A stretch of 64,000 nt of DNA from Holophaga sp. (GTDB lineage Bacteria; Acidobacteriota; Holophagae; Holophagales; Holophagaceae). Position 1 is the first letter of the stretch; every line of letters starts with the position of its first letter. The stretch is taken from the NCBI GenBank assembly GCA_031292735.1, contig JARLGP010000066.1, positions 1 through 64,000 of the forward strand, in the 5' to 3' direction. This document shows positions 1 through 64,000 of this stretch, piece after piece. A program made the position numbers and the translations under genes. Below the pieces are notes generated by a model. That model made no database searches. It saw only the letters and a list, made by a program, of their open reading frames with translations, and was not told the origin of the DNA.

Positions 1-43
1 AGACCCCGGCGGCAGGCCGACCAAAATCCCAGCCGGAACACCG

Positions 44-124
44 GGTGGGTCAGTTCTGGCGAGCAGACGATGGGTGGGTCACATCTGGTGAGCAGGATCT
101 CGGTGGGTCAATTCTGGTAAGCAG
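44..124. repeat. Three direct repeats, IS21-like terminal repeat block
   Basis: Three copies of a 23-bp unit (GGTGGGTCA, two variable bases, TCTGG, two variable bases, AGCAG) lie at 44-66, 73-95 and 102-124 with an exact 29-bp period. Tandem transposase-binding repeats of this kind occur at the ends of IS21-family elements. The primase reading frame becomes recognisable immediately to the right, so this is probably the inner edge of an insertion. The transposase genes would lie left of the window. The family call rests on recollection of such ends and is tentative. Confidence 0.5.
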
Positions 125-277
125 GGGGCTGGCGTTTCTGGGAAGCGTCCAAGGACCGACGGGGCCGGCCGGTCGAAGGCCCACATCCAGGAGCTGCGCG
201 CCTGGTGGGCTGACCTGGACGAGAAGGCGGCCACGGCGAGCTTCCATCCCGAGGCCCTCCCCCTCGCGCCTTCACTG

Positions 278-2719
278 ATGGTCCAAAGCGGCCATGGAAC
301 CCACCTCTATTGGCGCACCCGGGAGCCCTATGGCTGCGCGGGGAATCCCGGGCGGCACTTGGCCCACGAAGCCGAACTCAGGCGCATCCAGGCGGTCCTT
401 GTGGCATTCGGTGCGGACCCGTCGGTGTGCGAGGTGGCGCGGGTGATGCGGTTGCCGGGTTTCTGGAACCGGAAACGGGATCCTCATGAACTGGTGGAGC
501 TGGTCTGGTCGCAGCCCGTTCACTTCGCGCCGGAGGAGATCCGGGACAGCTTTCCGGCACTTTCGGGGCCAAGGGGGGCATCCCCCTGCGCCGGAACGGC
601 ACTCCTGGACGCCGATGGGAAGACCCGCCGGGCCCACGCCTATGCCCAGAAGCTCGCCAGCCAAACCCCGGCGGTCTCGGGCGCGAATGGCCGCCGGACC
701 ACGCTCCAGGCGGCCATCAAGGTCGCCTGCGGCTTTGACCTGGACGAGGAGGCCGCCTTCCAGGTGCTCTGGGACGCCTACAACGCCGCATGCCAGCCAC
801 CTTGGAGCCGCGAGGAACTTCGGCGGAAGGTCCAGGAGGCCCAGCGGGTCTGCACGAAGCGAGGCTGGTTGCTGGCATCCGGTTTGCCCGGATGGGTCCC
901 CCGCGTGGAAACATGGCAGGAGCCGGCTCCGCAGACGACGGAATCAGCCGATGCCCCTGCCCCCGCAGGAGAAACGCCCGCCGCCGGCGAGGACCCCACC
1001 CGCCCCTGTTTTCCGCCCTTCCGCCTGGACGCCGATGGCCTCTGGTTCCTCCAGAGGACCAAGGCGGACGAGGACGGGACGGAACCGGCCGTGAAGCCCA
1101 CGAAGATCTGCGGCCCTTTCCAGGTGCTGGCCGAAGCCAGGGACGCGCGCGCTTGCGCCTGGGGCCTTCGCCTTCGTTGGCAGGACTCGGATGGGGTGAC
1201 CCATGAGGAAACCATCCCCAGGGAACTGGCTCTTGGCGAGGGGGCGGAACTGGCCAGGATCCTGGTTCGGCGCGGACTGTGGGTGGCGCCGGACGACGGC
1301 CGGCGCAAGAAGCTGGTGGCCTACCTCGCCTCGGTGAAGGTGGCCGGGAGAGCCCGGTCCGTGGAACGGGTGGGCTGGCATGGCTCTGCCTTCGTGCTTC
1401 CGGACGAGGCTTTCGGCGAGGAGGCCGGTGGCGAACGGGCCTACCTGGCCATGGAGGTGGAACACGCCTTCCGGGTACGCGGGTCTGTGGAGGGCTGGCA
1501 ACGGGAAGTGGCATGCCATGCCCAGGGCAACTCGCGGCTGAGCTTCGCCCTGTCCTGCGCCTTCGCCGCGCCCATGCTGGGACGGCTTGGGATGGAGAGC
1601 GGAGGGTTCCACTTCTGCGGCCAGTCCTCCAAGGGCAAGACCACCTGCATCGAGGCCGCCGGCAGCGTATGGGGCGGACCGGTGTATCGGGAGACCTGGC
1701 GCGCCACCGCCAACGGCCTGGAAGCCGTCGCGCTGTCCCACTGCGATTGCCTGCTGATCCTGGACGAGCAGGGCCAGGCCCTGCCCCGGGAGGCTGGCGA
1801 GGTGGCCTACCTGCTGGCCAACGGCATGGACAAGGTTCGAGCCCGGAAGACCCTGGACAGCCGACCCCGGCGGCGCTGGCAGACCTTGTTCCTGTCCACC
1901 GGGGAAGTGACCCTGGCCGACAAGATGCGCGAGGAAGGACGCACGCCCAAAGCGGGCCAGGATGTGCGCATGGTCGACATTCCGGTGACCCCGGAGGGCC
2001 TGGACCAAGCCTTCGAATGCTGGGACGGGTTCCCTTCCTCCAAAGCTCTCGCCGACCATCTGCGCATCGCCACGCGGCAGCACTATGGCGCCTCGGCCAG
2101 GGCCTTCCTGGCGCGCCTTTGCCGACTGCAGGAGAAAGATCTGCTGGACCTGGAACGGCGCAAAGTGGTCTGGGCTCGCAGCCATCTGCCCTGCGGCGCG
2201 GATTCCCAGGTGGGGCGGGTCGTGGACCGCTTCGCCCTGGTGGCCTTGGCGGGCGAACTCGCCGCGGAGTGGGGCGTGGTGCCTTGGCATGCAGGCAATG
2301 CAGATTGGTCCGCCGAAGTTTGCCTGCAGGCGTGGCTGTCGCAGCGGGGCGGCATCGGCGCCGGGGAGCATGCACGCGGCCTTGCGTCGGTGATCGGGTT
2401 CATCGAGCGGCATGGATCATCAAGATTCGCCGACTGGGACAACCATGGAGAACGGGTCGCCAATTGCGCGGGCTTCCGACGGAGAGATAGCCAGGACCGC
2501 ACGGATTATCTCTTCCATGCCGAGGACTGGAAGGATGCTTGCGATGGTCTGAGCCTCAAGGATGTGGCCAGGGCCTGCGCTGAGGCGGGCCTGCTGGATG
2601 GTGTCCTTGAATCAGGAAAGGTCCGCTTTCAGAAGAACGTCAAGGTGCCCGGTCCCCAGGATCATGACCATGACTGGACCGAAGAAACGGTCCCTATGCT
2701 CCAGAACCTACGCACATGA
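278..2719 (+). CDS. DUF927-domain replication primase/ATPase, probably 5'-truncated
   Basis: A protein of 813 residues from the first ATG, combining a RepB-like primase N-terminal part (GHGTHLYW near residue 6, then a PGFWNRK motif) with a DUF927 P-loop domain. Walker A is GQSSKGKTTC near residue 446, and a Walker B-like LLILDEQGQ follows near residue 490. Such proteins serve replication of plasmids, phages and integrative elements. Codons upstream of this ATG stay open and look coding (for example a WWADLDEKA stretch at about 210-235) back to the repeat block at 124, so the natural start was probably lost to an insertion. No ribosome-binding site precedes the ATG. The 3' end looks complete, and a fragment of a second copy lies at 5.2 kb. 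Confidence 0.7.
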   Translation: MVQSGHGTHLYWRTREPYGCAGNPGRHLAHEAELRRIQAVLVAFGADPSVCEVARVMRLPGFWNRKRDPHELVELVWSQPVHFAPEEIRDSFPALSGPRGASPCAGTALLDADGKTRRAHAYAQKLASQTPAVSGANGRRTTLQAAIKVACGFDLDEEAAFQVLWDAYNAACQPPWSREELRRKVQEAQRVCTKRGWLLASGLPGWVPRVETWQEPAPQTTESADAPAPAGETPAAGEDPTRPCFPPFRLDADGLWFLQRTKADEDGTEPAVKPTKICGPFQVLAEARDARACAWGLRLRWQDSDGVTHEETIPRELALGEGAELARILVRRGLWVAPDDGRRKKLVAYLASVKVAGRARSVERVGWHGSAFVLPDEAFGEEAGGERAYLAMEVEHAFRVRGSVEGWQREVACHAQGNSRLSFALSCAFAAPMLGRLGMESGGFHFCGQSSKGKTTCIEAAGSVWGGPVYRETWRATANGLEAVALSHCDCLLILDEQGQALPREAGEVAYLLANGMDKVRARKTLDSRPRRRWQTLFLSTGEVTLADKMREEGRTPKAGQDVRMVDIPVTPEGLDQAFECWDGFPSSKALADHLRIATRQHYGASARAFLARLCRLQEKDLLDLERRKVVWARSHLPCGADSQVGRVVDRFALVALAGELAAEWGVVPWHAGNADWSAEVCLQAWLSQRGGIGAGEHARGLASVIGFIERHGSSRFADWDNHGERVANCAGFRRRDSQDRTDYLFHAEDWKDACDGLSLKDVARACAEAGLLDGVLESGKVRFQKNVKVPGPQDHDHDWTEETVPMLQNLRT

Positions 2720-2774
2720 TAAATCTGCGTAGAATTTAGGTCTCCGTCTGGCGGGCAATCCGAAAGTAGGGCCG

Positions 2775-3134
2775 TCAGCAGGCCTTGAGGGTGGCGTGGA
2801 GTTGGAGGCCCAGGGCCTTGATGACCTTGAGCAAGGTTTCCAACTCCGGATTGCCCTCGCCCGATAGAGTCTTGTAGAGACCCTCCCGGTTCAGGCCGGT
2901 CTCCTTGGCGATCCTGGTCATCCCCTGGGCCCGGGCGATGGCGCCAAGGGCGGCGGCGATCACCTGGGGGTGTCCGTCCTCAAGGGCCGCCTCCAGTAGG
3001 CCCACCATGTCCTCTTCGGTCTTGAGGTAATCGGCGGTGTCATAGGGCGCCGTCTTCGTCCGGGGCGCCTTGGCGGCAGGGCGGGCATCTCGGGGGGCGC
3101 GGGTATGGGGCTTCGTGGGTTCCATGGGGGGCAT
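2775..3134 (-). CDS. Antitoxin, HI1420/HigA-like XRE family
   Basis: 119 residues. The C-terminal half (about 60-115) is a helix-turn-helix of the addiction-module antidote type, with the pattern MTRIAKETGLNREGLYKTLS followed by ELETLLKVIKALGL. The N-terminal 40 residues are basic and Pro/Ala-rich. It directly follows the toxin gene with 3 bp between them, which is the toxin-first order of the HI1419/HI1420 class. It should neutralise the upstream toxin and, with it, repress the operon through the palindrome at 3437-3454. The family assignment is secure; activity is inferred. Confidence 0.85.
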   Translation of the reverse strand: MPPMEPTKPHTRAPRDARPAAKAPRTKTAPYDTADYLKTEEDMVGLLEAALEDGHPQVIAAALGAIARAQGMTRIAKETGLNREGLYKTLSGEGNPELETLLKVIKALGLQLHATLKAC

Positions 3135-3137
3135 CCT

Positions 3138-3428
3138 TCACAGGTTTCGAACAAGTTCAATGGCGTTGCGGATGTCTTTTTCCTGGGTGCTCTTGTCCCC
3201 GCCGGCCAGGAGGAAGATGAGGGTCTTCCCCTGTTTGGTGAAATACACCCGATAGCCGGGGCCGCTGTCGATCCGCAACTCAGAGACGCCCTCACGAACA
3301 GGCTTTACGTCGCCCATGAGGCCCAGGCCAAGACGGAGGATGCGGACCTGGATCTTGTGTTGGCCAGTTTTGTCCTTCATCCCGTCAAGCCACTGGTCGA
3401 ACTCAGGGGTTCTGCGAACCTCGTTCAT
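3138..3428 (-). CDS. Toxin, HI1419/RelE-ParE-like (HigB type)
   Basis: A 96-residue basic protein matching the phage-derived HI1419-type toxin family: a TPEFDQWL opening, a central region on the pattern RI..L..G..GDVKPV..GVSELRID.GPGYRVYF, and GGDKSTQEKDI near the end. Members are ribosome-associated mRNA interferases of the RelE/ParE superfamily. The gene is first in a two-gene operon with the antitoxin. A perfect 18-bp palindrome lies 8 bp upstream of the ATG, the expected site of autoregulation. Length is normal for the family and no damage is visible. Confidence 0.85.
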   Translation of the reverse strand: MNEVRRTPEFDQWLDGMKDKTGQHKIQVRILRLGLGLMGDVKPVREGVSELRIDSGPGYRVYFTKQGKTLIFLLAGGDKSTQEKDIRNAIELVRNL

Positions 3429-3436
3429 GCATCAAG

Positions 3437-3454
3437 TGTAGGTTTAAACCTACA
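3437..3454. promoter_or_regulatory. Perfect palindromic operator of the HigBA-type module
   Basis: TGTAGGTTTAAACCTACA is a perfect 18-bp inverted repeat, ending 8 bp before the toxin start codon on the minus strand. Antitoxin-toxin complexes of this class repress their own promoters by binding such sites. The binding itself is inferred. Confidence 0.65.
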
Positions 3455-3479
3455 GAATGCAAGGGCCAGTCGTAACGAA

Positions 3480-4040
3480 TCAAGCATTGGCCTTTTGTTG
3501 CTTCGGGCGGTCATCCTCTTCCCCAGGCCGCACCTTCTGGCCCAGCGCGGGGTTCTTCCCACCCATGGCTGCGGCGATCCAATCAGCTGTCGCCTGGCTC
3601 GCCTCGGCGAGTATCCCGCCGGCGGGATTCATATGCGTATAGACGCCAGCCATGCCGGCCGGCTTGTGCCCAAGGAGGAAGTCAAAGACTTGCGGGGGGT
3701 AGCCCAATTCCGCGCACACCGTGTTGAAGGTCCTGCCCAGATCATGGATCACGGCGTCGGGCTTGAACACCTTCTCCCGTCCGACCTTGACCATGGAGCC
3801 CAGGCCAGCCTCCTCTGCGGCTTGGCCCCAGATCCATTTGATGGAAGTCAGCGGGCCATCCGTTGGTGCCTGCTTCTCCGTCGAGGTCCCATCCTCGGAC
3901 TTCTTGACGACGCGCTTGAAGTAGCCTGCGAAGACATAGGGCGACAGCCGCAAGGCGGCCCTGGCCTTCAGGATGTCTCGCAGGTGCGAATTGATCGGCA
4001 GCACTTTCACGCCGGCCTTCTTGCTGGTCTTGTGGACGCG
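3480..4040 (-). pseudogene. Tyrosine recombinase/integrase, C-terminal fragment
   Basis: About 187 codons encode the catalytic half of a phage-type integrase: a VHKTSKKAGVKVLPI strand, the box II region HDLGRTFNTVCAELGYPP, then LLGHKPAGMAGVYTHMN with the candidate nucleophile Tyr. Active enzymes carry HxxR (as in HDLRRT); here that Arg position is Gly, so even the preserved part looks inactive. Similarity stops at 4040, where a Tn3-type transposase tail begins on the other strand, so the N-terminal core-binding domain and the first catalytic Arg are gone. The frame continues past the junction, but that part is only the antisense of the transposase. Confidence 0.75.
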
Positions 4041-4484
4041 GAGAGCCTGCTCCGGCGCTTCATGCGGCTCTATGCCCAGCACCCGGTCTACAAAGCCTTC
4101 GTGGAACTGGGCAAGGCGCTCAAGACCATCTTCCTGTGCCGCTACCTGGCCTCGGAAGAGGTCCGCCGGGAAGTCCACGAAGGCCTCAATGTCGTGGAAA
4201 GCTGGAACAATACCAATCGTTTCATCCACTACGGCAACGAGGGCGAGCTGGCCACGAACCGGCAGGAGGATCAGGAGATCGGACTGCTGGCCCTGCACCT
4301 GCTTCAGGCCTCCATGGTCTACATCAACACCCTGATGATCCAGGAGGTGCTGGCCAGCCCGGGGTGGTCCGAACGCATGACGCCGCGGGATCTGGCGGCC
4401 TTGTGCCCCCTGCTGACCACGCACATCAACCGCTACGGCCATTTCGATCTGGATATGGAAACCCGTTTGCCCTCGGTTGCATGA
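4038..4484 (+). pseudogene. Tn3-family transposase, C-terminal fragment
   Basis: 148 codons match the conserved C-terminal end of Tn3-type TnpA. Diagnostic stretches are HPVYKAFVELGKALKTIFLC, RREVHEGLNVVESWN, QEIGLLALHLLQASMVYINT and a final YGHFDLDMETRL. Full transposases are about 1000 residues, so this is only the last seventh. It has no start of its own: it begins exactly where the antisense integrase fragment ends. The stop is followed 15 bp later by a sequence resembling a terminal inverted repeat (4500-4529), the normal arrangement at the right end of such transposons. Confidence 0.8.
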
Positions 4485-4499
4485 AATATTTGTTTTGAT

Positions 4500-4529
4500 C
4501 CCTGGTTGCACGAATGTTGGGATACCCCC
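4500..4529 (-). repeat. Tn3-like terminal inverted repeat, copy 1
   Basis: Read from the outer end on the minus strand it starts GGGGGTATCCCAACATTCG and continues with TGCAACCAGGG. It lies just after the Tn3 transposase stop, and Tn3-family ends characteristically begin GGGG. The first 22 bp (4500-4521) recur exactly at 5195-5216. Confidence 0.55.
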
Positions 4530-4819
4530 TAATTATAGGCTTTCCCATGGTCCGGTTCGATGGTGAGGAACACCAGGACCTCCCCATCGACCATGGCCTT
4601 GATCCTGGCGGCCTGGGTTGCACGAAGGCTGTAGAGCGGGAGTCCTGTGACTTGGTCAACCTGGTCTTTTAGTTTCTCCAGGTGCACGCCCTCATGGTTC
4701 AGAAGTTCCCCAAGGCCCAACTGCTCCGCGATTCGAATGGCTTTGCCAATCCCCTTCCGTACAGGGAGCTCTTGTTTGAGGGATTCTTCGATAAATCTGG
4801 TTTCGTAGCGGAGCTTCAT
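4529..4819 (-). CDS. RelE/ParE-like toxin candidate
   Basis: A 96-residue protein opening MKLRYETRFIEESLKQELP and ending with ARIKAMVDGEVLVFLTIEPDHGKAYN. The pattern of an N-terminal helical pair, a central LPLYSLRA-like strand and a C-terminal strand set fits the RelE/ParE fold. Its start overlaps the stop of the preceding AbrB-like gene by 4 bp (ATGA), so the pair is translationally coupled. The C-terminus runs into the outer end of the Tn3-like repeat at 4529, so the last residues may have been altered by the insertion. The toxin call is by architecture and partner, not by a firm motif. Confidence 0.6.
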   Translation of the reverse strand: MKLRYETRFIEESLKQELPVRKGIGKAIRIAEQLGLGELLNHEGVHLEKLKDQVDQVTGLPLYSLRATQAARIKAMVDGEVLVFLTIEPDHGKAYN

Positions 4820-5082
4820 TCCTGCTCCAGGTTGGAGAGGAAGTCCCTCCCTTCAGCGCTATCGGCCTCAACGAACCCACCCTGGTGGTAACCCTTCAGG
4901 GCCGTTTCGGTTCTCCCCAGTGATTCAGGCGTCCAGGCCCAAAGCTGGTTATTGGGAATCGCGGTCATGGGAACGAGCTTGTAGGTCCCATCCCCAACCT
5001 CCTCCAGGGCAAGCAACTCACCGGGTTTGAAAGAGGGCGGAAGGGTTATTCGCCGTCGATGGTCTGGTGTCACGAAGTTCAT
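4816..5082 (-). CDS. AbrB/MazE-like antitoxin candidate
   Basis: 88 residues. The N-terminal 45 residues carry a SpoVT-AbrB-like pattern (DHRRRITLPPSFKPGELLALEE, then YKLVPM), the swapped-hairpin DNA-binding fold typical of MazE-type antitoxins. The C-terminal half, ending in an acidic EADSAEGRDFLSNLEQE tail, would be the toxin-wrapping segment. The start was chosen for the GAGGGGG ribosome-binding site 5-6 bp before the ATG at 5082; longer in-frame starts lack one. It is the upstream member of the pair with the RelE-like gene. Confidence 0.7.
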   Translation of the reverse strand: MNFVTPDHRRRITLPPSFKPGELLALEEVGDGTYKLVPMTAIPNNQLWAWTPESLGRTETALKGYHQGGFVEADSAEGRDFLSNLEQE

Positions 5083-5145
5083 GGATGCCCCCTCACTCAA
5101 TAATGGGGCAATACCCACCTGTGGGCAAGGCCCCTCCGAATTTTC

Positions 5146-5168
5146 TCGTGCGAGTGTTGGGGTACCTC
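5146..5168 (-). repeat. Tn3-like terminal repeat, diverged copy 2
   Basis: A diverged relative of the copies at 4500 and 5195 in the same orientation. It keeps the GTGTTGGGGTACC core and differs at the GCACGAA segment. It sits 49 bp upstream of the third copy. Confidence 0.4.
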
Positions 5169-5194
5169 TTACCTGACCATCACAGTCAATTTGC

Positions 5195-5224
5195 CCCTGG
5201 TTGCACGAATGTTGGGGTACCCCC
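5195..5224 (-). repeat. Tn3-like terminal repeat, copy 3
   Basis: Contains the 22 bp CCCTGGTTGCACGAATGTTG plus GG, identical to 4500-4521, then GGTACCCC. On the minus strand the outer end reads GGGGTACCCCAACATTCGTG. It has the same orientation as copy 1. It abuts the fragment of a second primase gene, so it marks another transposon boundary. Confidence 0.5.
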
Positions 5225-5226
5225 CC

Positions 5227-5340
5227 AATTGCGTGCGCTTCCGGCGGCGGGATGGCCAGGACCGCACGGACTACCTCTTCCCGCTGAGGGCTGGAAGGAT
5301 GCCTGCGATGGGTTCCCACCCAAGGATGTTCTTTGCACGA
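5227..5340 (+). pseudogene. Fragment of a second DUF927-type primase
   Basis: The translation NCVRFRRRDGQDRTDYLFP, followed after a frame change by AEGWKDACDGFPPKDV, closely matches the C-terminal part of the primase at 278-2719 (about residues 728-765: NCAGFRRRDSQDRTDYLFH, then AEDWKDACDGLSLKDV). The two pieces lie in different frames, so there is a frameshift in addition to truncation at both ends. The left edge coincides with the Tn3-like end at 5224. This shows that a related element with its own primase once sat here. Confidence 0.7.
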
Positions 5341-5349
5341 TCCTTGGGC

Positions 5350-5829
5350 TCAAGATCCGGAATAGCAGACCAGCTTCAGACCCAGAGGTGCCTGCATCCA
5401 GGCAAAGTCCTTTCCGTTGTCCGTCACCAAAGGCAAGCCATGGGCAAGAGCGCAGGCCGCGATCCAGGTGTCGTTAAGCTGTGCCTCACGCCTGGGATTG
5501 CCAGCATCTCGCACATGGAGAAGGGCTGCAGCCTCTCCGGCGGCCAGGATTCGGGCCCACTGGTGGGCGACGACAGCCGTTCCATCGATCAGCCCCGTCT
5601 GATCAAGGACTTCCTGAATACCTTGGGCATACTCAACCTTGCGGGCGTCCTCAGGGAGCCGTTGCATCCAGACATGGAGCTCGGCCTCAGTGGGGAAGGC
5701 CCGGACCATGTCCTGCCCCTGCAGGTATGCCTCGTACCGCCTCGCGCGCGCCTCGTCCTTCTTCAGGCGGCCATTCTTCAACTTGACCAGAAGGGAGATC
5801 AGGTTCGTGTCCACCACCACCAGGGCCAT
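5350..5829 (-). CDS. PIN-domain ribonuclease toxin (VapC-like)
   Basis: 159 residues with the PIN-domain acidic set: VVVDTNLIS at residue 4 (first Asp), a central Glu/Asp segment, LNDTWIAACALAHGLPLVTDNGKDF near 118-142 (paired Asp residues), then a short C-terminal strand. PIN toxins are Mg-dependent RNases, often tRNA-specific. The gene starts 3 bp after the stop of the 279-residue gene upstream and is co-transcribed with it, so that gene is its candidate antitoxin. The partner is much larger than usual VapB proteins. Confidence 0.85.
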   Translation of the reverse strand: MALVVVDTNLISLLVKLKNGRLKKDEARARRYEAYLQGQDMVRAFPTEAELHVWMQRLPEDARKVEYAQGIQEVLDQTGLIDGTAVVAHQWARILAAGEAAALLHVRDAGNPRREAQLNDTWIAACALAHGLPLVTDNGKDFAWMQAPLGLKLVCYSGS

Positions 5830-5832
5830 GCT

Positions 5833-6672
5833 TCACTCCCCTTCGAATTCCTGCAGGAACGTGCCCAGGCTTTCACCTGCATCCGCTCCCAGACTGGGAG
5901 CGAACGCCTCGAGGTTGAAACCACCTGCGATTGGGCGCTTGGGGGGGTGGATGCCGGCAGGGTAGGATTCCGCGAGGAGTTCCTGGGGTTGGGGGGCCAG
6001 CAGTACGCTTTCACAGGCTTCGGCCTTCCATGGGCCCTGCGCTGGACGGGGGCGACACAGGACCTTGGCGAAGATGACCTTCCGCGCCAAGCCATCAAAA
6101 CGATCATCCGGGTAGTCACTGGGGAAGCTGCAAGTCATGGCTCCATGAATCGTATGGACCTCGAAGGTGCGGTCCTTGAAATCGATCTCCAGCAGGCGGC
6201 CCTGGATGTGCTCCCATTTTGCCTCGGCGGCGATCCGCTGTGAAAAGGCTTGGTAATCCTCCCGGTCGAACTTTGCCTTGAATTCCGTTTCATTGGAGTG
6301 GGCGGGGGGCACCTTGACACCAAGGCTGCAGCCGCGCCGAGTCAGGCGGTCCAAGGCGATCCGTTGGGGTTTGGCCCATTTCCAGCCCTCCTGCGGGTCA
6401 TAGCCACCATTCTGGAAATACGACCGGGCAGCTTCCCGGGCCGGCCGGATTTCCGGCAGGCCTTTGGGCTGGGGCGCGATGAAGCCCACGATGGCGCTGC
6501 CGGCCTTGATGGCCCCAACCATCTGGAGGCCTTCCAGGGAGGGGTCGAAGCTCTTCAGCCCCTTCATGAGATCAGCCAGATCTCCAAGGTCTTCGGGTGT
6601 GAGGGCCCCCTTCAGGGCGCCCTTGCCGCCGATGGATAACACCAGGTCCAGGTCTTTCTTGGTTCTGGTCAT
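5833..6672 (-). CDS. Unknown 279-residue partner of the PIN toxin
   Basis: Not recognised as a named family. The start at 6672 was chosen for the GGGAGG ribosome-binding site 6 bp upstream; frames reaching further merge with an unrelated transposase relic. Residues 1-60 are Leu/Gly-rich and helical (LGDLADLMKGLKSFDPSLEGL). Residues 100-200 look like a mixed alpha/beta domain (WEHIQGRLLEIDFKDRTFEVHTIHG). The C-terminus (NLEAFAPSLGADAGESLGTFLQEFEGE) is short, acidic and amphipathic, as expected for a toxin-binding tail. Position immediately before a PIN toxin suggests an atypical antitoxin; this is inference. Confidence 0.55.
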   Translation of the reverse strand: MTRTKKDLDLVLSIGGKGALKGALTPEDLGDLADLMKGLKSFDPSLEGLQMVGAIKAGSAIVGFIAPQPKGLPEIRPAREAARSYFQNGGYDPQEGWKWAKPQRIALDRLTRRGCSLGVKVPPAHSNETEFKAKFDREDYQAFSQRIAAEAKWEHIQGRLLEIDFKDRTFEVHTIHGAMTCSFPSDYPDDRFDGLARKVIFAKVLCRPRPAQGPWKAEACESVLLAPQPQELLAESYPAGIHPPKRPIAGGFNLEAFAPSLGADAGESLGTFLQEFEGE

Positions 6673-6759
6673 GACCCACCTCCCGCAGCAAAACGATCTC
6701 ATCATCTCGCAAAGGCCCCTTTCCGGTCGAGTCCGCAGGTGGCAGCGCCTGTTTGTGAC

Positions 6760-7008
6760 CCGGCTGGGCCCATTCAAGGTTATAGCGCTGAACAGGCGGT
6801 GCTCGATCTTGCACCACTTGCTTGTGCCCGGCGGGAAGTGGCTCACCTGGATTTCCAGGCCGGTCTCGTTGGCAAAAGCCTGCAATTCTGCTTTCCAGCA
6901 GCTTTACGCGGGCGCCATGGCTGCCCCCACTGTCGACGGTGATCAGCAAGCGGTCAGGGTGCTTGCCGCCTTCCATCGGCTGTTTGGCAAGTTTGGCAAT
7001 AGTTATTT
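6760..7008 (-). pseudogene. ISAzo13-like transposase relic, frameshifted
   Basis: Minus-strand translation gives RLLITVDSGGSHGARVKLLES in one frame, then after a shift near 6890 ELQAFANETGLEIQVSHFPP, GTSKWCKIEHRLFSAIT in another. These are hallmarks of the ISAzo13 transposase catalytic domain (DSGGSN, HFPPGTSKWNKIEHRLFS). Only about 80 codons remain, with at least one frameshift and a second disruption after SAIT. It lies between the PIN module and the C-terminus of the NHL-type gene, and may have clipped the end of the latter. Confidence 0.7.
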
Positions 7009-8535
7009 CCATGCATTGCCTTTGCCCTCCTCGGCACCGGTCGGTGCGGAAGGCGCAACGGCGGCGCCCGGCGCGAAGCCCGGCACATCCAGTTCCACGA
7101 TTCCGTATGGCAGCGCCAGCATGCAGAGGCCTTCGGCATTGAAGGCCAGGGCCACGGGTTCGGCCACGGCGGCGCACTGGCCCAGGGGCAGGCCGGGGCT
7201 GTAATGGCCCAAGGGGAGGCAGCGGGTCGCGTTCTGACTGGGGTGGCCCAACAGGGTGTGAAGCACCCGGGTGTCCAGGTTGAACACCCGGATGGCATGG
7301 TTCAGGCTGTCCGCCAGGAAGAGATGCCGCCCCTGGATTTCGATCGCCGTGGGCAGGTTGAGGCAGGCGAGCCCTTCCGGAACCGGCGTGCCGGAAGGCA
7401 CCGGCTCGAAACCGGAACCCGGCAATGCCCCGAGCACCAGGGAGATCGGCTCGCCCACCGCCGACCTCAGCACCGTGTCGCCATCCAGCAGGTAGAGATC
7501 CCCCGTCGTCTGATCCAGCGTCATTCCGTGCGGGTCGGTCAGGGGACTGGGCGAACCGGGCTGGAGCTCCTCGTCCGGACCGGGTTCCTCGGCCCCGATC
7601 ACCGTGCTGACGCCGCCATCTGGAGTAATGGCCCGCACGCTCCGGGTTGCCGGTTCCAGAAGGTAGACCGCCCCATCGCGATCCATGGCCAGATCCAGGA
7701 TCCTCTGGAACACGGCTTCCCCGGCCGGCCCTTCCGCTCCGGGCCCCGCCAGGGTGGTGACCGTGCCATGGGCGTCCATGGCGCAGATCCGCACGGAGCC
7801 GGGGACGCCCTGGGCCCAGACCACGTGGTGCGGGTTGCCGGTGGCGCTTCCCAGGGGCCGCACCGCCAGGGCCATGCATTCGAACGCCTCGGGCCTCGCC
7901 GGCACGCCCCGGGCAGCCAGCTCCTGAGGGTCTCCCGCCAGGGGGCGGATCCTGCCCAGGGCGGAAACCAGCCGCAGACCCCGGGTGTCCCCCACCAGCC
8001 AGTGGCGGTGGCAATCGGGGCCCATGGCCGGGTCGTCGATGTACTTGAGCTTGCTGATCCGCATGAAGGGCACCGCCAGCTCCGCCGCCACGGTGTCGGC
8101 GGCTATGCCCGCGAACAGGCTCATGCCCGGCACGGGGAGGCTCCAGCGGTCGCCGAGCACCTCCGTGATGGACCGGAAGGCCCCCCCCGGGAGCACCGTG
8201 ACCGTGGCGCTGGCGGTGACGCTCGAATCCGCGGCATCCCGCACCTGCACCTGGAAGACCTGGGGGAGCACCACCTCCGGAGCGCTGAAGGGAGCCTGCT
8301 CGATGGTCGTCGCCTTCCCCGATCCGGTGATCAGGCCGGGGAGGGGCGAGGTGCTCCACGCCCAGACCCGGGCGATCCCATCGGTGGCCTTCACGGTGAA
8401 GTCAAGGCTGGACCCCGAGGTGATCTCCGACGGACCGGAGAGGGCCGGCTGGGCCTGGACCCGGGAGCCGGCGCCTAGAGCCAGGACGGCGGAGGGCAGG
8501 AGGAGCAGGCTGAACAGGCGTGACGGAATGGGCAT
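7003..8535 (-). CDS. Exported Ig-like/NHL-repeat propeller protein
   Basis: 510 residues from the ATG at 8535, which has a GGAGG site 5 bp upstream. A signal peptide (FSLLLLPSAVLALGAGSRVQA) is followed by an Ig-like domain (about 30-125), then a six-bladed propeller with NHL-style blades such as GTVTTLAGPG, GGVSTVIGA and HLFLADSLNHAIRVFNLDT. Function is unknown; such proteins are usually extracellular binding scaffolds. It is a paralogue of the gene at 21868-24081, sharing the VTVLPGGAF..ITEVLG-type linker and the blade style. The last residues (GKGNAWK) overlap the start of the transposase relic, so the natural C-terminus may be altered. Confidence 0.7.
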   Translation of the reverse strand: MPIPSRLFSLLLLPSAVLALGAGSRVQAQPALSGPSEITSGSSLDFTVKATDGIARVWAWSTSPLPGLITGSGKATTIEQAPFSAPEVVLPQVFQVQVRDAADSSVTASATVTVLPGGAFRSITEVLGDRWSLPVPGMSLFAGIAADTVAAELAVPFMRISKLKYIDDPAMGPDCHRHWLVGDTRGLRLVSALGRIRPLAGDPQELAARGVPARPEAFECMALAVRPLGSATGNPHHVVWAQGVPGSVRICAMDAHGTVTTLAGPGAEGPAGEAVFQRILDLAMDRDGAVYLLEPATRSVRAITPDGGVSTVIGAEEPGPDEELQPGSPSPLTDPHGMTLDQTTGDLYLLDGDTVLRSAVGEPISLVLGALPGSGFEPVPSGTPVPEGLACLNLPTAIEIQGRHLFLADSLNHAIRVFNLDTRVLHTLLGHPSQNATRCLPLGHYSPGLPLGQCAAVAEPVALAFNAEGLCMLALPYGIVELDVPGFAPGAAVAPSAPTGAEEGKGNAWK

Positions 8536-8626
8536 GGAGCCTCCGGTTGGCACGGGGAACGAATGCAGGAAGACCTTCACAACCCCATGGCGGACGCAGG
8601 GGCGGACAGCGGACGGCATCACTTTC

Positions 8627-8821
8627 TTTCGGTCTTGGTTCCAGGTGTGGCTTCATCCTTGGTTTCGGGCGCTGGCGTCACCAGGAACTTGAGCTGCAGC
8701 TGAAGCAGGGCTTGGCCTTGGGCAACCACGCAGGTTCCCCGGCTGTTGCTGGCGATAAAGCCGGGATGGTGCAGGGCGGCGCAGGCTTCGGCCAGGATCA
8801 GCGCAGGTGCCGTTGCACCTG
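8627..8821 (-). pseudogene. Orphan open fragment, unknown
   Basis: An open stretch of about 64 codons without a plausible start reads as ALILAEACAALHHPGFIASN, then a TCVVAQGQALLQLQLKF segment and a charged tail ending TKTERK and a stop. The amino acid composition looks coding and the 5' side is closed by a stop next to the end of the 8826 gene. It may be the C-terminal remnant of a lost gene. I do not recognise the family. Confidence 0.25.
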
Positions 8822-8825
8822 ACCT

Positions 8826-9617
8826 TCAGCGCTCCGCTTTCTTTTCCATTTCCGGGAACGCGGACGAACCGTGCTCCGGGACCCGGGTGGCGGGACTGGG
8901 AATTCCAGCCAGGATCCTGCTCAGGTTGACGGGGGTCAGGGATGGGCGGCTCAGGCTGGGCTCAGCCCGGAAAGCATTGGATCTTGAGGTGACCAGGCCT
9001 CCCCCGGCGGGGGTCGTGGGCAGGGCTTGATAGGGCGACGATTCGCCCCTGAAGCCGGGCGTCCTTGAACTGGCGGGGGCGGACCCGCCGCTGCCGAGAC
9101 TGGCTGAGAGGTCCAGTCGCTGGCCGCGGCGGCCGGGAGACTCGGGGGCCTCGGACTCCGGCAGGAGGGTCTGCCCGGGCAGCATCAGAGTGCCGTTGCT
9201 CCTGATCGTGAACGTGCACAGCGGAGCTTCCGGGGAGCCCATGGTCTCCGCCACCGGGCCCAGGCTGGACAGATCCAGCGCCAGGCGCTGGCCCTGGATC
9301 ATGCCCAAGTCGCCCTCTTTGCGCGCGAGGTAGAGGCCGAGCTCGGGGGGCGCTCCCGGGAAATCAAGCTGCAGGACCACCGTCGCCTGGGCGCCGATGA
9401 CCGCCGGGAATCTGGCCTCATCCTTGGTCTCCTCCGGCTGGGGCAGCACCTGGAGCTCCACGGCGTGGGCGGTCAGCGATGATTCGATGTCCATCAGACT
9501 CCATTCGGAATCGGATTGGTTGGCGATCGCCACGAAGGCGGTTCCGGCCTGGAGCGCGGCGCCGGCCGCCAAGGCCAGCGCCACTGACCTGAGGATGGAT
9601 CGTGCGGGGAAAATCAT
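8826..9617 (-). CDS. Small exported protein, unknown function
   Basis: 263 residues from the ATG at 9617 (AAGGAA upstream); a signal peptide (SILRSVALALAAGAALQAG) is cleaved before TAFVAIANQ. The mature N-terminal domain (about 25-140) reads as beta strands with the motif VAIANQSDSEWSL, resembling THIINSSDKPWIL in the exported protein at 19243. The two may belong to one lineage-specific family. The last 120 residues are Ser/Pro/Gly-rich and probably disordered. No catalytic motif is visible. Confidence 0.6.
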   Translation of the reverse strand: MIFPARSILRSVALALAAGAALQAGTAFVAIANQSDSEWSLMDIESSLTAHAVELQVLPQPEETKDEARFPAVIGAQATVVLQLDFPGAPPELGLYLARKEGDLGMIQGQRLALDLSSLGPVAETMGSPEAPLCTFTIRSNGTLMLPGQTLLPESEAPESPGRRGQRLDLSASLGSGGSAPASSRTPGFRGESSPYQALPTTPAGGGLVTSRSNAFRAEPSLSRPSLTPVNLSRILAGIPSPATRVPEHGSSAFPEMEKKAER

Positions 9618-10361
9618 GAGGTTCCTTTCCGTCAGGATGGCGTCCCCGCGTAGTCGGGGAGGTGAATCGGGCCGCCGGGGCGACTTGCAGGTATCGACCG
9701 AGTGCGGGGCCCTGGGGTCCGTGGTCACGGCCCAAAAGACAAATGGTATGAACTAGTAATTTGTTCCCGAACGGAGGAACAGGAAATTTAAACGCGCCCT
9801 ACGATCCGGTCCGGTTGAACCCACACCACCGTCCTGCCGCCCAGCCAACCCTCCCCGGGCTCAGGCCAGGCCACGGGGACCCATGAGTGCAAGCAATGCG
9901 AAGAAGACGGCAGCGGGAACCCGTTCGACACTTCTGGCCAGCAGGAATGGGTGCATACGCGGGAAGGTTCCTGCTCTCCGGGAGAGCGGAGATCCACCGC
10001 CCTTGCCCAGGAACCTATTATCTATGAACTACACATTAATCTTGAGCAAGGCAGCTCCAGGCTCCTGGGACCCGGGCGGATGTTCGTCCCGCTCGCGACG
10101 TGAAGCCTCTGGGCGCGTGCGGGTCTGCTGCCCGAATGCCCCTGAACGGTCCTGATTCCCTTCCATCCATGTTTGGAGAAGTCCAGAAATGCTCGATCGT
10201 TCAAGGTTCCCGTACCCAAGGCAAGGAAAGGAGGTGGCCTGACCTCCGCGGAAACGCGGAAGCAATTCGTCATGAAGACAACGCGGCAGCAACGGCCATA
10301 GCGGCCTGATCAGTCAACCAGTTTTGTTTGGGTCTGCGACCCAATCCAATGGGGTAGTGAA
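9618..10361. other. Gene-free interval with a hairpin-rich leader
   Basis: No convincing gene is seen in these 744 bp. Upstream of the poly-serine gene there are two consecutive small hairpins: GGAGGT/ACCTCC at 10230-10247, and TCCGCG-GAAA-CGCGGA at 10245-10260, the latter a 6-bp stem with a GNRA tetraloop. They overlap, so they could be alternative structures in a 5' leader. No known riboswitch consensus was recognised. Confidence 0.35.
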
Positions 10362-11780
10362 ATGAAAAGGAAATCGGCACTCTCGACCGCAGTGATCGCT
10401 CTGTGCATGGGGACGGGGATTGCGGCCATGGCCATGCACCCGCAGAGGAAGGGGCCGTCCAAGGCCCCTTCCGCCGGTGGCGGAGCCTCCAGCAGCAGTT
10501 CCAGCAGCAGTTCCGCCCCCAGTTCCAGCAGTTCCAGCTCCAGCAGTTCCAGCAGTGCCCCCTCCGCCCCGGGCGGTGGCGGAGGCGCGGCTTCCGGGCC
10601 CAGTTCCTCCAGCAGCAGCAGTTCTCCCGAATCGAAAGGCGGATTCGTCGAACCCAAAGCCATCAGCACCTTTCATGGGGAATTCCAAAGCAGGGTTCCC
10701 TGGGGCGGGGTCGAAGGCATTACGAGCCGGAACCTTGCCCCTCGCATGCGGGCCAGGACCGATTGGCCCATGGACAGGATGTCCCTTGGCAGGCCTGCGG
10801 TGATGGGAAACAGAGTTCTGGTGGGCACTGACACGGACGGCACATCCAACCAATGGCTGATTTGCCTGGATGCCTCGGCCGGGGATACGCGGCGGGAATG
10901 CATTCTTGGCCACTGTCTCCTGGGTGGGGAGTTCATGGATGCCGCATGGATCCATCCGGAACTGTGCCTTGTGACGTCTGGTGAAGGGGGCACCATAGGC
11001 CTCTATACGGTGTCCGGGACCAACCAGTTGGCCCTTCATGGAAATCTGCCGCCAATCCATACCGCCATGCTGCGCGAAATTGCCGTGAACAGCGCCAATC
11101 ATGCGCAATTCGCCTCGGGCGGCTACGACCGGAAGCTTTGCCTGGTGGATCTGGAACGCCCGGATACCTTGCAGACCCTTCCCCAGGAGGGGGTCATTGG
11201 CTCGGTCCGCTGGCCGCTTTGCAATCAGAACGTCTGCCCAAGCATTACCCTGGACGATGGTACGTTCCTCATCTTCGACAATCGAGTTCGGCCCGTCGGC
11301 CCCCCTGCCTTCAGGGCCACCATGGGCAAGAAGGAACTGTTCGCCCATGAACGCTACACGGACCATAACGTGCTGTTGGGCTTCGGGGATGGCGAAATCC
11401 AGCACATCGATGTGCGGATGACGGACCGGATTCTCCACAAGGTCCAGGATCCGCTGGTGGGCGCCATCGGGAGCATCCAGTTCGACTACGCCACGAACCG
11501 GATCCTCATCAGCGGGTTGTCAGCCGCGAGCGTGTGGAATTTCGACCCGCAACTCGGGGAAGTACGGCTACTGTGCGACGCTTCGAGGGCCGATATGAGG
11601 ACGGATTTGAGGGGCAGCGATACGAGCCATAACGCGGTCTTCATGCCTGGAGGAGAATCGGTGGTGACTTGCACCAGCCTCGGAGAGTTCGGCATTGCCA
11701 ATCTGCCCAAGGCGCCCACCTCTTCCTCGTCTTCTTCTTCCTCGTCCTCTTCTTCCTCGTCCTCCTCTTCCTCCCGTTAG
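10362..11780 (+). CDS. Exported WD40-like propeller flanked by poly-serine tracts
   Basis: 472 residues. A signal peptide (residues 1-25) is followed by a low-complexity segment (about 38-90) of serine runs with Ala/Pro/Gly. Residues 95-445 form a WD40-like propeller with blade remnants such as FASGGYDRKLCLVDLERP and VLLGFGDGEIQHIDVRM. The C-terminus is again a pure serine run of about 20 residues ending in Arg. Two codon schemes are used: AGC/AGT at the N-terminus, TCC/TCT/TCG at the C-terminus, so the tracts arose independently. Poly-Ser usually acts as a flexible linker. Function is unknown. Confidence 0.7.
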   Translation: MKRKSALSTAVIALCMGTGIAAMAMHPQRKGPSKAPSAGGGASSSSSSSSSAPSSSSSSSSSSSSAPSAPGGGGGAASGPSSSSSSSSPESKGGFVEPKAISTFHGEFQSRVPWGGVEGITSRNLAPRMRARTDWPMDRMSLGRPAVMGNRVLVGTDTDGTSNQWLICLDASAGDTRRECILGHCLLGGEFMDAAWIHPELCLVTSGEGGTIGLYTVSGTNQLALHGNLPPIHTAMLREIAVNSANHAQFASGGYDRKLCLVDLERPDTLQTLPQEGVIGSVRWPLCNQNVCPSITLDDGTFLIFDNRVRPVGPPAFRATMGKKELFAHERYTDHNVLLGFGDGEIQHIDVRMTDRILHKVQDPLVGAIGSIQFDYATNRILISGLSAASVWNFDPQLGEVRLLCDASRADMRTDLRGSDTSHNAVFMPGGESVVTCTSLGEFGIANLPKAPTSSSSSSSSSSSSSSSSSSR

Positions 11781-11799
11781 TGGCCGTTACGGAATAACC
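11778..11799 (+). repeat. Dispersed repeat element, copy 1
   Basis: A diverged member of the TAAGCCGTTG...GGAATAACC family, here TAGTGGCCGTTACGGAATAA then CC, beginning at the stop codon of the WD40-like gene. Related copies lie at 14886, 15024, 28041 and 30941. Confidence 0.4.
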
Positions 11800-12011
11800 A
11801 TTGCTCGACCTCGTCTTTCCGCTACGGCCCCCCTTGTGACGCATGCGCCACAAGGGGGACGGTTCGCCTCAGCAAGGGTAGGCCTCTTCGCTCGACGGTG
11901 GACCAGGCATCCCGCCAACAGCCTGCCGTCACCATCCATCCAGTCCGGGACAGCGGGCTGGATGGATTCTTCAGGTCGCCAGAAGTCCGGATCGATGGGA
12001 TTCAGGTTCAT
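11787..12011 (-). CDS. Possible small protein, 74 residues, unknown
   Basis: An open frame beginning MNLNPIDPDFWRPEESIQP with AAGGGG 6 bp before the ATG. Its C-terminal third runs through the hairpin and the dispersed repeat, which is unusual for a genuine gene. Only the ribosome-binding site and the N-terminal composition speak for it. Confidence 0.25.
   Translation of the reverse strand: MNLNPIDPDFWRPEESIQPAVPDWMDGDGRLLAGCLVHRRAKRPTLAEANRPPCGACVTRGAVAERRGRAMVIP
11829..11858. repeat. Perfect hairpin CCCCCTTGTG/CACAAGGGGG
   Basis: 10-bp perfect arms flank a 10-nt loop containing GCATGC. The left flank and left arm (CGCTACGGCCCCCCTTG) recur at 14948-14964 next to another palindrome. It may also terminate the WD40-like gene, although no T-run follows. 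Confidence 0.5.
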
Positions 12012-12183
12012 CGCGTTCCCCTTCTGCCGGCGGGTGCCGCAGCCGGAGCCCTCGCGCAAGCCGCGATCACCGTGGCGATTTCCGGTCCAGAGGCACTGGA
12101 CTGTTGGTTGAGCTGCGAGGACGGAGGAGTCATTTTCGCCCCACCCCAAGGGGAGGGGGTTCGACGGTTCACATGCGGCCGCC

Positions 12184-12354
12184 ATGGTCCGCAGCGGCAG
12201 CATCGATCGTCCCAGGCCCACGAAGAGTCTCCTGTACGACGAATGCTACCGCCGGGTCCATCTCAAGTTCTACGCGCGGTTCAAACCGCTGAGCCGGGAA
12301 ATCCGGACCACCCTGAACGATCCAGGGCGGATCTCGGACGAGCCGGAGGGCTGA
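12184..12354 (+). CDS. Possible small protein, 56 residues, unknown
   Basis: A short open frame encoding a basic, aromatic-rich peptide (SLLYDECYRRVHLKFYARFK, then PLSREIRTTLND). There is no good ribosome-binding site before the ATG, so it may be a remnant of a larger gene. The rest of the 11.8-12.4 kb interval holds only the repeats described. Confidence 0.25.
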   Translation: MVRSGSIDRPRPTKSLLYDECYRRVHLKFYARFKPLSREIRTTLNDPGRISDEPEG

Positions 12355-12394
12355 CGCTGCCCTGGCCTGGATGGATCAGCGGTTTCCCTTCGGC

Positions 12395-12949
12395 TCAGAC
12401 GGCTTCCTTGGACTCCACAGGGACCTCATGCTCGGCTTCCATGGATCCATCTCGCTCCTTCATCTCCATTTCCTCGCCGGATTCACACCGCGGAAGAGAG
12501 TGGAACTCCCCGCCCCTTTTGAAAAAGATCCTAATTCCATTATCTGCGAGATATCCAAGCCATTTATTGTGCCCTGAAGGAGATTGGATTTTCCGGATAG
12601 GGGATCCGGAACCCTCCAGGTCCACCCGGAAGGTGAACGGGAGTTCGGCATCCAGGCTCTCGTTTACAGCCATGAGCCCTACTTCCAGGAAGGGGCACTC
12701 CTCCTCCAGATCAGACTCCTCCTCGAACTGGAAGACATAGGTTCCACCGGGGGTCAGGGGGAGAACCTTGTGGAGCGCGAGATCCCCTGACGTGGCGGTC
12801 TTTCCGTCGCTCGCATGGAAATGCACGGTCTGGTTGTGGGGATCCGAAGCGAGCACCAATCCATACCCCTCCGCCTGGAGCACCACGGATCCGAACGCCA
12901 GGCATCCCGTCAGGAAACCCTTGAACACCCTGCTGAAGTTCCGTTTCAT
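12395..12949 (-). CDS. Small exported acidic protein, unknown
   Basis: 184 residues; GGGGA lies 6 bp upstream of the ATG. A signal peptide (KGFLTGCLAFGSVVLQAEG, residues 9-27) precedes a beta-rich domain (30-150) with a TYVFQFEEESDLEEECPFLEVGL stretch. The tail is strongly acidic and Glu/Met-rich (ESGEEMEMKERDGSMEAEHE). It resembles nothing I can name. It belongs to the run of lineage-specific exported proteins in this part of the window. Confidence 0.6.
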   Translation of the reverse strand: MKRNFSRVFKGFLTGCLAFGSVVLQAEGYGLVLASDPHNQTVHFHASDGKTATSGDLALHKVLPLTPGGTYVFQFEEESDLEEECPFLEVGLMAVNESLDAELPFTFRVDLEGSGSPIRKIQSPSGHNKWLGYLADNGIRIFFKRGGEFHSLPRCESGEEMEMKERDGSMEAEHEVPVESKEAV

Positions 12950-13269
12950 TTTTTCCCCAATCCAAGCGGCGCACCGGCACCAGGCACAATGCTTGGCACT
13001 GAGCGCTCCGTTATAATCAGTGCATTAAAAGCCCCGTTGGTTCCCTACTGTTTGGCTTCGGCCGGTGGCGGCGGCGCTGCTTGAACTGGAGGAACGGCTT
13101 GAGCCTGGAGCCGACCTGAAGACCAAGGCCCGGGCCATGGCCTCCAAGGGAACCTTTTGCTGAATGATTGCATTAATTATTTGTAACAGACGGAGTGGCC
13201 GCAGAAGGATTTCCGGGCGTGGCCACCCGTTTCGACTTCATGTGCAGGCAAGCCAAGGGGCAGCTTCTG
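12950..13269. other. Intergenic interval with a short coding-like remnant
   Basis: 320 bp between divergently oriented exported-protein genes. It contains a promoter-like TTATAAT at about 13010-13016. A 32-codon GTG-started frame at 13065-13163 (LLELEERLEPGADLKTKARA) has coding-like composition but no recognisable parent, and may be a gene remnant. Confidence 0.3.
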
Positions 13270-14868
13270 ATGAGAGCAGTAACCACGATTGTGTTGTCCA
13301 GCATTCTGGGCTATTTGAGTCCCTGCGCCGCCCTTGAATCCAAGGGCGAACGGCGAGCGCCCACCGCTCCAGCCAGGTCTCTCCATGCCGTCCCAGAGCC
13401 CTTCTGCGGAATGATGCCGCCCTCTGAACGGGAAAAATGGTGGACTTTACTGGAAGGTGAATTTCCAATTCCATCGGGATCCGACTATTTTAGTGTCCAT
13501 GGACCCAATTTAATCAAAGGAGACAGGCACTATTTCACCACCGCAGGCAAGGTCGGTTCGATCACATCCCGCTTTGGGAAGATGCTGGACGACCTTGCAG
13601 CCAATGTCGGCCTGGATTTCTACATGGGCTACCCGCGGACGCCCCTTCCCGTCCCTGATGACAAGAAAGCAAGGCTGGCTGATCTTTTAAGCGCTCCCTA
13701 CCATCCGGAACACCTGTCCTGCCGGAGGGACCGAACTCCAGGCGCGACCATTGATGTGGTGACGGGTCCCGATCGTTTGCCTTCCTACACCATCACGTAC
13801 CATAAGGGCGCCGTGAAGGACAAACCGGTCGCCTTTCCCGTAGGGATGGTTCATCCCCTTTACCAGGAAAGGGCAATCACCTACAGCAGCGAGTTTCGCC
13901 TTCCCGTCGAGGCAAAGCTTGAGCTTGGGATGACCCACCATCCCATGTTTGAAAACAACGTGACAGGTCCCATTAAGGCCAGGGATGGAGCCGATATTCA
14001 TTATTTAATGTATGTTCCCAAGGATTTTTACCGAAACCCGTCCGTGCCGCGTCCGGTCGTTTTCATGGTCTATGGGGGCGGCTCCAAACCGTCATTCGAG
14101 ACAGAATATCGATTGAGCCAGGAAAGAATCCTGGCCAATTTCGGCTGCATCGTGGTGCACCTTTCCGAGGGCGAGCTGGATACGGACCAGCCAGAGCCCG
14201 ACCTTAAGGCAGCGAATTTTCGTAGCAATTATTCCAATTTCCCGAGACAGCTTTTCGAAGATATCGAAGATGTCTATCAGGCGCTTTCCAGAACCCGGGA
14301 CGAAGCGGGGCATTTATGGGACTATCCTTACCTTCAGAGGGGCCTGAGCACGGTGGTGCTCTCGGGTGGGAGTTTCGGTGGGCATGTCGCCCTTAAAATG
14401 GCGACGGATCCAACCTTCGGCACCTTGTTCGACGGCTACTACAGTTTTGCGGGTGATTTTGACCTGGCCCTCAATCTGCAAACCGGAAGAAGGGGGCTTG
14501 AGGCCGAGCTCAAAGAGCACATCAACCGCTTTGACTTTTCAAGAGCTACGCCGCAAAAATGCGATCAAAATACCTGCTATGTCACCAAGAATTTTCTGCT
14601 CGATCCTGAATACAACAGAACGGTATCGCCCGTTTACCATCTGGCCAACCTGAAGCGTCCCTTCCTGGCCATCCAGGGCGGCATGGACGAGCAAGTCATT
14701 CCCGAGCAAATGGATCGCCTGATCGAAGAAGCTACTGGATGTGGGAAGCGTTCCTTGATCAGGCCGATTTTCTATCCCCGCGTCGGGCATTGTGATCCAG
14801 AGGAGTTCTCCACCTTTCGGCACATGTATGAAAGCATTCTCGAATTCATTGCTGGCCTGAAAGACTGA
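13270..14868 (+). CDS. Exported S9-like alpha/beta hydrolase (prolyl oligopeptidase fold)
   Basis: 532 residues from the ATG at 13270, chosen because it puts a signal peptide (AVTTIVLSSILGYLSPCAA) at the N-terminus and follows AAGGGG. Residues 230-530 carry the alpha/beta-hydrolase core: VVFMVYGGGSKP, nucleophile elbow GGSFGG near residue 367, an Asp candidate in GGMDEQV near 471, and His in RVGHCDPEE near 506. It is probably a secreted peptidase or esterase; the substrate is unknown. Base composition is visibly less GC-rich than its neighbours, consistent with recent acquisition. Confidence 0.75.
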   Translation: MRAVTTIVLSSILGYLSPCAALESKGERRAPTAPARSLHAVPEPFCGMMPPSEREKWWTLLEGEFPIPSGSDYFSVHGPNLIKGDRHYFTTAGKVGSITSRFGKMLDDLAANVGLDFYMGYPRTPLPVPDDKKARLADLLSAPYHPEHLSCRRDRTPGATIDVVTGPDRLPSYTITYHKGAVKDKPVAFPVGMVHPLYQERAITYSSEFRLPVEAKLELGMTHHPMFENNVTGPIKARDGADIHYLMYVPKDFYRNPSVPRPVVFMVYGGGSKPSFETEYRLSQERILANFGCIVVHLSEGELDTDQPEPDLKAANFRSNYSNFPRQLFEDIEDVYQALSRTRDEAGHLWDYPYLQRGLSTVVLSGGSFGGHVALKMATDPTFGTLFDGYYSFAGDFDLALNLQTGRRGLEAELKEHINRFDFSRATPQKCDQNTCYVTKNFLLDPEYNRTVSPVYHLANLKRPFLAIQGGMDEQVIPEQMDRLIEEATGCGKRSLIRPIFYPRVGHCDPEEFSTFRHMYESILEFIAGLKD

Positions 14869-14885
14869 CTTCCGGGTTGCACCAG

Positions 14886-14909
14886 GGTTATTCCATTACA
14901 ACGGTTTAG
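14886..14909 (-). repeat. Dispersed repeat element, copy 2
   Basis: The minus strand reads CTAAACCGTTGTAATGGAAT then AACC, matching the TAAGCCGTTG...GGAATAACC family. Confidence 0.5.
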
Positions 14910-14916
14910 GGGCCGT

Positions 14917-15035
14917 GGCAAAATAACCTTGACACGCTGCATGCTTACGCTACGGCCCCCCTTGCGACGCATGCGTCGCCAGGGATCTAAGGACCTTATG
15001 CCGGGGCAATGCCGAATCGTCAAGGTTATTTTGGC
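14917..15035. repeat. MITE-like element with 17-bp inverted ends
   Basis: GGCAAAATAACCTTGAC at 14917-14933 and GTCAAGGTTATTTTGGC at 15019-15035 are inverted repeats matching at 16 of 17 positions. Between them lies the perfect palindrome GCGACGCATGCGTCGC (14964-14979). No open frame is present. No clear target-site duplication was seen. Confidence 0.5.
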
Positions 15036-15047
15036 GCAACGGCTTAT
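15024..15047 (-). repeat. Dispersed repeat element, copy 3
   Basis: The minus strand reads AATAAGCCGTTGCGCCAAAA then TAACC. It overlaps the right end of the MITE-like element. Confidence 0.5.
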
Positions 15048-15133
15048 TGGCGTTGACCACGCCATCCTCGATGGGCAGCCCGGCCGCCAACGGCTCATCG
15101 TGAAGGTCATCCTGCATGGTTTCATGCAATTAT

Positions 15134-15171
15134 ATTAACTAGACATTAATTAACATTCCAGGCCAGGATGA
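15134..15171. promoter_or_regulatory. Putative LysR operator, copy A
   Basis: 38 bp that match 16997-17034 at 35 of 38 positions, with the core ACATTAATTA and a shared TTCCAGGCCAGGATGA edge. It lies 39 bp before the glutaminase-like gene. Because the other copy sits in the divergent LysR/panE-like intergenic region, it is probably bound by that LysR protein. Confidence 0.5.
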
Positions 15172-15210
15172 CGCTGCGGACGGCAGGATCGTCCAGCAGG
15201 AGGTGGCACC

Positions 15211-15933
15211 ATGGAGCCCGTGATCCCCAACCCCAAGCAGCCGGCCGTGATCGGCCTAGTCGGTGACCGCAACCCCGCCAACAAGACCCACATTGCCACG
15301 GAACAGGCCCTGGGCCACCTGGCCGAGCCGATCGCCTGGGAGTGGCTGCCGACCGAACAGATCGCCCACCAGCCGGCAAGCCACCTAGCGCGCTACGCCG
15401 GCTTCATCATCACCCCCGGCAGCCCCTACCGGAACATGGAGGGCGCCCTGGAGGCCATCCGTTTCGCCCGGGAACAGGGCGTTCCCTTGCTGGGCACCTG
15501 CGGCGGCTTCCAGCACCTGGTGGTGGAATTCGCCCGCGGCGTGCTGGGAATCGCCGACGCGGACCACGCTGAGAGCAACCCTTCGGCGCCCCGGTTGGTC
15601 ATTACCCCACTCTCCTGCTCCCTGGCCGGGCAGAACCACCCGGTGCACCTGCTCCCCGGTTCCCGTGCCGCCGGGATCTATGGGGTCGAGACCTCGGTGG
15701 AACCCTTCTATTGCAACTTCGGACTCAACCCCGAATTCCGCCCCCAGTTCGAAGCGCGCGGCCTGGTGGTCAGCGGCATCGGGACGGACGGGCAGGTCCG
15801 CGTGCTGGAACTGAGCGGTCACCCGTTCTTCTTCGGCACCCTCTACGTGCCCCAGGCGCGCTCCCAGCCCGGCGCGCCGCACCCCCTGATCGTCGCCCTG
15901 GCGGACGCGGCACGGGCCCGGAACCATCGGTGA
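15211..15933 (+). CDS. CTP synthase C-terminal (class I glutaminase)-like protein
   Basis: 240 residues with a class I glutamine amidotransferase fold like the C-terminal half of CTP synthase: YAGFIITPGSPY, then GVPLLGTCGGFQHLVVEF with the nucleophile Cys near residue 95. The canonical HPE catalytic pair of CTP synthase (as in QFHPE) reads YVPQ here, so His and Glu are both replaced and ordinary glutaminase activity is unlikely. The family includes stand-alone, sometimes selenocysteine-containing CTP-synthase-related proteins of unknown role. It has AGGAGG 7 bp before the ATG and the duplicated LysR-type site upstream. Confidence 0.75.
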   Translation: MEPVIPNPKQPAVIGLVGDRNPANKTHIATEQALGHLAEPIAWEWLPTEQIAHQPASHLARYAGFIITPGSPYRNMEGALEAIRFAREQGVPLLGTCGGFQHLVVEFARGVLGIADADHAESNPSAPRLVITPLSCSLAGQNHPVHLLPGSRAAGIYGVETSVEPFYCNFGLNPEFRPQFEARGLVVSGIGTDGQVRVLELSGHPFFFGTLYVPQARSQPGAPHPLIVALADAARARNHR

Positions 15934-16022
15934 TCGGTGAGCCGTCTGGGCGTCGGGAAAGGAGCCCGGGCTCGCCTGGCGGCCGGGGGTTCTCGCGGGC
16001 AGGCAGAACGGATCGCCGGAAT

Positions 16023-16988
16023 TCAGGAGGCTGTCCCTGCCTTCTTCGGCCCTGCGGAACGCCCCATGGAGATACCGCCGAGCGCCGCCAGCACCGGCAG
16101 CAGGCCCGGGTGGTTCTCCGCCCCGGCGCGGACGGCCGCGTACACATGCCGGCAGGGGCTCCGCGGCCCGTCCAGGGCGCGCAGGACCACGCCCGGAGGA
16201 GGCGGCGCCGGGACGGCCAGGCGCGGCACCAGGGCCACCCCGCAGTCCGCGGCCACCAGGGCGAACACGGCCGACCAGTCGTTGGCATGATGGACGATGT
16301 CCGGGCTGAATCCGGCCGCGGCGCAGGCGGCCAGGCCCAGCTCCTGGCATGGCCCGCGCATGGCCCCCACGATCCAGGGTCCCTTCGCCAGGTCCTGGAG
16401 GTCCAGGGCGGTCCGGCCGGCCAGGGGGTGGTCCTCGGCCAGGGCCGCCAGGAGGGGATCGTCCTGCAGCTCCCGTCGGTGGTAGCGCGGATCGCCGGAC
16501 ACCGGACCGTCGCGGTGATCCACCGTGATGACCAGGTCCAGGTCGCCGGCGTCCAACCGGGTGAAACAGTCGGGCGCTTCGCTTTCCAGGATCGACAGCC
16601 GGAGCCTCGGGCGCTCCCGGCGCAGCTGGATCAGGGCGGGGACCACGATGCCGGTGATGGCGGTGGCGAAGGCGCCGATGCGCACCCGGCCCACGGTGCC
16701 CTGGTCGAAGGCCGCCAGGTCCGCCCGGACGCGCTGCCACTGGGCATCCATGGCCGCGGCATGGTCCAGCAGGAGCATGGCCTGGGGCGTCAGGCGCACC
16801 CCGCGGCCCTGGGCGATGAGCAAGGGCACGCCGGCCTCGCGGCTCAGGGCGGCGATCTGCTGGGAAACGGCCGAAGGGGTCAGGTTCAACGCGCCGACCG
16901 TGGCCACCACCGTGCCGCGCTCCTGGAGCGTCCTGAGCACCCCCAGCCGCCGCAGGTCGATCGTGAAGGTTTCACTGCGTTTATTCAT
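16023..16988 (-). CDS. LysR-family transcriptional regulator
   Basis: 321 residues. The winged helix-turn-helix occupies residues 10-70 (LRTLQERGTVVATVGALNLT, PSAVSQQIAALSREAGVPLL), followed by a periplasmic-binding-like effector domain (90-300) with GRVRIGAF and the late GVALVPRLAV strand. It is divergent from the ketopantoate reductase-like gene, 72 bp apart, with a putative operator between them. The same sequence recurs before the glutaminase-like gene convergent with it, suggesting that both flanking genes are targets. Confidence 0.9.
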   Translation of the reverse strand: MNKRSETFTIDLRRLGVLRTLQERGTVVATVGALNLTPSAVSQQIAALSREAGVPLLIAQGRGVRLTPQAMLLLDHAAAMDAQWQRVRADLAAFDQGTVGRVRIGAFATAITGIVVPALIQLRRERPRLRLSILESEAPDCFTRLDAGDLDLVITVDHRDGPVSGDPRYHRRELQDDPLLAALAEDHPLAGRTALDLQDLAKGPWIVGAMRGPCQELGLAACAAAGFSPDIVHHANDWSAVFALVAADCGVALVPRLAVPAPPPPGVVLRALDGPRSPCRHVYAAVRAGAENHPGLLPVLAALGGISMGRSAGPKKAGTAS

Positions 16989-16996
16989 GCGGCTAG

Positions 16997-17034
16997 ATTA
17001 ACTGGACATTAATTATCGTTCCAGGCCAGGATGA
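16997..17034. promoter_or_regulatory. Putative LysR operator, copy B
   Basis: Lies in the 72-bp divergent gap between the lysR and panE-like starts and matches 15134-15171 at 35 of 38 positions. The AT-rich core (GACATTAATTATC) is flanked by TGGA and TCCA half-sites. Confidence 0.55.
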
Positions 17035-17060
17035 TGCCTTGGTCCACCGGAGGTGATGCC

Positions 17061-18083
17061 ATGCCGTCCATGAATACTCTTATCATCGGGGCCGGTGCCC
17101 TGGGCGGGCTGGTGGCAGCCCGCATGGAAGCGGCTGGAGCTCCGGTTTGCCTGGCGGTCCGGGATGCCCAGGCGGCGGCCCTGCTGCTGCGCGCCGGCCT
17201 GCGGGTGACCGGAGTGGGGGGCGCCGCGGCGGTGTCGATCTCCGAGGTTGCGCCCTTGGAGGCATACCCTCCGGACGCCCGGTTCGATCTGATCCTGCTG
17301 GCCACCAAGGCGCATGACGCCATCCTCCTGGCGCCCCGCCTGCCCGGCCTGCTTGCGCCGGGCGGCACGCTGCTGCCCATCCAGAACGGTGGCGTTCCGC
17401 AGATGCTCGGGAAGCGGCTGGGCACCGGCCTGGTGCTGGGCGGGCTGTCGAACCTGGGAGCCACCCTGTCCGCGCCGGGCGTGTACGAACAGCGCAACGC
17501 CGGCCATCTGCTCATCGGCGAACTTGCCGGGGGCGCCAGCGAGCGCACCGAGCGGATACGTGGCTGGCTCGCCCGTGCGGTGGACGTGAAAACCACGCTG
17601 AACTTTTCCGGGGCCGTCTGGTCGAAGCTGCTGCTGAACTGTTCGGTGAGCACCCTGGGTGCCATCGCGGGACAGACCATGAGCGAGTACATCGGCCTGC
17701 CGGAGGCGCGGGGACTGTTCCACCGGGTCTACGCCGAGGGCCTCCGGGTGGCGCTGGCCAGCGGGGCCCGGCCGGAGCCGATGCTGGTGGATCCGGTGCC
17801 CCCAGGCTGGAACGGGGGGATCGTCCAGGGCGAAGCCCACGAGGCCTGGCTGGGGCGGATCCTGCAGGGTTATGGCGCGGCGAAGCCCTCCATGCTCCAG
17901 GACTTTGAACGCGGGCGCCGCACCGAGATCGACTTCATCAACGGCTACGTGGTGGACCTGGGCACACAGCTGGGCGTTCCCACGCCGGCCAACGCCGCGC
18001 TGGTGGCGACGGTCCATGCCATCACCGAAGGCCGCCTGGCACCGGACCCGGCGCTGCTGGGCGCGATCCTGCGCCAAGGCTAG
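17061..18083 (+). CDS. Ketopantoate reductase (ApbA/PanE)-like protein
   Basis: 340 residues. The N-terminal Rossmann motif is IIGAGALGGLVAARMEAAGA, then LILLATKAHD and PIQNG near residue 100, as in PanE. The C-terminal helical domain has VWSKLLLNCSVSTLGAI (the Lys region near 190) and a final PSMLQDFERGRRTEIDFINGYV, the diagnostic substrate/active-site motif. The start was chosen for CCGGAGG 6 bp before the ATG. PanE-type enzymes reduce 2-dehydropantoate with NADPH, but this family has many side members; LysR control suggests a role other than housekeeping pantothenate synthesis. Confidence 0.85.
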   Translation: MPSMNTLIIGAGALGGLVAARMEAAGAPVCLAVRDAQAAALLLRAGLRVTGVGGAAAVSISEVAPLEAYPPDARFDLILLATKAHDAILLAPRLPGLLAPGGTLLPIQNGGVPQMLGKRLGTGLVLGGLSNLGATLSAPGVYEQRNAGHLLIGELAGGASERTERIRGWLARAVDVKTTLNFSGAVWSKLLLNCSVSTLGAIAGQTMSEYIGLPEARGLFHRVYAEGLRVALASGARPEPMLVDPVPPGWNGGIVQGEAHEAWLGRILQGYGAAKPSMLQDFERGRRTEIDFINGYVVDLGTQLGVPTPANAALVATVHAITEGRLAPDPALLGAILRQG

Positions 18084-18235
18084 TCCTGCTGTGGCGTCCG
18101 ACCTGGCCCCGCGAGGGTTGGCAGGAGCGTGAGGCCGCAAGGAAGCGGCCGCAGGGCGATGCGGTTTCATCGTTCAAGGCCGGTGACGCAGCGGATCGCG
18201 CTCATGGCGACCCTCCCGCGGTCCGGGAATGCCCG

Positions 18236-18928
18236 TCATTCACCCAGAGCGATCACCCGGGCGATGCGGGTCGCGTCGTAGGCGGCGTCCAGGGTCAAGG
18301 TCTGGCCTTCCAGTCGGGCGGCAAAGGTGAACCCACCGTCACCCATGGGGAAGGCATACGGCACCAGTTCCACATGCGTTCCGCCCATGGCCGCGAGGTC
18401 CTTGCGCAAGGCCTCGGCGAGGCGGGCGACCGTTTTGGCCGGGGCGAACAGAAGCGTGGCGAAAGACCTTCCGCCAAGCCCCTTCAGGAACTTCTGGCAG
18501 CCCGGATCGGCCAGGATCATGTGGTCGGCGTGGGCGAAGTGATAATCCCAGTGCCCATCCGGCGACCGTGACAGGAAGAGGGCAACCTGGCAGAAAATGA
18601 TGTCCCCGGTTTCGAAGCGGGTGGTTGCCTGGACCGAGCCGGTCCTGGCGGAATTCTCCCCGATGGCCACGACGGCGGCCGCTTCGGCCGGGGCCTGCTT
18701 GGATTCCTCGACGCCGGCGCGGGCGGAACCTGGCGCCGAGGCCACGGCGGAACAGGTTGCCTTGTGGGACGGCCAGTCCTGCTTCTGGCAGGCCGGCGAG
18801 CAATAGTGGCTCTGTTTGCAACGGCCGCAGCGCGCTTGGGTTTCCTTGGCACAGATGACGCACTGCCCAGCAAAAGCGAAGACCGGAGCGAAGCCGATGA
18901 GCACGGCTCGTTTCAAGGTTGAGTTCAC
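18236..18928 (-). CDS. Exported MYND-type zinc-finger protein
   Basis: About 230 residues from the GTG at 18928 (GGGGA 9 bp upstream); an ATG at 18949 in the same frame is the alternative. The signal peptide TLKRAVLIGFAPVFAFA is followed almost at once by a complete MYND finger: Cys 23, 26, 34, 37, 43, 47, His 55 and Cys 59, with the typical HYCSPACQKQDWPSHKATC end. Residues 60-105 are an Ala-rich linker. Residues 105-230 form an unknown mixed domain (GDIIFCQVALFLSRSPDGHW, YHFAHADHMILADPG). MYND fingers are mainly eukaryotic protein-interaction modules; export through a signal peptide is unusual. Confidence 0.7.
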   Translation of the reverse strand: MNSTLKRAVLIGFAPVFAFAGQCVICAKETQARCGRCKQSHYCSPACQKQDWPSHKATCSAVASAPGSARAGVEESKQAPAEAAAVVAIGENSARTGSVQATTRFETGDIIFCQVALFLSRSPDGHWDYHFAHADHMILADPGCQKFLKGLGGRSFATLLFAPAKTVARLAEALRKDLAAMGGTHVELVPYAFPMGDGGFTFAARLEGQTLTLDAAYDATRIARVIALGE

Positions 18929-19242
18929 GGATTCATTTCCCCGTTTCATTGGCGGATCGCCGCTACCTTGGTGTGCGTCCAGATGAATAAATGTTGCATG
19001 CAAAACTCGCTCTGGCCGTGACGAATCCCAGGGAAGACCTCGGGACGGGCGACCTGCGTTCCGGAAGCCTGGTCTGGGGTTCCGGAAACGGGTTGCCGCC
19101 CGGCGCACGGTGCCATCTGGAGGCCGCTTCGGGCACGAACAGCCACCGCGGAACCAATCCCCACCCGGGCGCATGACTGGCTGGACGGGTCGTTGAAAGG
19201 ACCGGTTCCCGGCCCCACGACCCCCTTTCCGGAGCGTCGCCC

Positions 19243-19794
19243 ATGCGTAAATGCCACTCGAACCTGCTCGGAGTATGCCTGCTTGGTGCCGGCATCAGCG
19301 CCGCGGCCCACTGCCCGACGCACATCATCAACTCGTCCGACAAGCCGTGGATTCTTGCCTCGGCCCAAATCCAGGAGACCCTCAAGATCAGGGTCCTGCA
19401 CACTGAAAGCGGCGGCCCCCTGGCCCAGGGGATCTTTTCCTCCGGCCAGGGTGGCTATTTCATCATGCCGGCCCATTCCATCATCGGCATCGAGGCCCTG
19501 GACGGCGCCGTGGCCTGCGAGGCCCAGTTCATGCTGCTGGACCACAAATGGGATTACCCCACGGAGGGCGTGCTGACCTATGCCGCGCCGGCGGCGTCCG
19601 GGGGGCCGGAGCCCACGGCGGGGTCGCTCCGTTTTTCCGTGCCGGAGGCGGGCCGGGACGTCGCCTCGATCACCATCCGGGAACCCACGTCGGTCATCCT
19701 CCAGATCCTCCGGGACGCGTGGGATCGGGGGCCGTCGGCCCCGGACGCGCCCGGTGCGGCATCGGCGCCAAACCAGGCGGAAGCGGGCCGCTGA
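19243..19794 (+). CDS. Small exported protein, unknown
   Basis: 183 residues with GGAG 10 bp before the ATG. A signal peptide (LLGVCLLGAGISAAAHC) is followed by THIINSSDKPWIL, a beta-rich domain to about residue 150 and a Pro/Ala-rich end. The INSSDKPW motif parallels ANQSDSEW in the exported protein at 8826-9617, suggesting a shared family. It is divergent from the MYND protein gene across 314 bp without other features. No enzymatic motif is seen. Confidence 0.6.
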   Translation: MRKCHSNLLGVCLLGAGISAAAHCPTHIINSSDKPWILASAQIQETLKIRVLHTESGGPLAQGIFSSGQGGYFIMPAHSIIGIEALDGAVACEAQFMLLDHKWDYPTEGVLTYAAPAASGGPEPTAGSLRFSVPEAGRDVASITIREPTSVILQILRDAWDRGPSAPDAPGAASAPNQAEAGR

Positions 19795-19890
19795 TGCCCG
19801 AGGGGGCGACGGCGCGTTGCGGTGGAACGCCCGTCCACGCACGGGGTTCCATGGCTCCCGGCCGTTTCCGGCAGACTGCTGCCGCCCCAG

Positions 19891-20871
19891 TCACCTGGGC
19901 CCCCGGCCGCCATTCCACGCGTTCAAGGACTCCAGGCACAGCGCGGTGGTCAGGGCTTCCGATCCCCACCAGAGCCTGCGGGGACCCGGGGGAAAGCCCC
20001 CGTTCCAGGCCGGAGCCAGGGGCCACGAACCATCCCCCCGCTGCTCCCGGAGCAGTCCCCGGGCGAGCCTGGCCGCGAGGGCGGAGCCGGCCGCACCGAT
20101 GGCGCAAAGCGTAGCCAGCGCCCGGGCCCGGGCCAAGGCCGAACGCTCCGCGGTGCGGTCCTGAAAGCGCGCCCGAAGCCGCTGCTCAAGCAAGGGGCCA
20201 AGCGACCGCCAGCTTTCCACTCCGGCCTGGATGGCCCGGCCGACGGCATAGTAGAGCGCCAACGGATCGTCGTAATAGAAGGACGCATCCGGCTCCTGGC
20301 CGGCCCGCACCAGGGCCGCGACCCACTGGATGGCCCCCCGGGTTGCGGCGGACTCCCCCAGGTACCAGACCACATTGGCGTTCACCACGCTGTCCACGTC
20401 GTTGGCACCCTTTCCGATCCAGGTCCAGAACCGTCCTTCCGGATCGCGCCAGGCCTGCAGCAACGGGGCGTTCAGCCGGAACGCCAGCCAGGCATGGTCA
20501 TGGGCCAGGCAGGCCGCGCCGCAGGCGCTGGTATCCAGGTCCACCGGAAGGCTGCGCACCTGCCCCCCCCAGTACCGCCAGATCCCCGGCGGCTCCATCC
20601 GGCTGAGCACGAAGGCCGCGGCCCGGTCGTGCAGTTCCCGGGCCGCGTCGAACGGCAGATCGGCAAGGGAATGGATGATCTGCATGGTGGCGAACACGCT
20701 GGAGTCCGGTTCCAGGTCGCACATGTCCCGGGTGCGGCACAGGTACAGGCGGAAGTCACCGGTGACATCCTGTTCCCCGGCCAGGAAGGCCAGGGCCTTC
20801 CCGGCTGCGGTGCCCAGGAAATACCGATCGGGCTGCGTGGCGGGGGTCGGTTCTTCCTGCTGGCCAGCCAT
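19891..20871 (-). CDS. Terpene cyclase/prenyltransferase-type alpha-barrel protein
   Basis: 326 residues with GGGAG 6 bp upstream of the ATG. Repeated helical segments and the QW-like motif QRGDGSWPLAPAWNGG near residue 285 match the (alpha6-alpha6) barrel of squalene-hopene cyclases and related proteins. DLDTSACGAACLA near 110-125 recalls aspartates near the active site, but the canonical DXDD cyclase motif is not present as such. At about half the length of a squalene cyclase it is a single-domain member, possibly a non-catalytic or class II diterpene-type homologue. No terpene genes are adjacent. Confidence 0.6.
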   Translation of the reverse strand: MAGQQEEPTPATQPDRYFLGTAAGKALAFLAGEQDVTGDFRLYLCRTRDMCDLEPDSSVFATMQIIHSLADLPFDAARELHDRAAAFVLSRMEPPGIWRYWGGQVRSLPVDLDTSACGAACLAHDHAWLAFRLNAPLLQAWRDPEGRFWTWIGKGANDVDSVVNANVVWYLGESAATRGAIQWVAALVRAGQEPDASFYYDDPLALYYAVGRAIQAGVESWRSLGPLLEQRLRARFQDRTAERSALARARALATLCAIGAAGSALAARLARGLLREQRGDGSWPLAPAWNGGFPPGPRRLWWGSEALTTALCLESLNAWNGGRGPR

Positions 20872-21057
20872 GCCTGACTCCCTCGATCATGCATCAATAG
20901 ATGATTTATTTATTGCTACTGTCAAGGGAATTTTTCCCTGCCCAGGGGGCGTCCGGGCCCGGCCCTTCGACCCGACGCCACCTCCCGGCTCGGGCGTCCT
21001 GCGGCCCCTTCCCGGGTCTCCGTGACGGCCTAAGATGAATCCCCAGGAGGTCAGGTC

Positions 21058-21717
21058 ATGCGCATTGGAATCATCGGGGCCGGCTTGATCGGGCGTGCCG
21101 TGGCCCGGCTTGCGGTCGCCCAGGGTCACGAGGTGATGGTCAGCAATTCCCGTGGACCGGAAACGTTGGCAAGCCTGGCTTCCGGCCTCGGTTGCAAGGC
21201 TGGAACGGTCGAACAGGCGGAGGCCTTTGGCGACCTCGTCGTGGTCGCGATCCCGCTGAAGCACTGCCTCAGCATCCCGGTCGCGCCGTTGATCGGCAAG
21301 GTGGTGCTGGATGCCAACAACTATTACCCCGACCGGGACGGCCGGATCGCCGAACTCGACGCCCGGATGACCACCACCAGCGAACTGCTGGCGCGCCACC
21401 TGCCGCAATCCAGGATCGTCAAAGCCTTCAATGCCATCCTGGCGACGGATCTGGAAAAGGACGGCCGGCCGGCCGGATCGCCGGGCCGACGCGCCCTGCC
21501 GATCGCCGGCGACGACGCGAAGGCCAAGGCGGTGGCGGCCCATTTTGTCGACCAGCTGGGTTTCGACCCGCTCGATGCGGGTGCCTTGGCCGAAAGCTGG
21601 CGCTTCGAGCGGGCGAAACCGGCCTACTGCATTCCCCTGGACCTCAAGGGCCTGAGGAACGCGCTCGACGCCGCGGAGAGGAACGTGGAACTGCCGGACG
21701 GGTCGTGGCGCCAGTGA
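21058..21717 (+). CDS. NADPH-dependent F420 reductase-like oxidoreductase
   Basis: 219 residues with CAGGAGG before the ATG. The Rossmann nucleotide-binding motif IGIIGAGLIGRAVARLAVAQ is followed by MVSNSRGPETL, typical of NADP-binding F420 oxidoreductase-like proteins. NNYYPDRDG near residue 84 and KAFNAI near 122 are also characteristic of this group. Despite the family name, most bacterial members do not demonstrably use F420 and the substrate cannot be assigned. It lies alone between divergent and downstream unrelated genes. Confidence 0.8.
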   Translation: MRIGIIGAGLIGRAVARLAVAQGHEVMVSNSRGPETLASLASGLGCKAGTVEQAEAFGDLVVVAIPLKHCLSIPVAPLIGKVVLDANNYYPDRDGRIAELDARMTTTSELLARHLPQSRIVKAFNAILATDLEKDGRPAGSPGRRALPIAGDDAKAKAVAAHFVDQLGFDPLDAGALAESWRFERAKPAYCIPLDLKGLRNALDAAERNVELPDGSWRQ

Positions 21718-21867
21718 GTGCGGGGCCTGGGGAGAGTCGATCCGGAGCCTGATCCTGGCAACCAACCCGGACAACGGGGGTGCAGGTTGACGGGATGGCC
21801 GCCTTCCCGGAATGGAACTTCGCCATCCCTGGCCTCACAGCAGGTAGGTGCCACTGTGGCGCACTGG

Positions 21868-24081
21868 ATGCCGCCCGCCATGTTCCTTCGCCTGCCGTTC
21901 AAGCTTTCCTGGGCGCGGATCGCCCTTTGCCTGGCCCATGTCCCGGCCCTGGCCGGGGTCCAGGTGGAGCCGCGCCGGGCGACCCTCACGCCGGGCGGCA
22001 TCTGCGCGTTCAAGGCGTCGGAAGACGGGGTCCCGTCCGGCGCGGGATGGAGCTGGTCGCTGGTTTCCGGGCCGGGCGAAATCGACGCGCGCACCGGGGT
22101 GTACCGCGCCCCGCCCCTCCAGGCCGCCGGCACTGCCCGGGTGCGGGCTGCCCTGGAGGCCGACCCGGACATCCGGGGCGAAGCCTCCATCGTGCTGCTG
22201 CCTCTGCCCGCCAACCCCTTCGACCTGGTGACCCAGGTGCTGGGCCACGGGTGGGTGGAGCCGTTTCCCGGCGGACTGCCCTTCCTGGATCTGGGGACGG
22301 GTCAACGCATGACCCTGGAAGCGATCCACGACAGCGCCTGGGTCCGCGCCCCCAGGATCTGGGCGGGGTGCGGAATCCCGTTCACCCTCACCTGGGAGCC
22401 GGTGCCCGGGGCCCAAACGCTCCTGAGCTACCAGGAGGGGGGCGAGCTGATCCGCCGGGACGTCACCGGCCAGGCCTCCCAGGTGATCGTCCCCCGAGGG
22501 CAGATCCACCAATGCCGAGTGGAATCCCTGCGCCGGACCCCGGGCGGCGGATGGAGCAGCCGGGCGCAGGTGGCCCAGGTGGAGGTGCGCGGGCTGTTCC
22601 CTTTTTCGGGCAATCCCGTGGCCGGGGCCGGGCACCAGGACGGCGTGGGTCTCGCCGCCCGGTTCACCCAGCCGTTCGGAGTGGTCAATGTCCCGGGGGA
22701 TCCCGACGCAGGGGTGGCGCTCCTGGTGACCGACCGCCGGGCCCACCTGGTGCGGACGGTGACCCTGGAAGGCAAGGCGGCGACCCTTTGCGGGGAACCC
22801 GGCATGGCCGGCCACCGGGATTCGCCCTCCTGGCCCCAGAAGCTGTGCAGCCTGGTGTGCGGGGTGCCCCCGCCCAGGCCCTTGTTCCATTCGCCCACCT
22901 ACCTGGACATCCGCACTCCGCCCGGCCCGGATGGCGCCTGGGAGGCGGTGGTGGCCGACAGCGGCAACCATGTGCTCAGGCTGGTCAAGTCCGACGGCAC
23001 GGTGTCCACCCTGGCGGGAACACCCTGCCGGGCCGGGTATCGGGATTCCAACGATCCGGCCCTGGCGGCCTTCCATGATCCCCAGGGCCTGGCCGTGGAC
23101 CCCGTGGACCAGAAGCTCTACGTGGCGGACCGGGGCAACCGGGTGATCCGGATCGTCGACCCCGGCGGCCGGGTATCCACCCTGGCGGGAAATCCCCGCT
23201 CCGCCGGAAGCCTGGATGGGGTGGGCTCCCAGGCCAGCTTCACGGACCTGAAGGCTCTCTGCCTCCCTTGGACGGACGACCATCAGAAGCACCTCTATGT
23301 CCTGGATGGCCACGCCTTGCGCCGGGTGACCCTGCCAGGCGGAGCGGTGACCACGGTCCTGGGAGTGGTGGACCAGCCGGGGTGGCGGGAAATCCTCGCC
23401 GAGGACGGGCCAGACGCCGCCCGGCAGCCCTGCCTCAACCATCCCACCGGGCTCCTGCCCTTCAAGGGAGGGCTCTTCATCGCCGATCACGGGAACCATG
23501 CGGTGCGGGCCGCGGCGTTCCAGGGCCAGGTGCTGTTCACCAAGGCGGGAAGCCCGGCGGCCGGAGGCCGCACCCGCTGGGGCCTGCTTCCCGACCGGCT
23601 GAAGGCGCCCCTGGACGAAGCCTACGGGGCCCTGGACGGGCCCTGGACCCTGGCCTATGCCCTGAGACCAGGAGAGCACTCCCCCCCGCTGGTGGTCACC
23701 ACCGGCCCCTGCCTGGGTGAGATCCACCATGCCGGCGAAGCGACGGATGACCTGGCGATCGCCGATCCAAGGGCCTTCCGGCCGGCGGAGGGCGGACCGC
23801 TGACGGTCCGCTTCGCCACCCGGGTCACCGACCAGGCCGGCCATCCCGTCCAACGGGCATTGCACTACACCGTGGATTTCCTGGACGCCGGCGGGGAGCT
23901 GGCCGCAAAGATCCAGGGGCACGCCACCAGCGGCGGGACCATCGAGGCGCGGGCCGGGCAGGCCTGGCTGGAGGCGGAATCGGTGGTCATCCGGTGCGTC
24001 ACCGACCAGGGGTGGTCCAACGGCGGGACGTTCCGGGTGGCGCCGGACGAACCCGGGCTGGCCGTACAGGAGCCGTCATGA
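21868..24081 (+). CDS. Exported Ig-like/NHL-repeat propeller protein
   Basis: About 737 residues. The start is uncertain: ATGs at 21868 and 21880 both place a signal peptide (FKLSWARIALCLAHVPALAG) at the N-terminus, and neither has a strong ribosome-binding site. An Ig-like domain (to about 115), a fibronectin-like segment (about 140-240) and an NHL-type propeller (about 250-560) follow, with blades such as VVADSGNHVLRLVKSDGTVS and LYVADRGNRVIRIVDPGGRV. The last 170 residues form beta domains, including VTDQAGHPVQRALHYTVDFL. It is a longer paralogue of the minus-strand gene at 7003-8535. Function unknown. Confidence 0.7.
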   Translation: MPPAMFLRLPFKLSWARIALCLAHVPALAGVQVEPRRATLTPGGICAFKASEDGVPSGAGWSWSLVSGPGEIDARTGVYRAPPLQAAGTARVRAALEADPDIRGEASIVLLPLPANPFDLVTQVLGHGWVEPFPGGLPFLDLGTGQRMTLEAIHDSAWVRAPRIWAGCGIPFTLTWEPVPGAQTLLSYQEGGELIRRDVTGQASQVIVPRGQIHQCRVESLRRTPGGGWSSRAQVAQVEVRGLFPFSGNPVAGAGHQDGVGLAARFTQPFGVVNVPGDPDAGVALLVTDRRAHLVRTVTLEGKAATLCGEPGMAGHRDSPSWPQKLCSLVCGVPPPRPLFHSPTYLDIRTPPGPDGAWEAVVADSGNHVLRLVKSDGTVSTLAGTPCRAGYRDSNDPALAAFHDPQGLAVDPVDQKLYVADRGNRVIRIVDPGGRVSTLAGNPRSAGSLDGVGSQASFTDLKALCLPWTDDHQKHLYVLDGHALRRVTLPGGAVTTVLGVVDQPGWREILAEDGPDAARQPCLNHPTGLLPFKGGLFIADHGNHAVRAAAFQGQVLFTKAGSPAAGGRTRWGLLPDRLKAPLDEAYGALDGPWTLAYALRPGEHSPPLVVTTGPCLGEIHHAGEATDDLAIADPRAFRPAEGGPLTVRFATRVTDQAGHPVQRALHYTVDFLDAGGELAAKIQGHATSGGTIEARAGQAWLEAESVVIRCVTDQGWSNGGTFRVAPDEPGLAVQEPS

Positions 24082-24092
24082 CCTGGACCGGC

Positions 24093-27077
24093 TCACTGCT
24101 CCGCAACGCCGGTGACGATCTGCACCGAGTGCACGGCCGCAAGCTGTTCCGCGGTGAGGGGGACCTCGAACAGGAAGGATTGCTGTGCCAAAGGCCCGGA
24201 ACCTTCGGTGGGCGCCTGGGGCGCGAAGGGAACGTCCTGGAGCACCTGCCCCTGGGCGTCCAGGACCAGGGCGTGGCAGGAGCCAGGTGTCGGCGCCGGC
24301 TGGGAGTCGGAAACATTCAGGACAGCATCCCGGGGGAACACCAGGGCGCCGTTCTCCAGGATGCCCGAAACCAGGATGCCAGGGCCGGCGCTGGGGGGCG
24401 GTTCGCTGGCCGCCGCATCGGCGTCCAGGGCGTTCAGGAAATTCCGGTAGGTGTACCGGCTGATCCAGCCCTGGTCGGTATAGCTCATCACATCCTGGTA
24501 GATCTCGGGGTTCTTCATCACCGGAGCGTCGGTTCCATAGGCCGCCACATCCACCCCCCAGGTGCCCAGCCCGGCCGGTGGATCGGGATAATTCAGGTCC
24601 GGATCGCGGGTTCCTCCGTAGGGGGCGTTCTTCAAGCCCAGGGCGTGTCCCAGCTGGTGGATGAGGTAGGCTGGGCCGCCGTTGTCGTAGGCCTCGGAAT
24701 CGGACACGCCGGCCCGGTCCATCACCACCATGGACCGGTTGATGAAACTGCCCGGCGCTCCGTAGACATCCCAGCCCAGGGCGGTGCTGCCCTGGGGCAG
24801 CGGAAACACGCCGACGTAGAACCGCGTGGCATCCTCACGCGTCTGCAACCGCCGGCGCTCCAGCAGCGTGGTGAGCTTCTGGAGATCGGCGTAACCGCCC
24901 TCGGCGGTCAGGGTGATATTCGTGAAGAGGGTGGGCCCCGGCACCAGGTCCAGATCTGCCACCGGCAGCAGCTTCCTGAGCTGCGCCGCCCAATCCTGGA
25001 GGTTGCCGATGGAGCCGGTTACCTGGGTCGACCCATCCGGAGCATAGACCTGCACGGGAATCAGGGTGATCCGCAGGGGCGGCGCGGACACCACGGTCAA
25101 CGGCCTGGGCACGCCGTTCCACGGCCATTTCAGTTTGGCGAAGGCCTCGTCCGGAAAGGACCCCTGCCCGGGTCCGGGCAGGATCTCGGCCAGGAGGGTG
25201 ACCCCCGGCTGGATCCACTCGCCGGACACGTGCAGGTTCCAGGTATCGCCGAGAACCCCGTCCTGGGGATCCTCCGGAATCCCCGTTCCCGGGCAGGGGA
25301 TATTCTGGATCAGCTGGTTCACGCCTCCTTCGACCGGCAATTGCAGGGTGACCCGCACCGTGGGCCGCAGGGCCGGTTGATTGCCGGGTTCATCCGTGTC
25401 GGGATGATTGGCCTGCAGGTACACCCGCAGCAGACCGTCCCGGCCGGCCAGCAAGGGGGTCGGCGTATCCCGCACGGTGGGGCCGATGCCGGAGGGATCC
25501 GAATCGCCCTGGGTGATGCCGGCCAGATCCTGCACGCCCTGGCTCAGCACGACGCTGACGATGCCATCCGACAAGTAATTGGGCTTGGCCACGGTGAACA
25601 AGGAGTCCGGGCCCTGGATCACCCGGTCGTCGGTGAGACCGGCATTGGCGTAATTGAAAGACGCGTTTACGGGCGAGTTGGGGGGGAACGTGGCCTCGGG
25701 AACCTCAATGCTCAGGTACTCGGAATCACGCCCAAGCTTATCGCCGAACAGGGGCACGGTGCCGAAGGCCAGGTGGAACACGTCCTCCATGTGCCTGCCA
25801 TAGAACTTCACCAGGGTCCCCACCGGGCCCCGCCTGGGCACGATCCGGCTCACGATGGCCCGGTGGGGAAGCACGCTGAAGGTCTCGGTGGAAGTGGCGG
25901 TCCCGAATGGGGACTTGAGGGTTAACTGGCCGCTGGCCAGGCTCCGTGCAGAGGCATTCTGGGGCAGCCACCAGTAGTAGGCGCTGCCGTCGGCCGCAGC
26001 CGTCCCTGGAACCGGAACCCCGTTCAGGGTGGCCTGGCTGACCGTGTCCAGGTTGCTCCCGGTGATCTGGAAGATGCCCGAGGTGCTCGCCCCCGAGGTG
26101 GCCCCCAGGGCCTGGATCACCGGGGCGGGAGCCGCGGGCGTCGGCAGCACCTTGAACGGGAGCTGGCTGGCGCAGCTGGTTTGGCCCTGGCTGAGATAGA
26201 TGGTGCCGTCCACGGCGCCGGAAGGCACGGTGGCCAGCACCAGCCCCGGCCCCTGCACCTGGAAATCCCCGTCCAGAACCCGAACGTCGCCGAAGCGCAC
26301 TTCGTCCACGCCGCCCATGTTCTGGAAGTGGATGGCGATTTTCGCGCCCACCCGCCCGGCCTCCGGATAGACCCCCCCCACCGTCGGGTTCGGTTGGGCG
26401 GCCAGCACATCGAAGACGACCGGGTCCGATGCGCCGCCATCGCTCCGGGTCACCACCAGGTTGCAGGGGCCCGTCGGCAGCGAAGGGGCCTGAGGGACCT
26501 GGAAGAGGATCTCCTGGTTGGAAGAGCCGAGCACCGTCGCGCGTTCTCCGCCCAGGGTCACGGAGGGTCCCGGGAAGTCGTCCCCGAAGCCCGAGCCGCT
26601 GATGTAGACCTCCTGTCCCGGCCGGGCCGACAGGGGACCGACTAGCTCGATCGCCGGAGTCGGCAACAGCACCTCGAAGGGCCCGGAGCTGGCGACCGCG
26701 GTGCCATCAGCCCCCAGGAAGTCGAATGAAGTGCTGCCCGGCGGCACCATTTTCTCCAACCAGAAGGTCGCCTGGGTATCGCTCACCACGTTCAGGGCCA
26801 CCGGGTGGCCGGCGATGCTCACCGCCGAAACGGAACTCAGGCCCGATCCGGTCAAGTGGATGGGGGTGCCGGGGCCCCCTTCAGCAGGGGCAAAGGCGGT
26901 GACGGCCAGGGACCCGGACCCGGCGTCCAGGGCCCTCCCGGATGAGCCGCCACACCCGGCCGCCAGGACGGCGAACAGGAGCGCGGCCAGCGCCCCGGCC
27001 GGATTTCGCCAGGTCAGACAAGACTCTTGGCGGCGGGAACCTTGAACAGCGGACATGGGCAACGGGAACGGGTTCAT
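24093..27077 (-). CDS. TIG-domain lipoprotein with degenerate metalloprotease domain
   Basis: 994 residues. A lipobox (LFAVLAAGC) at about residue 42 marks an exported lipoprotein. Residues 55-500 contain at least four IPT/TIG Ig-like repeats (PAEGGPGTPIHLTGSGLSS and relatives). Residues 540-930 resemble a reprolysin-like metallopeptidase: the zinc helix reads HQLGHALGLKNAP and a Met-turn-like DVMSYTDQGW follows. The canonical HELGH Glu is Gln and the third ligand position is not His, so proteolysis is doubtful. No clear ribosome-binding site is seen at 27077, and starts slightly inside are possible. Confidence 0.75.
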   Translation of the reverse strand: MNPFPLPMSAVQGSRRQESCLTWRNPAGALAALLFAVLAAGCGGSSGRALDAGSGSLAVTAFAPAEGGPGTPIHLTGSGLSSVSAVSIAGHPVALNVVSDTQATFWLEKMVPPGSTSFDFLGADGTAVASSGPFEVLLPTPAIELVGPLSARPGQEVYISGSGFGDDFPGPSVTLGGERATVLGSSNQEILFQVPQAPSLPTGPCNLVVTRSDGGASDPVVFDVLAAQPNPTVGGVYPEAGRVGAKIAIHFQNMGGVDEVRFGDVRVLDGDFQVQGPGLVLATVPSGAVDGTIYLSQGQTSCASQLPFKVLPTPAAPAPVIQALGATSGASTSGIFQITGSNLDTVSQATLNGVPVPGTAAADGSAYYWWLPQNASARSLASGQLTLKSPFGTATSTETFSVLPHRAIVSRIVPRRGPVGTLVKFYGRHMEDVFHLAFGTVPLFGDKLGRDSEYLSIEVPEATFPPNSPVNASFNYANAGLTDDRVIQGPDSLFTVAKPNYLSDGIVSVVLSQGVQDLAGITQGDSDPSGIGPTVRDTPTPLLAGRDGLLRVYLQANHPDTDEPGNQPALRPTVRVTLQLPVEGGVNQLIQNIPCPGTGIPEDPQDGVLGDTWNLHVSGEWIQPGVTLLAEILPGPGQGSFPDEAFAKLKWPWNGVPRPLTVVSAPPLRITLIPVQVYAPDGSTQVTGSIGNLQDWAAQLRKLLPVADLDLVPGPTLFTNITLTAEGGYADLQKLTTLLERRRLQTREDATRFYVGVFPLPQGSTALGWDVYGAPGSFINRSMVVMDRAGVSDSEAYDNGGPAYLIHQLGHALGLKNAPYGGTRDPDLNYPDPPAGLGTWGVDVAAYGTDAPVMKNPEIYQDVMSYTDQGWISRYTYRNFLNALDADAAASEPPPSAGPGILVSGILENGALVFPRDAVLNVSDSQPAPTPGSCHALVLDAQGQVLQDVPFAPQAPTEGSGPLAQQSFLFEVPLTAEQLAAVHSVQIVTGVAEQ

Positions 27078-27248
27078 GCCAAAATATATGTCGTTAATAT
27101 TAATTGTCCTGGGGAAATTACCCCTTCAAGCACTCCCCGGGGTCCACGCAAGGGTGAATTAATTCAATCCAGAGGTTGGGAAAAATTGGGCCTTTTATGC
27201 CGGACCGGGAAGCGGGATAGTTTTGACCTTGAGGACAGGAGGTTGGTC

Positions 27249-28043
27249 ATGGATCTTGGACTGAAGGGCAAACGGGCGCTGGTGACCGGTTCAACGGCCG
27301 GCATCGGGCTGGCGACCGCACGCGCGCTGGCGGCCGAGGGCGCCTGGGTCACGGTGAACGGCCGCACCCAGGCGCGGGTCGACCACGCGGTGGAGGATCT
27401 GAGGCGCGAGCTTCCCCAGGCCACCGTGGCCGGCATCGCGGCCGATCTCGGCAGCGGCGAAGGCTGCAAGGCGCTGATCGACCAGCTGCCGGACCTGGAC
27501 GTGCTGGTGAACAGCCTGGGCATCTTCGAGCCCAAGCCGTTCGAGGAGATCCCGGACGAGGACTGGATGCGCTTCTTCGAGACCAACGTGCTGAGCGGCA
27601 TCCGGCTCGCGCGCCACTACATGGGCGGGATGCGGGCCCGCAACTGGGGGCGGATCGTGTTCGTCTCCAGCGAATCGGCCCTGCAGATTCCAGCGGAGAT
27701 GATCCACTACGGCATGACCAAGACCGCCCAGCTCGCGGTGGCCCGCGGGCTCGCCGAAACGCTCACCGGCACCGGCGTCACGGTCAACAGCGTGCTGCCC
27801 GGGCCGACCGCCTCGGAGGGCGTCGGCGGCTTCGTCGCCCAGCTGGCCGCGAGCCGGGGCGTCGATGCGGCCACCGTGGAACGGGAATTCTTCGCCACGG
27901 CCCGTCCTTCCTCGATCATCCAGCGGTTCGCCAGGACGGACGAGGTGGCGGCGATGATCGCCTACGTCTGCGGAGTCCCCGCCTCGGCAACCACGGGCGC
28001 ATCGCTCAGGGTCGATGGCGGCGTGGTGCGGGCGATCGGGTAA
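27249..28043 (+). CDS. Short-chain dehydrogenase/reductase
   Basis: 264 residues; AGGAGG lies 7 bp before the ATG, and in-frame codons further upstream are ignored. The cofactor motif TGSTAGIGLA is at residues 14-23, with NSLG near 92, the catalytic Ser in VSSESALQIP and YGMTK near 160. The C-terminal VDGG is typical of the classical SDR family. An Arg after the second beta strand (NGRTQARVD) suggests NADP(H). Substrate unknown. The stop codon is the first base of a dispersed repeat. Confidence 0.9.
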   Translation: MDLGLKGKRALVTGSTAGIGLATARALAAEGAWVTVNGRTQARVDHAVEDLRRELPQATVAGIAADLGSGEGCKALIDQLPDLDVLVNSLGIFEPKPFEEIPDEDWMRFFETNVLSGIRLARHYMGGMRARNWGRIVFVSSESALQIPAEMIHYGMTKTAQLAVARGLAETLTGTGVTVNSVLPGPTASEGVGGFVAQLAASRGVDAATVEREFFATARPSSIIQRFARTDEVAAMIAYVCGVPASATTGASLRVDGGVVRAIG

Positions 28044-28080
28044 GCCGTTGTGATGGAATAAGCTGTTGCGAAAAATAACG
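28041..28080 (+). repeat. Dispersed repeat element, copy 4 (tandem double)
   Basis: TAAGCCGTTGTGATGGAATA is followed directly by TAAGCTGTTGCGAAAAATAA (sharing the boundary bases), giving a tandem pair. It begins at the SDR stop codon. Confidence 0.5.
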
Positions 28081-28120
28081 TATTATTAATAGGTCTGGTT
28101 CCCGGCCGGGTTTCCCATCT

Positions 28121-28714
28121 TCAGCGGGGCAGGTTCAGGGCCGAGCGCAGCGACTGGAGGGCCTGTTCCTGCTGGTCCATGCGCTTGAGCATCTCGCCGA
28201 TCCCGGCGGAGAGCCCTTCGGGGTTCGCGGCTTCATGCAGGCCCTCGATGCGCTTGGTGGCCTCCAGGATGAGGTTGTCCTGATGCACCAGGTGCTTGAG
28301 GATCACCTCGATCTCCTTTTCGGCCTTCTTGTTGATTTCGTAGTCGTTCTGGGCCGCGACCCGATCCTTCTCCGACTGCCGGTTCTGGCTCATCATCACC
28401 ACCGGCCCGGTGTAGGCTGCCTGGAAACTCAGGACCAGGTTGAGAAGGATGAAAGGATAGGGGTCCCAGGCCTTCATGAATCCCGGGTGGGCATGCATCA
28501 TGATGGCCAGGTAGACATTGAATCCCATCCAGAGGCAAAGCAGGATGCTTTGCACGATGATGAAGGGCCAGCTTCCCACGCAAACGGCGACCCGGTCGGC
28601 CACCCGCTGACCCAGCGTCATGGCCTGGGCCACCACCTCGTTCACGTTCCTCACGGGGGGGTGATCGTGGCGGTATTTGGCGGCCGGACCGGCCAGCGGG
28701 TTCGGGGAGGTCAT
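28121..28714 (-). CDS. DUF1003 inner-membrane protein
   Basis: 197 residues from the ATG at 28714 (AAAGGCG upstream). It has the family pattern: a VNEVVAQAMTLGQRVADRVA lead-in, then two transmembrane helices (about 45-70 and 85-110) including GSWPFIIVQSILLCLWMGFN and DPYPFILLNLVLSFQAAYTG. The PVVMMSQNRQSEKDR signature is followed by a C-terminal coiled coil (120-195). The family is widespread and of unknown function. It is monocistronic, between the SDR and an MCP. Confidence 0.9.
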   Translation of the reverse strand: MTSPNPLAGPAAKYRHDHPPVRNVNEVVAQAMTLGQRVADRVAVCVGSWPFIIVQSILLCLWMGFNVYLAIMMHAHPGFMKAWDPYPFILLNLVLSFQAAYTGPVVMMSQNRQSEKDRVAAQNDYEINKKAEKEIEVILKHLVHQDNLILEATKRIEGLHEAANPEGLSAGIGEMLKRMDQQEQALQSLRSALNLPR

Positions 28715-28830
28715 GGTTCGCCTTTCAGGGAAAGGAGGCGGGTCGCCTGGATGAAAAGGTCGATGGGATTCAGCCTTATACATACCATGAAAGCCCAGTG
28801 GCCGCCGGGAACCCGGGTCGGCGAGCCCTT

Positions 28831-30852
28831 TCAGGTCTTGAAACGCTCCAGCAGGGAAACCAGCCCCTCGGCGGTGCGGATGAGCTGGCCCGAGGCCGCG
28901 GCGGTGGCCTCCACGCTGGCGGAAAGCTGGAGGCTGGCGCTGGCGTTGGCGGCGACCTTCTGGGCCCCGGTCTCCACCTGCCGCGCCACTTCCGTGCTGG
29001 TCCGGGACTGCTGTTCCGACGCCGCGCCGATCTCCATGGACATGCTGGTCAGCTGGCCGATCAGGCCCCGGATGGCGGTGAGGGCCTGCACCGCTTCGCG
29101 CACGGTGGTGCGGCCCTGGATGATCGCCTGGTCGCTGCCTTCGATCAGGCTGGCGATCTCCCGGGCGGCGGCGTTGCTGCGGTCGGCCAGCTTGCGCACC
29201 TCCTCGGCCACCACCGCGAACCCCTTGCCGGCGTTTCCGGCCTTGGCGGCTTCGATGGATGCGTTCAGCGACAGCAGGTTGGTTTGCCGGGCGATTTCCC
29301 GAACGACCTGCACGGCGGCCACCATCTTGGCCGTGCTAGCGGCCACCTGGTCCATGGCCTGGATCGCCGCGGCTCCGGCTTGATCCCCGCCCTCGGCGGT
29401 GGCCGCGGCGGTGAGCCCATGCTGATGGCTGGCGGCGGCGTTGGCCGACACCTCCCGGATGGAGGTGGACAGTTCGCTCACCGCCGAGGCCATGCGTTCG
29501 GCGGACGTTCGTTGGGCTTCGGCGTTGCTGGCCAGCTCGCGGGAATGGGCCGCCACCTGCTCCTGGTCGGCGGCGAAGCGGGTGCCCTGGCCGGTCACCC
29601 GCATCGCGTCGAACCGGATGCGGTTGATCATGCCCCTGAGCCGGGACTGCATGGTGCGCAGGGCGGCCAGCAGGCTGCTCTGGTCGCCCATGGCGGTGGC
29701 GATCTCCACCTGCAGGTCGCCGTCGGCGATGGCCTTGGCGATGGCCATGGCATGGATCGGATCGCTGCCCAGCTGGTTGCCGAGGGTCCGCACCAGGATG
29801 CTGAAGACCATGCCGCACAAGGCAAAGCCGAACAGTCCGCCGATCAGGCTGGTCCACAGGTTCATCCGCGAGGTGCCGGCGATCGAGCCCAGGCTCCGGG
29901 TGGCGGCGCCCACCTGCTGCTCCCGCAGCACCCGCACCGTCTCGGCCAGATGGTCGGAGCTCTTGTCGAAGTCCTCCATCACCCGGTTGCCCGCGGCCTT
30001 GCCCTGGTTGGTGTAGGCATCGGCCATGACCCTGCCCTGGGCGAGCAGGTCATGGACGGCGGTCTCCAGCTCCGCGGCCACCTTCTGCCTGGCGGCGTCG
30101 TTGGCGTTCAAGGCCCGGTACCCGGCCAGGGCGGTGTTGAACGCCGTGCCGGCCGCTTCGCCGTCCTTGATGGACTGGGCGTTGCCGGTGAGGCACGCGT
30201 CCGTCAGGAACTGCTGGATCTGGACGGTCTGGTAGGCCATCTCGTCGGCCAGGAGCGCCATGGGGAGCGACCGGTCGCGGGCCTCGACGGCGGAGGCGAG
30301 GGTGCGCCGGAAGGAGGCGAGGTTGAGCAGGAAAAGCAGCCCGAACAGGAGCAGGACGGTGCCTCCGGCGCCCCACAGGCGGGTCTTGAACTTCATGCGG
30401 GGGAACGGCACCCAGGGCTGGCGGAACCCGGCACCGGGCGCCTTGCCGGCGTTCAGCTGGGCGTACATCCACTCCGCCTCCGCGATCTGCCGGCGGTTGG
30501 GCCGGCTGCGGATGGAGGCGTAGCCCACCAGGCTGCCGTGCTCCACCACCGGGCTCACGGAACTGTCCACCCAGTAGAAGTCGCCGTTCTTGGCACGGTT
30601 CTTCACCACCCCCTGCCAGGTGCCGCCCGCCTTCAGGGTGGCCCAGAGGTCGGCGAACACCGAGGCGGGCATGTCCGGGTGGCGAACGATGTTGTGCGGC
30701 TGGCCGATCAGCTCCGCCTCGCTGAAGCCGCTGACCCGGACGAACTCATCGTTGGCGTAGGTGAGGATGCCCTTGGGGTCGGTCATGGAAACGACGAACG
30801 CCCCTTCCTCCAGGTGCCGCTCCGTCTTGGTCACAGGCTGGTTGTTCCGCAC
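28831..30852 (-). CDS. PAS-containing methyl-accepting chemotaxis protein (Aer-like)
   Basis: 673 residues from the GTG at 30852, chosen because AAGGTGA lies 4 bp upstream; an ATG at 30894 is in frame. The N-terminal PAS domain (about 10-120; [42 protein letters not shown]) is of the Aer/FAD-binding type. Two transmembrane helices follow (about 165-185 and 340-360), with a four-helix segment between them, then a HAMP-like region. The signalling hairpin ([32 protein letters not shown]) is near residue 540. There is no CheR-binding pentapeptide. It probably senses redox or energy state; no che genes are nearby. Confidence 0.9.
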
Positions 30853-30940
30853 CGGTTCACCTTGGAAGCATTCGGATCTGGTTGAAAGTTCCAAGACAGT
30901 CTATAGGATCCCAAGGAAGCCACGGGATAAATCGAAACGT

Positions 30941-30963
30941 TAAGCCGTTGTCAATGAATAACC
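30941..30963 (+). repeat. Dispersed repeat element, copy 5
   Basis: TAAGCCGTTGTCAATGAATA then ACC, in the gap between the MCP start and the PLD-like gene end. Confidence 0.5.
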
Positions 30964-30965
30964 AT

Positions 30966-31490
30966 TCACGACATCGGCTCCGAATGCTTCCGGTGGCTCT
31001 CCCAGTTTTCCGCGTAGCGGCTGGCCAGCTCGGGATCCCTGATGATCAGGAGGTTTTCCGCGTTGCGGTCCTCCGCGCCCTTGGTGAAATTGAAGGACCC
31101 GGTGATCACCGTTTCCCCGTCGAGGACCATGACCTTGTTGTGCGCGATGGCATGGGCGGAATCGATCCAGGTGGGCACCCCGGCATGCTGGAGGAAGGTG
31201 GAGCTGCTGTAGTGCTCCGTCCTCTGGCTCTTGTCGAGGATGACCCGGACCTCCAGGCCCCGGTCGTGGGCCTCCTTGAGGGCCCCGGCGATCGGCGCGG
31301 AAGTGAAGCTGTAGGCCTGGACCAGCACGGATCGCCGCGCCGAGCGCAGGGCCGCCACCACGGCCGCCGTGCACCCGCCGCGCGGGCTGAAGTAGATCTG
31401 GACGGGCGCGTTCTTGAGCACCAAATCCGCAGGCCAAGCCAGCGTACAGGCGGAAAACAGGGCGGACAGGGCAAGGCGACGCGGATTCAT
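30966..31490 (-). CDS. Exported phospholipase D-fold nuclease (Nuc-like)
   Basis: 174 residues: a signal peptide (RRLALSALFSACTLAWPADL), then a single PLD-like domain. The HKD motif is HNKVMVLDGETVITGSFNFT near residues 120-140, preceded by GGCTAAVVAALRSARRSVLVQAYSFTS, the usual beginning of Nuc-type endonucleases. Such one-motif proteins form the active site as homodimers and cleave nucleic acid without sequence preference. Length matches Salmonella Nuc (about 175). It may help use extracellular DNA. It is monocistronic. Confidence 0.9.
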   Translation of the reverse strand: MNPRRLALSALFSACTLAWPADLVLKNAPVQIYFSPRGGCTAAVVAALRSARRSVLVQAYSFTSAPIAGALKEAHDRGLEVRVILDKSQRTEHYSSSTFLQHAGVPTWIDSAHAIAHNKVMVLDGETVITGSFNFTKGAEDRNAENLLIIRDPELASRYAENWESHRKHSEPMS

Positions 31491-31569
31491 GCTTCACGAT
31501 CCTACAATCAATGAAATAATTCCAGATCGTTGAAGACAGGCATCCCCCTTTCCACGGCAGGCACCGCCC

Positions 31570-31845
31570 ATGAACAGGAACGACTACATAACCATCTGCA
31601 TGGTCGCGGTCGGCGCGGTGGCGGTGGGCTATGGATGGGTAAGGAACATCTGGGGGGGCGGCTCCGAAAAGACCTATGAAAGGATGGAAAAGGCGGGCAA
31701 TACCTGGCCCATCTTGCGGGCCTTGAAGATTGAGCCGACCCCCGCCCATTGCATCCGGTTCCTGAAAATCGCCAGCGCCTTTGGCCTCTTCTTTGTCATA
31801 CCCTTTGTCGCATTCAGCATTTTTCACACGCTGGCCGCAAGGTGA
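31570..31845 (+). CDS. Small membrane protein, unknown
   Basis: 91 residues with two predicted transmembrane helices (about 6-27 and 65-86) separated by a hydrophilic segment containing KTYERMEKAGNTWPILRAL. There is no strong ribosome-binding site, but codon use and hydropathy look coding. Nothing recognisable. The 281 bp following it hold no gene that I can support. Confidence 0.5.
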   Translation: MNRNDYITICMVAVGAVAVGYGWVRNIWGGGSEKTYERMEKAGNTWPILRALKIEPTPAHCIRFLKIASAFGLFFVIPFVAFSIFHTLAAR

Positions 31846-32126
31846 CGGGTGGGTGGGCCGGAGCGCCCATCGTCCCTTGCGAAATTCAATAAATACAGTA
31901 TTAAAATCGCCGCCTTCCCTGATGGCCCCGGCTTTTTGCGGGCTCCCTCATCGGAAAGACTTGTATCCTGGCGATTAAGAAATTCGTGGACAGGTTCGCA
32001 ACTGCCCCACTATGAACCAGTTCCGTTTTTACCGACAGACCCGGGGCGTTTCAGTTGCTCGGTCCAGGCGCGGGATGCGCATGGTTGCCACAGGTTTGCC
32101 CTGAGGTTTTTTGCAGAGGTTGATTC

Positions 32127-34070
32127 ATGACTTTGCTACGTGGTCTGGTCAGTCCCGGTGTCCATCTGGTGGCGCGCTATCGATTGGCCGGGAAATTCGC
32201 CTTGGTCGGCGCGGTCTTCCTCCTGAGCCTGGGCTGGCTGACCCTGGAGATGGTCCGGACCCAGAATGAGACCATCGCCTTTGCCCGCCAGGAGCGGCAG
32301 GGTGTGGTCTACCTGCACGAGCTCCGCCGGGTGTTCCAGGCGGCCCTGGGGTCCGACCCAGGGTCCGGCGGGTCCGGCGGTTCCGCCGCCCTGGACGGGC
32401 TGGCCGCCGTGGATGCCAAGATGGGGGCCGATCTGCAGACCGGGGAGCACCTGCAACGAGTCCGCAGGCAGTGGGACGCGTCCGGCCTCGCCTCCGGCAA
32501 GGCCGCGGCCCAGGGAGCTTCCGACCTCCGGCGGCCGCTGTTGGACGAACTGCTGGCCCTGAACGGCCAGGTGGGCGATACCAGCAACCTGATCCTGGAC
32601 CCGGACATCGACAGCTACTACACCATGGACCTGGTGCTGCTCAAGGTGCTTCAATTCCAGAGCATCGATCACGACATGCAGCGCCTGGCCCAGCAGGCCG
32701 CCCAGGCCAGGACCCTGGCCCCCGGGGCCCGGACCCAGCTCTCCGTCCTCACGGTGGAGCTCCAGGGCCTGCTGGACGGCTTCCGCGACGACATCCGGGA
32801 CAGCAAGGCCTTCAGCACGGCGGCGGTCAAGGCCCGCCTGGCCGGACCCGCCGCCGGGCTGCTGAAACAGTCGGATGCCATGCTGGAGCTAGTCCAGAAG
32901 CGGGTCGCCGGGGAGAACGTGCTGGCGACGGTGGATGAGGCCACGGAGGCCGGCAGGCGCGCCATCGAATCAGGCTTCCAGTTCTATGACGCCGCCGGAC
33001 CGACGCTGGACGACCTGCTGCAGGCCAGGATCCACCAGCGGAACATCGTCAAGTACCGCGATCTGGCCATCACCGCGCTGGGCATCCTGCTCAGCCTCTA
33101 CCTCTTCCTGGCGCTGTACCTCTACATGAACCAGGCCTTCGGCGGCCTGACCCAGCTGGCCTCGGCACTGGAGGCGGGTGACCTGACCCAGCGCCTGGAG
33201 TCCCCCGGCCAGGACGAGATCGGCCGGATGACGGCCGGCTTCGACCAGGTCTCCCTCCATTTCCGGAAGATCTTCGGCAATTTTTCGGGGGTGGCCAACC
33301 AGCTCGCGGCGGCCTCGGTGGAACTGGCTTCCGGCGCCGAACAGGTGTCGCGCACGGTGACCTCCCTGTCCAAGACATCCCTTGAGCAGCAGGAAGCCAA
33401 CCACTCGGTGAGCGCCTCCATGCGCGAACTGCACCAGTCCATCGATGCCGTCGCCACCCATGTGGCCGCCATCCAGCAGGAGACCAGCGCTTCGGTGGAA
33501 CGGGTGCGCGAGGGGGATGCTGCCCAGGGCAGGATCGTGCTCGCCATGGACGAGATCCGCGACAACGCCGAGGGCACCCGGAAGGCGGTGGTGCTGATCC
33601 GGGACATCGCCCGGCAGACCAATCTGCTTTCCCTCAACGCGGCCATCGAGGCGGCCAAGGCCGGAGCCCAAGGCAAGGGGTTTGCGGTGGTGGCGGAGGA
33701 GATCAACAAACTGGCCCGGCACTCAGGAGAGGCCGCCAAGGAGATCGAGAAATTCGTCGAAGCCAGCCACCAGGCCGTCGACCGCGGGACATCCAAGGTA
33801 GGCAGCGTGACCCAGTCCTTGAACGACCTCCACGCCCGGATCGACGCCACCGCCGGCAAGGTCGAAAGCATCCATGCGCTGACCTCCACCCAGGCGGTCA
33901 CCAGCGCGAGCGTGGCCACCCAGGTCGACCAGAACGATGCGGCGGCCAAGCTCAATGCCGCCGGCTCCCAGGAACTTGCCCAGGCGGTGGAGGAGTTCGC
34001 CCACACCTCCAGCGAATTGGGCCGGATGGCGGACCAGCTCGCCACGGACATCAAAGGCTACCGGTTCTAG
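32127..34070 (+). CDS. Methyl-accepting chemotaxis protein with large periplasmic domain
   Basis: 647 residues. TM1 is near residues 25-45, a helical periplasmic sensor spans about 45-310, TM2 is near 312-335 ([20 protein letters not shown]), HAMP follows (about 335-390; [17 protein letters not shown]), then the signalling domain with [20 protein letters not shown] and [12 protein letters not shown] near residues 490-540. An insertion of Gly/Ser repeats ([12 protein letters not shown] near residue 75) lies in the sensor. The ligand is unknown. It is separate from other chemotaxis genes. Confidence 0.9.
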
Positions 34071-34110
34071 CCCGGGGCCGCCCCCGCGCGGCCGGAACCG
34101 GCGCATCCAT

Positions 34111-34139
34111 TTGACAACCGCGCCCGGCGGCGGTATCAA
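34111..34139 (+). promoter_or_regulatory. Sigma-70 promoter of trpR-like/trpB2
   Basis: TTGACA at 34111-34116, a 17-bp spacer, then TATCAA at 34134-34139. The expected transcription start (about 7 bp later) falls on or beside the ATG at 34147, implying a leaderless message. Confidence 0.65.
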
Positions 34140-34140
34140 T

Positions 34141-34158
34141 GTTTCTATGAATAGAAAC
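34141..34158. promoter_or_regulatory. Operator palindrome across the trpR-like start codon
   Basis: GTTTCTAT-GA-ATAGAAAC has perfect 8-bp arms, overlaps the predicted transcription start and includes the start codon. Its place, just downstream of a consensus promoter, is that of an autoregulatory TrpR site. Confidence 0.65.
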
Positions 34159-34428
34159 ACCCTGGATTGTCTGGCCGAACTGGCCGAGGTGTTCCACCAG
34201 GCCGACGACCCGGCCCTGGTGGAAGGCTTTTTGCGGGAGATCCTCACCCCTTCGGAAGTCGAAGGCATCAGTTTCCGCTGGGAGCTGGTCAAGCGCCTGA
34301 GCCGGGGCCAGAGCCAGCGCGCCATCGCCGCGGAGCTGGGCCTGAGCCTGTGCAAGATCACCCGCGGATCACGGATCCTGAAGAACCCCGATTCCGCCCT
34401 GCGCGCCGTCCTGGCGCGTCAGGGCTGA
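34147..34428 (+). CDS. TrpR-family repressor
   Basis: 93 residues, close to E. coli TrpR length. The helix-turn-helix reads LSRGQSQRAIAAELGLSLCK followed by ITRGSRILK, very near the TrpR consensus ([23 protein letters not shown]), and the N-terminal helices contain FLREILTPSEVEGISFRWELVKRL. It would bind DNA when loaded with L-tryptophan. It is followed 38 bp later by trpB2. The palindrome across its start indicates autoregulation and control of trpB2. There is no Shine-Dalgarno, consistent with leaderless translation. Confidence 0.85.
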   Translation: MNRNTLDCLAELAEVFHQADDPALVEGFLREILTPSEVEGISFRWELVKRLSRGQSQRAIAAELGLSLCKITRGSRILKNPDSALRAVLARQG

Positions 34429-34466
34429 GCCGCGTGCCCCCTCATTCCTTCCTCACAGGAGCTCCA

Positions 34467-35855
34467 TTGTCACCATCCAGCCGAACCCTCCTCCCCGATC
34501 AGGACATCCCTCGCCAGTGGTACAACATCGCCCCGGACCTGCCGCACGCCCCCTTGCCCCCCCTGGGGCCGGACGGCCATCCGGTGGCACCCGAGGCCCT
34601 GGCGGCCGTGTTCCCCATGAACCTCATCGAGCAGGAGATGAGCCAGGAGCGCTGGATCACCATCCCGGACGAGGTCCTGGAGATCATGCTGCGCTACCGG
34701 CCCACCCCGCTGCACCGGGCCCGGGCGCTGGAGGCCGCCCTGGGCACGCCGGCCCGGATCTACTACAAGAACGAAAGCGTGAGCCCCGCCGGGAGCCACA
34801 AGGTGAACACCGCCATCGCCCAGGCCTACTACAACAAGGCGGCGGGCATCCAGCGGGTCACCTCCGAGACCGGCGCCGGCCAGTGGGGCAGTTCGATCGC
34901 CTTCGCCTGCAGCCAGTTCGGCCTGGAATGCAAGGTCTACATGGTGAAGGTGAGCTACCAGCAGAAGCCCTTCCGCAAGATCATGATGAACACCTTCGGC
35001 GCCGACTGCGTGGCCAGCCCCAGCTCCGAGACCCAGGCCGGGCGCGCCATCCTCCAGCAGGACCCGGACAGCCAGGGTTCGCTGGGCATCGCCATCAGCG
35101 AAGCGGTGGAGGCCGCCGTCACCGATCCCACCGGAAAGACCCGCTACACCCTCGGCAGCGTGCTGAACCACGTGCTGCTGCACCAGACCATCATCGGCCT
35201 GGAGGCCAAGAAGCAGCTGGCCATCCTGGGCGAGAAGCGGGTGGACCAGGTCATCGCCTGCGTGGGCGGCGGCAGCAATTTCGCCGGCATCGCCTTCCCC
35301 TTCGTGCAGGACAAGATCAACGGCGCCGATATCGACATCATCGCCGTGGAGCCGGCCTCCTGCCCCACCCTCACCCGCGGGCCCTACGTCTACGACCACG
35401 GCGACGTGGCCCGGATGACCCCGCTGATGGCCATGTACAGCCTGGGCCACACCTTCATGCCCTCCGGCATCCACGCCGGCGGCCTGCGCTACCACGGCAT
35501 GGCCCCACTGGTCAGCCAGACCGTGCGGGAAGGCCTGACCCGCGCGGTCTCCCTGCAGCAGCTGGAGTGCTTCGAAGGCGCCGTGCTGTTCGCCCGCACC
35601 GAGGGCATCATCCCGGCCCCGGAATCCAGCCACGCCGTGGCCCAGGCCATCCGCCAGGCCAAGCAGGCCCGGGAAGAGGGCAAGGAACGGGTGATCCTGT
35701 TCAACCTGAGCGGCCACGGGTTCATGGACCTGAGCGGCTACAACGCCTTCCTCGAGGGCCGGCTGACCAACCACCAGCTTTCCGACCAGGACCTGCAGAA
35801 GGGGCTGGCCTGCCTGGAAGGGCTGCCCAAACCCGGAGCGCTAGCTTCCGTGTGA
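34467..35855 (+). CDS. trpB2: Tryptophan synthase beta chain, TrpB2 type
   Basis: 462 residues from a TTG start with AGGAG 6 bp upstream. It catalyses the PLP-dependent condensation of indole (or related nucleophiles) with serine. The PLP lysine is in SPAGSHKVNTAIAQ near residue 110, the substrate region ETGAGQWGSS follows, and the phosphate-binding GGGSNFAG is near 270. Length and the extended N-terminus (IPRQWYNIAPDLP) identify the TrpB2 group rather than TrpB1, which works with TrpA. No trpA is adjacent, so it probably salvages indole, under the TrpR-like repressor upstream. Confidence 0.92.
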   Translation: MSPSSRTLLPDQDIPRQWYNIAPDLPHAPLPPLGPDGHPVAPEALAAVFPMNLIEQEMSQERWITIPDEVLEIMLRYRPTPLHRARALEAALGTPARIYYKNESVSPAGSHKVNTAIAQAYYNKAAGIQRVTSETGAGQWGSSIAFACSQFGLECKVYMVKVSYQQKPFRKIMMNTFGADCVASPSSETQAGRAILQQDPDSQGSLGIAISEAVEAAVTDPTGKTRYTLGSVLNHVLLHQTIIGLEAKKQLAILGEKRVDQVIACVGGGSNFAGIAFPFVQDKINGADIDIIAVEPASCPTLTRGPYVYDHGDVARMTPLMAMYSLGHTFMPSGIHAGGLRYHGMAPLVSQTVREGLTRAVSLQQLECFEGAVLFARTEGIIPAPESSHAVAQAIRQAKQAREEGKERVILFNLSGHGFMDLSGYNAFLEGRLTNHQLSDQDLQKGLACLEGLPKPGALASV

Positions 35856-35857
35856 GC

Positions 35858-37360
35858 CTAGGCCCCGGCCTGGGCAGCGTAGCGGATGACCTGGTTGCGT
35901 CCGGTTCGCTTGGCCGAATACAGGGCCTGGTCGGCGCGCGACAGGGCCGGATCCACCAGGATCTCTCCGGGCAGCACCTCGGCCAGGCCGATGCTGATGG
36001 TCATCGCCACCTCCGCGTTGTCCATCCGCAGGTGCTCGACCGCCGAACGCAGCCGTTCGGCCAGGGCGAACGCGTCGGCCTGGCTGGTCTCCGGCAGCAA
36101 CAGGGCGAATTCCTCGCCCCCCACCCGCGCCACCAGGTCCTGGTCGCGCACGCAGGTCCGGCAAAGGTCGGCGAAGGCCTGCAGGGCGAGGTCGCCCGTC
36201 TCGTGCCCATGGTCATCATTGATCTGCTTGAAGAAGTCGATGTCGACCATGATCACCGCCAGCGGCCTGGGGTAGCGCTGCAGTCGCTTGATCTCCTGGG
36301 CGGCCACGGCGAAAAAGCGGGCGCGGTTGGCCAATCCGGTCAGCGGATCGGTGTTGGCCAGCCTGCGCAGGCGGGCTTCGCTCTCCTTGCGCTCGGTGAT
36401 GTCGATCAGGACCGCCAGGATGGAACTGGAGTCGCCGGTCTTCACCACCGACGCCGCCAGCAGGATGGCGCGCCGCCGGCCATCGGGGAAGGTCAGCGGA
36501 AGCTCCAGGTCCGAAACCTGCCCGGTCTCCTGCAGCTGTTCCCTCAGCCGGGCGAGATCGGACCCGTCGAGGTAGTTCTCGATCGTCAGGTTCTCCCGCA
36601 CCGCCGCTTCGCCGAAGAACGCGCGGGCGGCGTCGTTGACCTGGATGAGGTGGTGGTCGCTGCCGGGGTCCATGATGACCAGGGGGGTGGGCACCGATTT
36701 CAGGATGCCGCGCAGCAGTTCGCGGTGCTCGGTGAGCTCCTGGTTGGCGCGGCGGGCGGCCCCGGTGGCCGACCATTCCAGCCGCCGCAGCCGGTTGGAG
36801 TGGTTCAGCACCAGCGTCATGACCAGGCTGATGACCAGCATGCCGAGCACCAGGCCGAGGCTCGTCCCCGCCAGGGGAACCGAGGACAGGTAGGCGGCCA
36901 TGAGGGCGACGCTGCAGGCGAGCCCCAGGACCATCGTCCAGCGGAACGCGATGGGCAGGGCCAGGTAGAACAGGGTGGGCAGCGCGAAGGCGATGAACAG
37001 GGCGGCGTCGGTGTGCGGACTGACCAGGACGGCGCTCGCGGCGATGACCGGGGCCGCCCAGGCGAGGCACAGGCCCTGGAGCTGGCGGGGGCCGGTGATC
37101 CGCCGGAGCGCGGCCAGCCCCGCGAACGAAGCCGCCACGATGACCGTGCGCGCCGCCAGGGCCGCGGCGAAGTGCGGTTGGCCGCGGAAATGCAGGTCGT
37201 TCAGGTAGAACAGGAGGTTGGCGAACGCCGCGTAGCGGAACACCCGGCGCATCAGCCGCAGGCTTTCGGGAAACCGCTCCGTCCGATAGTCCGTTTCGCG
37301 GTCCCGGGCGAGAAACTCGCCCCCCATGGAGAAAATGTCAGACATCATCGCTCTGATCAT
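35858..37360 (-). CDS. Membrane-bound PAS-GGDEF diguanylate cyclase
   Basis: 500 residues: a cytoplasmic N-terminus, five or six transmembrane helices (about 40-195), a short coiled coil, a PAS domain (about 215-325), then GGDEF (330-495). The active motif is RVGGEEFALLLP. An RxxD inhibitory site (RDQD) lies exactly five residues before GGEEF, so product feedback inhibition is expected. The enzyme makes c-di-GMP from two GTP. It is convergent with trpB2, with only 2 bp between the stops. Confidence 0.93.
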   Translation of the reverse strand: MIRAMMSDIFSMGGEFLARDRETDYRTERFPESLRLMRRVFRYAAFANLLFYLNDLHFRGQPHFAAALAARTVIVAASFAGLAALRRITGPRQLQGLCLAWAAPVIAASAVLVSPHTDAALFIAFALPTLFYLALPIAFRWTMVLGLACSVALMAAYLSSVPLAGTSLGLVLGMLVISLVMTLVLNHSNRLRRLEWSATGAARRANQELTEHRELLRGILKSVPTPLVIMDPGSDHHLIQVNDAARAFFGEAAVRENLTIENYLDGSDLARLREQLQETGQVSDLELPLTFPDGRRRAILLAASVVKTGDSSSILAVLIDITERKESEARLRRLANTDPLTGLANRARFFAVAAQEIKRLQRYPRPLAVIMVDIDFFKQINDDHGHETGDLALQAFADLCRTCVRDQDLVARVGGEEFALLLPETSQADAFALAERLRSAVEHLRMDNAEVAMTISIGLAEVLPGEILVDPALSRADQALYSAKRTGRNQVIRYAAQAGA

Positions 37361-37528
37361 AGGATGATCCGCCCCTCGGGAGGGCCGGATCCTCGGCCGG
37401 GCGAGGAAGGGACGGTCCCGGATGATTCGCTGTTGCGTCGGGCCGTCTAGATATTAATATTTAATAGAGACTGCCGCGCCCCGGAGCCGTATGTTGAAAA
37501 CCCGATGCCATCGCCGCCAGGGCCTGCC

Positions 37529-38749
37529 ATGACCCGCGGCCGCCGCTGGCTGGCGGGGGCCGTGCTGGGCGGGGCGCTGGTGGCGCTCGCCCTGTGGTTC
37601 GCGGTCCGGGACGCCGGAGAGGGGCAGCGCTTCACCACGGCCCCGGCCTCCCGCCAGGATCTCAAGGACAACGTCATGGCCAATGGCGAGATCCAGGCGC
37701 GCAGCCGGGTCAACGTCGGCACCAGCGTCACCGGGCAGATCAAGGCCCTGCACGTGGTGGACGGCCAATGGGTGGCGCGGGGGGACCTGCTGGTCACCCT
37801 GGACCAGGAATCCTGCAGGCAGGAGCTCAACCAGGCCCTGCTGGGGCTGCGCATGGCCGGCCACGACCAGGAGAAGGCCGAGGCCGCCTGGCGCAAGGGG
37901 AAGGACACCTGGTCGCGCCAGGAGGCCCTGTTCCAGGAGGGCCTGATCTCCGCCGAGGACCACCAGAACGCCGGTCTGGAACGGGAGCGGCTGGCCGCCG
38001 AACAGCAGCGGGCCGAGGCCGCCGTGGAGCAGGCCGAGGCCCTGGCCGCCCAGAAGCGGGACGCCCTGGCCAAGACGGTGCTCCGGGCGCCCATGGACGG
38101 CCGGGTCACGAGGCTCCAGGCGGAACCGGGGGAGACCGCCGTGGCCGGGCAGACCAATGTCGCCGGGGCCGTGCTGATGGTCATCGCCCGGCTGGACGAG
38201 ATGCTCGCCGAAGTGAAGGTCGGGGAGCTGGACGTGGTGAAGCTGAAGCCCGGCCAGCCGGCCGAGGTGCAGGTGGATGCCCTGCCGGGCCAGGTGTTCC
38301 CGGGCCAGGTGCTGGACCTGGCCACCGCGGTGAGTCCCGGCCTCGGCCCGGCCGACCCCTCCTCCCAGGCCCAGAGCTACCGGATGCGGGTCCGGATCCG
38401 GGCCTCCGGCGCGAGCCTGGCCGCCCTGCTGCCGGGCATGAGCGCCCGGGTGGCGGTGCTCACCACGGAAAAAACCCAGGCGCTCACCGTTCCGCTCCAG
38501 GCCATCCAGGACCGGGAGACCCGGCCGGGCGCGCTGGGCCTGATCCTGGGCTCCCAGCCGGTGGTGTTCGTGGTGAAGGACGGCGTGGCCGAGGAACGGC
38601 CCGTGCGGCTGGGGCTATGCACCCGGCAGCGGGCGGAAGTGCTGGAGGGGGTGCGGGAAGGCGAGCAGGTCGTCACGGGGCCGTCCAAGGCCCTGGCCAC
38701 GCTGGTCTCCGGCACCCGGATCCAGGTGCTGGCCCCGGGCGGGCCGTGA
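37529..38749 (+). CDS. MacA-like periplasmic adaptor (membrane fusion protein)
   Basis: 406 residues from the ATG at 37529 (AGGG upstream); an ATG at 37505 is possible. One N-terminal transmembrane anchor (WLAGAVLGGALVALALWFAV) is followed by the biotinyl-lipoyl domain (GEIQARSRVNVGTSVTGQIK), a helical hairpin coiled coil (about 105-185), and beta-barrel and membrane-proximal domains. It would link an inner-membrane transporter to an outer-membrane channel. It overlaps the downstream permease gene by 4 bp. No TolC-like gene is in the window. Confidence 0.88.
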   Translation: MTRGRRWLAGAVLGGALVALALWFAVRDAGEGQRFTTAPASRQDLKDNVMANGEIQARSRVNVGTSVTGQIKALHVVDGQWVARGDLLVTLDQESCRQELNQALLGLRMAGHDQEKAEAAWRKGKDTWSRQEALFQEGLISAEDHQNAGLERERLAAEQQRAEAAVEQAEALAAQKRDALAKTVLRAPMDGRVTRLQAEPGETAVAGQTNVAGAVLMVIARLDEMLAEVKVGELDVVKLKPGQPAEVQVDALPGQVFPGQVLDLATAVSPGLGPADPSSQAQSYRMRVRIRASGASLAALLPGMSARVAVLTTEKTQALTVPLQAIQDRETRPGALGLILGSQPVVFVVKDGVAEERPVRLGLCTRQRAEVLEGVREGEQVVTGPSKALATLVSGTRIQVLAPGGP

Positions 38750-40026
38750 GCCGGCCGCCGTCCATCCACTGGCGGGAGGCGCTGGACGCGGCCGCGCGCA
38801 GCCTGTGGGCGCACCGGCTCCGCTCCATGCTCACCTCGCTGGGCATCATCATCGGGGTGGCCTCGGTGGTCATCGTGGTCCAGCTCACCAAGAGCCTGGA
38901 GGCCCGGATCATGGCCGACGTGAACCGGCAGGGCAGCCACACCTTCTTCCTCAGCCCCTGGGTGGCTCCCAGCGTCTGGCTGAAGGGGGCCAAGGTCCGC
39001 TTCCAGCCGCTGGCCCGGGAACAGATCGGGGAGCTGCGGGAGCTGGTTCCGGAAATCCTGATCGCCTCGCCGGAAGCCTATGTCTTCGCGCCCAACGCCG
39101 TGGCCAAGGCCAACGGGGCCTCGCTCCGGATGCTGCTGCGGATGGTGGACGAGAACGGCCTGGAACTGGCGAACCTGGACCTCCAGGCCGGGCGGGATTT
39201 CACCGTCACCGACCGGACCACCCGGGCCCCGGTGGCCATCCTGGGCGAACGGATCGCCCAGGAGCTGGGCTTTTCCCCGGCCAGCATCGGCAAGACCTTC
39301 ACCATCGGCGGCCAGACCGCGGAGCTGATCGGCATCCTCAAGCGGCAGGGCGAAGTGCCGTTCATGCCCAGGCAGGACGAGGAGGCCGCCCTGTTCGGTC
39401 CGGACGGGCAGGTGTTCATCCCCCAGGGGAGCTTCAAGGGCCTCTACCAGAGCGTCCATGCGGACCGGAACACCCAGTGGCGGCTCCAGCTGGACCCGAA
39501 ACTGCCGCTGCCCGAGGCGGAGGAGCGCCTGCGCCTCGCCCTGCGCCGGGTCCGCGGCCTGCGCGGCGACGACGTGGACAACTTCGACCTGAGCACCAAC
39601 CGCAAGGAGGTGGAAACCGTGGAGCGGCTGGGCCGGACCCTGCTGGCCGCCAGCGCCGCCATGGTCTCGGTGAGCCTCCTGGTGGGCGGCATCGGGGTGA
39701 TGAACATCATGCTGGTGAGCGTGCAGGAGCGCACCCGGGAGATCGGCCTGCGCAAGGCGCTCGGCGCCCGGCGCCGGGACCTCCTGGCCCAGTTCCTGAT
39801 CGAGGCCTCGGCCCTGTGCACCGCCGGCGGCATCCTCGGCCTGGCCCTGGGCGCGGGCCTGGGCACCCTGCTCAGCCGGCTGGTCATGCACCACGTGGGC
39901 AGCATCCCGCTCTGGTCCCTGGCCGCGGCGCTGCTGGGGCCGGCGCTGGTGGGCCTCGCCTTCGGCATCTATCCGGCGCGGAAGGCCGCCCGGCTGGACC
40001 CCATCGAGTCCCTCCGCTACGAGTGA
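38746..40026 (+). CDS. MacB-like ABC transporter permease lacking the ATPase domain
   Basis: 426 residues from a GTG overlapping the adaptor stop (GTGA). It corresponds to the membrane part of MacB: TM1 (LTSLGIIIGVASVVIVVQLT) near residue 30, a large periplasmic domain (55-285), and three C-terminal helices with the FtsX-type GGIGVMNIMLVSVQERTREIGLRKALGARRRD segment. The N-terminal nucleotide-binding domain of MacB is absent and no ATPase gene adjoins, so the ATPase must be supplied from elsewhere. Its end overlaps the convergent SPFH gene by 10 bp. Confidence 0.88.
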   Translation: MSRPPSIHWREALDAAARSLWAHRLRSMLTSLGIIIGVASVVIVVQLTKSLEARIMADVNRQGSHTFFLSPWVAPSVWLKGAKVRFQPLAREQIGELRELVPEILIASPEAYVFAPNAVAKANGASLRMLLRMVDENGLELANLDLQAGRDFTVTDRTTRAPVAILGERIAQELGFSPASIGKTFTIGGQTAELIGILKRQGEVPFMPRQDEEAALFGPDGQVFIPQGSFKGLYQSVHADRNTQWRLQLDPKLPLPEAEERLRLALRRVRGLRGDDVDNFDLSTNRKEVETVERLGRTLLAASAAMVSVSLLVGGIGVMNIMLVSVQERTREIGLRKALGARRRDLLAQFLIEASALCTAGGILGLALGAGLGTLLSRLVMHHVGSIPLWSLAAALLGPALVGLAFGIYPARKAARLDPIESLRYE

Positions 40027-40952
40027 GGGGGGCCGCCCGGTTCCGGCAGCGCCGCCAGGAGCGGGGCGAGCACGGCGGACTGGGGCGGGATCAGGGTGAT
40101 GGCGGCCTTGCCGCCCAGCAGCTTCTGGGTCTCCAGGATGTGGAACATGGCCTGGGACACGTCCTGGTCCCGGGAGATCTCCTCCAGGGCGGCGCCCACG
40201 ATCTCCGGCCGCACGGCGCCGGCCTTGGCGAACTCCACTGCGGCCTGGCGCTCGGCGGTGCTGGTGATGATGTTCACCTGGTTGGTGCCGTCCTGCTTGA
40301 TGCTGGAGGTCACCTGGCGCAGGCGGTTCACCACCTTGCTCTCGATCTGGTGGATCATGTCGGCGTCCCGGAAGTGCACCTTGCGGATGTAGATGGAGCC
40401 CAGCCGGTAGCCCCAGTCGTGGGACAGCGGGGAGACCTCGTTGCGCACGGTCTGGCTCATGGCGTGCCGGTTGCTCAGCATGTCCGCCAGGGGCAGGTTG
40501 GAGAGGCAGCGCACGGTGGAGTTGCTGACGTTGGCCGCCAGGGAGCCCCGGGGATCGGTGTTCTTGAACAGGTAGGCCACGGGGTCGCTGATGAACATCT
40601 CGAACCAGATGCCGATGCCCATGGGGGCGCCCTCTTCGGAGTTCACCGGCGAGCTGCGCAGGTATTCCTGGTCCAGGCGGAGGTCGATCTCGTAGCAGGT
40701 GCCGATCCAGTTCACGATGGGGGCGCGCCAGCCCAGGCGGATCCACAGGAAGTGCAGGCCGGGCTCGTCCAGCACCGCCACCACCTTGCCGAACAGCACG
40801 TAGACCAGGCAGCGGCGCTCCCGGACGATGGCGTAGAAGCCCAGGGCACGCAACAGCCGCGAGCACAGCGGAACCAGCAGGAACAGCGCGGCGAAGGTCA
40901 CCGCGGCGGCCACCAGGAGGCTCAGGATTTCGTGGGGAACGGGGATCTCCAT
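40017..40952 (-). CDS. SPFH/Band-7 membrane protein, HflC-like
   Basis: 311 residues: one N-terminal transmembrane helix (about 8-32), then an SPFH domain (40-210; LVYVLFGKVVAVLDEPGLHF) and a helical C-terminus with the EFAKAGAVRPEIV segment. SPFH proteins form large membrane-anchored rings, such as HflKC around FtsH. The start codon shares one base with the stop of the other SPFH gene, so the two are coupled and probably form a hetero-oligomer. It is the last gene of the run that starts with the TOMM precursor. Confidence 0.82.
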   Translation of the reverse strand: MEIPVPHEILSLLVAAAVTFAALFLLVPLCSRLLRALGFYAIVRERRCLVYVLFGKVVAVLDEPGLHFLWIRLGWRAPIVNWIGTCYEIDLRLDQEYLRSSPVNSEEGAPMGIGIWFEMFISDPVAYLFKNTDPRGSLAANVSNSTVRCLSNLPLADMLSNRHAMSQTVRNEVSPLSHDWGYRLGSIYIRKVHFRDADMIHQIESKVVNRLRQVTSSIKQDGTNQVNIITSTAERQAAVEFAKAGAVRPEIVGAALEEISRDQDVSQAMFHILETQKLLGGKAAITLIPPQSAVLAPLLAALPEPGGPPHS

Positions 40953-41938
40953 CACTTCACCTCCAGCACGACGCGGCTGGCCTCGCCATAGAGGCCGAGG
41001 CGGACATTGCGCACATAGGCGTCCAGCGCCCCGGTCCCGCCGCTGGCCTTGAGCGCCGCGATCTGGCTGGCCAGGAGCCGCAGGGGCTCCACCTCGGCCT
41101 GGGCCTTGAGGGTCTCGATCTCCACCGCCCGCCGGGACTGGACGATCTTCTGGTCGGCGGAGGCCTGGGCCAGGCTGATGTCCGAGGACACCTGGTTGTG
41201 CGCGGTGTTGATGGCCGCCAGGGCGGATTCCACATCCGGCGGCGGGTCGATGGCGGTGATGAGGGAGGCTTCCAGGTGGATCCCGTAGCGGGCCGAGGCG
41301 GAGGCGCACTCCTTGTCCATGTGCTCGTTGAGGTCCCTCAGGTTCTTCCGCAGGTCGTTGATGGAGATGCCGGTCTGCACCGCCGGCACGCCGTCGGCGT
41401 CGGGCGGGGCCTCGAAGTTGGCGATGCGCTCGCGCAGCACCGACACGAAGTAGCCCATCACGTGGGCGATGGGGTTCTTGACGGCGAACAGGTAGGCGTA
41501 CAGGTTGCGCTCGCTCACCTGGTAGCGGATCTGCCCGGTCAGGCCGGTGTTGAGCTGGTCCTTGGTCACCGCCTCCAGGATGGTGCCGCCGTTGTTGGCC
41601 GAGGAGGAGAGCGGATCCCAGGCCATGTTCACGGTCTGGGTGGCCACCGACACCTTGTGCACCTGCTCCCAGGGCCACTTGAAGTAGGGCCCGCCGGGCG
41701 GGATCACCCGCACCTGGGGCACCCCGTAGCGCAGCTTCTCCTCCGGGTTGAGCATCTGGGAGATGGGATCCTCGGCCGTGCTGGCGTTGCCCACCCGCTC
41801 CGCCCGCCCGAAGGAGGTCTTCACCGCCCGCTCGTTCTGGTCCACGGTGTAGATCCCCGCCGCCAGGTAGCGCACCAGGAACCAGACGATGAACCCCAGG
41901 ACGCACCCCAAGGGAATTCCCACGGTCAAATCGAACAT
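40952..41938 (-). CDS. SPFH/Band-7 membrane protein, HflK-like
   Basis: 328 residues with AAGGAG before the ATG. A transmembrane helix (about 5-27) precedes an SPFH domain with DQNERAVKTSFGRAERV and VIPPGGPYFKWPWEQVHKVS. A charged helical region (230-300; SADQKIVQSRRAVEIETLKA) is typical of prohibitin/HflK-type proteins. It lies 59 bp after the SagB-type gene on the same strand, so it is plausibly co-transcribed with the TOMM genes, possibly for self-protection or membrane placement; that link is inference. Confidence 0.82.
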   Translation of the reverse strand: MFDLTVGIPLGCVLGFIVWFLVRYLAAGIYTVDQNERAVKTSFGRAERVGNASTAEDPISQMLNPEEKLRYGVPQVRVIPPGGPYFKWPWEQVHKVSVATQTVNMAWDPLSSSANNGGTILEAVTKDQLNTGLTGQIRYQVSERNLYAYLFAVKNPIAHVMGYFVSVLRERIANFEAPPDADGVPAVQTGISINDLRKNLRDLNEHMDKECASASARYGIHLEASLITAIDPPPDVESALAAINTAHNQVSSDISLAQASADQKIVQSRRAVEIETLKAQAEVEPLRLLASQIAALKASGGTGALDAYVRNVRLGLYGEASRVVLEVK

Positions 41939-41997
41939 CCGTCCACTCCTTCTGCAGGCCAAGCCACCAGTATGACCATACGAAAGGCACCCGGGAT

Positions 41998-43350
41998 TCA
42001 CCCCGAAAGGGCGAATTCCCCCACGGAGGATTCCCGGGTGAAATCCAGCCCGGAAGCCTGGGCGAAGAGCTGGCTGTCCCCGGTCCCGATGGCGCAGGGG
42101 GCCAGGCCCAGGGCGGTGGCCACCAGGTACATCTGCTGATAGAGGACGCCGGTGTTCTTCAGGATGAGCGAATAGGCGATGCCCTGGTACTTCCAGCTCA
42201 CCCGCTGGACCCGGGCGGCCAGGGTGAACAGGATGTCCGGCGCGGGGGCGGTCCCCATGGCCTCCGCGCCGCCGCGCAGCAGCTGCCCCGCGGCCTCGGA
42301 GCCCGGCCAGGGCTCCAGCGCGTGGCTGCCGGCGGCGTAGTGGTAGAAGCCCGGGGCCAGCCCGGCGCACCGGGACACGGTGAGGTACAGTTCGATCTCG
42401 TGCAGGCCTCCGCCCCCGGGGCAGCAGCCGGAGGCCGCCTCGTAGGCCCGCCCCGCCCCGGGGTCGGCCGGCGCCACCGCGCGGATCCTGGCCACGTAGT
42501 GAAGGAAGGTGCCCAGCTGTCCGAGGGTGACGGGGTGCTGGCCGGGCGTGCGCAGGGACCGGCGCGCCTCCAGCACGCGGAAGAACGGCGGGCTGGAGGC
42601 GGGCAGGCGGGGTTCCGGCAGCGGGATGGCTTCCGCCCGGGCCGGCTTCAGGGCCGGGAGCGGATCCAGCTCGCCCAGGAAGCGGAAGGTGCCCCCCACC
42701 GGGTCGCCATGCCGGCCCTGCCGGCTGCGGCTGTGGAACAGGAGGTCGTGGAATTCCCACTGGCGCAGGGCCGGATCCCGGTCTTCCGGCAGCTGGCCTT
42801 CGCCGACGCAGGGGGCCACGGCGCCGGCCGAGGCCAGCATGGCGAGGAACGCCCGGGCCATGGGCGGGTCCAGGCCGGAAAGGCCGTCGGCGTTGACGGG
42901 CTGGCACAGGCGGCCCACCGGCTCCAGCAGCCCCGGATCATGCAGCAGCACCCGGGCGAACCCCAGCGGGCTTTCCAGCACCGCCCCGTCCGGGCCCCGG
43001 CGGATCCAGGCGAAGCGCGACAGCCGCCAGGGGCCGTTCCCGGCGGCCGGCTGGAAGCGGAACTCCCGGGTCAGGGGTTCCAGGGTGGCCAGCCGGCGCC
43101 CGTCCCGGGTGAGCGAACAGCCGATCCACCCCTCCTGCTCCAGCAGGGCCAGGAGGTAGCGCAGCTCCAGGGAAGGGCACAGCTCATCCTCGGTGCTGGC
43201 GCCCCGGGCCAGGGCCCGAAGCATGGCCCGCTGGTCCGCGCCGGCGGCTCCGGCCAGGCGCAGGCGTTTGCGGCCGGGCTCCTCCAGCCCGCCGGCATCC
43301 TCCATGAGCCGCACCGAGGGTTTCAGGACGAGGGCAAGGCCGAACGCCAT
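41998..43350 (-). CDS. SagB-type FMN dehydrogenase (TOMM azoline oxidase)
   Basis: 450 residues. The C-terminal half (about 255-445) is the SagB/nitroreductase fold: FRVLEARRSLRTPGQHPVTL, SGCCPGGGGLHEIELYLTVS, GFYHYAAGSHALEPW and the late VSWKYQGIAYSLILKNTGVLYQQMYLVATALGLAPCAIG, a strong SagB signature. The first 250 residues form a helical/winged-helix region seen in longer members. The enzyme oxidises thiazolines or oxazolines to azoles with FMN. Its ATG follows the cyclodehydratase stop directly (TAGATG), so expression is coupled. Confidence 0.9.
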   Translation of the reverse strand: MAFGLALVLKPSVRLMEDAGGLEEPGRKRLRLAGAAGADQRAMLRALARGASTEDELCPSLELRYLLALLEQEGWIGCSLTRDGRRLATLEPLTREFRFQPAAGNGPWRLSRFAWIRRGPDGAVLESPLGFARVLLHDPGLLEPVGRLCQPVNADGLSGLDPPMARAFLAMLASAGAVAPCVGEGQLPEDRDPALRQWEFHDLLFHSRSRQGRHGDPVGGTFRFLGELDPLPALKPARAEAIPLPEPRLPASSPPFFRVLEARRSLRTPGQHPVTLGQLGTFLHYVARIRAVAPADPGAGRAYEAASGCCPGGGGLHEIELYLTVSRCAGLAPGFYHYAAGSHALEPWPGSEAAGQLLRGGAEAMGTAPAPDILFTLAARVQRVSWKYQGIAYSLILKNTGVLYQQMYLVATALGLAPCAIGTGDSQLFAQASGLDFTRESSVGEFALSG

Positions 43351-45585
43351 CTAGATGAAGACCGGGGTCGGATTGAGGTCGGCCTCCCGCAGGGGCCGCT
43401 CCAGCCAGCCCATGGCCACCGGCACGTCGTACAGCCGGCCCGGCGCGAAGCGGGCCCAGAAGTGGCGAAGGCCGGGCACGATCACCTTGGCCACCGGCAT
43501 GCCGGCGTCCGCCCGGGTCAGGTCCAGCACCAGCATCTCCATGCCCCTGGCCTCCACCAGCCCCTGGCAGTGGCGGATATCGGCCAGCAGGTCGCCGCTG
43601 GCGGCGTTGGGGAAATCCTCCATCCGCCTGGCCGGAACCCGGGGATCGGGCACCAGGTAGGGCTGGTTTTCCAGGGTCGCGGTGCGCAGCCAGCGCAGCG
43701 TCTCCTCGTTGCCCAGCGGGGCCTGGGCCTCGGGCCCGACCCCGGCGACGAACTGGTTCAGCTCGGCGCAGGCGCGCAGCAGGGCGACGCCCGGGTCCAG
43801 GCTGCAGCCCAGGCCGAACAGCACCTGGCCATGGGTCTCCCGGCGGCAGGACAGGGCGGCGAAGGCGGGGATGCCCAGGTCGTGGGTGAGGTCCAGCACC
43901 CACAGGTCCCGGTCCAGGGTGACGTAGTGGGCCGCCAGGTCGGCGAAGTAGCTCTGGCCGAAGCTGGCCAGGTCCACCCCGGGCCTGGGCAGCCGGTTGT
44001 ACCACCAGATGGCGGTGGCATCCCGTTCCACCAGCTCCAGGAAGCCCTGGAGCACGGCCTCTTCCAGGTTGTTGCCGGCGGCGTTGCCGTTGGAGCAGGC
44101 GCGGCAGCACCGGGCCCGGGGTTCGGGGCTGGCCCCGGGGCCGGGGAAGTACAGGAACTGGGTGGGCAGCAGCTTCTCCCGCTCCCCGGTGAGGGACCAG
44201 ACCGGCGTCCACGGGAGCACCTGGTCCGGGTCCAGGGGCTCGGGCACCGAATTGAAGTGGGACCCGCGGGCATTCCACTGGTCCCGCTCCTGGAACTGCC
44301 GGTCGCTGAAGCCCATCACCGCGTTGGGGTGGATGGCGCCCTCGCCCAGCTCCCGGTAGCGGCCCAGGACCTGGAACTCCGTGCCGGTGTATTCGGTGGA
44401 ATAGCGCTCCAGGCTTTCGGCCAGGGCGCTGGCCTTGGCCTGGACCAGGGTGGGGCCCTTGCCGGCGCTGCGGTGCCGGAAGCTGACCTTGAAGCACTCC
44501 ATGCTGTCCACCGGGATGGCGCCGTTGGCGCCGCCCATGCAGACCTGGAACACCCCGCCGGTGCCGGGCGGGGGTTCCACCCGGGATACGATCCCGGCGA
44601 TGGGGCTCACCAGGTGGCCATATTTCTCCAGGGTCGCTTCGGGCGGGGCCACCCGGTGGCCGCTCCCTTCGGAGGGGGCGGCACGGCGGCCCACCAGGCG
44701 CACCGGCCCCGGGCGCCGCTGGGGCGGATCGCCGCAGATGGGGCAGGCGGGGTAGCGCACCAGCGCGTGGGTCTTGGAAACCCAGGTGCGGGTGTCCATG
44801 CTCAGCAGTTGGCCCTCCAGGTTGTGGGGGGCCCCGGCCAGGAACTTGGCGATCTCCACGGCGGCCAGGCCGCAGGCCGCCGCGACGGCCGCCGGAAGGG
44901 CCGCCACCGCGGTGGGCATGGGCTCCGGCCAGCCGTTCCGGCCGCGCAGGAATTCCTGCACCTGCTGGTTGCGCCGCAGCCGGTGCCGCAGGCAGCCGAA
45001 ACAGCCGGACGGCCCCGGGGAGCCCGGGAACAGGGGCCCGATCCAGAACTCCCGGCCCAGGGGCCGCAGCACCATCCAGGGCCGGCCGGCCTCCCGGGCC
45101 GCCCTGGCCCACTCCAGCAGGTCCCGGCGCAGGTAATCGTCGGTGACCGCCACCTCCAGGTCGGGATCCCCCGGGGTCAGGTCCAGCCCAGCCGCCTCCA
45201 GGCCGTGGAGCAGGGGCGCGGGATCCACGGACCCCGCGCCGCGCACCCGGACCCGGCCCGAGCGGAGGGCGGTCCAGGCAGGGCCCGGGTCCAATCCCAG
45301 GCCCGCCCAGAAGGCTTCCGACGGCGCGTCCAACCCCGGCACCTTGTCCGCGAGATGCCCCTTCTTTTCGAGGAATTCCAGGACGTAGTAGACTTCGGTC
45401 GGCTTCAAGGGGGCCAGCGCGGCCGCGATCTGCTCCGGCGTCCGGACGCCGTCCAGGAGGGGAAGCACCCGTTCGAACAGGGCTCCCTGAAGGGTCCAGG
45501 AACCCTCTTCGGATACCAGGATCATCCCCTCTCCGGGGACGATTCCTGCTTTGAGGTGCGCCTTGAGCGCGGGGTGTCGGAGCAT
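43351..45585 (-). CDS. Fused TOMM leader-binding/YcaO cyclodehydratase (C-D fusion)
   Basis: 744 residues. Residues 1-90 resemble the winged-helix leader-recognition (RRE) part; 90-300 is the E1-like/ocin-ThiF-type domain with a zinc tetrathiolate (CFGC at 195-198, CPIC at 281-284). Residues 320-744 are the YcaO domain with ATP-binding glutamates in LVQAKASALAESLERYSTEY and the NNLEEAVLQGFLELVERDA motif. It ends NPTPVFI, a proline-containing C-terminus as in active YcaO enzymes. It uses ATP to turn cysteines of the precursor peptide into thiazolines. It starts 32 bp after the precursor gene. Confidence 0.93.
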   Translation of the reverse strand: MLRHPALKAHLKAGIVPGEGMILVSEEGSWTLQGALFERVLPLLDGVRTPEQIAAALAPLKPTEVYYVLEFLEKKGHLADKVPGLDAPSEAFWAGLGLDPGPAWTALRSGRVRVRGAGSVDPAPLLHGLEAAGLDLTPGDPDLEVAVTDDYLRRDLLEWARAAREAGRPWMVLRPLGREFWIGPLFPGSPGPSGCFGCLRHRLRRNQQVQEFLRGRNGWPEPMPTAVAALPAAVAAACGLAAVEIAKFLAGAPHNLEGQLLSMDTRTWVSKTHALVRYPACPICGDPPQRRPGPVRLVGRRAAPSEGSGHRVAPPEATLEKYGHLVSPIAGIVSRVEPPPGTGGVFQVCMGGANGAIPVDSMECFKVSFRHRSAGKGPTLVQAKASALAESLERYSTEYTGTEFQVLGRYRELGEGAIHPNAVMGFSDRQFQERDQWNARGSHFNSVPEPLDPDQVLPWTPVWSLTGEREKLLPTQFLYFPGPGASPEPRARCCRACSNGNAAGNNLEEAVLQGFLELVERDATAIWWYNRLPRPGVDLASFGQSYFADLAAHYVTLDRDLWVLDLTHDLGIPAFAALSCRRETHGQVLFGLGCSLDPGVALLRACAELNQFVAGVGPEAQAPLGNEETLRWLRTATLENQPYLVPDPRVPARRMEDFPNAASGDLLADIRHCQGLVEARGMEMLVLDLTRADAGMPVAKVIVPGLRHFWARFAPGRLYDVPVAMGWLERPLREADLNPTPVFI

Positions 45586-45617
45586 CGTGGATCCTCAGAA
45601 GCGGCGTGCGGAACCAG

Positions 45618-45953
45618 TTACCAGCAGAGGCACAGACAGCCCCCGCCGCCGCCGCAGCCGCAACCGCCGCCGCACCTGCAGCCGCCACCACAACCGCCGC
45701 CGCAGGGGCCCGCCTCGCCGGAACCCTCCAGCGCCTCCCCGGCCAGGGCCATTTCCGGCACCCTCGGCAGCACCAGGTGGAACACCTTTTCCGAATTTTC
45801 CAGCACGTTCAAGGTCACCCCTTCGGGCACCTCGATGCCCTGGGATTCCAGGGCCGCCCTGGGGTCGGCCATCAGGGCCGCCTTGAATCCCTCGTCGGCC
45901 CAGGCTTTGGCAATGACGCGATCCGAACTATCAAGCAAAAGGGTACCGTTCAT
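45618..45953 (-). CDS. TOMM precursor peptide, NHLP leader with nine-Cys core
   Basis: 111 residues with AAGGAGG 6 bp before the ATG. Residues 10-68 match the nitrile-hydratase-like leader (NHLP) class: AKAWADEGFKAALMADPRAA, EGVTLNVLENSEKVFHLVLP. After a short Ala/Glu/Gly-rich hinge (68-82) comes a core of Gly and Cys with Cys at 84, 88, 92, 94, 98, 100, 106, 108 and 110 and a terminal Trp. The core has no Ser or Thr, so only thiazoles are expected. Cleavage probably falls in the hinge (after AG at 71-72 or AG at 81-82). It is first in the operon, before its cyclodehydratase and dehydrogenase. Confidence 0.92.
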   Translation of the reverse strand: MNGTLLLDSSDRVIAKAWADEGFKAALMADPRAALESQGIEVPEGVTLNVLENSEKVFHLVLPRVPEMALAGEALEGSGEAGPCGGGCGGGCRCGGGCGCGGGGGCLCLCW

Positions 45954-47795
<1,842 letters not shown>

Positions 47796-47850
47796 CCGCG
47801 GCGACCCTTCCGGGGCTGGGGGCAAAAAACCAGCACGGCCGATCATCCGT

Positions 47851-48567
47851 ATGTATGATTACCGGTGCAGAAAGCGAGGGGTTTTGCGCATCAAGGGTAT
47901 TGATCGTTCATCTACAGTCGACAAGGTCGTCGCCGCCTTGCGGCAGGCGATGTTCGACGGCGATCTGCCCCCCGGCGAAGCCCTGCGCGAGGTTCTGCTG
48001 TCCCAGAGCATCGGGGTGGCCCGCAGCACCATCCGGGAAGCGCTCCGGGTGCTGGCCACCAACGGGCTGGTGGCGCGCATGCCCAACCGGGGCCTGGCGG
48101 TCCGCCACCTGACCATCGCCGAGGTGGAGGACATCTTCACCGCCCGGCAGGTGCTGGAACGGGAGGCCGCCAAGGCCGCTGGGACCTGCCCCGAGGAGCG
48201 GCTCCAGGAATTCTCCCGGGCCTTCGACGCCTATGCGGACGCAGTGTCCAGGAACGACGCCTCGGCCTCCGCCAACGGCCACGTGGAGTTCCACACCGCC
48301 ATGGTGGGCCTCACCGGCAGCCGGCGCCTGGCCGAGACCGAGCGTTCGCTGCTGCGCGACCTGCAGCTGGTGATCGCCTCCATCGAGAAGAGCAGCGACG
48401 ACCAGCCCAAGGAGGTGGAGAAGCACCGCAAGCTCCTGCGCCTGTTCTGCGAACGCAACGTGGCGGAAGCCATCGAATGCCTGGAGGGCGACCTGGACCA
48501 CGCCAAGGCCTTCATTTGCCGGCACGCCATCGACGCGCCCAAGCCTCCGGTGGCGCTAGCCGGCTGA
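47851..48567 (+). CDS. GntR-family regulator, FadR subfamily (FCD domain)
   Basis: 238 residues. The winged helix spans about residues 20-90 (AMFDGDLPPGEALREVLLSQ, VARSTIREALRVLATNGLV), then the all-helical FCD effector domain (95-225) with FTARQVLEREAAK, HVEFHTAMVGLTGS and KHRKLLRLFCERNVAEAIECL. The FCD Asp/His metal-binding positions appear kept. It stands just upstream of, and co-oriented with, the ABC-importer/catabolic operon, and a FadR-type palindrome lies in that operon's promoter. The start is uncertain: the ATG at 47851 lacks a clear ribosome-binding site. Confidence 0.9.
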   Translation: MYDYRCRKRGVLRIKGIDRSSTVDKVVAALRQAMFDGDLPPGEALREVLLSQSIGVARSTIREALRVLATNGLVARMPNRGLAVRHLTIAEVEDIFTARQVLEREAAKAAGTCPEERLQEFSRAFDAYADAVSRNDASASANGHVEFHTAMVGLTGSRRLAETERSLLRDLQLVIASIEKSSDDQPKEVEKHRKLLRLFCERNVAEAIECLEGDLDHAKAFICRHAIDAPKPPVALAG

Positions 48568-48675
48568 CCGGCACCTTCTCTCGACCCCGGCGATTTCCCA
48601 GGAAACGCCAGGGTTTGCCGAGTTGAATCGGGGCCGCATCCGGGTGGAAATTTTCCTTGGCGCGGGGTTTTCGGC

Positions 48676-48705
48676 TTGTGGTTTTATGTCTGACAACACT
48701 ACAAT
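48676..48705 (+). promoter_or_regulatory. Promoter of the ABC-importer/catabolic operon
   Basis: TTGTGG at 48676-48681, an 18-bp spacer and TACAAT at 48700-48705. The putative GntR operator lies inside the spacer, a position suited to repression. Confidence 0.5.
48686..48696. promoter_or_regulatory. Putative FadR-type GntR operator
   Basis: ATGTCTGACAA, containing the palindrome TGTC-T-GACA. It fits the FadR-subfamily consensus TNGTNNNACNA at all but one fixed base. It lies in the spacer of the promoter of the operon next to the gntR gene. Confidence 0.55.
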
Positions 48706-48832
48706 CTTACACGGAGTATCCATTGAGCCTTGAAACCGTACGGCCATGGGGTGGCCGTTATAAGCATGATCCGGCCGGATCCACGGCCAAGCGCCGGGCC
48801 GGCCGCTGACCAGGATTTTCCAGGGAGCCCAC

Positions 48833-49723
48833 ATGAAGACGGAAGATCCCGACCAGATCATCCCCCTCAGGCATTACGGCCGCTGGATCTCCGGTGTGCT
48901 GGTGCTGGCCCTGCTGGCGCTGCTGGTCAGGGCCTTCGCCCAGGGCGAGATCGACTGGCCGGTGGTGGGGCAGTTCTTCATGGCCCCGGTGCTGCTCAAG
49001 GGGCTCTGCAACACCCTGCTCATCACCCTGCTGTCCATCACCATGGGGCTGGTCCTGGGGGTGGTGTTCGCGGTGATGCGGCTGTCCAAGAACCCGGTCA
49101 CCAACGCGGTGGCCAGCGGCTACATCTGGCTGTTCCGGGGCACCCCGGTCTACCTTCAGCTGCTGATTTGGTTCAATCTGGCCCTGGTGTTCCCCACCGT
49201 CAACCTGGGCTTCTACCAGGGCCGGATGGTGGACCTGATGACCCCGTTCCTGGCGGCGCTGCTGGGGCTGGGGATCAACGAGGGCGCCTACATGACGGAG
49301 ATCGTCCGGGGCGGCATCCTGTCGGTGGACCGGGGCCAGCTCGAGGCGGCCTCCTCCATCGGCATGACCCGGCTCATGTCCATGCGGCGGATCGTGCTGC
49401 CCCAGGCCATGCGGGTGGTGGTGCCCACCATCGGCAACGAGTTCATCGGCCTGCTGAAGACCTCCTCCCTGGCCAGCACCATCGCCTTCACCGAGCTGAT
49501 GCACCGGGCCCAGCTCATCTACTTCGTCAACGCCAAGGTGATCGAACTGCTGATCGTGGCGGCCGGCTGGTACCTGATCGTGGTCACCCTGTTCACCGTG
49601 ATCCAGAGCCGGGTGGAGCGCCGCTTCGGCCGGGGCCAGAGCCACGAGGAGCCGCCCACCTTCCTGGACCGGATCTGGCGGAACCTTTCCCTGCGCCGTA
49701 CCACCGGAGGTGGACTGAAATGA
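48833..49723 (+). CDS. Polar amino acid ABC transporter permease
   Basis: 296 residues with about five or six transmembrane helices. The HisM/GlnP-type loop reads [60 protein letters not shown], the EAA contact to the ATPase. The charged N-terminus and C-terminal tail extend beyond the usual 220 residues. A single permease gene implies a homodimer. The stop overlaps the ATPase start by 4 bp. Confidence 0.93.
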
Positions 49724-50490
49724 CCACTGCCCCCATGCTGCTGGCCCAGAACGTGCACAAGGCCTACGGCCGGCACGAGGTGTTGAAGGGGATCAACCTC
49801 CAGGTGGCCCCGGGCGAGGTGATGTGCATCCTCGGCCCCTCCGGCTCCGGCAAGAGCACCTTCCTGCGCTGCATCAACCACCTGGAGCACACCGACCGGG
49901 GCCGGATCTACGTGGACGGCGAACTGGTGGGCTGCCGGCTGAAGAACGGCCGGCTGCACGAACTGAAGGACCGGGAGATCTGCCAGGCCCGCACCAAGAT
50001 GGGCATGGTGTTCCAGCACTTCAACCTGTTCCCGCACATGACCGTGCTGGACAACCTCATCGAGGGCCCGGTGCGGGTCAAGCAGGAGGCCCGGGATTCC
50101 GCGGTGGAGCGCTCGCGCCGGCTGCTGGCCCAGGTAGGGCTGGCCCACAAGGAAGACGCCTACCCCCGCCAGCTCTCCGGCGGCCAGCAGCAGCGGGTGG
50201 CCATCGCCCGGGCCCTGGCCATGGAGCCCAAGCTGATGCTGTTCGACGAGCCCACCAGCGCGCTCGACCCGGAACTGGTGGGCGACGTGCTGGCGGTCAT
50301 GCAGGATCTGGCCAGGTCCGGAATGACCATGGTGGTGGTCACCCACGAGATCGGTTTCGCCCGGGGCGTGGCCCACAACGTGGTCTTCATCGACGGCGGG
50401 GTGGTGGTGGAGGCGGGCCCTCCCAGCGAGGTGCTGGACCACCCCAGCAACGAACGCACCCAAGCCTTCCTTTCCCGAGTGCCGGGATGA
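49720..50490 (+). CDS. Polar amino acid ABC transporter ATPase
   Basis: 256 residues of the GlnQ/HisP family. Walker A is [13 protein letters not shown], the Q-loop is in [14 protein letters not shown], the signature [15 protein letters not shown], Walker [15 protein letters not shown] and switch His in VVVVTHE. GGAGG lies before the ATG. It energises the permease and binding protein on either side. Confidence 0.95.
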
Positions 50491-50540
50491 CCGGTCCTCA
50501 CCACCCCCGGGCCCCAGGGCTCGCCACCAAAGGAGATCTC

Positions 50541-51389
50541 ATGAAGATCGCAGGCCTCACGGCCAGGATCACCTGTCTCGCTCTCTGCACGGCCTTCGGC
50601 GCCTTCGCGGCCAAGCCGGCCGCCATCCAGCTGCCCGCCGCCGTCGCGGCCAAGAAGCAGGTCACGGTGGGCGTCAACGGCATCTTCCCGCCCATGGAGT
50701 TCAAGAACCCCGGATCCGACACGCTGACCGGCTTCGACGTGGAACTGGCCCAGGCCATCGGCCAGACCCTCGGGGTCAAGGTGGTGTTCGACGACCAGAA
50801 GTTCGACCAGCTGCTCACCTCGGTCACCACCAACCGGGTGGACTTCGTGCTCTCCGGCCTCTCCAGCACCGCGGTGCGGCAGAAGACCTTCGACTTCATC
50901 GAGTACTTCACCTCCGGCACCCAGGCCTACACCACCCGTGAGCAGGCCAAGGGCATCAACAGCCTGGAATCCCTCAGCGGCAAGACCCTGGCGGTATCCG
51001 CCGCCACCGACTACCTCACCAACATCCAGAAATGGAGCAAGGAGAACCTGGAAGCCAAGGGCAAGCCCGGCATCACCATGCTCCCGGTGGATTCGGAAGC
51101 CACGGCCCGGCTGCAGATGGTGCAGGGACGCGCCCAGGCCTCGGCCATCAGCCCTGAAGTGTTCGGCTGGCTCGGCAAGCAGAACCCCGGCAAGTTCGTG
51201 GCCTTCGGCCCCATCCTGGCGCCCCGGCCCTACGGCATCTGCTTCAAGAAGGACAACGTGCAGCTGCGCAACGCGGTGCTGGCGGCCCTGAAGGAACTGG
51301 TCAAGAACGGCACCTACAACAAGATCCTGGCCAAGTGGGACCTCTCCCGCAGCGGCATGGAACCCCTGGTCAACGGCGTGAAGATGTAG
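50541..51389 (+). CDS. Amino acid ABC transporter periplasmic binding protein
   Basis: 282 residues with AAAGGAG upstream. A signal peptide (residues 1-23) precedes the SBP_bac_3 fold: [60 protein letters not shown]. It should bind a polar amino acid or derivative; the ligand cannot be read from sequence. The [10 protein letters not shown] and Ser/Arg positions are as in general amino acid binders. Confidence 0.93.
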
Positions 51390-51423
51390 CCCGCACCCCG
51401 GGCAGGCCTTTGGAGGAAGACGC

Positions 51424-52542
51424 ATGATGCAACCCGCGGACAGGCTCAGCAAGGTCGTTTCCGGGCCCATCCGGGCCATCGCCGAAGGGGCTCCCCCGGA
51501 CGCGGTACCCATGGGCCTGGGCGAACCGGGCTGGGCGCTGCCGGAGCCGGCCCTGGCGGCCTTGGCCCGGCAGCAGGGCCGCTGCGGCTACGGCCCCAAC
51601 GCCGGGCTGCCCGAACTGCAGGCGGCGGTGGCCTCCTACTACGGGGTGCAGACCCCGCAGGTGATGCTGGGCGCCGGCAGCCAGGCGGTGCTGTTCGCCC
51701 TGTTCCAGGCCTGGCTCAATCCGGGCGACGCGGTGCTGGTGCCCGATCCGGGCTTCGTGTCGTACCCGAACCTGGCCCGGCTGGCCGAAGCCGAGCCGGT
51801 GCGCTACCCCCTGGCCGCGGATTTCACCCTGGACGCCGCGGCCTTCCGGGCCGTGCTGGACCGGACCCCCGCGGCCAAGATGGCGGTGGTGAACCACCCG
51901 GGCAACCCCACCGGGGCCGGCACCTCCCGCCAGGCCCTGGCCGAAGTGGCCGAGGCCTGCGCCGCGCGCGGGATCCTGCTGCTCTCCGACGAAGTCTACC
52001 GGGAGCTGTGCCTGGGCCCCTGCGAGCCGTCGCTGCGCGAGGTGAGCGACACCGGACTGGTGCTCAGTTCCACCAGCAAGGCCTGGGGCGCCCCCGGGCT
52101 GCGGGTGGGCTGGGCCATCGGCGACCCGGCCTGGCTGGTGCCGGCGCGCCTGGTGCACGTGAACATGTCCACCACCCTGGCGCGGCCGGCCCAGCTGGCC
52201 GCCCTGGCGCTGCTGCAGGCGTCCGCCACGGTGCTGCCCGAAGGCCGCGAGCAGCTGCGGGTGCGCTGGGAGGCGTTCTCCGAGGCCTACACCGAGGCCT
52301 TCGGCCTGAGCCCGCGCCGGGCGGTGGGCGGGTTCTACCACTGGCAGCCCCTGCCCGCTTCGGCCCTGGCCGACCCCATGGCCTTCTGCCTTCGCCTGCG
52401 CGACGAAGGCCGGGTGGTGGTGGTGCCGGGCACGGCCTTCGGCCCGGGCGGCCGCGGCCACATCCGGCTCAGCTACGCCGGCGATCCGGTCCAGATCCGG
52501 GAGGGCGTCCGCCGCCTCGCCCCGTTCTGGCGCGAAGCCTGA
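51424..52542 (+). CDS. Class I/II PLP aminotransferase
   Basis: 372 residues. The PLP pocket shows [40 protein letters not shown] and the Schiff-base lysine in [16 protein letters not shown] near residue 222; the C-terminal Arg is in GHIRLSY. This is fold-type I, aspartate-aminotransferase-like. It probably removes the amino group of the imported compound as the first catabolic step. It lies 34 bp downstream of the binding-protein gene. Confidence 0.92.
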
Positions 52543-52554
52543 AGGAGCACGCCA

Positions 52555-53667
52555 TTGGAACCCGATCTCTTCCTGCCCACGGAAAAAATGCGCCAGTGGG
52601 TCGCCGATCTCTGGCGCGCCGCGGGCAGTGAAGACGGGGAAGCGCGGCTGACCGCCGACCACCTGGTGGGCGCCAACCTGGCCGGCCACGATTCCCACGG
52701 GGTGGGCGTGCTGCCGGCCTACGTCCGCTCCCTGCGGGCCGGGGAGCTGCTGCTCAACCAGCGGCTTTCCCTCATCACCGATGCCGACACCCTGCTGGTG
52801 GTGGACGGCAACCGGGGGATGGGCCAGTCCATGGCGTTCCAGACCATGGAGCTGGCCATCGAGCGGGCCCGGAGCCACGGGGTGGCCATCGTCGGCCTGC
52901 GCAATTCGCACCACATCGGCCGGGTCGGCCACTGGGCCGAGCAGGCCATGGCCGCCGGCCTGGCCTCCATCCACTTCACCAACGTGGTGGGCCGCCCCCT
53001 GGTGGCGCCGTTCGGCGGCCTGCAGCGGCGGTTCGGCACCAACCCGTTCACCGTCGGCCTGCCGCGCCGGGACGGGCCGCCGATCCTGCTGGACTTCGCC
53101 TCCAGCGCCATCGCCCGGGGCAAGGTGGACGTGGCCTACAGCCGGCAGGAACCGGTGCCGGCCGGCGTGCTCATCGACCATGAAGGCAGGCCCACCACCA
53201 ACCCCGCGGTCATGGAGGAGGAGCCCCTGGGCGCGCTGCTCACCGCCGCCGGGCACAAGGGCTACGCCCTGGCCATGGTGTGCGACCTGCTGGGCAGCGC
53301 CCTGTTCGGCGGCTACGCCTCGCACCCGGACCGGTTCTGCAAGGCCGGGTTCTACAACAACATGCTCGCCGTCGTGTTCGACCCGGCCCGGCTGGGCGCC
53401 GGAGCCCATTTCGAGCGGGAAGCCAAGACCTTCATCGACTACGTGCAGTCGGCCCGGCGCACCGATCCGGAAGCGCCCATCGAGATTCCCGGCGACGCCG
53501 AACGGCGCTGCCGCCGGCAGCGGGCCCAGGCCCTGCCGCTGGACCCCGGCACGGTGCGCAGCCTGGACCAGGCGGCCGAAGCCATCAACACCCTGCGCGG
53601 CGCCACGCTGCCTCCGGCATCCTCGCTGATTGCGCCCGAACCCTTTGGAGGACAACACCCATGTTGA
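52555..53667 (+). CDS. Ldh_2-family NAD(P)-dependent oxidoreductase
   Basis: 370 residues from a TTG start with AAGGAG 8 bp upstream. It belongs to the malate/L-sulfolactate/ureidoglycolate/cyclic-imine reductase family: NLAGHDSHGVGVLPAYVRSL with the catalytic His near residue 46, SHGVAIVGLRNSHHIGRVGH near residue 110, and GHKGYALAMVCDLL. The family reduces 2-oxo acids or cyclic ketimines, which suits the product of the neighbouring aminotransferase. Its end overlaps the next gene by 7 bp. Confidence 0.88.
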   Translation: MEPDLFLPTEKMRQWVADLWRAAGSEDGEARLTADHLVGANLAGHDSHGVGVLPAYVRSLRAGELLLNQRLSLITDADTLLVVDGNRGMGQSMAFQTMELAIERARSHGVAIVGLRNSHHIGRVGHWAEQAMAAGLASIHFTNVVGRPLVAPFGGLQRRFGTNPFTVGLPRRDGPPILLDFASSAIARGKVDVAYSRQEPVPAGVLIDHEGRPTTNPAVMEEEPLGALLTAAGHKGYALAMVCDLLGSALFGGYASHPDRFCKAGFYNNMLAVVFDPARLGAGAHFEREAKTFIDYVQSARRTDPEAPIEIPGDAERRCRRQRAQALPLDPGTVRSLDQAAEAINTLRGATLPPASSLIAPEPFGGQHPC

Positions 53668-54644
53668 CCAGTGAACTTTATGCCCCCGGCAAGATCCGCC
53701 TGATCGAAGTGCCCGAGCCGGTATTGGCTCCGGCCCCGCCCGCGGGCGTTTCCGGGCAGATCCTGTTCCAGCCGGAAACCGCCTGCCTGTGCGGCTCCGA
53801 CCTGCCGTACTTCAATGGCACGGACGAAGATGTGATTGAACAGGGCCATTCCCTGCACGAGATGATCGGCACCATCGTCGCCACCAACGGCAGCAAGTGG
53901 CGGGTGGGCGACCGAGTGCTGGGGATGCCGGTGAAGCAGAAGGGCCTTTCCGAGCGGTTCGTCCTGAACGAGAACCGGGCCTCGGCGCTGGTGACCGGCC
54001 TGCCCGAAGAGCAGCTGCTGATGTCCCAGCCCCTGGGCACGGTGATCTACGCCCTGAAGAAGCTGCCCACCCTGCTGGACCAGGACGTGGTGGTGGTGGG
54101 CCAGGGGCCCATCGGCCAGCTCATGAACGCGTCCTTGAGGAACCTGGGGGCCCGGCACATCATCGGCATCGATCTCCTGGAGTCCCGGCTCGAGGTCGGC
54201 CTGCGGATGGGCGCCACGGAGACCGTGTGCAACGCCAAGTGCGACCCGGTGGCCGCCGTGAAGGAGATTCTCGGCGGGAGCCTGCCGGGCGTGGTCATCG
54301 AGTGCGTCGGGCACCAGGACCACCAGTTCAACCTCTGCATCGACCTGGTGCGGGATGGCGGCCGCCTGCTCTGCTTCGGGGTTCCGCCGCCGGTGCTGGA
54401 CGGGCTCCGCTGGCGCGACCTGTTCTTCAAGAACGCCACCGTGCACACCTCCATCGGCCCCGATTTCGACCGGGATTTCCCCCTGGCCATGAACTGGATC
54501 AAGGAAGGGCGCCTGGACGTGGCCCCGCTCATCACCCACGCCTTTCCGCTGGCCAGGGTGCAGGAGGCCTTCGAGCTGTTCCGGAACCGCACCGACGGGG
54601 TGCTCAAGGTGATCGTCAACTTCCCTTCCCGAAAGATGTCATGA
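53661..54644 (+). CDS. Zinc-type alcohol dehydrogenase-like (MDR) protein
   Basis: 327 residues with GGAGG 9 bp upstream. The N-terminal GroES-like domain keeps a catalytic-zinc motif (CLCGSDLPYFNG, then EQGHSLHEMIG), but the four-Cys structural zinc lobe is missing. The Rossmann domain has VVVGQGPIGQLMNASLRNLG. It is compact compared with the usual 340-370 residues. It would oxidise or reduce an intermediate of the operon's pathway. The stop overlaps the AroM-like start. Confidence 0.85.
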   Translation: MLTSELYAPGKIRLIEVPEPVLAPAPPAGVSGQILFQPETACLCGSDLPYFNGTDEDVIEQGHSLHEMIGTIVATNGSKWRVGDRVLGMPVKQKGLSERFVLNENRASALVTGLPEEQLLMSQPLGTVIYALKKLPTLLDQDVVVVGQGPIGQLMNASLRNLGARHIIGIDLLESRLEVGLRMGATETVCNAKCDPVAAVKEILGGSLPGVVIECVGHQDHQFNLCIDLVRDGGRLLCFGVPPPVLDGLRWRDLFFKNATVHTSIGPDFDRDFPLAMNWIKEGRLDVAPLITHAFPLARVQEAFELFRNRTDGVLKVIVNFPSRKMS

Positions 54645-55318
54645 GCCCGACCGCGCGCAGACTCGGCCTGCTGACCCTGGGGCAAAGCCCCAGGGAGGAC
54701 GTGACCCCCACCTTCAAGGCGATCCTGGGCGGCTCGGTGGGCATCCTGGAACGGGGCGCCCTGGACGGGCTCGACCGGGAGGGCCTGCTGCAGGTGACGG
54801 CCAAGGACGGCGAGAGCCCCCTGGAGACCCGCCTGGGATCCGGCGCGGCCATCGGCCTTTCCCGGGCGGCCCTCATGCCCCACCTGATCGCAGCCGGCAC
54901 CGAGCTTTCCGGCGTCTGCGACCGGGTGGTGCTGCTCTGCTCGGGCGAGTTCCCGGCCCTGGCCGCCGCCTGCCCCCGGCTGATCCAGCCCATCCGGATC
55001 CTCCGGGGCGCCATCAGCGCCGTGGCCGAGCACCGGCTGCTGGGCCTGATCGGGCCCGCCTCCGACCTGGCCGCGGCGCCGGCCCAGTGGCGGCCCTACG
55101 CGCCCAACCTGCTCTGCGCCGCGGCTTCCCCGTACGACGGGCTGGCCACCGTCATGGCCGCCGGGCGGGAGCTGGCCAGGCAGGGCGTCGACTTGATCTT
55201 CCTGGACGACATGGGCTTCAGCGAAGTGCACCGCCTGGCCGTGGCCGGGGAAACCCGGCTGCCGGTGGTGTGCGCCACCACCCTCACCGCCCGGATGCTG
55301 TGCGAACTGGTGGGCTGA
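54641..55318 (+). CDS. AroM-family protein
   Basis: 225 residues. The N-terminal RLGLLTLGQSPREDVTPTFK is diagnostic of AroM, and the centre has VVLLCSGEFPAL. The late DLIFLDDMGFSEVHRLAVA is also typical. The family is related in fold to the Asp/Glu/hydantoin racemases, but its reaction is not established. In E. coli aroM is regulated by TyrR; here it lies within an amino-acid catabolic operon, which fits a racemase or hydrolase-like role. Confidence 0.9.
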   Translation: MSPTARRLGLLTLGQSPREDVTPTFKAILGGSVGILERGALDGLDREGLLQVTAKDGESPLETRLGSGAAIGLSRAALMPHLIAAGTELSGVCDRVVLLCSGEFPALAAACPRLIQPIRILRGAISAVAEHRLLGLIGPASDLAAAPAQWRPYAPNLLCAAASPYDGLATVMAAGRELARQGVDLIFLDDMGFSEVHRLAVAGETRLPVVCATTLTARMLCELVG

Positions 55319-55341
55319 TGCCACCGGAGAATGGAGCTGCA

Positions 55342-56586
55342 ATGCCTTCCGACTTGAACGTCATCAACGCTGCCCAGATCGCCATGGTGCGGGACCACGG
55401 CGGGCCGCGCAAGGGGTCCGCCCAGGACGAGCTGGACCTGGTGCCCCATGGGGTGGTGGCGATCCGCAACGGCCTGATCGTGGCCGTGGGCGAGGCTTCG
55501 GTGCTGCGCGAGTTCGGCGAAGACGTGCCCACCCTGGACGCGGCAGGCGGGTCGGTGGTTCCGGGCTTCGTGGAATGCCACAGCCATCCCCTGTTCGCCG
55601 GGAACCGGCACTGGGAGTACGTGCAGCGGCTGCACGGCGCCAGTTCCAGGGAGATCCGCGCCGCGGGCGGCGGCATCTGGTCCACCATCCTCGCCACCCG
55701 GAAGGCCGACGACCAGACCCTGCTGGACCAGGCCGCCCGCGCCTACCGGGCCATCCTCCGCGGCGGCGTCACCACCCTGGAAGTCAAGTCCGGCTACGGC
55801 CAGAACCCCGAGCAGGAACTGCGCCTGCTGGGCCTGCTCCGGCAGTCCGCCGCCAGCACGCCCATGGACCTGGTCTACACCTTCCTGGGCGCGCACATCG
55901 CCCCCCAGGACGGCCTCAGCGCCGAAGCCTACGCCCGCCAGGTGCGGGAGGAGATGCTGCCGGCCGTGGTGCGGCAGGGCATCGCGGATTTCCAGGACCT
56001 CTCCTGCGAAGAGGGGGACTTTTCCGCACCGCTGGCCCAGGAGCTGCTGGAGGCCTCGCGCCGGGTCGGGCTGCCGGCCCGGGTGCACGCCGACGCGTCC
56101 TCCCCTTCCCGGGGCTGGAGCACCGCGGTGGCGGGCGGAGCGGTGAGCGCCGACCACCTCACCTACACGCCCGACGAAGAGATCCGCGCGGTGGGCAGCA
56201 CCGACACGGTGGCGGTGCTGCTGCCGACCGCCGAGCAGTTCTACCTGGATCCCCAGCGGGCCAACGCCCGCCTGTTCATCCAGGAGAACGTTCCGGTGGC
56301 CATCGCCACCGACTACTGCTCCTCCTTCCAGGCCACCTCCATGGCCCTGTCGATCTCCCTGGCCTGCAGCTGGTTCCACATCACCCCGGCGGAGGCCATC
56401 GTCGGCGCCACCCTGAACGCCGCCTACGCCCTGCGCAGGAACCGGGACCGGGGCTCCATCGAGGTGGGCAAGCGCGGCGACCTCACCGTGCTGGACTGCG
56501 CCCACCCCAACGAACTGGGCACCCGGATCGGCGCCCCGCTGATCCGGCAGGTGGTCGCCCAGGGAAGGGTCATCCACCGGAGCTAG
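55342..56586 (+). CDS. Imidazolonepropionase-like amidohydrolase (HutI family)
   Basis: 414 residues from the ATG at 55342 (GGAG upstream); an ATG at 55318 overlapping the previous stop is possible. Zinc-binding HSH in VPGFVECHSHPLFAGNRHWE, the HutI-like GGGIWSTILATRKA and RGGVTTLEVKSGYGQNPEQE, GAHIAP, RVHADA and the late catalytic Asp in ATDYCSS. HutI opens 4-imidazolone-5-propionate in histidine breakdown. No hutH or hutU accompanies it, so it may act on another imidazolone or cyclic amide. It is the last gene of the GntR-controlled operon. Confidence 0.88.
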   Translation: MPSDLNVINAAQIAMVRDHGGPRKGSAQDELDLVPHGVVAIRNGLIVAVGEASVLREFGEDVPTLDAAGGSVVPGFVECHSHPLFAGNRHWEYVQRLHGASSREIRAAGGGIWSTILATRKADDQTLLDQAARAYRAILRGGVTTLEVKSGYGQNPEQELRLLGLLRQSAASTPMDLVYTFLGAHIAPQDGLSAEAYARQVREEMLPAVVRQGIADFQDLSCEEGDFSAPLAQELLEASRRVGLPARVHADASSPSRGWSTAVAGGAVSADHLTYTPDEEIRAVGSTDTVAVLLPTAEQFYLDPQRANARLFIQENVPVAIATDYCSSFQATSMALSISLACSWFHITPAEAIVGATLNAAYALRRNRDRGSIEVGKRGDLTVLDCAHPNELGTRIGAPLIRQVVAQGRVIHRS

Positions 56587-56603
56587 GCCGCACATTATTT
56601 GGA

Positions 56604-56619
56604 TGTGATCCAAGTCACA
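56604..56619. promoter_or_regulatory. CRP-like binding site
   Basis: TGTGA-TCCAAG-TCACA, a perfect match to the CRP consensus TGTGA-N6-TCACA. It lies 162 bp upstream of the DASS transporter start and 18 bp after the hydrolase stop. Confidence 0.65.
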
Positions 56620-56781
56620 GTTCCCGAAACTGAAAGGCAGATGAAAGGTCTGACCCATAGAGTTGGATAAGCCCTTTTCATGCTCATCGAGTCAGGACGC
56701 GTTTGGATCGTGTGACCCATGCGCGTTTTCGGAATCCAATCCCAGAGCCGGGTGTTCCGGCCCTTTTCCGCGGGGACCCTC

Positions 56782-58479
56782 ATGTCGAATCCTGAATCCA
56801 GCGTTGGCTGGTGGCAAGGCGCCAAGCCTTTGCGCCTGGTGGCGACCCTGGCCATCGGCCTGGTGCTTTACGTAGGTTTGCCGAAGCTGGCCCCCGCGCC
56901 GAATGCCAAGATCTTCACCGGATCGGTGGTGGTGAAGCCGGCCCCCAAGGGCCCGAAGCCGGCGGCCCAGGCCCCGGCCCCGGCTCCTGCACCGAAGGCC
57001 CAGGCCGCCACGGATGCCCGATCCACCCTGGAAGCCTCCATCCGGGCCCAGCTGGAAACCGAGGCCAAGGCCAAGGCTGACGCCGACGCCAAGGTGAAGG
57101 CCGAAGCCGACGCCAAGGCCGCCACGGCGGCCGAGAAGGTGCGCCAGGCCGACTGGGTGCGGGGCCTGCACATGTTCGCCATCTTCCTGGCGACCATCAT
57201 CGGCATCATCATCCGGCCCCTGCCCATGGGCGCGGTGGCCATCACCGGGGCGGCGGTCTGCGCCTTCAGCGGCACCCTGACCATCTCCCAGAGCCTCAGC
57301 GGCTATTCCGAAACGGCGCTCTGGCTCATCGTCGTGGCCTTCATGTTCGCCCGGGGCTTCATCAAGAGCGGCCTGGGCACCCGGATCGCCTACTTCTTCA
57401 TCCGCCTTCTGGGCAAGCGCACCCTGGGCCTGGCCTACGGCATGGCCGCCACCGAGTTCGTGCTGGGGCCGCTGGTGCCCAGCAACACCGCCCGCACCGC
57501 CGGGGTCATGATGCCCATCGTGCGCTCCCTGGCCCGGGCCTACGGCAGCAACCCGGACGACGGCACCGCCCGCAAGATCGGCGCCTACCTGACCATGGCC
57601 ACCTTCTACATCGACCTGAGCATCAGCGCCATGTTCCTGACCGCCATGGCCGCCAACCCCATGACCCAGAAGTTCGCCGCCGATTTCGGCATCAAGATCA
57701 CCTGGGGCAACTGGTTCATCGCCGGCATCGTGCCCGGCATCGTCAGCCTGCTGGTGGTCCCCTACGTCCTCTACCTCCTGTACCCGCCCGAGATCACCCA
57801 CACCCCCGAGGCGGTGGAGATGGCCAACGCCAAGCTGAAAGAGATGGGTCCGGTGAGCACCACGGAATGGCTGATGATCGGCGTGTTCGCCATCGTGCTG
57901 GTCATGTGGGTGTTCGGCGACGCGTACTGGGGCATCGACGGCACCACCGCCGCCCTGGTGGGCCTGGGCCTGCTGCTCATCACCGGCGTGCTGAAGTGGT
58001 CGGACGTGCTGTCCGAAACCAACGCCTGGGACGTGCTGTTCTGGACCGGCACCCTGATCATGATGGCGGGCTTCCTGAACAAGATGGGCATGATCCCCTG
58101 GTTCAGCAAGGTGATGGCGGCCTCCATGGCGGGCCACAGCTGGAAGGTGGCCTTCCTGGTGCTGGGCCTCACCTACTTCTACGCCCACTACTTCTTCGCC
58201 AGCATGACCGCCCACGTGGGCGCCATGTATGCCGCCTTCCTGGGCGTGTCCCTGGCCTGCGGCGCCCCGCCGATGCTGGCGGCCCTGGTGCTGTGCTTCT
58301 TCTCCAACCTGCACGCCAGCATGACCCACTACGGCACCGGCCCGGCCGCGGCCATGTTCGGCCAGGGCTTCGTGCCCATCGTCACCTGGTGGCGCCTGGG
58401 CTTCATCATCAGCGTCGTCAACATCGTGATCTGGGTCGGGGTCGGCGGTGCCTGGTGGAAGGTGCTGGGCCTCTGGTAG
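56782..58479 (+). CDS. DASS-family (SLC13/CitT) anion transporter with a long Ala/Lys linker
   Basis: 565 residues from the ATG at 56782 (GGGGA upstream). TM1 is at about 15-35; residues 50-120 form a Pro/Ala/Lys then Ala/Lys/Glu-rich segment (APAPAPKAQAA, ETEAKAKADADAKVKAEADA), like a TolA stalk. The remainder is a DASS transporter with SNTARTAGVMMPIV and a late VTWWRLG motif. The family imports di- and tricarboxylates or sulfate with Na+. Such a linker between the first helix and the transport core is not usual. A CRP-like site upstream suggests catabolite control. Confidence 0.85.
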   Translation: MSNPESSVGWWQGAKPLRLVATLAIGLVLYVGLPKLAPAPNAKIFTGSVVVKPAPKGPKPAAQAPAPAPAPKAQAATDARSTLEASIRAQLETEAKAKADADAKVKAEADAKAATAAEKVRQADWVRGLHMFAIFLATIIGIIIRPLPMGAVAITGAAVCAFSGTLTISQSLSGYSETALWLIVVAFMFARGFIKSGLGTRIAYFFIRLLGKRTLGLAYGMAATEFVLGPLVPSNTARTAGVMMPIVRSLARAYGSNPDDGTARKIGAYLTMATFYIDLSISAMFLTAMAANPMTQKFAADFGIKITWGNWFIAGIVPGIVSLLVVPYVLYLLYPPEITHTPEAVEMANAKLKEMGPVSTTEWLMIGVFAIVLVMWVFGDAYWGIDGTTAALVGLGLLLITGVLKWSDVLSETNAWDVLFWTGTLIMMAGFLNKMGMIPWFSKVMAASMAGHSWKVAFLVLGLTYFYAHYFFASMTAHVGAMYAAFLGVSLACGAPPMLAALVLCFFSNLHASMTHYGTGPAAAMFGQGFVPIVTWWRLGFIISVVNIVIWVGVGGAWWKVLGLW

Positions 58480-58502
58480 AAGGCACGGCGAACACCGTCA
58501 AG

Positions 58503-58528
58503 GAGGCCCCTTCCGGGGCCTTCTTTTC
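58503..58528 (+). terminator. Rho-independent terminator
   Basis: GGCCCC-TTCC-GGGGCC, extended by AGGA/TTCT pairing, followed by TTCTTTT. It lies 24 bp after the transporter stop. Confidence 0.8.
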
Positions 58529-58542
58529 GTTGCCTTCGCCGC

Positions 58543-59442
58543 TCAGGTGGCACAGCCCCCCGGCACGGGAATCGCCATGCCCGAGCAGGCCAGCTTCACC
58601 CCGTCGCGCAGCGCCAGGTCCATGCGGCCCAGGTTCACCCCGGCGAACCCCACCTGGAAGATCTCGGTCTCGCCCACCCGCACCGGCGCCTCCATGAAGG
58701 TGTGGGTGTGGCCGCCGAGGATGACGTCCAGGCCCGGCACCCGCCTGGCCAGGTTCAGGTCGTCGATGGCCTCGCCCTGGCGGTCGTAGCCCAGATGGGA
58801 AAGCAGCACCACCAGGTCCACCTTTTCCACCGCGCGCAGGCGCTCGACCACGGGCCCCAGCGCCCGCACCGGATCCCGCCAGACCACGCCGGCATGGTTC
58901 TCCCGCGACACCAGCCCCTGGAAGTCCACGCACACGCCGGTGATGCCCACCGTGATCCCGGGCAGCCGCTTCACCGTCCAGGGCTGGAGCCGGGACGCCA
59001 GGGCGGGGGCGCCGCCGGCATCCAGGTTGCAGTTCACGATGGGGAACCGGGCTTCGGCCATGGCCGCCACCAGCCCCTCGACGCCGTTGTCGAAATCGTG
59101 GTTGCCGAGGGTGCCCGCGTCGTAGCCGCACATGGACATCAGTTTGAAATCCAGGAAGCCCTTGTACTGATTGAAGTAGGGGGTGCCCTGGAACACGTCG
59201 CCGGCGTCCAGCAGCAGGACGTTGGGCGTGTCCCGCCGGATCTGCCGCACCAGGGTGGCCCGGCGGGCGATGCCGCCCCTGCCGGTGAGCGCGCCGTTTC
59301 CGGGGCCGAAGGGCTCGATGCGCGAGTGGGTGTCGTTGGTGTGCAGCAGGGTGATCCGGGCCGGCCCCTCCCCAGCCCGGAGCGGAAGCCGCGAGGCCAG
59401 CAGGGCGGCCCCCATGGACTGGATGAAGGCGCGCCGTTCCAT
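58543..59442 (-). CDS. 5'-nucleotidase, catalytic (metallophosphoesterase) half
   Basis: 299 residues with AGGAGCGG before the ATG. A Tat-like leader (MERRAFIQSMGAALLASRLP) is followed by the UshA-type metallophosphoesterase domain: LLHTNDTHSRIEPF, LLLDAGDVFQGTPYFN, GYDAGTLGNHDFDNGVEGL, VVLLSHLGYDRQG, VILGGHTHTF. All dimetal ligands appear kept. It ends where UshA would continue into the substrate-specificity domain, which is encoded separately by the gene just upstream (59453-60250). Together they probably hydrolyse periplasmic nucleotides. Confidence 0.9.
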   Translation of the reverse strand: MERRAFIQSMGAALLASRLPLRAGEGPARITLLHTNDTHSRIEPFGPGNGALTGRGGIARRATLVRQIRRDTPNVLLLDAGDVFQGTPYFNQYKGFLDFKLMSMCGYDAGTLGNHDFDNGVEGLVAAMAEARFPIVNCNLDAGGAPALASRLQPWTVKRLPGITVGITGVCVDFQGLVSRENHAGVVWRDPVRALGPVVERLRAVEKVDLVVLLSHLGYDRQGEAIDDLNLARRVPGLDVILGGHTHTFMEAPVRVGETEIFQVGFAGVNLGRMDLALRDGVKLACSGMAIPVPGGCAT

Positions 59443-59452
59443 GGTGCCGCTC

Positions 59453-60250
59453 CTAGAACCGGAAGGCCCGGGCCTGGATGGCCTGGGCGAGATCGGGGGA
59501 GAACCGGTAGCGGGCGCCGGCGGGGGCGAGGATCGGCTTGCCTTCCCGGCCGCGGCGCGCGCAGAAGTCGATGACCAGCTGGCGCACCAGGCGGCTGGTG
59601 AGCACCGCATCGCGGCCCCGCTTGAGGGTGGGCGTGGCGTCGCCGTTGGCCAGGAGGTAGTCGCTGGTGGCGATGCGGAACCGGCCGGCGGGATCGATGG
59701 CGCTGCCGTCGCTCCAGGTGATGGAAACCAGCGGGTGGTCGCGGCTGCCGGTGACCGAGGCCAGGATGCCCGAAACCGGCTCCCCGCCCTTGCGTTCGAT
59801 GGCCTCCTTGACGATGGCGACCACCTCGGCGCCGGAGTATTCGGCCACCACCAGGTCGTCCTCGAAGGGCACCACCTCGTAGATGTCGCCCACGTGCACC
59901 GGCCCCGCGGCCAGGTCGCGGCGGATCCCGCCGGCGTTGGTGAACGCCGCCCGAACCTCCCCGCCCACGGCCGCCGCGGCGCCCTCGCGCATGATGTCGG
60001 CCAGGAAGAAGCCCAGGGGGAATTCCCCCGGCGCCCCGGCCCGCTTCATCCCGGCGGGGGCCTGGGCGATGACCCGGCCGAACGAGGCATGGATCTCCGC
60101 CGCATAGGGCGCGATGACCGTGGCCAGTTCCGGATCGTCCGGCACCGCCGCGCCGACCGCCGCGGGGCCGCCGCGCTCCATGCGCGGCGCCTGGGCCGCC
60201 AGGAGCAGCCCCAGGGACCAGGTTCCAAGCAGCAGCCCCAGCCTTTTCAC
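59453..60250 (-). CDS. 5'-nucleotidase C-terminal domain protein
   Basis: 265 residues from a GTG start with AAAGGG 5 bp upstream. A signal peptide (LGLLLGTWSLGLLLAAQA) precedes a single 5_nucleotid_C domain: GEFPLGFFLADIMREGA, AFTNAGGIRRDLAAGPVHVG, DIYEVVPFEDDLVV, RFRIATSDYLLANGDA. This part of UshA-type enzymes binds the base and supplies the specificity pocket. It lies 10 bp upstream of the catalytic-half gene, giving a two-gene nucleotidase in reversed order relative to the fused enzyme. Confidence 0.9.
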   Translation of the reverse strand: MKRLGLLLGTWSLGLLLAAQAPRMERGGPAAVGAAVPDDPELATVIAPYAAEIHASFGRVIAQAPAGMKRAGAPGEFPLGFFLADIMREGAAAAVGGEVRAAFTNAGGIRRDLAAGPVHVGDIYEVVPFEDDLVVAEYSGAEVVAIVKEAIERKGGEPVSGILASVTGSRDHPLVSITWSDGSAIDPAGRFRIATSDYLLANGDATPTLKRGRDAVLTSRLVRQLVIDFCARRGREGKPILAPAGARYRFSPDLAQAIQARAFRF

Positions 60251-60348
60251 CGCAACCCTTTCGTTTTGAGTCCTGACGGAAGCCTAGGACCGCCGGCCCT
60301 GTGCTGTCCACTGGAAACCCGGCCGGGCGGCCCTAAGGTCGGGGACAG

Positions 60349-61527
60349 TCAGGACCGGGGAAGCATGAGGAGGGCAGCCTCAAGCAGGTGGAATGGGATG
60401 CGCTCCTGCTCCAGCCGAAGCTGACCTCCGCCCTCCTGCCGCAGGATCGCCAACGCCGCGCTTTCCTCCCCGGTCAAGCCATCGATGTCCACGGAAACCG
60501 GGGCCGGTTCCTCACCCCAGAGGCCCGGATCAGCCATGAGCGTCGCGGAATCCATCAGCAGGGACCGCACCGCGGGAAACCGCCGGCGCAACCGGGCCAG
60601 CATCGCCATTCCGTGGGTGTCCAGGTCGCCCCAGTAGTAGAGTTCCACAGCCCTCAACCAGTCCGCCTGGGAGAGCAGTTCCAGCCCGTAGCCCAGCCCG
60701 AAGATGACGATGGCGGCGGTCATGGGCGGAAAGGCCAGGCCGTTCACCTTGTTTTCGGTGAGGAAGACCCGCCGGACCGGAAGCCGCAGGGTAGCGAACT
60801 GCGCGACGGGGACCGTGAGGTCATCCAGCCCAAGGGTGGCCAGAGCTGGATCCAGAATGCGGAACCGGACCTGGGGCGGTTCGAAGGCCAGGCCAAAGCG
60901 TTTCTCGAAGCCATGCTGGGACAGGCCGGTGGCGGCCTCGTGGATGGCTTCAGACGGCAACAGCGCATTCAGCAGGTCGGTGAGAATCCCCTTGTGCCCC
61001 TCGATGAATTTGCTGTCGATACCCGGGAGATCGATCTGCCGCAGGTAGATTCCGGGACGGGGATGCCCGAGGAACCACTCCGCCACCCTCAGCAAGCGCG
61101 TCCAGACGACGGCGAAGGACAGCGGCGCCATCGGCTTCCGGTCCAGGAAAGGACGCAGCCCGGGCAGCCGGTCCAGGGTCTCCTGGACCAGCGCCTTGAA
61201 CATCCCGGCCTCCTCCGTCTTGCCGATGAAGGCGAGAAAGCCTTCCTCGAAGTCGAAGCTGGCCGCGCAGGGGAGTTGCTGGGGGCCAAGCTTCTGGTAG
61301 CGGACCGTGGCCCATTCCAGCCGGAAGGCGATCCCATCCTGCTCCCGCAGGCGTTCCAGAGCGGCCCTCAGCGCGCTGAATCCATCCAGCGCGGCCTGAC
61401 CCGAGGGACTCCCGAACGGAACGACCCACGGCTGCCAGGTCCGCCCGGCCAGGACCTCGCGGTGGTAGTCGCAACCACTCCAGTGGCGCATGGCCCTGGC
61501 CCGGAGTGAGTCCAGCGACGGGATCAC
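60349..61527 (-). CDS. jetD: Wadjet system nuclease subunit JetD
   Basis: 392 residues (DUF3322 N-terminal, DUF2220/TOPRIM C-terminal). Typical features are an SFAVVWTRLLRVAEWFLGHP segment, RRVFLTENKVNGLAFPPMTA with the TOPRIM Glu near residue 255, and ELYYWGDLDTHGMAMLARLR with the DxD near 300. LEQERIPFHLLEAAL closes the protein. JetD is the toprim nuclease that cuts circular plasmid DNA recognised by the JetABC SMC complex. It overlaps jetC by 4 bp (ATGA). Confidence 0.92.
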   Translation of the reverse strand: MIPSLDSLRARAMRHWSGCDYHREVLAGRTWQPWVVPFGSPSGQAALDGFSALRAALERLREQDGIAFRLEWATVRYQKLGPQQLPCAASFDFEEGFLAFIGKTEEAGMFKALVQETLDRLPGLRPFLDRKPMAPLSFAVVWTRLLRVAEWFLGHPRPGIYLRQIDLPGIDSKFIEGHKGILTDLLNALLPSEAIHEAATGLSQHGFEKRFGLAFEPPQVRFRILDPALATLGLDDLTVPVAQFATLRLPVRRVFLTENKVNGLAFPPMTAAIVIFGLGYGLELLSQADWLRAVELYYWGDLDTHGMAMLARLRRRFPAVRSLLMDSATLMADPGLWGEEPAPVSVDIDGLTGEESAALAILRQEGGGQLRLEQERIPFHLLEAALLMLPRS

Positions 61528-64000
61528 GCCTTCGCCTCGGCGGCGAGCTTCTGGCGCTGCAACTTCTCGGCACGGTATTCCTCGATGGTCAGCGACCGCA
61601 GCATGGATTCCCGCCCGTCGGAACTGTGGACCAGATGGACCGAACGGACGTAGTCCTCGATGATGTGGATCTTCTGCAGCGGGGTGACGATCAGAAGCTG
61701 AAGCCCCAGCTTGGTGAACAGTTCGAGGCCGTAACGGGTGGATTCATCGGAGCCCCGGCCGAAGGCCTCGTCGATCATCACGAACCGGAAGGCCCTCGCG
61801 CTGCGGGCCTGCTGGTCGATGCCGTACTGGTAGGCCAGGGCGGAGGCGAGGATGGTGTAGGCGAGCTTCTCTTTCTGTCCGCCGGATTTACCGGAGGAAT
61901 CGGAAAAGAACTCCCGTTCCGCGCCATCTTCCTGCCAGCGTTCGCTGGCGGAGAAGATGAACCACTTCCGCACATCGGTCACCTTCCGGGTCCACCTTTC
62001 ATCCAATTCCGCCAGCCCTTCCCGGCCCCGGAACCGGTCGATGAGATCCTTGACCTGGAGGAACTTTCGCTCGGTGTACACCGCCTCTTCACCGCCGGTC
62101 AGGGTGTCGGCGAGGCAGCCGCGCAGGTCTTCCCGGAACTGGCGGATCTCCGGATCGGGATTGGGCTCCGGCTGGAGCTGGATGAAGGTGCCGGGATTGT
62201 AGTCCAGTTGCCGGAGGGACGTGTTGATCTGGTCGATCTTGTCCCGGATGTCCTCGGCTTCCTGTTCCAGGGTGTTCTGCAGCAGCGCCACCTCGTTGAT
62301 GGCCTGCTCGTTCAGGAGCTGCTTGAAACGGGTTTCGAAACGGGGGAGATCCTCTGCCCGCAGCCGTTCGAGCATCTCCCGGTATTCCGGGGCAGCCTCC
62401 GGGCTGGCGTCGGCTTCCCGGCATTCGGCCGGGTAGGCGGCACGGAAGCTCTGCATCTGCCTGACGATGCCGATCCCGAGGCGTTCCGCCTCCTTGCGCC
62501 GGGCGTCGATCTGGCCCTGGAGGACGCCGCGCATCCGGGTTTCCGCCTCGTCACACTGGCGGGCGGTGGCCGGCTCCTGCGTGTCGAAGGGCTCCGCTTC
62601 CAGCCGGGGAAAGCAGAAGTCCCGTTCGGGCTCCGGCACCGTGGCCAGCAGTGCATGGGCCGCCTCCCGCTGCTGGCCGGCATCCCCTTCCTGGGTCTCC
62701 CGCTTGCCGATCTCCCGTTCCAGCCTCTGCTGCTCCGCCGAGGCCGCCTGGCGTTTCGACTCCAGCGCATCCAGGCGCCGGGTCAGCTCATGGAGCAGAT
62801 CGGAGCCCTGTTCCAGGGCCGCTTTTTCCTCGTTCAATTCCTGGATCCGCCGGGCGGGCCCCTGCCAATCCAACTCGGTGAATTCGGTGAAGCGCTGCAG
62901 GTCGCGGATGTGCTGCCGTTGTTCGCCCACGAAGCGCAGCTTGATCCTCAGCTGATCCCGGGCCTCGAGCCGCTTCAGGCCGCCGGCATGCAGGGACTGG
63001 AGCTGGGCATCCAGGGCCCGGATCTTTTCCTCATTGCGCCAGCCAAGCACGTACCGGGTCCGGTCGCCGATGGCGTGGCGGTCGTCCTTCTCGTGCCGGG
63101 CATCGCCGCCCTTGGTCTGGCCGTTCCGGGTCAAGGCCCGCGCCTCGCGCCGGAACGCCTCGAGGCTGTCGCAGCAGACGTAATCGAATCGACGCTCCAG
63201 CTCACCGTCGAGCCAGGCCTGGAACCGATGGCCGGCCCTGGTTTCCAGCTTCAGCGCAAGGTCGCCGACATGCCGCCCGCGGCGAGCCGGCTCCTCCCTG
63301 CGGATGCGGAAGAACACCAGCCGCTCGCCAAGGTGATTCCGGTCCACAAAGGAGACCAGGGCGGGATAATCCTCTTCCGCCACCAGGATGGAGAGCCCGA
63401 AGCTGCGCAGAACGCGCTCCAAGGCGCCTTCCCAGGCCTGTTCCTCCGGCCGCACCTGGATCAGCTCACCGGCGAACGGGAGCGCGGCCTCCGCGTGGCC
63501 CAGCGCCTGGCAAAGACTCTGGCGCAGGGCCAGCATGGGGCTCGGAATGCTGGTCTTCCTGGAGCGGAGCGAAGCGATCTCGGCCGCCAGCCCCTGGCCC
63601 TCCCGGTCCAGGTTGCGGATCTCCACCTCCAGGGTCACCTCTTCGTTCCTGAGCATGGTTTCGTCGTTGCCCAGGCCGGCATCCAGCTTTTCCGATTCCC
63701 GGCGGGTGGCGTGGAAGCCATCGAGGCTCTGCGCCCGGGGAAAGTCCAGGGCCAGGCAGGCCGGAAGATAATCCTTTTCATACCGCCTTTTCCGCTGGTC
63801 CCGAAGGTCCCCCTCCTGGAGCAGGCGGCCCCGGATTTCCTCCAGCCGGCGGCCGCCGTTCTCCAGGATGGCCTGTTTGGTCTCGGCCACCTCGCGGTAC
63901 AGCCCGTCCAGAAGGTCCTGTTGCCGGCCCGCGCCATCCTTGAGCCGGACCAATTCGAAGCCGATTCTCTGGAGGTCTTCTTCCAGGAAGCCCACCTTCA
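61524..64000 (-). CDS. jetC: Wadjet system SMC-like ATPase JetC, partial
   Basis: 825 codons of the C-terminal part; the frame runs off the window edge with no start, so the N-terminal Walker A region is outside. Long coiled coils flank a hinge-like globular segment. The C-terminal head has the ABC signature region SSGKSGGQKEKLAYTILASA and Walker B FRFVMIDEAFGRGSDES, then LGLQLLIVTPLQKIHIIEDY, typical of the MukB-like JetC. It should form a loop-extruding complex with JetA and JetB, presumably encoded further right, and recruit JetD. Confidence 0.92.
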   Translation of the reverse strand, partial: KVGFLEEDLQRIGFELVRLKDGAGRQQDLLDGLYREVAETKQAILENGGRRLEEIRGRLLQEGDLRDQRKRRYEKDYLPACLALDFPRAQSLDGFHATRRESEKLDAGLGNDETMLRNEEVTLEVEIRNLDREGQGLAAEIASLRSRKTSIPSPMLALRQSLCQALGHAEAALPFAGELIQVRPEEQAWEGALERVLRSFGLSILVAEEDYPALVSFVDRNHLGERLVFFRIRREEPARRGRHVGDLALKLETRAGHRFQAWLDGELERRFDYVCCDSLEAFRREARALTRNGQTKGGDARHEKDDRHAIGDRTRYVLGWRNEEKIRALDAQLQSLHAGGLKRLEARDQLRIKLRFVGEQRQHIRDLQRFTEFTELDWQGPARRIQELNEEKAALEQGSDLLHELTRRLDALESKRQAASAEQQRLEREIGKRETQEGDAGQQREAAHALLATVPEPERDFCFPRLEAEPFDTQEPATARQCDEAETRMRGVLQGQIDARRKEAERLGIGIVRQMQSFRAAYPAECREADASPEAAPEYREMLERLRAEDLPRFETRFKQLLNEQAINEVALLQNTLEQEAEDIRDKIDQINTSLRQLDYNPGTFIQLQPEPNPDPEIRQFREDLRGCLADTLTGGEEAVYTERKFLQVKDLIDRFRGREGLAELDERWTRKVTDVRKWFIFSASERWQEDGAEREFFSDSSGKSGGQKEKLAYTILASALAYQYGIDQQARSARAFRFVMIDEAFGRGSDESTRYGLELFTKLGLQLLIVTPLQKIHIIEDYVRSVHLVHSSDGRESMLRSLTIEEYRAEKLQRQKLAAEAKA

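Follow-up and report, generated by a model that had tools for sequence, protein, structure and literature searches.

A predicted thiazole-rich peptide from an NHLP-leader precursor with a Gly/Cys-rich core in Holophaga

What does a Holophaga cell make from a small protein that ends in a run of glycine and cysteine and is encoded beside two enzymes of azole formation? The question is raised by a stretch of 64,000 nucleotides (positions 1 to 64,000 of contig JARLGP010000066.1, assembly GCA_031292735.1), hereafter the window, for which a first-pass annotation had predicted a thiazole-rich RiPP. Our analysis points to a probable natural product rich in thiazoles, of a generally known kind, whose precursor belongs to a family in which Cys residues hardly ever adjoin one another. 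It is very likely that the Gly/Cys precursor would be converted to a linear azole-containing RiPP by leader docking, YcaO cyclisation and SagB oxidation, with up to nine thiazoles.

The precursor gene (45618..45953, minus strand) encodes 111 amino acids, an NHLP leader followed by a Gly/Cys core. The translation scored 76.7 bits against TIGR03793 (E 9.3e-22, cut-off 50.9), which bears out the nitrile-hydratase-like leader named in the first-pass annotation. A Shine-Dalgarno-like site (AAGGAGGAG, 45956..45964, minus strand) lies just 5' of the ATG, and its letters are identical in L001, a 16,580-base sequence from a Holophagaceae bog MAG. When 77 leader codons were compared with those of the L001 orthologue, differences fell at 13 first, 10 second and 27 third codon positions, with 18 synonymous and 17 non-synonymous codons. 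The family listed at E <= 0.001 comprised 57 proteins, the window's own included, and the YcaO gene begins 32 bp downstream of the precursor. An NCBI record of a Holophaga relative already carries the name NHLP precursor. Plus-strand frames longer than the precursor frame overlap positions 45618-45953, and no sign of a protein family was noticed for them. The Shine-Dalgarno-like site, the codon-position differences, the 57-protein family and the short distance to the YcaO gene together indicate that this is a real gene and not a chance GC-rich frame.

Seven of the 57 proteins (P0037, P0038, P0051, P0054, P0056, P0059 and P0062) were dropped as truncated, out of frame or without a Gly/Cys core. 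The remaining 50 and the L001 copy gave 51 sequences for comparison, from which seven divergent members were set apart to leave 44 close members. A wider search, with a profile that already contained Gly/Cys cores, scored the 7991 candidates that had the most words in common with it. The best 120 of its 191 matches included at least 68 new proteins, 67 of them with a core of 12 residues or more, and three of the wider set, from Pirellulales, Planctomycetaceae and Isosphaeraceae MAGs, are labelled by NCBI as NHLP precursors.

The leader occupies residues 1-83 (45705..45953, minus strand) and retains the AWAD and VLP..P blocks of the family (alignment A1, 41 sequences). It has no Cys before residue 84, and the CxxCSC metal site of nitrile hydratase is accordingly absent. 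The A1 profile matched MprE7, in its NMR structure 8tb1 (E 2.1e-20), and also nitrile hydratase alpha chains. An L(X)4L docking motif, LAGEAL, spans Leu70 to Leu75 (45729..45746, minus strand), the same residue numbers as in MprE7, and the pattern L..E.L is present in all 44 close members. In MprE7, Leu70 and Leu75 are described as required for MprC activity, and the RRE of MprC binds helix 1 as well as this motif (PMC12455567). By our reading of the alignment, Ala14 and Trp17 of MprE7 correspond to A15 and W18, which are invariant in the window's family. The MprE7 contacts Gln7 and Gln11 are replaced, by D or E (42/43) and mostly by R (38/43), respectively, and the Mpr and window enzymes therefore need not be interchangeable. 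A Gly-Gly cleavage motif, given as a mark of the NHLP family in the 2010 account (PMC2887384), was not found in the window's leader; within the last 12 leader residues it occurs in 7 of the 44 close members and is absent from 37. Since the TIGR03793 cut-off is exceeded but Gly-Gly is missing, we claim NHLP membership for the leader domain, as judged from its sequence, and not for the canonical cleavage route.

Two enzyme genes follow the precursor on the same strand. The first (43351..45585, minus strand; 744 aa) encodes a fused cyclodehydratase with an N-terminal winged-helix domain (RRE-like by homology to LynD), an E1-like leader-binding domain and a YcaO domain. It scored 145.7 bits against TIGR03882 (cut-off 36.9) and 263.2 bits against TIGR03604 (cut-off 219.25), and also matched PF02624 and PF21084. 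The alignment with LynD covers residues 8-742 (E 4.7e-167), with the catalytic regions, the NPTP tail and two CxxC pairs in register, and that with TruD runs across residues 7-742. The second gene (41998..43350, minus strand; 450 aa) starts immediately 3' of the YcaO-fusion stop and encodes a SagB/ThcOx-type dehydrogenase predicted to oxidise azolines to azoles. It reached 145.2 bits against TIGR03605 (cut-off 78.4), matched PF22767 and PF00881, and aligned with CyaGox over residues 71-449 (E 1.1e-56), including the WKY..AYSLILK stretch; McbC is weakly related. The adjacent YcaO and SagB enzymes of the first-pass annotation were thus recovered next to the precursor, all three TIGR models being exceeded.

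When the whole window was compared with L001, blastn returned a single match, 42000..46067 (minus strand), of 4107 columns at 82.6% nucleotide identity, and this match holds the three genes. Outside it, protein comparison gave a single weak match between the two sequences (26946-28043; 32% over 182 aa). Because this is the lone block shared by blastn, the precursor, YcaO fusion and SagB genes form one unit placed in different surroundings. The gene context of the Gly/Cys precursor type was read in these two loci; the YcaO-fusion relatives at 43 other loci are far more distant, with identity in the top segment not exceeding 50%.

Genes beside the cassette in the window appear to be separate from it. 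A Band-7/SPFH protein (gene a, 40952..41938, minus strand; PF01145, 67.7 bits) is adjoined by a second (gene b, 40017..40952, minus strand; PF01145, 49.5 bits). Of the 93 genomes in the class of G001, the genome that L001 comes from, 11 carry copies of gene a (71-89% identical), which supports a host of that class for the window, presumably Holophagae by the label of L001; gene b stood beside gene a in four loci by blastn and was 83-89% identical in 3/3 loci searched. The three gene-a loci compared over 16 kb had surroundings largely unlike the window's. The pair was rejected as part of the cassette: L001 lacks both genes, and since none of the 11 genomes with gene a had a YcaO-fusion match (E 1e-60), this neighbour is independent of the cassette. 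A MacA-like adaptor (37505-38749, plus strand) and a MacB/FtsX-type permease (38746-40026, plus strand) were likewise rejected as an exporter, being on the opposite strand, convergent and without an L001 relative; no ATPase gene was recognised between or right after them (37505-40026). On the other side of the cassette, an aminotransferase gene (51424-52542, plus strand) lies near amino-acid ABC transporter genes and argG; its best NCBIfam model is GntC (arginine cyclodehydratase), at 201 bits far under the cut-off of 415.

The core (residues 84-111; 45621..45704, minus strand) has nine Cys, at positions 84, 88, 92, 94, 98, 100, 106, 108 and 110, with 15 Gly and single further residues of Arg, Leu, Leu and Trp. 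The translation agrees with the 28-residue core, lacking Ser and Thr and ending in CLCLCW, that had been described earlier; "pure Gly/Cys" fits 24 of the 28 residues and overlooks the other four. The core had also been called unrecognised. No other close member has an identical one, but it is not isolated, given the 44 close (itself included) and at least 67 wider Gly/Cys cores. The 44 close members carry 43 distinct cores, all of which stay Gly/Cys-rich; 43 of the 44 members end in Cys-x-Cys-x, and Arg directly precedes the first core Cys in 33 of the 44. Cys makes up 32-34% of the cores, those of the wider set included. Among the first 51 sequences, a core holds 5 to 14 Cys, and Ser and Thr are tolerated, 16 of the 51 cores having neither (the core of P0016 was cut too early in this count).

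No two cyclisable residues (Cys, Ser or Thr) are adjacent in the window's core. By single-residue shuffling, 2.6 adjacent Cys pairs were expected in this core alone, and 41 of 2000 shuffles were as low as the zero observed, a weak contrast. Across the 44 close cores there were none, against about 125 on shuffling, and the 67 cores of the wider set (from the best 120 of 191 matches) had one pair against about 159. Since the naive single-residue shuffles take no account of repeats like GGGC, and the family members are homologous, these counts are descriptive and not a probability. The sole CC among the 51 cores is in P0053, one of the seven divergent members; the dropped P0038 holds an adjacent pair where its frame seems broken.

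From these parts we infer docking, ring formation, ring number and cleavage as follows. The folded leader would use helix 1 and the L(X)4L motif to dock on the RRE-like domain of the YcaO fusion, as suggested by homology to MprE7 and MprC. Core Cys would be converted to thiazolines by the YcaO domain with ATP, and oxidation to thiazoles would be the task of the SagB-type enzyme with its FMN. A protease encoded outside the cassette would cut the leader between about residue 76 and Pro83, on the C-terminal side of the docking motif. Because ring formation uses up the carbonyl of the residue before each Cys, cyclisation of the first Cys would necessarily place Pro83 (Arg in most relatives) in the product, and the cut would then have to fall before it. 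The predicted product is a flexible Gly-linked chain of at most nine isolated, never fused, thiazoles with a hydrophobic aromatic end. The pathway enzymes do stand next to the precursor; nine thiazoles is an upper bound. CcaB cyclised 8 of 20 Ser/Thr/Cys residues, CcaB with CcaC gave eight rings, and the C-terminal residues of truncated cores were left unmodified, as described in PMC10676384; with so many candidate and C-terminal residues spared by that enzyme, nine rings may be too many here. Full processing of the core, if it occurs, would yield a very thiazole-dense ribosomal peptide from two recognised enzymes alone.

Incomplete cyclisation is also the starting point of the main competing explanation, which we regard as unlikely though worth weighing: that the product is a partly modified metal binder, a chelator or store in which thiazol(in)es form at only part of the Cys residues and the leftover thiols, chiefly those of the Cys-x-Cys-x end, coordinate copper or another soft metal. 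That end is kept in all but one close member, the shared block has no exporter or immunity gene, and CcaB, as reported in PMC10676384, illustrates that a YcaO enzyme can spare many candidate residues. Against such a role, the scanned neighbours include no clear metal gene, the MacA-like adaptor reached 88.1 bits against the CzcB metal-efflux model, far under its cut-off of 319.3, a dedicated dehydrogenase suggests azole formation, and Cys makes up about a third of the cores, well beyond their ends.

Gly/Cys and CxC patterns are found in metal-binding proteins, and the precursor could for this reason be taken for an unmodified, metallothionein-like protein that sits beside TOMM genes by chance; the NHLP leader above its cut-off, the L..E.L motif kept without exception, the 32 bp to the YcaO gene and the sharing of the cassette with L001 as a block make this very improbable. 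The frame is equally improbable as a low-complexity GC-rich artefact or a decayed precursor, for all its GGC repeats, the 67% GC of the window and the apparent loss of the Gly/Cys frame, within the core or ahead of it, in P0037, P0038 and P0056, since leader and frame are kept across the 44 close members and the Shine-Dalgarno-like site and third-position excess of leader differences stand against it.

We return to the thiazole-containing RiPP and to the systems that it resembles. Microcin B17 is made by separate McbB, McbC and McbD proteins and carries fused bis-azoles formed from adjacent Ser and Cys. The likeness to it that had been drawn earlier holds for the Gly-rich core of a linear azole peptide and is otherwise loose: the window combines an NHLP leader with a fused enzyme, and since cyclisable residues never adjoin in its core, fused bis-azoles cannot form there. 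The enzymes of the window are homologous to the cyanobactin enzymes LynD, TruD and CyaGox. Cyanobactins have a short leader, PatA/G-type proteases and macrocyclisation (in part in PMC4603692), none of which is seen in the window's cassette. Heterocycloanthracin and anabaenasin have Gly-Cys repeats or Gly- and Cys-rich precursors, and are set apart by description as other TOMM groups, with NHLP precursors listed separately, in PMC4603692.

The closest parallels are among NHLP leaders themselves, for which the TOMM kind has been known since 2010 (PMC2887384). The precursors described there share with the window's a nitrile-hydratase-like leader without CxxCSC, an adjoining gene for a fused cyclodehydratase-docking protein and a hypervariable core; in the window's family Gly-Gly is mostly missing, and the core is nearly all Gly/Cys without adjacent Cys. 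Most clusters drawn in that paper include an NHLM exporter, whereas the window's shared block has none, and 12 precursors are given for Pelotomaculum against one precursor-type match in G001, a MAG that may be incomplete. Thiazole chemistry on NHLP leaders is also already known: in the MprE system, with ten precursors, an NHLP leader, a YcaO enzyme with an RRE (MprC) and an FMN oxidase (MprD) lead to thiazoles (PMC12455567), and we liken the window's enzyme pairing to MprC and MprD by description, alongside the shared L(X)4L at Leu70/Leu75. CcaB and CcaC form azoles on the nitrile-hydratase-like leader peptide CcaA (PMC10676384). Nostatin A (PMC11583998) and carnazolamide (PMC10676384) are azole-bearing products from NHLP-type leaders as well; they are described with extra dehydrated residues, a sactionine bond or methylation, and the window's shared block has no genes for these. 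Three features appear new to us: Gly/Cys cores in which no Cys adjoin, a distribution that by record labels takes in two phyla, and the stripped cassette in two loci; no description of such a family was found in open-licence PMC listings and selected text passages.

The block common to the window and L001 has no exporter, protease or immunity gene, and NHLM export genes were found neither there nor among the window neighbours scanned. Elsewhere in G001, on contigs other than that of the cassette, lie two NHLM-like ABC1/ABC2 pairs whose best models are TIGR03796 and TIGR03797, below cut-off, the first member of each pair covering its model from the peptidase end. Cleavage and export in trans could therefore occur, and an antibacterial exported in this way is our first guess at the activity. 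In another acidobacterium (L093, genome G278, 6045-16463), an NHLP ending in LCCCW lies near a 43% identical YcaO fusion, with the frame of a C39-peptidase ABC transporter within 10 kb. A broader picture, which we offer tentatively and consider somewhat unlikely as a whole, is of a polythiazole proteusin family in Holophagaceae and Planctomycetota, with core length and spacing freely rewritten except that Cys are never adjacent, a minimal cassette without exporter or immunity in the two loci read, and a product that may act inside its producer or as a metal ligand and not as a classical bacteriocin.

The cassette is patchily distributed in the genomes compared. Among the 93 genomes of the class, three had a YcaO-fusion match (E 1e-60) and three a leader match (E 1e-5), and of the latter G001 alone has a Gly/Cys core. 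A profile search of the phylum (A2) matched 36 of 396 genomes; in the 30 loci read, the sole Gly/Cys core was that of G001, and the others encode either a nitrile hydratase alpha chain or a different NHLP. In viral contigs, 15 stretches matched a pattern and none was confirmed. At one further locus (L062, genome G075), positions 7021-7742 hold two tandem NHLP-like ORFs with few Cys, and no YcaO-fusion relative was seen in the 16 kb read.

With so many natural cores attached to a single conserved leader, the family lends itself to testing how spacing is dealt with by a YcaO enzyme. NHLPs that adjoin YcaO genes in other Acidobacteriota (L064, L066 and L069) carry Cys runs; the leader class thus does not force the absence of adjacent Cys, which raises the question of why they are excluded here and occur there. 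At L064 (genome G310, 1504-2340), the NHLP core consists of Cys runs (ACCCCPCCCDGSCCP) and adjoins a distant YcaO gene, a spacing opposite to that of the window's family.
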